A stretch of DNA of 29,944 nt. It comes from a virus. A program made the position numbers and the translations under genes. Location: positions 1-29,944 of the IMG/VR virus record IMGVR_UViG_3300032313_000985. One strand, written 5' to 3'. Below are positions 1 to 29,944 of this stretch, piece after piece; position 1 is the first letter of the stretch, and each line of letters begins with the position of its first letter. The notes beneath the pieces were generated by a model that saw only the letters and a program-made list of their open reading frames with translations, was not told the DNA's origin and ran no database searches.

Positions 1-2
1 AT

Positions 3-650
3 GCTATATGGCAAACTGTAAAAGATATAGAGTTGCAACAGGGGCAATTATCTAAAAAATTTGCAGTATGGTTCAATCGCGGAACATTTTATAGACTGCA
101 ATTAATGCAGCATCTTTACCGGACTTGTAAAGAAGACTCTTTTATATCATATCAAGAATCCGGAATGTTAATTGAAAAAAAACTAGAAGAATATTTCACT
201 GAATCATTGGATTGGGCAAATCAACACACACCAGTGATTTATGATAAACTTTTCGAAAATCGTGTTTATGATTATGAGGACATTGTTGGTATTGGTAGAA
301 AACCTTACAAAGAATATTTCGTAGAAATAGTCGGCGAATCGCACATCATTGACAATGCATGGATAACAGAAAAGACTGTTAAAAATTTGTATATTGGAAA
401 ACCATTTTTAGTTTATAGTGGTCCTTATAGTTTGGAATTATTAAGAAAAAATGGATTTAAAACGTTCTCACCCTGGATTGACGAAAGTTATGATACAATG
501 CTGAACTCGTATGAAAGATTAGAAGCAATCAAAAAAGAAATTGATAGATTGGCCAGGTTAACCTACGAAGAACTTGATGACATGCAAAAAGAAATGATGC
601 CTGTACTAGTACATAATAGAGAAAATTTTTTAAAATTTATTTACAAATGA
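3..650 (+). CDS. GT10-like glycosyltransferase, C-terminal part (5' end outside window)
   Basis: The reading frame is already open at the left edge, so only the C-terminal part (about 215 residues) is seen. A TTG at 33 is a possible internal start but nothing marks it as the true one. Residues near WITEKTVKNLYIGKPFLVYSG resemble the TEK...(P)V...G stretch of the nucleotide-sugar binding half of GT10 fucosyltransferases. The tail FSPWIDESYDTM matches in pattern the tail of the protein at 25447-26493 (FDDIIDTSYDNI), so the two are probably paralogues. The likely role is transfer of a sugar to a surface glycan or another phage target. It overlaps the next gene by 4 bases, which suggests one transcript. 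The family call rests on remembered motifs only; 'phage glycan-related hypothetical protein' is a safe fallback. Confidence 0.45.
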   Translation, partial: AIWQTVKDIELQQGQLSKKFAVWFNRGTFYRLQLMQHLYRTCKEDSFISYQESGMLIEKKLEEYFTESLDWANQHTPVIYDKLFENRVYDYEDIVGIGRKPYKEYFVEIVGESHIIDNAWITEKTVKNLYIGKPFLVYSGPYSLELLRKNGFKTFSPWIDESYDTMLNSYERLEAIKKEIDRLARLTYEELDDMQKEMMPVLVHNRENFLKFIYK

Positions 651-1411
651 AAATTTTACTAATTGGTGACAGCTGGGGTATTGGAGTTTTTTCTGAGATA
701 GATGGCACCTATGGGCCAACAGGACAAGGGATACAATCTATATTACAAGATCACGGACATCAAATTGTTAATATCAGTAAAGCAGGCGGAAGCAATTGGC
801 TAATGCTTGATAGATTGGAAGGCCAGTGGAACAATTCAACCAAATGCACGTTTGGGGTAGGAACAGACAAACCAATAAAAATAGATTTGCAAGAGTTTGA
901 CAGTATAATTTTTTTACAAACTGACATTTTTAGAGAACGATATTATTATGGCAAACAATATGAGCATAGCAATGATACCCAATTTAAAATTCTCAATAAT
1001 GATTTCGTTGAGAGTTTATTAACACATAAATCCATTGAAGATTTTGTAGATCAGTATTTTCAAAAACTATATGAAAAATTGAATACCTTCAATAAAAAAA
1101 TTTTATGTATTGGTGGTTGGTCAAAATTACACCCATCAATTGCAAATTACTCCAATTTAATTCCAGTATGTACAAGTGCAAGTAAATTGTTAATACCTTC
1201 TTTAAAAGAAGATACTTACATTAGTGACCCAGAATGGTTTTTGCAATTGGATGCCAATCAACGCATCATGGACAAATTTGGTACAGAGCTAAAAGAACTG
1301 GCCATAATTAATGCAGACAAGTTAAATTTAATAATTGACAAATGGGGCGATGTACATCCAACTTTTTCTGGTTATACAACCATTGCTGACACTATTTTAC
1401 CATATTTGTAA
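647..1411 (+). CDS. SGNH/GDSL-type hydrolase
   Basis: A 254-residue protein that starts directly with the block I motif GDSW (residues 7-10, nucleophile Ser9) and ends with a block V motif DVHPTFSGY (about 235-243), supplying the catalytic Asp and His of SGNH hydrolases. The family removes or moves acyl groups, for example O-acetyl on polysaccharides. In phages, similar proteins act on carbohydrate. No signal peptide or membrane segment is seen, so a cytoplasmic or virion location is likely. The ATG overlaps the end of the upstream glycosyltransferase gene, which supports a role in editing the same glycan. The substrate cannot be read from the sequence. It ends about 110 bases before gp32 and its promoter. 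Confidence 0.72.
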   Translation: MKILLIGDSWGIGVFSEIDGTYGPTGQGIQSILQDHGHQIVNISKAGGSNWLMLDRLEGQWNNSTKCTFGVGTDKPIKIDLQEFDSIIFLQTDIFRERYYYGKQYEHSNDTQFKILNNDFVESLLTHKSIEDFVDQYFQKLYEKLNTFNKKILCIGGWSKLHPSIANYSNLIPVCTSASKLLIPSLKEDTYISDPEWFLQLDANQRIMDKFGTELKELAIINADKLNLIIDKWGDVHPTFSGYTTIADTILPYL

Positions 1412-1428
1412 AAAAATTAAATATTTGC

Positions 1429-1458
1429 TTGACCTACTAAATACACATGTTATATAAT
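1429..1458 (+). promoter_or_regulatory. Sigma70-type promoter for gp32, overlapping a late-type motif
   Basis: TTGACC (1429-1434) and TATAAT (1453-1458) are separated by 18 bases, upstream of gp32. Inside the spacer, CTAAATAC (1437-1444) resembles the TAAATA core of T4-type late promoters. Transcription from the sigma70 site would begin near 1465 and give a leader of about 58 bases. The leader begins with a small inverted repeat (TGCA CGG TGCA, 1459-1469) and ends with an AAAGGA ribosome site at 1509-1514. Confidence 0.75.
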
Positions 1459-1522
1459 TGCACGGTGCAGTTATGTATCTAGGCACATTAAAGACCATCT
1501 TAACATATAAAGGACAATTATC

Positions 1523-2503
1523 ATGGCAACTTCTTTAGCAGAAATTCGCGCAAAGCTACAAGCGCAAGAAACCCGTTCGCAAGGCGGACAATCACAAGGC
1601 GATAACGCCATCTATGCACACTGGAACATTCCAGAAGGTTCAAGTGCAAAAATCCGTTTCTTACCAGACGCAAACGCAAAGAATGATTTCTTTTGGGTAG
1701 AGAGACTGATGATCAAACTACCATTTGCTGGTATCAAAGGTCAGTCGGATAGTAAACCAGTTCAAGTACAAGTACCTTGCGTAGAGATGTATGGCGACGC
1801 TTGCCCAATTCTTGCTGAAGTGCGTGGATGGTTTAAGGATCCTGGCTTGGAAGAAATGGGTCGTAAGTACTGGAAGAAGAAAAGTTACTTGTTCCAAGGC
1901 TTTGTACGTGAGAACGCACTAGGTGATGACAAGACACCAGAAAATCCAATTCGTAGATTCATTATCAGTCCACAAATCTTTAACTTGATCAAGGCTGCAC
2001 TAATGGATCCAGAACTAGAAAGCATGCCAACAGACTACACAGGTGGTCTAGACTTTACTGTTACTAAAACAAGTAAAGGTGGTTATGCAGACTACTCAAC
2101 AAGCAAATGGAGCCGCAAAGAAACTGCATTGACAGCCGAAGAGCAAGCAGCAATTGATGCTCACGGTTTGTACAACTTGGCAGACTTCTTGCCAAAGCGT
2201 CCAGGCGAAGTTGAACTTAAAGTAATTAAAGAAATGTTTGAAGCAAGTGTAGATGGTCAAGCATATGATCCAGACAAGTGGGGTCAATACTTTAAGCCAG
2301 CTGGCTTCCAAAGCAAAGGCGGTGACTCTGAGGTAGCCACATCAGCATCTGCACCAGCTGCCAAAGCAGCACCTACACCTACACCTGCAGTACACGATGA
2401 CGATGAAGATGATGCACCTGTTGCAACAGCACCAGTAGCGGCTAAACCATCAAGTCAAAAGGCCGAAGATATCTTGGCCATGATTCGTAATCGAGCAAAA
2501 TAA
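1523..2503 (+). CDS. 32: Single-stranded DNA binding protein gp32
   Basis: A 326-residue protein with the layout of T4 gp32: a basic N-terminal segment for cooperative binding, a core with an OB fold, and a low-complexity Ala/Pro/Thr linker with an acidic run (VHDDDEDDAP, about 290-300) before a short basic end (KAEDILAMIRNRAK). The tail in T4 binds partner replication and recombination proteins. In the zinc-site region only two cysteines are visible (about Cys86 and Cys94), against three Cys and one His in T4, so zinc binding may be absent or changed. The ATG follows AAAGGA by 8 bases. The gene has its own promoter and a strong hairpin right after its stop, so it is probably a stand-alone, highly expressed unit. 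uvsX follows. Confidence 0.9.
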   Translation: MATSLAEIRAKLQAQETRSQGGQSQGDNAIYAHWNIPEGSSAKIRFLPDANAKNDFFWVERLMIKLPFAGIKGQSDSKPVQVQVPCVEMYGDACPILAEVRGWFKDPGLEEMGRKYWKKKSYLFQGFVRENALGDDKTPENPIRRFIISPQIFNLIKAALMDPELESMPTDYTGGLDFTVTKTSKGGYADYSTSKWSRKETALTAEEQAAIDAHGLYNLADFLPKRPGEVELKVIKEMFEASVDGQAYDPDKWGQYFKPAGFQSKGGDSEVATSASAPAAKAAPTPTPAVHDDDEDDAPVATAPVAAKPSSQKAEDILAMIRNRAK

Positions 2504-2528
2504 AAACAAGGGGGGATCCCCCTTGTTT
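2504..2528 (+). terminator. Intrinsic terminator after gp32
   Basis: A perfect inverted repeat starts at the base after the gp32 stop codon: 11-base arms (2504-2514 and 2518-2528) around a 3-base loop, with five G:C pairs at the top. The T-rich part TTGTTT is within the 3' arm and there is no long T run after it. It may end transcription partly, or protect the 3' end of gp32 mRNA. Confidence 0.75.
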
Positions 2529-2569
2529 GTCTAGTAACAACATAAAAAATATCACCAAGGAATCTAATT

Positions 2570-3637
2570 ATGGCAACTAAACCTTTTGATGTCTCAAAAT
2601 TTCGTAAAAGTATTACAAAAAGTATTGATGGTATCTCCGTGGGATTTAACGATCCGACAGACTGGATCTCAACCAACAATTACGCTCTTAACTATCTTAT
2701 CAGCGGGGACTTTAATAAGGGCATTCCAATGGGTAAGGTTACTGTATTTGCTGGAGAGTCTGGCGCAGGCAAAAGTTTTATCTGCTCAGGAAATCTTGTT
2801 AAAAATGCACAAGAGCAAGGTATATATGTTATTCTCATCGATACTGAAAACGCACTCGATGAAGCCTGGCTTCATGCACTCAGTGTCGATACTAGTGAAG
2901 ACAAACTCCTCAAACTCAACATGGCCATGATCGATGACGTGGCAAAAGTTATTAGCGACTTTGTTAAAGAGTACAAGACTCTACCCGAAGATCAACGTCC
3001 CAAGGTATTATTTGTTATTGATAGTCTGGGCATGTTGCTTACCCCTACCGATGTCAATCAATTTGAAGCAGGCGAAATGAAGGGTGATATGGGTCGTAAA
3101 CCCAAGGCGCTAACAAGTTTAGTACGTAACTGTGTTAACATGATTGGTGCATTGAATATTGGCCTGGTATGTACCAACCATACTTACGCCAGTCAAGACA
3201 TGTTTGACCCCGATGACAAGATTTCTGGTGGACAAGGCTTTATCTATGCAAGTAGTATTGTGGTTGCAATGAAAAAGATGAAACTTAAAGAGGACGAAGA
3301 CGGTAACAAGATTTCGGAAGTAAAAGGTATTCGCGCCGGCTGTAAAATTATGAAAACACGTTACAACAAACCTTTTGAATCAGTTCAAGTTAAAATTCCT
3401 TACGAAACTGGTATGAATCCTTACTCGGGTCTAGTGGATCTGTTTGAAGGCAAAGGTTTCTTGAGCAAAGAAGGCAACAGTCTTAAATACACGCTAGCAG
3501 ACGGCACAGTAATCAAGCAATTCCGCAAAGCGTGGGAGCGCAACGAAGATGGATCGCTTGATAAAGTTATGGCAGATTTTATTGCCAATCCACATGGTGC
3601 TGTTACTACCCAATTGGAAGAGGAATCTGAGGAATGA
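2570..3637 (+). CDS. uvsX: UvsX RecA-like recombinase
   Basis: A 355-residue RecA/RAD51-family strand exchange protein, slightly shorter than T4 UvsX. Walker A is GESGAGKS at residues 62-69; Walker B is VLFVIDSLG at about 146-154; an ILIDTENA stretch follows the first helix, as in UvsX. It forms a helical filament on single-stranded DNA, with gp32 and UvsY, for recombination-dependent replication and repair. The ATG has AAGGA 9 bases upstream. The stop overlaps the next ATG (ATGA), so at least the next small gene is co-translated. Presence of gp32, uvsX and uvsY within 4 kb is a strong T4-like marker. Confidence 0.93.
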   Translation: MATKPFDVSKFRKSITKSIDGISVGFNDPTDWISTNNYALNYLISGDFNKGIPMGKVTVFAGESGAGKSFICSGNLVKNAQEQGIYVILIDTENALDEAWLHALSVDTSEDKLLKLNMAMIDDVAKVISDFVKEYKTLPEDQRPKVLFVIDSLGMLLTPTDVNQFEAGEMKGDMGRKPKALTSLVRNCVNMIGALNIGLVCTNHTYASQDMFDPDDKISGGQGFIYASSIVVAMKKMKLKEDEDGNKISEVKGIRAGCKIMKTRYNKPFESVQVKIPYETGMNPYSGLVDLFEGKGFLSKEGNSLKYTLADGTVIKQFRKAWERNEDGSLDKVMADFIANPHGAVTTQLEEESEE

Positions 3638-3855
3638 GCATTGACGTAGAAGTTTTAATCGAAACTTATATTACACTTAAAGAATATATCCCAGCCAAAG
3701 AACGTCAAGCAGCCGTTGACAATTTGGTCAGTATGTTAGTTGATACACTAAGTGACAAAGAACTAAGAGACTTTGGGGGCGCAGATAGTTATACCAAACG
3801 AGCCTTAGAAGAATACTTGGATGACGAAAACGAAGAAATTGATTACGAAGAATAA
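3634..3855 (+). CDS. Small acidic protein, unknown
   Basis: A 73-residue protein with a strongly acidic C-terminus (EEYLDDENEEIDYEE). It overlaps uvsX by 4 bases, and its end overlaps the next gene by 35 bases. An AGGA lies just upstream of the ATG, within the uvsX end. No known domain is recognised. The N-terminal half looks helical (VEVLIETYITLKEYIPAKERQ). Position directly after uvsX suggests a role near recombination or replication, but this is context only. Confidence 0.7.
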   Translation: MSIDVEVLIETYITLKEYIPAKERQAAVDNLVSMLVDTLSDKELRDFGGADSYTKRALEEYLDDENEEIDYEE

Positions 3856-5047
3856 GATCGTACCAATCGCACATGTTGACAGTAGAGATTATTACTGTAA
3901 TGTAAAATTTCAATCTATGAAAATAGATCTTGAAAAAAGAAATACTTACAATTGCGATGTGGCACAACCTCGGCCGATTGATCTAGCTTGGTTGGAAAAT
4001 AATCCAGGACAATTATTTAATAATTCAATTTCAGTTGCTGAACGCAGCATGATGCTCGATAATCAGCGAAATTCAAGCTGTGAATTTAATTGTTTTCGTG
4101 CCGAGGATATGGGATCAATTAGCGCAAGAATTATTAGAGAAGGATATATCAAATCCCATACACAAACAGTAACACAACCCACCATACTAGACCTTACTGT
4201 TGGCTCGGATTGTATTTTAACCTGTACATATTGTACCAAGGAATTTAGTTCTGCATGGAGAAACGATATACAAAAAAATGGATCCTACATATTAGAAGAT
4301 GACAGCAACAGATACCAATTGAATATTAAAGATAAATTAATTGGTACGTTGTCACAAAATCAGAAGGCAAATTTGCAATCATACAATTTACTCATTAAAG
4401 AAATTGAAACAATTGCTTCGAATCTAGATGTTGTTTATATATCCGGTGGTGAACCGCTATTGTACAACAATATCAACGAGATACTGGAAAAAATTAACAA
4501 TGTACCCAATGTGTTTATGTTTACCGGACTGGGCGTTAATATAAAAAGATTTGAAAAAATGCTAAACACATTAAAGAACTTTTCAAACATTACTTTATAT
4601 CTAAGTTGCGAAAATATTGGAAACTATTTGGAGTTTAATCGCTACGGAATCAATTCTGCAGAGTATCAAAAAAAGCTAGATCTAATTAAAGATAGTGGAA
4701 TTAAATTTATATTTCATTCGGTATTGAGCAATTTAAGTGTGATTGGATTTTATGATTTTTTACAACAGTATAGAGATCATGTACAAGGTCATGATTTTGT
4801 GTACACTCCTGATTTCATGGCAGTGTGTGTACTGGATAATACAAGCAAAAATAAAATAAGAGACCAGTTTCAAAATGATTCGTTGCCATGGAAAAAGCAA
4901 TTGTTACAAAATTTGGAAGCAGAACCAACACCAAAGCAAATCAATAATCTTGCGTCGTTTGTCAAAGAATTTACAAAAAGAAGAAATATTAATTTAGTTG
5001 ACATTTATCCCAAACACTTCACTGATTGGTTAGATAATGTGGTATAA
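3821..5047 (+). CDS. Radical SAM enzyme with N-terminal Cys region
   Basis: A 408-residue protein. The radical SAM [4Fe-4S] motif is C131-x3-C135-x2-C138 in GSDCILTCTYCTK, followed by a glycine-rich SAM-binding YISGGEPL. Before it lies a cysteine-containing region (Cys26, Cys45, Cys87, Cys91, then ERAED-like CFRAEDMGSIS) that matches the N-terminal half of 'twitch' radical SAM proteins common in phages. The reaction and substrate are unknown; peptide or sugar modification are options. The ATG at 3821 lies inside the upstream gene and has no good ribosome site, but the N-terminal residues belong to the family pattern, so a much later start is unlikely. It sits between uvsX and uvsY and overlaps uvsY by 11 bases. 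Confidence 0.78.
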   Translation: MTKTKKLITKNKIVPIAHVDSRDYYCNVKFQSMKIDLEKRNTYNCDVAQPRPIDLAWLENNPGQLFNNSISVAERSMMLDNQRNSSCEFNCFRAEDMGSISARIIREGYIKSHTQTVTQPTILDLTVGSDCILTCTYCTKEFSSAWRNDIQKNGSYILEDDSNRYQLNIKDKLIGTLSQNQKANLQSYNLLIKEIETIASNLDVVYISGGEPLLYNNINEILEKINNVPNVFMFTGLGVNIKRFEKMLNTLKNFSNITLYLSCENIGNYLEFNRYGINSAEYQKKLDLIKDSGIKFIFHSVLSNLSVIGFYDFLQQYRDHVQGHDFVYTPDFMAVCVLDNTSKNKIRDQFQNDSLPWKKQLLQNLEAEPTPKQINNLASFVKEFTKRRNINLVDIYPKHFTDWLDNVV

Positions 5048-5492
5048 TCGAGTTGTAGCAGATCTTGGCATGATTCCGGACTTTATAAATTATTACGAAG
5101 GTGAACTAGTACAAGCAAAAACAGAAACAATCATACGAGGTAATGTTGAACGTGCCGTTGCGAATCTACCAGGTATCACAGAGCACAGATTTAATCAGCT
5201 TCAGGAGATTGAGGCTATACTTAATTATCTTAACATACAACTCCGCAAGATTAGACGAAAGCATTTTCAGAAATACTTAGAAACTTATGCACGAGCACTT
5301 ACCAGTCGCGACGCAGAAAAATACGTTGACGGTGAGGACGAAGTTATAGATTATGAAACAATTATTAACGAAGTTGCTTTGCTTAGAAACAAATGGCTTG
5401 GAGTCATGAAAGGTCTTGAAAGCAAAAACTTCATGTTGGGCCATGTTGTACGACTACGCACAGCAGGTATGGAAGATATTACATTATCATGA
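5037..5492 (+). CDS. uvsY: UvsY recombination mediator
   Basis: A 151-residue protein with the typical phage UvsY pattern: an N-terminal MWYNRVVADLGMIPDFI, a helical centre with LPGITEHRFNQLQEIEAIL, then RKHFQKYLETYARALTSRDA and an ALLRNKWLGVMKGLE segment. UvsY helps load UvsX onto gp32-covered single-stranded DNA. The length is close to T4 UvsY. The ATG overlaps the stop of the radical SAM gene, and the end overlaps the next small gene by 4 bases. Identification is from remembered family sequence, not a search. Confidence 0.85.
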   Translation: MWYNRVVADLGMIPDFINYYEGELVQAKTETIIRGNVERAVANLPGITEHRFNQLQEIEAILNYLNIQLRKIRRKHFQKYLETYARALTSRDAEKYVDGEDEVIDYETIINEVALLRNKWLGVMKGLESKNFMLGHVVRLRTAGMEDITLS

Positions 5493-5743
5493 TGGACTTC
5501 AAAGAATACGCAGATCATTTAGTCAAAGAATGGGCTTTATGTCTTGATGCCAGGCCCAGGCACGATGCAGTAAACATCAAAATTGAAAAAGATCAATGCG
5601 AAGAATGGATTATTCATTTGATGAAAATACGATTATGGGGCACAGAAAATGAATTAGCCGAAGCATGTTATCAAGTTGATTCACGATTAAAAAAATTAAA
5701 AGAAAAAATAATTATAGAGGTACTAACAAATGGCTCTGTTTAA
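5489..5743 (+). CDS. Small protein, unknown
   Basis: An 84-residue protein starting with two ATG codons in a row at 5489 and 5492, so either could be used. It is mixed-charge, with a likely C-terminal helix (ELAEACYQVDSRLKKLKEKIII). No domain is recognised. It overlaps uvsY by 4 bases and the following methyltransferase by 14 bases, so it belongs to the same transcript. Confidence 0.65.
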   Translation: MMDFKEYADHLVKEWALCLDARPRHDAVNIKIEKDQCEEWIIHLMKIRLWGTENELAEACYQVDSRLKKLKEKIIIEVLTNGSV

Positions 5744-6491
5744 AAATGCTGATGTAAGCTTTCAACATACACAATTTATTCGAGATCTACTATATCAATA
5801 CGATAGTTTTTTAGATAGTCTTGAAGTTGTTGCTGACTTTGGTTGCGGCGAAGGACTAGATTTAGAATGGTGGGCTACACTGGAGACCAGAGACGATCCT
5901 CCTGAACCAAGAAATTACTTATGTTATGCAGTTGATCGTAACGTAAAACAAATTAGAAAAGAGATAACAAATCTACCAAACGTTCTTGCAATTGAAGCAG
6001 ATTTAGAAGATGCTGATAGATTTATTTCTAGACAAATTGATTTAGTTTGGTGTCACGATGTTTTTCAATACATAACCGACCCTGTACACACACTGCGTCG
6101 TTGGAATGAAATGATGAGTATAAATGGAATGTTAGTAATGTCCATTCCCCAATCAACACATTACGAACACAATAGATTAAACAATAATAGCTATAACGGC
6201 TGGTACTTCAATCATAATGTTGTAAACTTAATGTACATGTTAGGCGTAAACGGATTTGATTGCCGTGATGCGTATTTTTACAAAGATGTAAACGACATGT
6301 GGTTACATGTTGCTGTGTACAAAAGCGATGTTGCACCAATGGATCCGCAATCTACCACATGGCATGATCTTGTTGATGCCAACTTAGTGAATGAAAGCGT
6401 TAAAAACTGTATTGAACGATATGGTTATGTGCGACAAGAAGAAATACTTACAACCTGGTTAGATAAAGATTACTATAGAATTAAAGAATGA
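5730..6491 (+). CDS. Class I SAM-dependent methyltransferase
   Basis: A 253-residue protein with the Rossmann-type SAM site: motif I VVADFGCGEGLDLEWW (about 34-49), an acidic residue at the end of strand 2 (YAVDRN), and motif IV-like DLVWCHDVFQYITDP followed by a post-motif strand GMLVMSIPQ. These are methyltransferase 11/25-type signs. The target is unknown; a small molecule or sugar is as likely as a protein. A GAGG ribosome site lies 10 bases before the ATG. It overlaps the next gene, a nucleotidyltransferase-cupin fusion, by 4 bases, which favours a job in sugar metabolism over DNA modification. Confidence 0.75.
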   Translation: MALFKNADVSFQHTQFIRDLLYQYDSFLDSLEVVADFGCGEGLDLEWWATLETRDDPPEPRNYLCYAVDRNVKQIRKEITNLPNVLAIEADLEDADRFISRQIDLVWCHDVFQYITDPVHTLRRWNEMMSINGMLVMSIPQSTHYEHNRLNNNSYNGWYFNHNVVNLMYMLGVNGFDCRDAYFYKDVNDMWLHVAVYKSDVAPMDPQSTTWHDLVDANLVNESVKNCIERYGYVRQEEILTTWLDKDYYRIKE

Positions 6492-7273
6492 AAATAGTTC
6501 TTGTAACTGGCGGATTTGATCCCTTGCATAGCGGACACATTGCCTACTTGAAAGAAGCCAAAACACTAGGGGACATGCTGATTGTTGGCTTAAACAGTGA
6601 TGAATGGCTTGAACGTAAAAAAGGTCGAGCATTTATGCCGTGGAACGAAAGATTATGTGTAGTTAATAATCTTGCAATGGTTGACGAAGTCTACACATTT
6701 GACGACGAAGACGGTTCTGCTATGCATTTTATTCAACAAGCAAGAGCACATTATCCAGAAGCAATATTAATTTTTGCCAACGGTGGCGATCGAACAGCCA
6801 ACAATATTCCCGAAATGCAATTCGTCGACAGCAATCTTGAGTTTGCATTTGGAGTAGGTGGGTCAAATAAAAAAAATAGCAGCAGCAATATATTAAAGCA
6901 GTGGACTGCCACCGAAGTGCAACGGTCTTGGGGAAGTTATACAGTGTTGAACGAAATACCTGGGGCAAAAGTTAAAACACTGACAGTCATGCCCGGACAA
7001 ACTCTAAGTATGCAAAGACATCAATATCGTAGCGAATATTGGATGGTGACTGATGGCACTTGTATGATCAATATGGCGCTTCCGGGCGATTTGAATAACC
7101 CGCCAAAAATTTTAAGAAAATATGATGAATGGCGGGTACCACAAAATACCTGGCATCAACTAACTAATCCGTTTACACGACCTTGTACAATTGTTGAAAT
7201 TCAATACGGCGAACAGTGTGTTGAGAACGATATTGAGCGATTAGATTCCGGCGGTCAAGCAGCGCAAATATAG
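6488..7273 (+). CDS. Fusion: cytidylyltransferase-like domain plus mannose-6-phosphate isomerase-type cupin
   Basis: A 261-residue two-domain protein. Residues 1 to about 137 form a nucleotidyltransferase of the HxGH class: GGFDPLHSGH at 8-17, VGLNSDEWLERKKGRAFM, GGDRT near 100, and NSSSNIL as the C-terminal Ser/Thr motif. This fits HldE-C or TagD-like enzymes that join NMP to a sugar or polyol phosphate. Residues about 140-261 form a type II phosphomannose isomerase cupin: RSWGSYTVL, then MQRHQYRSEYWMV and NTWHQLTNP as metal ligands. Such a protein could isomerise and activate the same sugar phosphate. The two modules also occur as separate genes at 28844 and 29175. It ends the plus-strand recombination block. 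Confidence 0.8.
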   Translation: MKIVLVTGGFDPLHSGHIAYLKEAKTLGDMLIVGLNSDEWLERKKGRAFMPWNERLCVVNNLAMVDEVYTFDDEDGSAMHFIQQARAHYPEAILIFANGGDRTANNIPEMQFVDSNLEFAFGVGGSNKKNSSSNILKQWTATEVQRSWGSYTVLNEIPGAKVKTLTVMPGQTLSMQRHQYRSEYWMVTDGTCMINMALPGDLNNPPKILRKYDEWRVPQNTWHQLTNPFTRPCTIVEIQYGEQCVENDIERLDSGGQAAQI

Positions 7274-7316
7274 ATCTGCTTGTCGTTGTCTTGCTTCAAT
7301 AATTGCTTGTATAATT

Positions 7317-7481
7317 TTACGCATTTGATATCCAATTCTTGTGATTTTGATATGTATATTGCTGTATCAAATGTTCAACATCGGCTGTGGTTTTTGGGTT
7401 TCTTGATTCAATGTATTGTTCAACATCACTTTTATAAGTAAAACAGTTTTGTAAACGTTTTATTAGACTATTATAGTCCAT
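7317..7481 (-). CDS. Small minus-strand protein, unknown
   Basis: A 54-residue protein starting MDYNSLIKRLQ. A longer frame upstream exists, but the ATG at 7481 is chosen because a strong AAGGAG lies 7 bases before it. A late-type AATAAATA motif is placed so that transcription would start about 20 bases upstream. It is mostly helical and Gln/Tyr-rich, and no domain is recognised. It points against the genes on either side, with convergent ends about 43 bases from the fusion gene. The good ribosome site and the promoter motif are the main reasons to call it real. Confidence 0.68.
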   Translation of the reverse strand: MDYNSLIKRLQNCFTYKSDVEQYIESRNPKTTADVEHLIQQYTYQNHKNWISNA

Positions 7482-7506
7482 GTGTTCTCCTTGTGGGTTA
7501 TATGAG

Positions 7507-7514
7507 TATTTATT
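7507..7514 (-). promoter_or_regulatory. Late-type promoter motif, minus strand
   Basis: On the minus strand the bases read AATAAATA, then CTC. This matches the T4-type late promoter core TATAAATA in seven of eight positions. The expected start would be near 7501, giving a leader of about 20 bases that holds the AAGGAG of the small gene at 7317-7481. No matching -35 box is needed for this class. Confidence 0.55.
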
Positions 7515-7564
7515 GCATTGCAACATGAATTAACAGAATATTTAAAACCGGTAAATATATTATT

Positions 7565-9025
7565 ATGCGCGATCTTATAAACATTATTCTTAACGAAGTT
7601 ACTCTTAGCAAATACGGTCCTGGACAAAAATTCATTATTAGTAATAGCCAAGCCGGGCAAGCATTAACTGCTTTGCTTGCACAACAAGGACTTGAGGTTA
7701 CTGGTTCCGTTGAACTTACTAATAAAAGCTCAGGTGACCAAGCATTAACCAATAGAGGCGATGTTGTTGTGACTATGGGGAAAGGCAAAGATGTATATGA
7801 ATTTAGAACTGATGATAACATATATTTTTATGTTCAAGGTACAACTGGTACAATTGAAACAGCTTTAAATCACAGCAAAGAATCAACTATTAGTAATCGC
7901 GGAGAAGTTAGTGAAGGTATTCTAGGCGCAGCCATGTTTGCTAAATTTACCAAACGAGAACCTAGTGAAGAAGTTGGTACAATTGGTGCCGCAGATATTA
8001 CTAATGTACTAGACAATCTTCAGGCACAAGGCAATGATACCTACAGCGTCACTGTCAATGATGCCGACAGTGCAATTGCAGATACTGTTAGTTTCGTATT
8101 AAGATTAAAGACTGGTCCTTATCAAGATTTAATGAATCCTATGAAACGCAATCTATTAACTAACGAATTAAACAGCGCCGCTGCATATGTAAATAGTGCC
8201 ATGGCCGAACGCTACAGCAAGTATTTTTATCTTAACGGTCGAGCAGATGAGATCACTATCATGGCCGACGGTGCTGCTAGCGAAACAGAAAAGAAATCAG
8301 ACGTATGGGTAGGTATTCGTAACACCGATGGTTCTATGCGTACCTTAAAACTTAACGCAAGTTTAAAGGTTGGTGGTGTAGCACAGTTTGGGCAAGTTGG
8401 CGGCAGCGGTATTGATTCAATGATCAAATTGTTTGGATACTTTGGCGTTGATGTTAGTCCATATATTGACAAATTTGAAAAGCAGTCTAAAAAAGATCCT
8501 ATCCTTGCAGTTGAATACATGTATAGACAAATCACCGAAGATTTACAAAGTAAACTGGCCGGAAACGATGATACCGAAGAAGCCCGCTTTGTGGATCAAG
8601 TGGCACATGCAGTAACTCATTTTGCTACATTAGGTGATCCCAATGTTGAACTAGTGGATTTTAATAAAGGCGGATTTAAAATTCTTAGATTTAAAAATCT
8701 AGAACATAAATTAAGAACCGTAGACTTGACTGCAAGTTACACAGGAAAAACCAGACCTGAGATCAGTATTCATGATGTAGAAAACCCCAAGAAAGAATTG
8801 TTAACAATTCGTTGCAAGATAGAAAATAGAGAAAACAAAGCTCCCTATATTAGAAATCTTATCGAAAAAGGTTCTCTATTAGAAGAAATTACCGCGGTTC
8901 AAGACCGCAAGTTTAAAGAATTAGAACTTCCAGATCCAGAGACAACTCGAGTTCAAATTAAACCCAAAGGTCGTCGGGCAGAACCCAGAGACAAAGAGTC
9001 AAAGTCTCGCCAAAAAAGAGATTGA
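7565..9025 (+). CDS. Large conserved phage-type protein, unknown; possible nuclease-like fold
   Basis: A 486-residue soluble protein. The C-terminal tail is very basic (KPKGRRAEPRDKESKSRQKRD), as in proteins that bind nucleic acid. A segment SEGILGAAMFAKF near 116-128 and a later DVWVGIRN...LNASLKVGGVAQFGQVGG recall phage proteins and restriction enzyme-like cores where an Asp is followed by an x-x-x-Lys strand. This is only a weak hint of a PD-(D/E)XK fold. No ribosome site precedes the ATG; upstream is AT-rich with a GTAAATAT. The gene stands alone between the small minus gene and the mazG promoter. I do not recognise a function. Confidence 0.75.
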   Translation: MRDLINIILNEVTLSKYGPGQKFIISNSQAGQALTALLAQQGLEVTGSVELTNKSSGDQALTNRGDVVVTMGKGKDVYEFRTDDNIYFYVQGTTGTIETALNHSKESTISNRGEVSEGILGAAMFAKFTKREPSEEVGTIGAADITNVLDNLQAQGNDTYSVTVNDADSAIADTVSFVLRLKTGPYQDLMNPMKRNLLTNELNSAAAYVNSAMAERYSKYFYLNGRADEITIMADGAASETEKKSDVWVGIRNTDGSMRTLKLNASLKVGGVAQFGQVGGSGIDSMIKLFGYFGVDVSPYIDKFEKQSKKDPILAVEYMYRQITEDLQSKLAGNDDTEEARFVDQVAHAVTHFATLGDPNVELVDFNKGGFKILRFKNLEHKLRTVDLTASYTGKTRPEISIHDVENPKKELLTIRCKIENRENKAPYIRNLIEKGSLLEEITAVQDRKFKELELPDPETTRVQIKPKGRRAEPRDKESKSRQKRD

Positions 9026-9050
9026 TTTTTCTAAATTAATCTAGTATAAT
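9022..9050 (+). promoter_or_regulatory. Sigma70-type promoter for the MazG-like gene
   Basis: TTGATT (9022-9027) and a perfect TATAAT (9045-9050) are 17 bases apart. The -35 box overlaps the stop codon of the upstream gene. The expected start, about 7 bases after the -10 box, falls on the A of the ATG at 9057, so the mRNA may be leaderless. Confidence 0.75.
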
Positions 9051-9056
9051 ATTCGT

Positions 9057-9326
9057 ATGAACGATAAACAACGAGAGATCCTTGTGATCACACAAGAAGA
9101 GTGTGCCGAAGTTATCCAAGAAATTTCTAAAATATTTAGATTTGGAATTGACGAAGCTCACAAAGAAGGTATGCTGCATCAAGAAAAACTTGAAACAGAA
9201 GTTGGAGATTTGCTTTGTATGATCAATTTAATGACACAACATGGATTAATACGATCAAATCAAGTAACAACGGCTGTTGAAAATAAACAAACCAAATTAA
9301 AACAATGGAGTAAGATCTATGACTGA
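9057..9326 (+). CDS. mazG: MazG-like nucleotide pyrophosphohydrolase
   Basis: An 89-residue all-helical protein with the MazG metal-binding signature: EECAE at 14-18 and EVGD at 48-51 (ExxE ... ExxD). The family hydrolyses NTPs or dNTPs to NMP and pyrophosphate. In phages it is proposed to alter nucleotide pools or alarmone levels during infection; which substrate applies here is unknown. It is the single-domain phage form. No ribosome site precedes the ATG, and the promoter places transcription start on or next to it. A GTG at 9084 after GAGAG is an alternative but would trim the conserved N-terminus. It overlaps the next gene by 8 bases. Confidence 0.82.
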   Translation: MNDKQREILVITQEECAEVIQEISKIFRFGIDEAHKEGMLHQEKLETEVGDLLCMINLMTQHGLIRSNQVTTAVENKQTKLKQWSKIYD

Positions 9327-9666
9327 GTTGTATCGAGGACTATTAGAAATTTTTGTTATGCGTTGTATTGAACAGATTGAATCACTAAGAACACATATAA
9401 GAACTCATAATTCAGGCAAAAGCAACAACATTGATTTTGATATTGGAGTAACCGGATTTTGGAACTTTACGTTAGAAACTGTGTTTACAATTTTCACAGT
9501 TGCATTTCTAATGTTGGCAGTTCTTTTAACTGCTGGACTTGCGATTGTTTCTTATCCACTAGCTGCTTTTTTAAATTATGGCGCCTGGTTAATTAAAAAT
9601 ATTAGAAATCCACCTGCAGAAGCACCTGTTATAGTAAAACAAAGCAATGACCAAGAAAAAAAGTAA
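9319..9666 (+). CDS. Small membrane protein, unknown
   Basis: A 115-residue protein with one long hydrophobic stretch at about 52-94 (VFTIFTVAFLMLAVLLTAGL, then IVSYPLAAFL) long enough for one or two membrane helices. The N-terminal 45 residues are polar, and the C-terminus is basic then polar. No domain is recognised. It starts inside the end of mazG and overlaps the next gene by 20 bases, so the three are one transcript. It probably acts in the host inner membrane; holin, lysis or exclusion roles are possible but not shown. Confidence 0.7.
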   Translation: MTELYRGLLEIFVMRCIEQIESLRTHIRTHNSGKSNNIDFDIGVTGFWNFTLETVFTIFTVAFLMLAVLLTAGLAIVSYPLAAFLNYGAWLIKNIRNPPAEAPVIVKQSNDQEKK

Positions 9667-10126
9667 TGTAGCTAAAGGCAAAGATAGCTATGATGCCACC
9701 TTCGATAATTCGTTGGTGGCATTTTTCAATAAAAATATCACTCCCTATGCCACTGAAGTAGGTGGTCCGGCGTTTGATTTGATTCCTATTGAAAAACAAA
9801 AAGACATCATGGTCAATGTTGCTCGTATGCATGCCGAGCAAGAATACAATCGTATAATGGATGTGGTAAAGGTATTACAGAAACAAGCGGAAGATATAAA
9901 GCGCAGATTGTATATTACAGATGCAGTACATGCAGCAGAATATCAATTTCAAATCTATCATGGCCAATGCTATTGGTTATGCTACGATCATCATATTCAA
10001 CGCACAAGGCTTTGCCATCAAGGTCCCGATGAGTGGACTACTGGGGCGCCTGAGAAATACGAATATATTTGTAAAGTTAAATGGTTAGGTGATTATACGT
10101 GGACTGAAGTTACCACACAAAGTTAG
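9647..10126 (+). CDS. DUF2452 family protein
   Basis: A 159-residue protein that fits the DUF2452 pattern known from T4-like phages and some bacteria: an early NVAKGKDSYDA, then PYATEVGGPAFDLIPIEKQKD, a helical centre, and a C-terminal part with YQFQIYHGQCYWLC and GPDEWT. The function of the family is unknown to me. It ends in TAG, which matters for reading the amber codon at 12208. Its last 17 bases overlap the end of the convergent dehydratase gene, and no terminator separates the two. Confidence 0.7.
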   Translation: MTKKKSNVAKGKDSYDATFDNSLVAFFNKNITPYATEVGGPAFDLIPIEKQKDIMVNVARMHAEQEYNRIMDVVKVLQKQAEDIKRRLYITDAVHAAEYQFQIYHGQCYWLCYDHHIQRTRLCHQGPDEWTTGAPEKYEYICKVKWLGDYTWTEVTTQS

Positions 10127-11048
10127 CTCTGTACCAATTGACAATTCTTGCAAGTTCTTCGTCAAAGTCAGCAACTGGTGCCCAACCAAGAGCTCTTAAC
10201 TTGCTATCATCGATTGCATATCTAACATCCTGTCCTGGACGTACTAGATCAGTAACATGGTCTTGGTAGTCTGTAATACCAAATTGATAGAATATTTTCT
10301 GTACTACGTTTAGATTACTGTCTTCGTAATTGCCTGAGATATTGTAAATATTATTTTGAACACCGGACTTGATAACAGTCAATACTGCTTCGGCAGTATC
10401 GCTAATGTGCAACCAAGTACGTCTTGGTGTTCCTTTATCGTGCAAATCAACTTGACGTCCCAGTTCCATGTACTTGACAGTCTTGGGAATAAGTTTCTCT
10501 ACATATTGTCCAATGCCGTAGTTGTTGGTGGGACGTAAAATAATATAAGGAATATTAAATGTTCTAGCAAAGGCCAGTACCAGCATATCTGCGGCTGCTT
10601 TTGTTGCAGAATACGGATTACTTGGCTTTAAAAGGTCTGTTTCTACATGAAAACCTGTTTCAATATCGCCATATACTTCGTCGGTACTAAAATGTATTAG
10701 TGTAGGCATTTTAAAACGACTCTTTTGTTGAATAAGAGTTAACAAATGATGCACACCATTAACATTGCTACGCAAGAACACATCTGAACTCATGATACTG
10801 TTATCTACATGAGTTTCGGCAGCACAGTTGATGATATAGTCGCAATCCACTAAACGTTCAAGATCATTAATATCGCTATTAATGTATTTGAATTTTGGAT
10901 TCTTTTGTAGTTGTGGTAGGAACTGAACGTTACTGGCATAGGTTTGTTTGTCTACTCCAATAACATAATAATCTTCGTCGAGCATGCGTGTAGCAACACG
11001 ATAGCCAATCAAACCTAAACAGCCTGTTACATAAACAATCTTTTTCAT
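10110..11048 (-). CDS. NAD-dependent nucleotide-sugar 4,6-dehydratase/epimerase (RmlB-like)
   Basis: A 312-residue extended SDR. The NAD loop is GCLGLIG (9-15). The dehydratase-type active site STDEVYG (121-127) carries the Asp-Glu pair used to remove water between C5 and C6, and the catalytic pair is Tyr146-x3-Lys150 in YSATK. This is the RmlB (dTDP-glucose) or RfbG (CDP-glucose) type that makes 4-keto-6-deoxy sugars, and the sequence does not decide the nucleotide. In this operon it would supply the substrate of the RfbH-like enzyme at 18143. It is the last gene of the minus operon and overlaps the previous one by 4 bases. A second, different member lies at 22157. Confidence 0.85.
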   Translation of the reverse strand: MKKIVYVTGCLGLIGYRVATRMLDEDYYVIGVDKQTYASNVQFLPQLQKNPKFKYINSDINDLERLVDCDYIINCAAETHVDNSIMSSDVFLRSNVNGVHHLLTLIQQKSRFKMPTLIHFSTDEVYGDIETGFHVETDLLKPSNPYSATKAAADMLVLAFARTFNIPYIILRPTNNYGIGQYVEKLIPKTVKYMELGRQVDLHDKGTPRRTWLHISDTAEAVLTVIKSGVQNNIYNISGNYEDSNLNVVQKIFYQFGITDYQDHVTDLVRPGQDVRYAIDDSKLRALGWAPVADFDEELARIVNWYRANFVW

Positions 11049-11797
11049 ATTTTTCCTAGAACAGCCAATACTTGTAAATCATAATCTACTGCAGTATCAA
11101 CTAATTGAACGTCGTGTCTATTTAGTAGTGCTACTAAAGATGATTTACGAAAGAAGTTAATATGTTCACCTATTACTATATCACGTGCAGGCGGCTTGCG
11201 ATAAGCAGGTACTTCAATATATAGATAACTGTTAGCAAGAGCTTTAAGATTGTCTATTAGTTGATTTATATCTGCTACATGTTCGAGTACTTGGCAATTC
11301 ATAACAAGATCAAATTTTTGTTTTTGTGCAGGATCATATTTTTTAATACCGGGCAACGTATCCGCTCCGCTAACATCATACACATATCTATCTGCACCGT
11401 CAAACATTGCTGGAATATACTTTCCGTCATCGCCGCCGTAGTCTATAATAGATTTGACGTTGGTAACATGCTGACTAATTAATCTATCAATAAATTCTTT
11501 ACGTTTCTTAATATGCAACTCTGAGTACACAACTGCTTGATAGTTTGGTTCGCACTCTATTCTCATTTGATTATACTGTTGATCTCTATACCCTGCATAT
11601 AAACGAGCAAGTTCTTCATCAGTAAATCTCGTGTCACTAAAATAGTAATTGCAATGATTACATTGTATTAATAAATTACTAAGATTTGATTCAGGTTTAA
11701 CACCGCTAGTGCGCCATACAACAAACTGCGACATATACGCAGGTATACTGGTTTGATCTACCGAATTGCAACAGGGGCAAGAAACAATTTTATGCAT
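11045..11797 (-). CDS. Methyltransferase with N-terminal zinc-ribbon-like Cys pairs
   Basis: A 250-residue protein. The N-terminus has two Cys clusters, CPCC at 7-10 and CNHC about 40 residues later, spaced as in a zinc ribbon. The SAM fold follows, with motif I IDYGGDDGKYIP near 124-135 and a later VMNCQVLEHVADINQLIDNL as motif IV. The same build is seen in sugar C-methyltransferases and in the larger protein at 23900, but the C-terminal half of the classic C-methyltransferase is absent. Likely a sugar methyltransferase. The ATG overlaps the stop of the upstream SDR (TAATG). Confidence 0.75.
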   Translation of the reverse strand: MHKIVSCPCCNSVDQTSIPAYMSQFVVWRTSGVKPESNLSNLLIQCNHCNYYFSDTRFTDEELARLYAGYRDQQYNQMRIECEPNYQAVVYSELHIKKRKEFIDRLISQHVTNVKSIIDYGGDDGKYIPAMFDGADRYVYDVSGADTLPGIKKYDPAQKQKFDLVMNCQVLEHVADINQLIDNLKALANSYLYIEVPAYRKPPARDIVIGEHINFFRKSSLVALLNRHDVQLVDTAVDYDLQVLAVLGKI

Positions 11798-12540
11798 TAT
11801 TGAGGAAATACTCCGCAGTCAACATTAATGTTCTGTCCGGTTATGGCTGTAGTGTTAACTAGCATCATGCAGGCATCAGCTACTTCTTTTCCAGTTGGCA
11901 ATCTGTGTAGTGCTGTTTGTTCTCGTGCAAACTTTTGCATCCATTCAACAGGATTATCTCCTCCTGGTGCATGTTGGCTTTCTAGTGCAGTCATCAATCC
12001 AGGAGTAGGAATAAGCACAGGGCATACACCATTGACACGTATACCACTGGGTCCAAACTCTTTTGCCAGTGACTGCGTCATACCATTCATACCAAATTTG
12101 GTTGCTACATAAGCAGAGTTATTACTGCTGCCACGTTTACCAGCAATGCTACTGATATTAATAATACTACCACCGGACTTCATGGCACTGTATGCAGCCT
12201 TACAGCCCTAGAATGCACCTTTAAGATTAGTAGAGATAATATCGTCTAGGAATTCTTCGTCAATTTGATCTATAGGACGCCATTCTGAATAACCTGCATT
12301 GTTAATATATACATCTACTCGACCTGTGCGTAGTAATGCATGATTGACCAACATTGCATGATCTTCAGCTTTGCGAACATCCATTGGAACATGTGTTACA
12401 TTAACAAGATTTTGTTCCATACCAGAACGTGATCCTACAAATACATCGTAATTGGCTGAAGCAAAACGTTGTGTAATGTCCCACCCAATGCCTCTGTTAC
12501 CGCCAGTGATAATAACTGTGCGTCTTATATTGTCTGACAT
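11797..12540 (-). pseudogene. Short-chain dehydrogenase/reductase broken by one in-frame amber codon
   Basis: One continuous frame of 248 codons encodes a complete SDR apart from a TAG at 12210-12208 (codon 111). Upstream lie TGGNRGIG (NAD(P) loop) and NNAGY. Downstream, after the stop, lie the catalytic Ser (NISSIAGKRG) and YVATK, and a normal end (ITGQNINVDCGVFPQ). The residues around the stop read NLKGAF-stop-GCKAAYSA, where SDRs often have Trp, so a TGG to TAG change (plus-strand C to T at 12209) explains it. The truncated N-terminal part lacks the active site. An ATG at 12183 could start the second piece but has no ribosome site. TAG is used as a normal stop elsewhere in the window, so recoding is unlikely. 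A sequencing error, a true mutation or host suppression remain. Confidence 0.85.
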
Positions 12541-13310
12541 GCAAATCCTCCATCAACTGTTACTTCTGTGCCAGTCACAAATTGGCTTGCATCTGATGCC
12601 AGATAGATAACGGCACCAACAAGTTCTTCTGGTTCGCCAAATCGACGCATTGGCGTATGTCCTAGTATTGCTGCTTCACGTTCTGCAGTAATAAAGTTTT
12701 TACGATTCCATTTTGTAGGAAAGAATCCTGGTCGTATAGCATTAACACGTACTCCTTGTGTTCCCCATTCTCTTGCTAAGTTCTTGGTCAAGTTTACAAC
12801 ACCTGCTTTGGCCACACTGTAAGTAAATGCTTTACTTAAAGGAGGATCTGCACTAGCTGAGCTAACGTTAATAATACTTCCGCTGCCACGTTCTAACATG
12901 TGTTTGCCAAATACTTGACAGCCAAACACGGTGCCTTTGAGTTGCGAGTTCATAATGTTATCCCACTCCTGTTCTGTTATCTCAAGGAATGGCGTAGAAC
13001 CGTTAATACCAGCACCGTTAATTAGTACATCGCAACCGCCAAATCTATGAATGACAGAAGTTAATACAGATTCATGTGATTGTTTGATGCCAACATCTAT
13101 TGCAAGCGAAAGAGTATTGGTGTAACCAAGCCTGTTTATTGTGGTCTCAACTGCTTGTGATTTTTCTAAACGCAGATCGCAAATAGTAACAGATGAGGCA
13201 CCTGCTTGTGCAAGTCCGCGAGCCATTGCGCCACATAAGTGTCCGCCTGCTCCGGTAATTACTACATTCTTTTTAGATAAATCAAATAATTGGTTAATAT
13301 ATTGGGACAT
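12525..13310 (-). CDS. Short-chain dehydrogenase/reductase
   Basis: A 261-residue classical SDR. The cofactor loop reads TGAGGHLCG (19-27), slightly unlike the usual TGxxxGIG. NGAG is at about 98-101, the catalytic Ser near 150, and Tyr164-x3-Lys168 in YSVAK. The C-terminal VTGTEVTVDGGF is typical. It would reduce a keto sugar or alcohol with NAD(P)H. In the operon it may reduce the keto group left after the ThDP enzyme acts. It overlaps the broken SDR by 16 bases and the upstream epimerase by 17 bases, and is distinct in sequence from the broken SDR. Confidence 0.85.
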   Translation of the reverse strand: MSQYINQLFDLSKKNVVITGAGGHLCGAMARGLAQAGASSVTICDLRLEKSQAVETTINRLGYTNTLSLAIDVGIKQSHESVLTSVIHRFGGCDVLINGAGINGSTPFLEITEQEWDNIMNSQLKGTVFGCQVFGKHMLERGSGSIINVSSASADPPLSKAFTYSVAKAGVVNLTKNLAREWGTQGVRVNAIRPGFFPTKWNRKNFITAEREAAILGHTPMRRFGEPEELVGAVIYLASDASQFVTGTEVTVDGGFACQTI

Positions 13311-14100
13311 GATAAGTTGATAGTGAAAGATCTAATCCTTGTAATTGTACAGGTAATTCAGCAAGTTTACGACCGCTGCCGGTATAGTTATTGCCACCTG
13401 CGGATTCAACTACATAGTGTGGACTTAAATCGTTTAATGTACAAAATTTTTCAATTACTTCGCTAATTTTGTATTTGGTTAAGTATACTGCATTGACGTC
13501 TTTGTGTACAGGATCGTTATTGACATAATAATCAACCACAGCGCAAAGATCTTTGATACCAAAGTAATCAAAATATCTATCCATGGTAATTGCCAATGGA
13601 GTATTTCCCCCTAACAAAAAACGTGGAAATATTCTTGTTGTTATTTCACCAATGCCAAAACAATTAAAAATTCTTATGGTATAGAAATTTGGGGTACGTA
13701 CACAAATTCTACTTTTCATATTTTGCCCAAAGTCATAACTGTCTGTGGGCATTACTGTAAAAATATCTTCTTCGGGTGCTTCTAACAAATCTCTAGTACG
13801 ATCCAGCTCTGCACCTGAACTTAAATTAATAAACTTTCCAAACAATTCTGAATTGTTATAGAAGTTCATGAATAAACCTAAATTATTTCGGGTATCAGCA
13901 AGTAGATTGTTATTGCCCATAGTAGTAGCAGCATTAACCACAATATCAAATTTCTCATTCTCTAACCACTTTCTGACTTTTACAGGATCTAATAGATCAA
14001 TTGTTTGCCTTGTTACCGGAACAACAATGTGATTGTGTTTAAAATATGCGGCAAGGCTTGATCCTACAAATCCTTTTGCACCTAATACAGCAATTTTCAT
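13294..14100 (-). CDS. NAD-dependent epimerase/dehydratase-like protein with altered active site
   Basis: A 268-residue extended SDR. The nucleotide loop is GAKGFVG (7-13) and NAATT is the usual NAA step. At the catalytic site, the expected Tyr-x3-Lys reads Tyr122-Asp-Phe-Gly-Gln126, so Lys appears replaced by Gln; Lys129 lies three residues later. The IRIFNCFGIGE stretch after it is normal for the family. The protein may therefore be a reductase or epimerase with changed chemistry, or have lost activity. It sits between an FkbM methyltransferase and an SDR, with a 2-base gap upstream, so it is co-expressed. Substrate unknown, presumably an NDP-sugar. Confidence 0.78.
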   Translation of the reverse strand: MKIAVLGAKGFVGSSLAAYFKHNHIVVPVTRQTIDLLDPVKVRKWLENEKFDIVVNAATTMGNNNLLADTRNNLGLFMNFYNNSELFGKFINLSSGAELDRTRDLLEAPEEDIFTVMPTDSYDFGQNMKSRICVRTPNFYTIRIFNCFGIGEITTRIFPRFLLGGNTPLAITMDRYFDYFGIKDLCAVVDYYVNNDPVHKDVNAVYLTKYKISEVIEKFCTLNDLSPHYVVESAGGNNYTGSGRKLAELPVQLQGLDLSLSTYHVPIY

Positions 14101-14101
14101 A

Positions 14102-15184
14102 TCAATTGGGGATAGCGTAGATTACAGACTCGAAACTGTTGTAGTCATGTTGACGAATGTAGAACTTGTAGTTTTCGCAAACGGAATTTAATAACAAAGG
14201 CAAGTCCCATAAGTCACCAGGCTTGTGATATCCTGCCATAACAAGTACTGGACGCTCACGTCGAATAGTTTGTTCTGCACCACGAATAGCATCGGCTTCG
14301 CAACCTTCAATGTCAAGCTTGATAAAGTCTATGTGACGTTTGGGAAATAGTTCATCAATTGCACCAGCAGCAATATGTATATCACCTTGTTTGACTACAG
14401 CACTGCTTGTACCTACATCGCTAGCAAAGGTTAATATTTTATAAGTGTCTGCTAACGCTAACGGATAACATATAGCATTACCGCCAACATTGTGTGTTAG
14501 TCTACTAAAGTTTTTAGGGTCTGGTTCAAACAAGAACGCTGTTTCTATAGGAGTTGCGTTAATAGCATCTTGATATGTGTCACCGGTATATGCACCACCG
14601 TCTATTAAGGTAATTGCCTGTCCTTTAAATTTAGTTAATAATAACTTGTTAAAGTAATGCGGCTCTTTGCTTTTATAATCTGCTTGTTCATTGGCTAGTC
14701 CAACACGGAACAATAGCGCATTCAATAAACATGAACGACTTTCTTCATCTTCAACTAAATTATACACATTTTGAATTTCCGGCAGATGATCGGTAATATA
14801 ATTCAATGGTGTTAACCAATACCGCCAGCCTAGTTGATCTTTAAATTGTGCATACAATTCCCATGGCATGAACACTTTGCTAAAACCATGTTCCTGTGCT
14901 TCGGCAAGCATCTTAGTATAAGGTACATTGTGACTAAACACACCCATTGCCAGTTGTACATTTTCCCAGGTAACATCCTTCCAGCTTACTATAGGAAGAT
15001 CAAGTAAAGTTTTTTCCTTGGGATCTGATACAACAAATCCGTACACTTGAAATCCTTCGCCGATTAATACTTTGGCAATACTACGTGCAAATCCACCTGC
15101 TCCAAAAATCCAGACTGGCTTTCCATGATCTAATGTTTCAAAATGCCCATACGAAACAGTTTTACTAAACTTGTTAAAATCCAT
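14102..15184 (-). CDS. FkbM-family methyltransferase with N-terminal Rossmann-like domain
   Basis: A 360-residue protein with two parts. Residues about 20-110 contain WIFGAGGFARSIAKVL and a following acidic turn, a dinucleotide-binding-like fold similar to the N-terminal domain of PglD-type proteins. The C-terminal half is FkbM: IDGGAYTGDTYQDAI as SAM motif I, FEPDPKNF, and DFIKLDIEGCEADAIRGAE. FkbM enzymes O-methylate sugars and other small molecules. The ATG overlaps the stop of the ThDP gene upstream (TAATG). Its place in the operon suggests O-methylation of the sugar made there. Confidence 0.83.
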   Translation of the reverse strand: MDFNKFSKTVSYGHFETLDHGKPVWIFGAGGFARSIAKVLIGEGFQVYGFVVSDPKEKTLLDLPIVSWKDVTWENVQLAMGVFSHNVPYTKMLAEAQEHGFSKVFMPWELYAQFKDQLGWRYWLTPLNYITDHLPEIQNVYNLVEDEESRSCLLNALLFRVGLANEQADYKSKEPHYFNKLLLTKFKGQAITLIDGGAYTGDTYQDAINATPIETAFLFEPDPKNFSRLTHNVGGNAICYPLALADTYKILTFASDVGTSSAVVKQGDIHIAAGAIDELFPKRHIDFIKLDIEGCEADAIRGAEQTIRRERPVLVMAGYHKPGDLWDLPLLLNSVCENYKFYIRQHDYNSFESVIYAIPN

Positions 15185-17031
15185 TATTCATCCTTGATTA
15201 TGTTCTGTTCCATTTCTGCGTCTGGCAGGAATGGACTCATATATTCTAAACTTGGTGCTAGCATTGATCCATCTTCAAGTTTACGTGCTGCAAGTTTTGG
15301 TGCAAACAGTTGATCCGGGTCAACTACAACTTCTATTATAGCAGGTTCGTTGTTCTTTAACAACATTTGGACCATATCACTATTCCATGCATCCATGGTA
15401 TCAACACGATGACTCATAATGCCAAGTGCAACGCCGAGTGCAACAAAGTCTGGTAATGTTACCCCATCTTTGGGATTGGTTCCGAACACATTGTCGCTAA
15501 AGTATGCTTGTTGTGTTTGTTTGATTGAATGATATCCGTTGTTGTTAACAATAATGATCTTGATAGGTAATCGGTAACCCACTACAGTTTGTAGTTCTTG
15601 CAAGTTCATCATTATACTGCCGTCGCCGGCAATACAATATACCTTGTTGCCACCTACAGCAACACTGGCACCGATTGCAGCAGGTAAGTCGTAGCCCATG
15701 CTTGCATTACCTGAGTTACTGTAAAATCTTTGTCCTGCTTTGAGTTTACCAGCTTGTCCACTTATAACACTGGCACTACCATTGCCACTTACAACTATGT
15801 CTGTGTTATCTAGTTTGTCAAAGAAATCTTTAAAGAACAAATAAGGATTTACAGAATCTATTTTGTGTTCGTATGTTGGTAATACTGGATCATACTTGGC
15901 AACACGTTCTCTGCACCAATTCAAGTATTCTGTATGTGTTTCGGGTCTTACATATACTGTAGTTTGTTCCAAAAACTCTGCGATAAAATTGTTTAGATTG
16001 CAGTGTACTTTAAGATCAATATTGAGTGTGGGCTTGTCTAATTCAGCACGATCAATATCAACCATGACTTTGTACGCATTTTTGGCAAAGTTTTTATAGT
16101 TATAACTAATCATTCTAATGTTTAGTCTGCTGCCAAGTATTAATACAAAGTCTGCATTTTGTACAGCGAAGTTACCAGCACGGTCACCAACCATGCCCGG
16201 ATGTCCGCAGTATTGTGGATGATCATTAGTTAACACATCGTATGCATTGAAACTGCTAACAACCGGTATTCCTAGTCTTTCGACTAACTCCAAGAATTCA
16301 TCGTGCATACCTGATAAACGCACACCAGTACCAGCATATATTACTGGTCTTTTGGCTTGGTACAAACGATCAATAATTGCAGGAATATTTCGCTCGTACT
16401 GATCAACACCCAATGTGTGTAATTCAAGTCTTGTGTTTTTGGTTACTGCAGGATCTAGTGCTAATGTAGTTAAGTTTTTGTCCCAGCCTGTTAATGAATC
16501 AGGATCAATTTGTGTGCTTTGTATATCAACTGGAATATCCACCCATACAGGACCAGGTCTACCGTGTGTGGCAAGGAATATGGCCTTGTCCATGACTTCT
16601 TTGATCAGTTTGGGATCATGGAGAGTTACTGCATACTTGACAACAGGTTTGGCCATGCTAACAATGTCTACTTCTTGATCACCAAGTTGTCGCATTGGTA
16701 ATTCATAGTTACGTAAGTATGTTTCATTCTTGACTTGTCCACTGACTACAAGCATACCGCAACTGTCAACGTAAGCACCAAACACACCATTAAGTGCATT
16801 AATACCACCAGGTCCTGTTGTTACATTAAGAACACACAGTTGATTGTTGATACGATAGTAACTTTCCGCAGCAATGGCAGCCGCTTGTTCATGATGAAAG
16901 CATACTGGTGTTAGATCTTTGTGACGTCCAAATGCATCATTGAGATGCATTGCACCTCCGCCGGTTACAAGAAATACATGTCTTGCACCAGCCGCAGCGC
17001 AGCGTTCAGCTACATAGTCGGCTAATCTCAT
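15184..17031 (-). CDS. Thiamine diphosphate-dependent enzyme of the acetolactate synthase family
   Basis: A 615-residue protein with the three-domain build of acetohydroxyacid synthase-like enzymes. The catalytic Glu of the Pyr domain is Glu48 in HHEQAAAIAAE; the middle domain holds AGTGVRLSG; the PP domain has GDGS at about 469 with NNN about 28 residues on, the Mg-ThDP motif. Family members decarboxylate pyruvate or another 2-keto acid and add the two-carbon unit to an acceptor. Given the RfbH-like enzyme three genes upstream, the closest known role is YerE, which acetylates a CDP-3,6-dideoxy-4-keto-hexose in yersiniose synthesis. Host acetolactate or sulfoacetaldehyde chemistry cannot be ruled out. 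It overlaps the NeuB-like gene by 4 bases. Confidence 0.82.
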   Translation of the reverse strand: MRLADYVAERCAAAGARHVFLVTGGGAMHLNDAFGRHKDLTPVCFHHEQAAAIAAESYYRINNQLCVLNVTTGPGGINALNGVFGAYVDSCGMLVVSGQVKNETYLRNYELPMRQLGDQEVDIVSMAKPVVKYAVTLHDPKLIKEVMDKAIFLATHGRPGPVWVDIPVDIQSTQIDPDSLTGWDKNLTTLALDPAVTKNTRLELHTLGVDQYERNIPAIIDRLYQAKRPVIYAGTGVRLSGMHDEFLELVERLGIPVVSSFNAYDVLTNDHPQYCGHPGMVGDRAGNFAVQNADFVLILGSRLNIRMISYNYKNFAKNAYKVMVDIDRAELDKPTLNIDLKVHCNLNNFIAEFLEQTTVYVRPETHTEYLNWCRERVAKYDPVLPTYEHKIDSVNPYLFFKDFFDKLDNTDIVVSGNGSASVISGQAGKLKAGQRFYSNSGNASMGYDLPAAIGASVAVGGNKVYCIAGDGSIMMNLQELQTVVGYRLPIKIIIVNNNGYHSIKQTQQAYFSDNVFGTNPKDGVTLPDFVALGVALGIMSHRVDTMDAWNSDMVQMLLKNNEPAIIEVVVDPDQLFAPKLAARKLEDGSMLAPSLEYMSPFLPDAEMEQNIIKDE

Positions 17032-18134
17032 AGTCCTCTGTTTTTAATTAGATTTTTGAGTGAAGTGTTTGTTGCGTATGGACCATCAATGTGATCAATA
17101 GTTAACGGTTCGTTGGCTTTAATTTCTTGTGTTAAACTTTCGCCATTCATAATTTCGCGGCAGCTCAGCTGACCTTTGCGTAATGGAATAGCTAGGTAAA
17201 AGTCTTTTTCGAAACTGTCTTTGTGTATTTTGTATCCTGGTGCTAGATCACGACGTGCATAAGCACCACGTACCAGCTGATCAAGATATTCTGTTTCTTT
17301 GCGACTAATAACACGACGACTAGTACTACGTCCTCCGCACATTTCAATTGCTTTGTGATATGCTTTGAACCATGTGTCGCATTGTTCTGGCAATGAGCAA
17401 TAGCTACTAACAGGCACATTGTTATAGTCAATGTCTACATGTCTTTCCCAGGTACGTGCGCCTTTGGCATAACTCATCAGCATACTGAAACTCCAATCGT
17501 GGTATTCATGTGTGCTTAGGCCAATCACGTTATCTGGGTAACGATTGCGTAAGTAATCAATTTGATCCAGTTCTAGTTCGTTGTCCTCGCTGGGATATAA
17601 ACTAACACAATGATTGATTGCTAACGGAATATCACGCTTGGCAAAGTAAGTGACAATATCATCCAAGTCTTTTTCACTAGCACCACCTGAGCTAATAATA
17701 GTAGGACGACGTGTGCTGGCAATTTTACTAATCAATGGCCAATCGTTAACATCGCTAGATGCAATCTTGATAATAGGCATATCAAATTCAATACACAAGT
17801 CCACTGATTTTTCATCAAACGGTGTGCTCATAGGAATACAACTCATGTCACGAATCTTATTGACCATGACAGCAAAATCATCTCTGCTTAGTTTAGTTTG
17901 CTCGGTTTTCTTGATGTAACGATTGTCTTGATCACCTTTAAACTCGGGATGAATAAACTCATCTACATCTCTAAACTGTAGTTTAATTGCAGCTTTGACA
18001 TTATTAATGCGAGCAATGCTTCCGTGTTCGTAGATTAGTTTTAATCCACGCTCCAAGCTGCCCCAATGATTGTTTGCAATTTCTAATACAAAAAGATTTT
18101 CAAAAATCTCATTACCTTTTTTACGATATGACAT
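17028..18134 (-). CDS. NeuB-like sugar synthase with C-terminal SAF domain
   Basis: A 368-residue protein with the NeuB order of motifs: EIANNHWGS (about 18-26), STPFDEKS (103-110), KIASSD (123-128), HCVSLYPS (175-182), GLSTHEYHD (205-213) and ERHVDID (230-236). A SAF (antifreeze-like) domain spans about 290-350. NeuB enzymes condense PEP with an N-acetyl sugar to make sialic, legionaminic or pseudaminic acid. Several residues differ from the sialic acid enzymes (for example SSGGAS in place of STGMAT), so the acceptor may be new. AAGGAAAAGT before the ATG is a good ribosome site. No partner CMP-sugar synthetase is seen in the window. Confidence 0.84.
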   Translation of the reverse strand: MSYRKKGNEIFENLFVLEIANNHWGSLERGLKLIYEHGSIARINNVKAAIKLQFRDVDEFIHPEFKGDQDNRYIKKTEQTKLSRDDFAVMVNKIRDMSCIPMSTPFDEKSVDLCIEFDMPIIKIASSDVNDWPLISKIASTRRPTIISSGGASEKDLDDIVTYFAKRDIPLAINHCVSLYPSEDNELELDQIDYLRNRYPDNVIGLSTHEYHDWSFSMLMSYAKGARTWERHVDIDYNNVPVSSYCSLPEQCDTWFKAYHKAIEMCGGRSTSRRVISRKETEYLDQLVRGAYARRDLAPGYKIHKDSFEKDFYLAIPLRKGQLSCREIMNGESLTQEIKANEPLTIDHIDGPYATNTSLKNLIKNRGL

Positions 18135-18142
18135 ACTTTTCC

Positions 18143-19462
18143 TTAAATGAATAAACTCATAAAGCCATCAACTTTTTCGCCAATGTAAGCGATTTGTTCT
18201 GGCGTAATTACTGGACTGGTGCCATGAAAATATGTATGTGTCATGGCGTGTGTTGCATTTGGATAACTATCACGGGCCTCTTTTGGATCCATGAGATGAC
18301 TGTATGCTGGCTGTAACATAATATTGCCAGCAAAGTAAGGACGAGTCTGAATCAGATTTTCTTCCAAATAGTCTACAATGTCTGCACGAGTAAATGGTGC
18401 GTCTTTGCGTATTGTTAATGGAAAAGCAAACCACGATGGGTCAGAATTCGCCTGTGCTCTGGGTAAGTGAAAGTATTCTTCATACTTTTCATATATGGTA
18501 AACAACAAGTTGTAGTTTCGTTTACGTAATGCATGAATCTCATCCAACTTTTTAAGTTGTTGCATGCCCATGGCACATTGTAGTTCAATTGGTTTCAAAT
18601 TATAACCAATCTCATCATACACATACTTGTGATCAAATATTTCACCTGGTAGCTCTGGAATCCATTCTTGGAATCGTTTGCCGCATGTTCCGCACTTTAG
18701 TTTGTTGGCGTCTGGCCCTACACAATAACAACCACGACCCCATTCACGGAAGCTGCGTAGTATAACATCTTGGGTGGCATCGTCGGTGGCAACAAAACCG
18801 CCTTCGCCCATGGTCATATGATGTGCAGGATAGAAACTGCATGAAGCCATTAATCCAAAACTGCCTAAGGGCTTACCATTATATGTACTGCCTAATGCAT
18901 CACAACAATCTTCTAATAGTATTAGCTTGTACTTCTCAACCAATGCCATTACTTGATCCATGTTAGGCGGATTGCCTAGTACGTGTGCAAAAGTAATAAC
19001 TCGAATATCTGGATTGTCTTCCAGTACACGTTCACATTGAGCTACATCTAGGTTGAGTGTATCTAGTTCAATGTCTACAAATACAGGAGTGAATCCAACT
19101 TGCAGTGTGGGATTGAGCGTAGTGGGAAAGCCTGCAATAGGCATCAATACCTTGGTATCTTTTGGCAAGTTATAACCACGCTTACTGGTAAGTGCAGTCA
19201 TCATTAACAAGTTACTACTGCTACCTGAGTTGGTAACAATACCTCGAGTCTTGCCAAACTGTTTAGGGAATTCACGCTCGAATCGCAAGCCTTCGTCGCC
19301 CATTGCAAGCCAACCTTTGAGTAAACTTTCTACTCCGGCTATGTATTCTTCTGATCCGTAGTAGGCACCTGCATAGTTTACAAAGTCTCGGCCCGCAGTC
19401 CAAGTTCGATTGGCCTGCTTTTCTTCTATGTGTTTTTTAACGAGTTCTAGGATTTCTTTCAT
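18143..19462 (-). CDS. rfbH: RfbH/DdhC-like 3-dehydratase (PLP and iron-sulfur, E1 type)
   Basis: A 439-residue DegT/DnrJ/EryC1/StrS-fold protein. The usual PLP lysine is replaced by His: SFYPAHHMTMGEGG, with His214 at the Lys site, the hallmark of CDP-4-keto-6-deoxy-glucose 3-dehydratase (E1). Four cysteines for a [2Fe-2S] cluster follow as Cys245-x-Cys247-x9-Cys257-x2-Cys260, ending GKRF as in E1; the middle spacing is longer than I recall for RfbH. The enzyme removes the C3 hydroxyl on the way to 3,6-dideoxyhexoses. Its flavin/iron-sulfur reductase partner (RfbI/DdhD) is not in the window. It overlaps the GT34-like gene by 4 bases and is second in the minus operon. Confidence 0.88.
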   Translation of the reverse strand: MKEILELVKKHIEEKQANRTWTAGRDFVNYAGAYYGSEEYIAGVESLLKGWLAMGDEGLRFEREFPKQFGKTRGIVTNSGSSSNLLMMTALTSKRGYNLPKDTKVLMPIAGFPTTLNPTLQVGFTPVFVDIELDTLNLDVAQCERVLEDNPDIRVITFAHVLGNPPNMDQVMALVEKYKLILLEDCCDALGSTYNGKPLGSFGLMASCSFYPAHHMTMGEGGFVATDDATQDVILRSFREWGRGCYCVGPDANKLKCGTCGKRFQEWIPELPGEIFDHKYVYDEIGYNLKPIELQCAMGMQQLKKLDEIHALRKRNYNLLFTIYEKYEEYFHLPRAQANSDPSWFAFPLTIRKDAPFTRADIVDYLEENLIQTRPYFAGNIMLQPAYSHLMDPKEARDSYPNATHAMTHTYFHGTSPVITPEQIAYIGEKVDGFMSLFI

Positions 19463-20115
19463 TTGATCACTTGAGTTAACATTTGTTGAGCTAGTGGAAT
19501 ACGTCTATCGTTTTTAATACCTGGCCACTGGATTAAGAAATCTCCAGGTTGCCATTGTCCGTCGTTACCAAAAATATCTCGTTTGTATATGTGTGGAATA
19601 CTGCCCGGATATTGATCGTAATCGTATGCATTGATCAAACGTTGTGGAACAATGCGTAATTTGTCGCCTAGTTTTTCGATATGATCAATCATGCACTGTT
19701 GATCATTCCAAGCATGTTTCATATCATACTGGTCTTGAAATGTATCTAACAACTTTAACCATGCAATACACTCTGGGGTATTTCGAGCAAGGTAGCTGTC
19801 GTTGTTGATATTAAAACAGTCAGTGGCAATAATAAAATGACTATTGTCATCTACAATATCTTCCAATCGAATATCAAAATTGGTAATCATGGTATCGCAG
19901 CCAACTGCATGAACCCAATCGTAACCGGATTCTAGTAATTCTACAACCTTACGAGTCCTGGCCCAGCTAATATCGCCCAATGTTGTAAATCCATCAGTTA
20001 CAGTGTATGCACTGTATCCATGACGTTCGGCATAAAGCTTTTTATTTTGATCCCAGGTAATGTTAGCAAGTGGTTGATAAGCCTCGTTGTAGGCTGTAAC
20101 TAGAGCAAATTTCAA
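19459..20115 (-). CDS. GT34-like glycosyltransferase (GMA12/MNN10 type)
   Basis: A 218-residue protein with the GT34 pattern: ALVTAYNEAY at the N-terminus, GYDWVHAVGCDTMITN (about 64-79) at the metal-binding DxD-like site, NDQQCMIDHI further on and GDFLIQWPG near 192-200. GT34 members transfer hexoses with retention. It is first in the minus operon. The start is a TTG, with AAGGA 6 bases before it; the promoter -10 box lies 24 bases upstream. No membrane segment is seen. It probably adds the operon's sugar, or a neighbouring one, to a glycan. Confidence 0.8.
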   Translation of the reverse strand: MKFALVTAYNEAYQPLANITWDQNKKLYAERHGYSAYTVTDGFTTLGDISWARTRKVVELLESGYDWVHAVGCDTMITNFDIRLEDIVDDNSHFIIATDCFNINNDSYLARNTPECIAWLKLLDTFQDQYDMKHAWNDQQCMIDHIEKLGDKLRIVPQRLINAYDYDQYPGSIPHIYKRDIFGNDGQWQPGDFLIQWPGIKNDRRIPLAQQMLTQVIK

Positions 20116-20139
20116 TTGAATTCCTTGTCGTTGAATGTT

Positions 20140-20169
20140 ATTATACTATTTACGAAATAAACAAGTCAA
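20140..20169 (-). promoter_or_regulatory. Sigma70-type promoter of the minus-strand sugar operon
   Basis: On the minus strand TTGACT (20169-20164) and TATAAT (20145-20140) are 18 bases apart. Transcription would start near 20133, with a leader of about 18 bases before the TTG start at 20115. It lies in the 77-base divergent gap that also precedes the plus-strand GT17 gene. Ten linked genes follow with no gap larger than about 8 bases. Confidence 0.8.
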
Positions 20170-20192
20170 GTTTTTTAATTATAAGTACTCAT

Positions 20193-21044
20193 ATGAAAAT
20201 ATACGATTGTTTTACCTTTTACAACGAATTGGATCTATTAGAGCTACGTTTGGAAGAACTCTATGATCACGTGGATTATTTTGTTTTGGTTGAGGCCAAC
20301 CGCACTTTCCAAAATAATCCCAAACCATTTTATTTTGGAGAAAATCAACACAGATTTGCCAGGTACATGGATAAAATAATTCACATACAAGTCAACGACA
20401 TGCCCGAATCTACAGATGCTTGGGGCAGAGAAGCACATCAAAGAAACTCAATTGCTCGTGGATTGGTTAATGCTGCAGATGACGATGTTGTAATTGTTTC
20501 AGATCTAGATGAAATTATTAGACCCGAAACAGTTGATGCTCTTAAACAAGATCAAACGACTTCAATTTGGGGATTGCGTATGCCGCTATTCTATTTTAAA
20601 GTCAATTATATGTTGACCACTACAGATAGCACATATACTACTTGGGCAATGGCCTGCAGAAAGAAACTGTTGACCAGTGCCGAAGATCTACGTAGAAACA
20701 GATTTTCCTTAAACAGTTTTGGAATAAATTACAACCAAAATGGCATTCGCATGATGGAACATGCTGGCTGGCAGTTTAGTTATCTAGGCGATGTGGAATT
20801 TGCAAAATCCAAAATTCAAAGTTTTGCTCATGTGGAAACTAATAGACCAGAAGTATTAAACTCAATTGACATTGAGCGCAGTATTGCCAACGGTGATGGA
20901 CTAGGACCGAGCCCGGTTGAACGATTTGTTCCTGTTACGATAGATGAATACATGCCAAAATCTATTAGAAACAATCTTGATAAGTATTCAAAATACACAG
21001 TAGATAATGCTACTGCACGAGTTTCCGATTTTATATCATTTTAA
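20193..21044 (+). CDS. GT17-family glycosyltransferase
   Basis: A 283-residue protein that fits glycosyltransferase family 17: MKIYDCFTFYNELDLLELRL at the start, FVLVEANRTFQNNPKPFYF, then VSDLDEIIRP with the DxD-like metal site DLDEI at 104-108, and a C-terminal SFAHVETNR. GT17 is known from eukaryotic bisecting N-acetylglucosaminyltransferase and occurs widely in bacterial and phage glycan clusters. The sugar donor here is unknown. It is divergent from the minus operon. A TATAAG lies 7 bases before the ATG but no -35 box fits, and no ribosome site is visible. Confidence 0.85.
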   Translation: MKIYDCFTFYNELDLLELRLEELYDHVDYFVLVEANRTFQNNPKPFYFGENQHRFARYMDKIIHIQVNDMPESTDAWGREAHQRNSIARGLVNAADDDVVIVSDLDEIIRPETVDALKQDQTTSIWGLRMPLFYFKVNYMLTTTDSTYTTWAMACRKKLLTSAEDLRRNRFSLNSFGINYNQNGIRMMEHAGWQFSYLGDVEFAKSKIQSFAHVETNRPEVLNSIDIERSIANGDGLGPSPVERFVPVTIDEYMPKSIRNNLDKYSKYTVDNATARVSDFISF

Positions 21045-21047
21045 ATT

Positions 21048-21923
21048 ATGAGTAATTCTTCTTTAGAAATAACAACCATGATTGGTTGTCCTTTAATGTG
21101 TACATACTGTCCACAAGATAGCCTACGTGATGCGTATGGCGATGATGTCAAATACATGAGTCTAGATGACTTTAAAACAGCGATTGACAAAGTGCCAACT
21201 ACGGTACGTCTAGATTTTAGTGGACAAGCAGAGCCCTGGGTTAATACTGCTTGTACAGACATGGTTCAGTATGCATTGGAAAAAGGATTTCGTTTAGCAA
21301 TCTTTACAACACTGTACGACTGGGACGAAGACACTGTACATCGTATGGGAGAATTGCTACTAAAATATGCCAAACAAATTGAAATTTTCAAAGTTCATTT
21401 TCCCGACGAAGCCGGAAACATGCGTGGATGGCGTCCCAGTCCCGAATGGGAATATGCTTACATAGGCATGCGAACTATTGTACAATCAGTTGGCATACAC
21501 TACGAAGCAATGACCATGAGTGATGGAGGTATACATCCGGCTATACGTCATTTGCCGGGTGCTGGAGTCAGTCATGGGTGGTCTATAGCGGCGCATGATC
21601 GTGCAGGCACTTTGGATGTTGCACAAGTAAAAGATCAGCCGATCAAATTTGCTCCCAAGCACGAACAACCAGTCAGATGCGGAAAGACACCTTATTACGA
21701 TCAGGGTGTGTTGCTGCCTAATGGAGAAGTGTTGTTGTGTTGTATGGACTACGACAAAAAACATGTTATGGGCAATTTACTTGAGCATGATTATGCTGCA
21801 CTCGCAACTAATCCGGCAATGACCAAACTGCAAGAACTCAATTCATTACCGGTATGGACTGCAGAATCACTTTGCAAATCTTGTACCGATGCAGTCCCTG
21901 ATCGCAGATACCTTAATGCTTGA
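21048..21923 (+). CDS. Radical SAM enzyme with SPASM-type C-terminus
   Basis: A 291-residue protein. The radical SAM motif is Cys14-x3-Cys18-x2-Cys21 near the N-terminus (TMIGCPLMCTYC), with a SAM-binding LDFSGQAEPW. The C-terminal part has RCGKTPYY, then LLPNGEVLLCCMDY and LCKSCTDA, the Cys pattern of a SPASM domain that holds extra iron-sulfur clusters. Family members modify peptides, sugars or proteins; the target is not known here. It follows the GT17 gene by 3 bases. Its stop codon overlaps the -35 box of the next promoter. Confidence 0.85.
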   Translation: MSNSSLEITTMIGCPLMCTYCPQDSLRDAYGDDVKYMSLDDFKTAIDKVPTTVRLDFSGQAEPWVNTACTDMVQYALEKGFRLAIFTTLYDWDEDTVHRMGELLLKYAKQIEIFKVHFPDEAGNMRGWRPSPEWEYAYIGMRTIVQSVGIHYEAMTMSDGGIHPAIRHLPGAGVSHGWSIAAHDRAGTLDVAQVKDQPIKFAPKHEQPVRCGKTPYYDQGVLLPNGEVLLCCMDYDKKHVMGNLLEHDYAALATNPAMTKLQELNSLPVWTAESLCKSCTDAVPDRRYLNA

Positions 21924-21948
21924 CACTGCTTTGTAACAATGTTATAAT
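21920..21948 (+). promoter_or_regulatory. Perfect consensus sigma70 promoter
   Basis: TTGACA (21920-21925), a 17-base spacer, and TATAAT (21943-21948), with an extended -10 TG at 21940-21941. Both hexamers and the spacing match the ideal. The -35 box overlaps the stop codon of the radical SAM gene. Transcription would start near 21955, about 20 bases before the small gene at 21976. Confidence 0.9.
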
Positions 21949-21975
21949 TACGATTCAACTAATCTGGAGTTTAAC

Positions 21976-22125
21976 ATGTTTGAATCAATCGAAATTCGCC
22001 GAGTAGCAAATGGTTTTGTAGTCACTGTCCAGCTCGAGGACAAGACTGTAGAATATGTATTCGATACTGCTCGCAAGGCCATGAGTCACATCAAGCAATT
22101 TGTTGCACCAAAAGCTGGCGAATAA
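21976..22125 (+). CDS. 49-residue protein, unknown, strongly promoted
   Basis: The frame encodes 49 residues: it starts MFESIEIRRVANGFVVTV, has LEDKTVEYVFDTARKAM, and ends FVAPKAGE. A GGAG sits 7 bases before the ATG and a perfect promoter is upstream, so it is almost surely expressed early and strongly. The fold looks like two or three beta strands followed by a helix. I recall similar tiny proteins in T4-like marine phages but know no function. Its stop codon overlaps the late-type motif for the next gene. It is separate from the sugar genes in expression signals. Confidence 0.8.
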   Translation: MFESIEIRRVANGFVVTVQLEDKTVEYVFDTARKAMSHIKQFVAPKAGE

Positions 22126-22128
22126 ATA
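22121..22128 (+). promoter_or_regulatory. Late-type promoter motif before the right-hand sugar operon
   Basis: AATAAATA, followed by CAG, matches the T4-type late core in seven of eight positions and shares TAAATAC with the motifs at 1437 and 7507. Transcription would start near 22134, about 23 bases before the ATG at 22157. It overlaps the stop of the 49-residue gene. Confidence 0.5.
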
Positions 22129-22156
22129 CAGTACTTTCAACAATTATTGAGGATTC

Positions 22157-23191
22157 ATGTCAAAAACAGTTCTAATTAGCGGCGGCGCCGGCTTTATCGC
22201 GCACCACGTAATCGATAAAATATTAAAAGAAACAGATTGGAATATAGTTAGTTTGGATCGCTTGGATATTTCCGGCAATCTAAATAGACTGCACGATATG
22301 CTACAGGATCATGATCCTAAAATGATCAGTCAGCGTCTACGTATTATATTTCATGATCTAAGAGCAGAAATTAACAGCCAAATTGTAGCAGACATCGGCG
22401 ACATAGATATCATATTACATCTTGCTGCTGGTAGTCACGTGGATCGTAGTATTACATACCCTATGGAGTTCGTACAGGACAATGTAGTTGGTACTGTAAA
22501 CATGTTAGATTATGCGAGAAAGAATTTACCCAAGCTTGAGCGGTTTGTATACTTTTCCACTGACGAGATATACGGTATTGCGCCTCCTGGGGTGGCATAT
22601 AAGGAATATGATAGATACAACTCAACTAACCCTTACTCAGCATCAAAGGCGGCAGCAGAGGAGTTCTGTGTTGCCTACGAGAATACTTATAAAATGCCTA
22701 TTGTTGTTACGCATACAATGAATGTGTTTGGTGAGCGCCAGCATCCGGAAAAGTTTATTCCAGCAACTATTCAGAAAGTAAGAGATGGGGAAACAGTCAT
22801 CATACACAGTGATCCAACACGAACCGTGGCAGGTAGTAGAATGTACATCCATGCCAGAGATGTTGCTGAGGGTCTTATGTTCATACTCGGTCTTGAGAAT
22901 TATCGTCACCAAGGTGACTACGGTCACGCCCACTGTCCCAAGTTTAATCTTGTTGGTACAGAAGAAATTGATAACCTTACCCTAGCACAAATGATTGCTG
23001 CGGCTGTGGGTAAAGAGTTAAAGTATGAAATGACTGATTTTCATACCAGTCGTCCGGGACATGATATGCGTTATGCGCTAGATGGCGGATTGTTAAAAAG
23101 TCTAGGATGGACACCCAAGATCAAACTGAGCGAGCGCATTGGTGAAATGGTACAATGGACACTATCAAATGAAAGATGGATACGTAAATGA
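22157..23191 (+). CDS. NAD-dependent nucleotide-sugar 4,6-dehydratase-like protein
   Basis: A 344-residue extended SDR. GGAGFIA (9-15) is the NAD loop; STDEIYG (134-140) is the dehydratase-type active site; the catalytic pair is Tyr160-x3-Lys164 in YSASK. TRPGHDMRYALD-like residues (TSRPGHDMRYAL) near the C-terminus are typical of dTDP-glucose 4,6-dehydratases. It would form a 4-keto-6-deoxy sugar. It differs clearly from the member at 10110, so the phage has two. GAGG lies 4 bases before the ATG. The stop overlaps the next ATG. It opens the right-hand plus-strand operon. Confidence 0.85.
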   Translation: MSKTVLISGGAGFIAHHVIDKILKETDWNIVSLDRLDISGNLNRLHDMLQDHDPKMISQRLRIIFHDLRAEINSQIVADIGDIDIILHLAAGSHVDRSITYPMEFVQDNVVGTVNMLDYARKNLPKLERFVYFSTDEIYGIAPPGVAYKEYDRYNSTNPYSASKAAAEEFCVAYENTYKMPIVVTHTMNVFGERQHPEKFIPATIQKVRDGETVIIHSDPTRTVAGSRMYIHARDVAEGLMFILGLENYRHQGDYGHAHCPKFNLVGTEEIDNLTLAQMIAAAVGKELKYEMTDFHTSRPGHDMRYALDGGLLKSLGWTPKIKLSERIGEMVQWTLSNERWIRK

Positions 23192-23898
23192 TCAAGCATG
23201 GTTTTGTAGTTACTTCTGCTGTTAACAGTAAGTTTGGAATTTATAGTTCCGAAGAACGACTGGCACAAACAGTAATAACTTTACAGAATATTCGATTTTG
23301 TGTACCAGACGCAAAAATCATTGTAATGGAATGTGCTGGTACTCCTCTCACACCAGAACAAAGCGATACACTTGAACAAAACTGTGATTTACTGTTAGAT
23401 TTTAGTCGTGATCCTGATGTGTTAGCTATCTATCAGAGTGATAATTGGGATGTAGTTAAAAACAGTACGGAAATTATGTGTTTTGCTCGCGCATTACGCA
23501 TGTGTCAAGATGACGGAGATTTTGCAGGCCTGGATCGCATACACAAAATGTCAGGGCGTTATGTTCTTAACGATGATTTTGATCTTGGCGTGTATGAAAA
23601 ATACTCCGATCGTATTGTAATTGGGCCTAAAAATAAAAGTCAATTTCCATATCAAGTTACTGGTATTGAATTACAATACATGGCCAGACTTTGGTCGTGG
23701 CCGGCTGAAAAAACTGAACGAGTAATTCAAGTGTATAACGACAGTTTGGCTTATATAGGTCAACGAGTCAGTCAGGGCGGGTATGCTGACATTGAGCATG
23801 TGCTATACAAATTTCTCCCAACAGAATTAGTACAAGAATTACCAGTGCTGGGTGTAGAAGGTTTCATTGCACCAAATGGTGTACCAATTAAAAATTAA
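23188..23898 (+). CDS. Glycan-cluster protein, unknown
   Basis: A 236-residue soluble protein that I cannot place in a family. It starts HGFVVTSAVNSKFGIYSSEE, has KIIVMECAGTPL, and a later FAGLDRIHKMSGRYVLNDDF with acidic residues that could bind a metal or nucleotide. The shape is compatible with a GT-A glycosyltransferase-like fold but no clear DxD is seen. It overlaps the dehydratase by 4 bases and ends 1 base before the C-methyltransferase ATG, so it works in the same glycan pathway. Confidence 0.65.
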   Translation: MIKHGFVVTSAVNSKFGIYSSEERLAQTVITLQNIRFCVPDAKIIVMECAGTPLTPEQSDTLEQNCDLLLDFSRDPDVLAIYQSDNWDVVKNSTEIMCFARALRMCQDDGDFAGLDRIHKMSGRYVLNDDFDLGVYEKYSDRIVIGPKNKSQFPYQVTGIELQYMARLWSWPAEKTERVIQVYNDSLAYIGQRVSQGGYADIEHVLYKFLPTELVQELPVLGVEGFIAPNGVPIKN

Positions 23899-23899
23899 T

Positions 23900-25111
23900 A
23901 TGGAAAACTGTCAACAATTAACTGAATGTTTGGCATGTGGTAGTCAGGAGTTATTGCCTGCTATTAATTTGGGCCATCAACCTCTGGCAAATAATTTTTT
24001 AAAAGAACCTGGTAAAAACGAATTGTACCCATTAGCAGTTAATCAATGTGCCGATTGTTTTCATTTACAGTTGACTCATGTTGTTGATCCTGCTGTAATT
24101 TACAAGGACTACTCTTATGTAAGCGGTACAAGCCAAACTTATTTAGATTACATGTTTTGGTTTGCTAAATGGGCAAGAGAATATAGTAATATACAGTTCG
24201 GAAGCATATTAGACATTGGTTGCAACGATGGTAGTCAACTGGACTATTTTTCAAAATTAGGATTTATGACCTACGGTGTTGACCCGGCAGAAAATATTCA
24301 TGCAACCAGCACAGCAAAAGGTCATCGGGTAGTTTGTGGATTTTGGAATGAACAATCTATAGGAAATCTGGACAACAGGCAATTTGATATAGCAGTGGCG
24401 CAAAATAGTTTTGCACACAACCCAGATCCACTCGCCTATCTTAAATTATTACGACCATTAATAAAACCCAATGGGTTATTTTTTATTCAAACCAGTCAGG
24501 CTGACATGGTACGCAATGGTGAATTTGATACTATCTATCACGAACATGTTAATTTTTACAATATCAATTCCATGAATAGATTGTGTCAACGGGCCGGCTG
24601 GGAATTGATAGATGTAGTTAAAACACCAATTCATGGAACCAGTTACATATTTGTACTTAGACCAAATCACACTCGCTGCGAACATGTTGCCAATTTGATC
24701 AACATGGAAGCAGATTTATTAAACAACAACACATATCGCACATGGGCTGCTCGCGCAAGGAAAATTTCTAGCGAATTCAGTTCAAGAATTGAATTGTTTA
24801 GAGAACAAGGATATCAGATTGTGGGATACGGCGCTGCTGCCAAAGGAATGACTTTGCTTAATTTTGCTGATGTGCGTTTAGATTATATCATTGATGACAA
24901 TCCAATCAAGCAAAACACATACAGTCCAGGACAAGATATTCCTGTGGTGTCAATTGATCATTTGTCTAACTATAGTGATAATGATAAAATTTTATTTGTT
25001 CCCCTGGCCTGGAACTTTTTTAAAGAAATCAAAGGTCGAATACTAAAGTATAGAACCAACAGTAATGATCGTTTCTTGAAATATTTTCCGGAGGTCGAAG
25101 TTGGAGTTTAA
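23900..25111 (+). CDS. NDP-sugar C-methyltransferase (TylCIII/NovU type)
   Basis: A protein of about 403 residues with the three parts of sugar C-methyltransferases. The N-terminal zinc site is CLACGS and CADCF; the SAM site is DIGCNDGSQLDYF; the middle has YHEHVNFYN; and the C-terminal domain holds GYGAAAKGMTLLN and YIIDDNPIKQNTY. These enzymes add a methyl branch to a 4-keto sugar, usually at C3 or C5. A frame start further upstream (TTG at 23867) exists, but the ATG at 23900 places the Cys pair at the normal distance from the N-terminus. It would act after the dehydratase at 22157. Confidence 0.85.
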   Translation: MENCQQLTECLACGSQELLPAINLGHQPLANNFLKEPGKNELYPLAVNQCADCFHLQLTHVVDPAVIYKDYSYVSGTSQTYLDYMFWFAKWAREYSNIQFGSILDIGCNDGSQLDYFSKLGFMTYGVDPAENIHATSTAKGHRVVCGFWNEQSIGNLDNRQFDIAVAQNSFAHNPDPLAYLKLLRPLIKPNGLFFIQTSQADMVRNGEFDTIYHEHVNFYNINSMNRLCQRAGWELIDVVKTPIHGTSYIFVLRPNHTRCEHVANLINMEADLLNNNTYRTWAARARKISSEFSSRIELFREQGYQIVGYGAAAKGMTLLNFADVRLDYIIDDNPIKQNTYSPGQDIPVVSIDHLSNYSDNDKILFVPLAWNFFKEIKGRILKYRTNSNDRFLKYFPEVEVGV

Positions 25112-25454
25112 GTTTCCTGTAATGGAATTGATTGATAGATACACCATTGCACAAGTCAAGCACAATCGTACTGGTGGTGCCAATCAAGCTGAATTGGATT
25201 TTTATGAACAACAAATGTTGAGCATAAACAAAACTGTAATTTGGGAAGAGTTACAAGCCTTTAAAATTTTACATGATAAAATTTGGAGTCTAGAAGATGA
25301 TTTTAAAAAATGCAGGATTGATGGCACAGATCTAGCCGATGTTGGTCGCCGTGCTTTGGAAATTAGAAACTACAATAATTTTAGAGCACAATTGAAAAAC
25401 ACTGTGGCAGAAAAATTAAATGATCCAGTAAGAGAAGTTAAAACAAATGTATGA
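25101..25454 (+). CDS. DUF6165-like small protein
   Basis: A 117-residue helical protein. The start is TTG at 25101, with a strong GGAGG 6 bases before it; an ATG at 25122 is later and poorer. The pattern MELIDRYTIAQVKHNR, then HDKIWSLEDDFKKC and NNFRAQLKNTVAEKL recalls DUF6165 proteins found in bacterial glycan clusters next to glycosyltransferases, though the match is from memory. Function unknown. It overlaps the C-methyltransferase by 11 bases and the next gene by 8. Confidence 0.6.
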   Translation: MEFKFPVMELIDRYTIAQVKHNRTGGANQAELDFYEQQMLSINKTVIWEELQAFKILHDKIWSLEDDFKKCRIDGTDLADVGRRALEIRNYNNFRAQLKNTVAEKLNDPVREVKTNV

Positions 25455-26493
25455 CACAGGTGAATACGATATAAGTTTAAATATTCCCACTGACAATTAT
25501 GTGGTGAAAAATTTATATCCAATACACTTGGAATCAATCGTTGAGTACGTTAAACAAATTTCAGTTGCAGACGAGAATACTTTAATAATATTGTTAGGTG
25601 CATTTCAATGCATCCAAGAACGAGATTTTTGGATAAAACCGTTAAATGATTTTTGTCACTCTGTTAAAAATCCTGTTATTGTGTTTACTGGAAGATTAAC
25701 CGAAGATCAAGATTATCAATTGCCCAATACCAACTTTGCTTACTGCCGAATTGGTATGTTTGATTTAGTTAGCAATTTGCATTGGAACAAGAGAAAAGAA
25801 AATCAATTGCGTGATTGGCTGAATGATTGTAACAAAAAAAGAAAATATAAGTTTTATTGGGCAAGTAGTAAAGATTGGTACACAAGAAGATATGTACTTG
25901 CAGGATTAATTAATAATCAATTATTACAATCCGGCCTAGTTAATTATAAATGTGTACACACTGATATTCCTGGACCATGGATACAACATCGTATAGCGTC
26001 AACCTGGGCTGCACACATAGATCAAGAATGCCATTCTATTACACATAAAGTTCCTTTACCTGCAATTGATAATACTGTAGAATTCACACAAACAGATGTA
26101 AATTTTTATCTTGATAGTTACTTGGGAATAATCGTAGATACATTCTTTGACAACGGTGTTTTTGTAAGCGAAAAAATTTTTAACGCTATAAATTATCAAC
26201 AGTTATTTTTTTACATAGGATATCCAGGAACATTACAATACTTGCGCGATCAAGGTTATCAAACATTTGATGACATCATTGATACCAGTTATGATAATAT
26301 CATTGAACACGGTGCAAGATTGGTTGCTGCTAGAAAAAGTTTGCTTGATTTTTTACAACAGCCTATCGAAACAATTGAGGCAGCATACAAAAAAAGCGTA
26401 CCAGCAATACAACACAATAAACAATTATTACAACAACAAAGACCAGATTTACAATTTACTCAATATATACAAGATTTTTTAAATGAACATTGA
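25447..26493 (+). CDS. GT10-like glycosyltransferase
   Basis: A 348-residue protein. The second half has FVSEKIFNAINYQQLFFYIG and GYQTFDDIIDTSYDNI, equivalent in order to WITEK...GKPFLVYSG and FSPWIDESYD of the protein at the left edge, so they are probable paralogues. The (T/S)EK-(x)n-G pattern is that of the donor-binding half of GT10 fucosyltransferases. The N-terminal half (TLIILLGAFQCIQ) is a plausible first Rossmann-like domain. The sugar transferred cannot be read. It lies directly before the GT9 gene, with an 11-base overlap. Confidence 0.55.
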   Translation: MYDTGEYDISLNIPTDNYVVKNLYPIHLESIVEYVKQISVADENTLIILLGAFQCIQERDFWIKPLNDFCHSVKNPVIVFTGRLTEDQDYQLPNTNFAYCRIGMFDLVSNLHWNKRKENQLRDWLNDCNKKRKYKFYWASSKDWYTRRYVLAGLINNQLLQSGLVNYKCVHTDIPGPWIQHRIASTWAAHIDQECHSITHKVPLPAIDNTVEFTQTDVNFYLDSYLGIIVDTFFDNGVFVSEKIFNAINYQQLFFYIGYPGTLQYLRDQGYQTFDDIIDTSYDNIIEHGARLVAARKSLLDFLQQPIETIEAAYKKSVPAIQHNKQLLQQQRPDLQFTQYIQDFLNEH

Positions 26494-27370
26494 ACGACCC
26501 ATACAAATATTAGTCAGACGCAGAGCAGCACTTGGTGATGTAATCATGAGCACCGGTGTAGTACGCGAGCTCAAACGCAAATATCATTGTGAAATTGACG
26601 TAGCAACAGAGTTTCCCAATGTATTTGATAACAATCCCCATGTTCGAGCCATATATCACACTGATGCTACTCCGGACGTAAAAAATTATGATCTATATAT
26701 TAACCTGGATGATGCCTACGAGTATAATCCCCTTAATCATTACGTGGACAGTTATTTCTATCGCGCTTTTGGCACATCAGATGTGGATAACAAATCGGTA
26801 GAGTTGTTTCCTAGTGCGTTTGATCAGGACACTGTACAGTCATTCATACGCAATAATGAACTTGATAATTTTGTTGTAGTTCATATTAGACAGTGGCACT
26901 GGCCGTTAAAAAACATGGCCTGGGAAACTTGGTTCGCTGTGTTTGAACAATTGTTCACCAAACGCACGGATTTCAAAATAGTGTGCGTGGGCAGTGCAAG
27001 TGATGGATTTGTTGACCATCCCCTGTTTGTTGATGCAAGAGATCAACTCAATATTCAACAGCAAAAGTTACTAATGGACCATGCCAGATGCTTTGTTGGT
27101 ATAGATAGTGGACCATTCCATGTTGCCGGTGCGAGTCAAACACATATCGTTGCATTACAAACACATTTGCGACCTGAACGTATCTTGCCTTATCGTAGAG
27201 AGCGGTTCGGTCACAATACCACTGCAATCATGAGTGCAGTTGATTGTGCAGGTTGCAACGACGATCAGGCAAGACCCGTTAGGCAAGTAGTATGCAAGCA
27301 CGGCGATTATCGTTGCAAAGACAGTTTTGATGCCACACGCATCTCCAACAACATTTTAGAGATACTATGA
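26483..27370 (+). CDS. GT9-family heptosyltransferase-like protein
   Basis: A 295-residue GT-B protein of family GT9. The N-terminal RRRAALGDVIMSTGVVREL is the standard RxxxLGDxxxTxP-type opening. The second domain has FKIVCVGS and then ARCFVGIDSGPFHVAGASQ, the GxDSGPxHxAxA motif that binds the ADP part of the donor. GT9 enzymes transfer heptose from ADP-heptose to the inner core of lipopolysaccharide. The presence of ADP-heptose genes a short way downstream fits that donor well. A Cys-rich tail (CAGCNDDQ...CKHGDYRC) may bind zinc and is unusual. It is shorter than the usual 320-350 residues. Confidence 0.85.
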   Translation: MNIERPIQILVRRRAALGDVIMSTGVVRELKRKYHCEIDVATEFPNVFDNNPHVRAIYHTDATPDVKNYDLYINLDDAYEYNPLNHYVDSYFYRAFGTSDVDNKSVELFPSAFDQDTVQSFIRNNELDNFVVVHIRQWHWPLKNMAWETWFAVFEQLFTKRTDFKIVCVGSASDGFVDHPLFVDARDQLNIQQQKLLMDHARCFVGIDSGPFHVAGASQTHIVALQTHLRPERILPYRRERFGHNTTAIMSAVDCAGCNDDQARPVRQVVCKHGDYRCKDSFDATRISNNILEIL

Positions 27371-28116
27371 TATACAAACATTCAGGAACATTTGGGGATT
27401 TAATTTACAGTTTGTCTGTGGTTAAAAAAATGGGCGGCGGTACTTTGGCTGTTGCATTGGGTAATATTGAGCAGTGTGTTGCTGAATATGGTTATAGACC
27501 AGACGAAGTAGATCCCATGCACAAAGGCAGATTCCGCAATGCCGACCTTGATCTTATCAGACCTTTATTGACCAGACAAAGTTATATAGATCAAGCTACA
27601 GTGTGGACTGGCGATCAAGACGTTGACCTAGATCGTTTTCGTGGAGTATTATTTCGCGGCTTCGAAGGCAACTATGTTGAAGCTTATCATAGAACATTCA
27701 ATTTGCCATTTACGTCTGATGTCTACAACGAAACATGGTTGGAAGCAGATCCAGTATCAGTGGCCGGTATAGTGATTAATCGTACATTTAGATATCGTTG
27801 CCCCAATGGTACAGGTACTTGGCAAAATCTATTAGAGCAAGCCAATATCACACAGAACGGCGTATTTGTTGGTACTCAAGAAGAACATGAAGATTTTGAA
27901 AAGAGCACTGGTTTTCGTGTAAACTATTACGCTGTACGAGATTTTAAAGAACTTGCTGATGTTGTTGCTGGCGCAGATTTGTTTATGGGCAATCAAAGTG
28001 CTGCTTACAGTATAGCAATGGGACTTGGTAAAAGTTCTGTGTTGGAAACAATTAAAATTAAACCTTTGGCAAATAATGAATGTTATTTTCCAAGAGATAA
28101 CTGTCAATATTTCTAA
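27367..28116 (+). CDS. GT-B-like glycosyltransferase, GT9-related
   Basis: A 249-residue protein. The opening KHSGTFGDLIYSLSVVKKMGG resembles the GT9 start. The end DLFMGNQSAAYSIAMGLGKS resembles the donor-site DSGPxHxAxALG with the acidic residue changed. A short form of this kind is common next to GT9 genes in phage clusters, in my recollection. It may be a second, diverged transferase or a partner of the gene before it. It overlaps that gene by 4 bases and is followed at once by the heptose kinase (TAATG). Confidence 0.65.
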   Translation: MIYKHSGTFGDLIYSLSVVKKMGGGTLAVALGNIEQCVAEYGYRPDEVDPMHKGRFRNADLDLIRPLLTRQSYIDQATVWTGDQDVDLDRFRGVLFRGFEGNYVEAYHRTFNLPFTSDVYNETWLEADPVSVAGIVINRTFRYRCPNGTGTWQNLLEQANITQNGVFVGTQEEHEDFEKSTGFRVNYYAVRDFKELADVVAGADLFMGNQSAAYSIAMGLGKSSVLETIKIKPLANNECYFPRDNCQYF

Positions 28117-28847
28117 TGAAAATTTTATTAGTAGGCGATAACGGAATAGATCAATACCAATTTGGGACTGTGACAAGAATCAGTCCTGAAGCGCCTGTGC
28201 CTATTCTAAATTATACACACACTGTAATTAAACCAGGTATGGCTGCCAATGTACAAAACAATTTAGAAAAGCTGGGTTGTGAAGTTGACTTCGTACACGG
28301 TATCAAAACTTGTATCAAGACTCGTGTGATTGATAGTAAAACTGGTCAACATCTAGTAAGGATAGATCAAGACATACCTAGTCGTGCCGTAAAAATTGAC
28401 TATAGAGACATAGACAAGTATAATGCTATTATCGTCAGCGATTACAACAAAGGAAGTGTAGAATATGAAACCGTTGAAAATTTGCGTAAGAATTACACAG
28501 GTCCTATTTTCGTTGACACTAAAAAAACAGATCTTGCAAGATTTGAAGGTTGCTATGTTAAGATTAATGCGCTTGAAAGCGCCGCGGCTAAAACAGTTCC
28601 CACGGAACTTATTGTTACCCTCGGTAGAGATGGTGTAAAGTACAAGGATCACAAGTTTTCTACTCCACAAGTAGAGGCGTTTGATGTATGCGGGGCAGGT
28701 GACACTTTCTTATCTGCTCTCGCATACAACTACGTTTTATCAGAAGATATATTGTCTGCAATTAAATTTGCAACACGAGCAGCCAGTGTAACCATTCAAC
28801 ACATTGGTGTTTACAGTCCAACATTGGAAGAAATAGAACAAGTATGA
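28116..28847 (+). CDS. hldE: D-glycero-beta-D-manno-heptose-7-phosphate kinase (HldE N-terminal half)
   Basis: A 243-residue PfkB-family kinase. The N-terminal GDNGIDQYQFGTVTRISPEA matches the opening of the HldE/RfaE kinase domain. KPGMAANVQNNL follows, and DVCGAGDTFLSAL near the C-terminus carries the GAGD motif with the catalytic Asp at about 196. It phosphorylates heptose 7-phosphate at C1. It is shorter than the kinase half of bacterial HldE (about 318), so some loops are trimmed. It is a stand-alone half; the adenylyltransferase half is two genes downstream. The stop overlaps the next ATG (ATGA). Confidence 0.88.
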   Translation: MKILLVGDNGIDQYQFGTVTRISPEAPVPILNYTHTVIKPGMAANVQNNLEKLGCEVDFVHGIKTCIKTRVIDSKTGQHLVRIDQDIPSRAVKIDYRDIDKYNAIIVSDYNKGSVEYETVENLRKNYTGPIFVDTKKTDLARFEGCYVKINALESAAAKTVPTELIVTLGRDGVKYKDHKFSTPQVEAFDVCGAGDTFLSALAYNYVLSEDILSAIKFATRAASVTIQHIGVYSPTLEEIEQV

Positions 28848-29212
28848 CAAGATTAACAGGTTATGTAGAAAAAGGTTGGGGATCAGAAATGATCTGGGCA
28901 ACCAATGACAAGTACTGTGGCAAGATGATGAACTTTAAAGAGAATGCACGGTTCAGTATGCATTTTCATCGTGAGAAGGATGAATCGTGGTATGTACTAA
29001 GTGGAACATTTGAAGTGGAATGGATCGATACTGCTGATGCGTCCAGACACACCAAAACTCTAGTACCGGGAGATACTTGGCATAATCCTCCCTTGTTACC
29101 ACACAGAATAACTTGCATCAACGCCGGAACAGTAATAGAAGTTTCAACCGCAGATTCAGTAGAGGACAATTATCGTGTACAGCCCGGGGATAGCCAGAAG
29201 AGTAATAGTTAA
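28844..29212 (+). CDS. Cupin protein, mannose-6-phosphate isomerase-like
   Basis: A 122-residue single-domain cupin. Residues GWGSEMIWA and KENARFSMHFHREKDESWYVLSG carry His-x-His...Glu metal ligands, and PPLLPHRI the last His. It is of the type found at the C-terminus of bifunctional mannose-6-phosphate isomerase/GDP-mannose pyrophosphorylases and is used alone as a sugar-phosphate isomerase or epimerase. It lies between the two HldE halves and overlaps the second one by 38 bases. It is a probable relative of the cupin half of the fusion at 6488. Confidence 0.83.
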   Translation: MTRLTGYVEKGWGSEMIWATNDKYCGKMMNFKENARFSMHFHREKDESWYVLSGTFEVEWIDTADASRHTKTLVPGDTWHNPPLLPHRITCINAGTVIEVSTADSVEDNYRVQPGDSQKSNS

Positions 29213-29594
29213 CGGTACATTTGATATCCTGCATCGTGGGCATATCGAAATGCTCAACTTTGCTCGAAGTCAAGGAACCTATTTGTTAGTAGCTATAGAT
29301 AGTGATAAACAGGTACGAGAATTAAAAGGGGCGAGTCGTCCTATTAATGATCAAGAAGATCGAAAGTTCATGCTTGACAATTTACAATGTGTTGATGCTG
29401 TTTGGATTTTTGATACACAAGAGGAACTGGAACATATTTGTAAAATATACAAGCCGCATCTGATGGTAAAAGGTGGAGATTATAATGGCAAAAAGATCAC
29501 AGGCAGTCAATATTGCGATGAAATTAAATTTTATAATTTAGTACCCGACTATTCAACGAGTAAAATAATTGAAGATATTAATAACAGGAAGTAG
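29175..29594 (+). CDS. hldE: D-glycero-beta-D-manno-heptose-1-phosphate adenylyltransferase (HldE C-terminal half)
   Basis: A 139-residue nucleotidyltransferase. VIVNGTFDILHRGHIEML contains HxGH at 20-23; ELKGASRPINDQEDR, VKGGDYNG and GSQ follow, and STSKIIEDI is the terminal Ser/Thr motif, all in the order of HldE-C. It makes ADP-heptose from heptose 1-phosphate and ATP. The start is a GTG at 29175, within the cupin gene, and the ribosome site is weak. Its TAG stop shows again that TAG is a working stop in this genome. Confidence 0.88.
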   Translation: MYSPGIARRVIVNGTFDILHRGHIEMLNFARSQGTYLLVAIDSDKQVRELKGASRPINDQEDRKFMLDNLQCVDAVWIFDTQEELEHICKIYKPHLMVKGGDYNGKKITGSQYCDEIKFYNLVPDYSTSKIIEDINNRK

Positions 29595-29944
29595 AGGATT
29601 TATTGGCAGTCATGCTGTCAGTTTCTGGCACAAAATTGGTGACCATGAGATTTATACCTACGAGTGGGACGAGCGCACATTGCCCCGTATTGAAGGCCTA
29701 GATTGGGTATTTCACTTTGGTGCAATCAGCAGCACAACCGAACGCGATGTAGCAAAGATAATGCGACAGAATTATGACTTTAGCATTTGGTTGTACGAGG
29801 AATGTAGAAAACATGACGTTAATCTTCAATGGAGTAGCTCGGCGAGTGTGTATGGCCTTGGCACAGATTTTAGAGAATCTGCACCCGTGGATCCTCGCAG
29901 CCCATATGCGTGGTCAAAGTATCTATTTGAACATTATGTTGAAC
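29569..29944 (+). CDS. hldD: ADP-L-glycero-D-manno-heptose 6-epimerase (3' end outside window)
   Basis: The first 125 codons of a protein cut by the right edge. The start is TTG at 29569, directly after an in-frame TAA, so the gene cannot begin earlier; it overlaps the adenylyltransferase gene by 26 bases. LKILITGSRGFIGSHAVSF is the NAD loop; HFGAISSTTERD matches the HldD substrate segment; SSSASVYGLGTDF and SPYAWSKYLFE hold the catalytic Ser/Tyr/Lys. It converts the D-glycero to the L-glycero form of ADP-heptose. It completes the last step of the route from the kinase at 28116. Confidence 0.85.
   Translation, partial: MKILITGSRGFIGSHAVSFWHKIGDHEIYTYEWDERTLPRIEGLDWVFHFGAISSTTERDVAKIMRQNYDFSIWLYEECRKHDVNLQWSSSASVYGLGTDFRESAPVDPRSPYAWSKYLFEHYVE

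Follow-up and report, generated by a model that had tools for sequence, protein, structure and literature searches.

The window analysed here, a viral fragment of 29,944 bases and not a whole genome, carries an operon in which a NeuB-like gene lies between the genes for an E1-type dehydrase and a YerE-like ThDP enzyme. We consider it quite likely that PEP and an aldehyde are joined by the NeuB-like enzyme into a keto-acid donor; the ThDP enzyme would decarboxylate this donor and graft what remains of it onto a 3,6-dideoxy-4-keto sugar at C4. It further appears fairly likely that a large 'sialic acid synthase' clade, found in jumbo phages and at least nine bacterial phyla, acts as a keto-acid donor module for ThDP-dependent sugar branching and is evolutionarily interchangeable with 4-hydroxy-2-oxovalerate and HpcH/HpaI aldolases; since the donor-makers interchange in evolution, the one adjoining a carboligase would predict the grafted chain. 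What is new is that a NeuB-fold synthase is proposed to act in a branching pathway of the YerE type. Enzymes of each kind were already known, and no published NeuB/ThDP or aldolase/ThDP link in this pathway was found in the literature searched.

The viral operon and its enzymes

The operon occupies the minus strand from 20115 to 10110, with the genes in the following order.

19459..20115, minus strand: glycosyltransferase, GT34-like, the operon's first gene (Pfam Glyco_transf_34, E 7e-13)
18143..19462, minus strand: E1/RfbH-type NDP-4-keto-6-deoxyglucose 3-dehydrase (NF011936, 441 bits, cut-off 423; Yersinia E1, 3bcx, E 2e-101)
17028..18134, minus strand: NeuB-like, putatively PEP-dependent synthase with SAF domain, 368 aa (Pfam NeuB, E 3e-36); putative maker of a 2-keto-3-deoxy-4-hydroxy acid
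15184..17031, minus strand: YerE-like ThDP carboligase with three TPP domains (JanthE, 8rph, 366 bits; 5ahk, 214 bits); putative consumer of the keto acid
14102..15184, minus strand: FkbM-family methyltransferase (TIGR01444, 64 bits) with a NeuD-like N-terminal part (TIGR03570, weak)
13294..14100, minus strand: NAD-dependent epimerase/reductase, RmlD-like (Pfam Epimerase, E 2e-10), conserved next to the cassette
12525..13310, minus strand: short-chain dehydrogenase, mannonate/gluconate dehydrogenase-like (PRK08277, 240 bits)
11797..12540, minus strand: second short-chain dehydrogenase, with an in-frame TAG at 12207-12209
11045..11797, minus strand: SAM methyltransferase (Pfam Methyltransf_23)
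10110..11048, minus strand: RmlB-like NDP-glucose 4,6-dehydratase (TIGR01181, 298 bits, below the cut-off of 365), found in most viral loci

The first-pass annotation had read a NeuB/SAF gene with the motifs SSGGAS and GLSTHEYHD between E1-like and ThDP genes, and this arrangement is confirmed by the open reading frame, the profile and structure matches and an AlphaFold2 model. Seven other viral contigs carry the gene at 73-98% identity, so it is no chance reading frame. The 4-base coupling claimed for it exists on the ThDP side, where the two genes overlap at 17028-17031, but E1 and the NeuB-like gene are separated by 8 bases (18135-18142) and thus lie close without overlapping. The nearest relatives of the window's UvsX protein come from jumbo phages, among them Agrobacterium phage Atu_ph07 (68%).

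The RmlB-like dehydratase is the likely source of the 4-keto-6-deoxy sugar and stands in place of RfbF and RfbG, which are absent among the window's identified genes, while the RmlD-like protein is a candidate reductase for the branch ketone or the sugar. Neither a ferredoxin-type reductase partner of E1 nor an AroB-like or HAD gene, and hence no obvious source of the acceptor aldehyde, was seen in the window. At the in-frame TAG in the second short-chain dehydrogenase the near relatives L002 and L005 have tryptophan, and the codon reflects either a broken gene or a sequence error. Elsewhere in the window, the genes at 6488-7273, 28116-28847 and 29175-29594, which encode a cytidylyltransferase-cupin fusion and, separately, a PfkB kinase and a nucleotidyltransferase, resemble a heptose-activation set, and two radical SAM/SPASM-type proteins (3821-5047 and 21048-21923) are encoded amid glycan genes.

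The two structures listed above are the best PDB matches of the ThDP protein, and 5ahk is presumably PpYerE. In alignment A5 the catalytic Glu48, the G469-D470-G471 stretch and N497 are invariant, and the family predicts a C4-branching carboligase acting on an NDP-keto sugar. JanthE, the higher-scoring match, is itself a YerE-like enzyme (PMC12188165). A YerE-like system is expected to have a linked E1 dehydrase that makes the 3,6-dideoxy-4-keto acceptor, and such a gene is present at 18143-19462. Its product passes the RfbH equivalog cut-off and carries a histidine in FYPAHHMTMGEGG (the FYPAHH site, located by motif) that would replace the PLP lysine of aminotransferases; cysteines 245, 247, 257 and 260 form a putative iron-sulfur set.

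A NeuB fold with altered acceptor residues

Among solved structures the NeuB-like protein matches best 3g8r (E 1e-57, 36% identity), a C. violaceum structural-genomics protein named 'spore coat polysaccharide biosynthesis protein E', which shares the STHE motif and to which its entry assigns no function. The AlphaFold2 model (mean pLDDT 90.6) aligns with 3g8r over almost the full length (Z 37.6) and with N. meningitidis NeuB, C-terminal SAF domain included (Z 31), and scores Z 22-23 against DAHP/KDO8P synthases. The TIM barrel, the SAF fold and the PEP and metal residues are shared with the NeuB/PseI/LegI enzymes (1xuu, 8h2c), yet the NeuB and PseI equivalog models of NCBIfam give the protein only 104.6 and 110.9 bits against cut-offs of 399.65 and 340.25, whereas the best scores of ten canonical paralogs range from 244 to 511 bits. 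A tree built from 60 proteins separates the window type, a cupin-fused type and 3g8r from all canonical proteins by a branch with an SH-aLRT support of 100; 3g8r, the nearest solved structure, therefore belongs with the window-type clade and not with canonical NeuB/PseI. PHROGs holds no family for the protein and known phage records contain only distant NeuB genes; phage-specific novelty was nevertheless rejected, as bacterial relatives of 60-79% identity are common.

We aligned 160 relatives and 14 canonical sequences to N. meningitidis NeuB, taking the division of its residues into PEP/metal and acceptor roles, including those of Asp247 and Arg314, to be as generally understood for that enzyme. 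The PEP/metal residues Lys53, Thr110, Lys129, Ser132, Ser154, Ser213, His215 and His236 are invariant in all 160 relatives, and Glu25, Gln55 and Tyr186 essentially so. Conversely, Asp247 (14/14 canonical rows) and the SAF-domain Arg314 (13/14) are absent from all 160 relatives, the window-type rows having V/I/L/P and I/V/W/F in the respective columns. The family has invariant residues of its own (Arg55, His62, Tyr73, Trp132, Arg167 and Glu210), and the conserved basic Arg55, Arg72 and Lys75/76 would suit a phosphorylated acceptor. With the PEP/metal residues kept, the acceptor residues replaced and a confident model matching 3g8r and NeuB, we take it as very probable that the protein is a functional synthase that uses PEP but an acceptor other than the canonical one, its PEP-dependent reaction being assumed from the fold. 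The first-pass annotation had suggested a novel acceptor made by the operon. The loss of acceptor residues beside an intact PEP/metal site argues for an acceptor unlike that of known nonulosonate synthases, but nothing points to the operon's deoxy sugar in this role.

Gene linkage and interchangeable partners

To place the gene in its wider context, we collected 80 viral and 80 bacterial loci with NeuB-like genes, of which 52 viral and 44 bacterial loci had full flanks (at least 6 kb on both sides); as control we used the surroundings of canonical NeuB paralogs in the same genomes (15 regions, one of them only 5.8 kb). The relatives come from phages and from bacteria of at least nine phyla. 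In 92 of the 96 full-flank loci (50/52 viral and 42/44 bacterial, so that two of each lack it) the NeuB-like gene has a YerE-like ThDP gene nearby, compared to 0/15 control regions; the Fisher p of about 1e-12 overstates independence because the loci share ancestry. E1 occurs in 29/52 viral and 36/44 bacterial full-flank loci and in no control region. RfbF (glucose-1-phosphate cytidylyltransferase) and RfbG (CDP-glucose 4,6-dehydratase) each occur in about 47 of the 80 bacterial loci, identifying these as CDP-3,6-dideoxy-sugar clusters. By homology search, a CMP-sugar synthetase is found in 0/80 bacterial and 2/80 viral loci as against 6/15 canonical regions; the 29.9 kb of the window likewise hold no homolog, as the first-pass annotation had noted. 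Within one class, represented by 369 genomes, seven have the ThDP type and six the NeuB-like gene, and the four genomes with both always carry them on one contig within about 2 kb (p 7e-7, ignoring shared descent). The co-occurrence of NeuB, ThDP and E1 genes raised by the first-pass annotation is hence widespread in viral and bacterial loci, and the opposite picture, of a NeuB-like protein standing alone in related phages and grouping with ordinary synthases, is contradicted by the viral linkage and the separate clade. Cupin-fused NeuB-like proteins of about 500 aa with the cupin at the C-terminus (L056, L058, L059, L062, L065, L081 and others) also mostly adjoin a ThDP gene.

The search was also run from the ThDP side, with a ThDP profile over 369, 318 and 326 genomes of three groups, from which 33 loci were kept after exclusion of two contig-end matches and of the three centre genomes, which had been picked for having a NeuB-like gene. 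Nine of these loci carry a NeuB-like gene (four of them cupin-fused), eleven an HpcH/HpaI aldolase and three a 4-hydroxy-2-oxovalerate aldolase with an acetylating acetaldehyde dehydrogenase; none carries two of these donor-makers and ten carry none, five of the ten also lacking E1, RfbF and RfbG and the other five having dideoxy-sugar genes. The 4-hydroxy-2-oxovalerate aldolase reaches 386 bits with TIGR03217 (cut-off 286), and the aldolase/dehydrogenase pair scores above the curated cut-offs where tested. In the ThDP tree, HpaI and NeuB-like partners interchange at least three times, with loci L244 (HpaI) and L250 (NeuB-like) as sisters at 99, and the pyruvate-type branch stands apart. We had expected a NeuB-like gene in JanthE clusters, but this was rejected: all six members of the JanthE-type branch, some from clusters found separately, carry the DmpG/DmpF pair instead. 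The eight clusters with PpYerE orthologs, of the pyruvate-using YerE type, read RfbF-RfbG-E1-ThDP and none contains a NeuB-like gene.

Several further arrangements were observed. Locus L030 has NeuB-like and HpaI-like genes together. In L258 (4689-7566), which lacks E1, RfbF and RfbG, a PseI-like NeuB gene from the canonical side directly follows the ThDP gene, which may be a similar pairing that arose independently. An AroB-like 'sugar phosphate phospholyase (cyclizing)' (TIGR04425) adjoins NeuB-like or HpaI-like genes, mostly with ThDP, in L024, L127, L244, L250, L254, L263, L264, L267, L269-L271, L273 and others; its product may have a part in forming either the aldehyde or the keto acid.

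Proposed pathway and alternative readings

The three kinds of partner belong to different families, each of which makes, or comes from a family making, a 2-keto acid that carries a C4 hydroxyl, and the simplest reading is therefore that they supply the ThDP donor, with the caveat that the HpcH/HpaI and HMGL-like families include non-aldolases. From families, fold, residues and partner swaps we infer the following chemistry, the aldehyde and the final sugar included. The RmlB-like enzyme would convert NDP-glucose to NDP-4-keto-6-deoxyglucose, from which E1, judging by its family, would remove the 3-hydroxyl. The fold and residues of the NeuB-like enzyme suggest that it condenses PEP with R-CHO, where R is left unspecified, to R-CHOH-CH2-CO-COOH and phosphate, the product being a 2-keto-3-deoxy-4-hydroxy acid. 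The ThDP enzyme would then release CO2 and move R-CHOH-CH2-CO- to C4 of the sugar, as its family and the partner swaps suggest, so that two of the three PEP carbons would end up in the branch and the carboxyl would leave as CO2. Finally, the dehydrogenases would reduce the product and the glycosyltransferase would transfer it.

This scheme has precedents in known systems. In the yersiniose A pathway (CDP-4-keto-3,6-dideoxyglucose and pyruvate; PpYerE, 5ahk), E1 is likewise combined with a YerE-like ThDP enzyme that adds a decarboxylated keto acid to C4, but the PpYerE-type clusters lack a NeuB-like gene, whereas the window encodes a putative dedicated donor-maker and its dehydratase is RmlB-like. 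While YerE uses pyruvate, ErwE and MMAR_2332, the ThDP enzymes of the longer-branched erwiniose and caryophyllose, prefer 4-hydroxy-2-oxo acids as donors (PMC12247030); that paper does not name the source of the keto acid. The side chain of caryophyllose is 1,3,4,5-tetrahydroxyhexyl, deoxy at C2' (PMC5706390), which would be the mark expected of a 2-keto-3-deoxy donor but is not proof that its producers use a NeuB-like enzyme; a literature search for the gene lists of the erwiniose and caryophyllose clusters gave none.

Alternative roles for the NeuB-like protein fit parts of these data. An ordinary or slightly diverged nonulosonate synthase, providing a sialic, pseudaminic, legionaminic or Kdn-type acid for the same polysaccharide independently of ThDP, would have the NeuB fold and the intact PEP/metal site, but we regard this as very unlikely and rejected it on the equivalog scores, the separate clade with its support of 100, the absence of Asp247 and Arg314 from every relative and the near-absence of CMP-sugar synthetases from the neighbourhood; such a role also sits poorly with the swaps of the gene for unrelated aldolases. 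The order of events implied by the first-pass annotation, in which the substrate of the NeuB-like enzyme is an aldehyde that stems from the operon's own deoxy sugar after the E1 or the ThDP step and receives the pyruvyl unit directly, is very unlikely. It would agree with the shared operon and the lost acceptor residues, but a free aldehyde is lacking in NDP sugars, the ketols formed by YerE-type enzymes bear tertiary alcohols, and the DmpG/DmpF pair found as a replacement turns pyruvate and acetaldehyde into a known small keto acid, for which no sugar is needed. An end product joining PEP carbons with a deoxy sugar, as that annotation envisaged, is probably correct, though more plausibly reached by the reverse order, with the NeuB-like product as ThDP donor.

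It is also unlikely that the NeuB-like product is a precursor for another step, for example an AroB-like cyclase leading to a carbocycle or a dideoxy heptulosonate, and that the ThDP gene merely shares the locus. In 28 viral and 11 bacterial loci, and in several loci from the ThDP search, TIGR04425 genes do adjoin NeuB-like or HpaI-like genes, but an AroB-like gene is missing from the window and from the majority of loci, in contrast to the nearly universal ThDP gene.

A supply of keto-acid donor by the NeuB-like enzyme bears on related systems as well. The hydroxy keto acids required by ErwE and other YerE-like enzymes are unusual, and the pattern of co-occurrence and replacement proposes a concrete source for them. 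Many database entries labelled 'N-acetylneuraminate synthase' or 'sialic acid synthase' are probably misnamed and would instead have a keto-acid-donor function. The linked genes would offer donor/acceptor pairs for tertiary-alcohol biocatalysis, and phages would carry substantial portions of the pathways to branched higher-carbon sugars.
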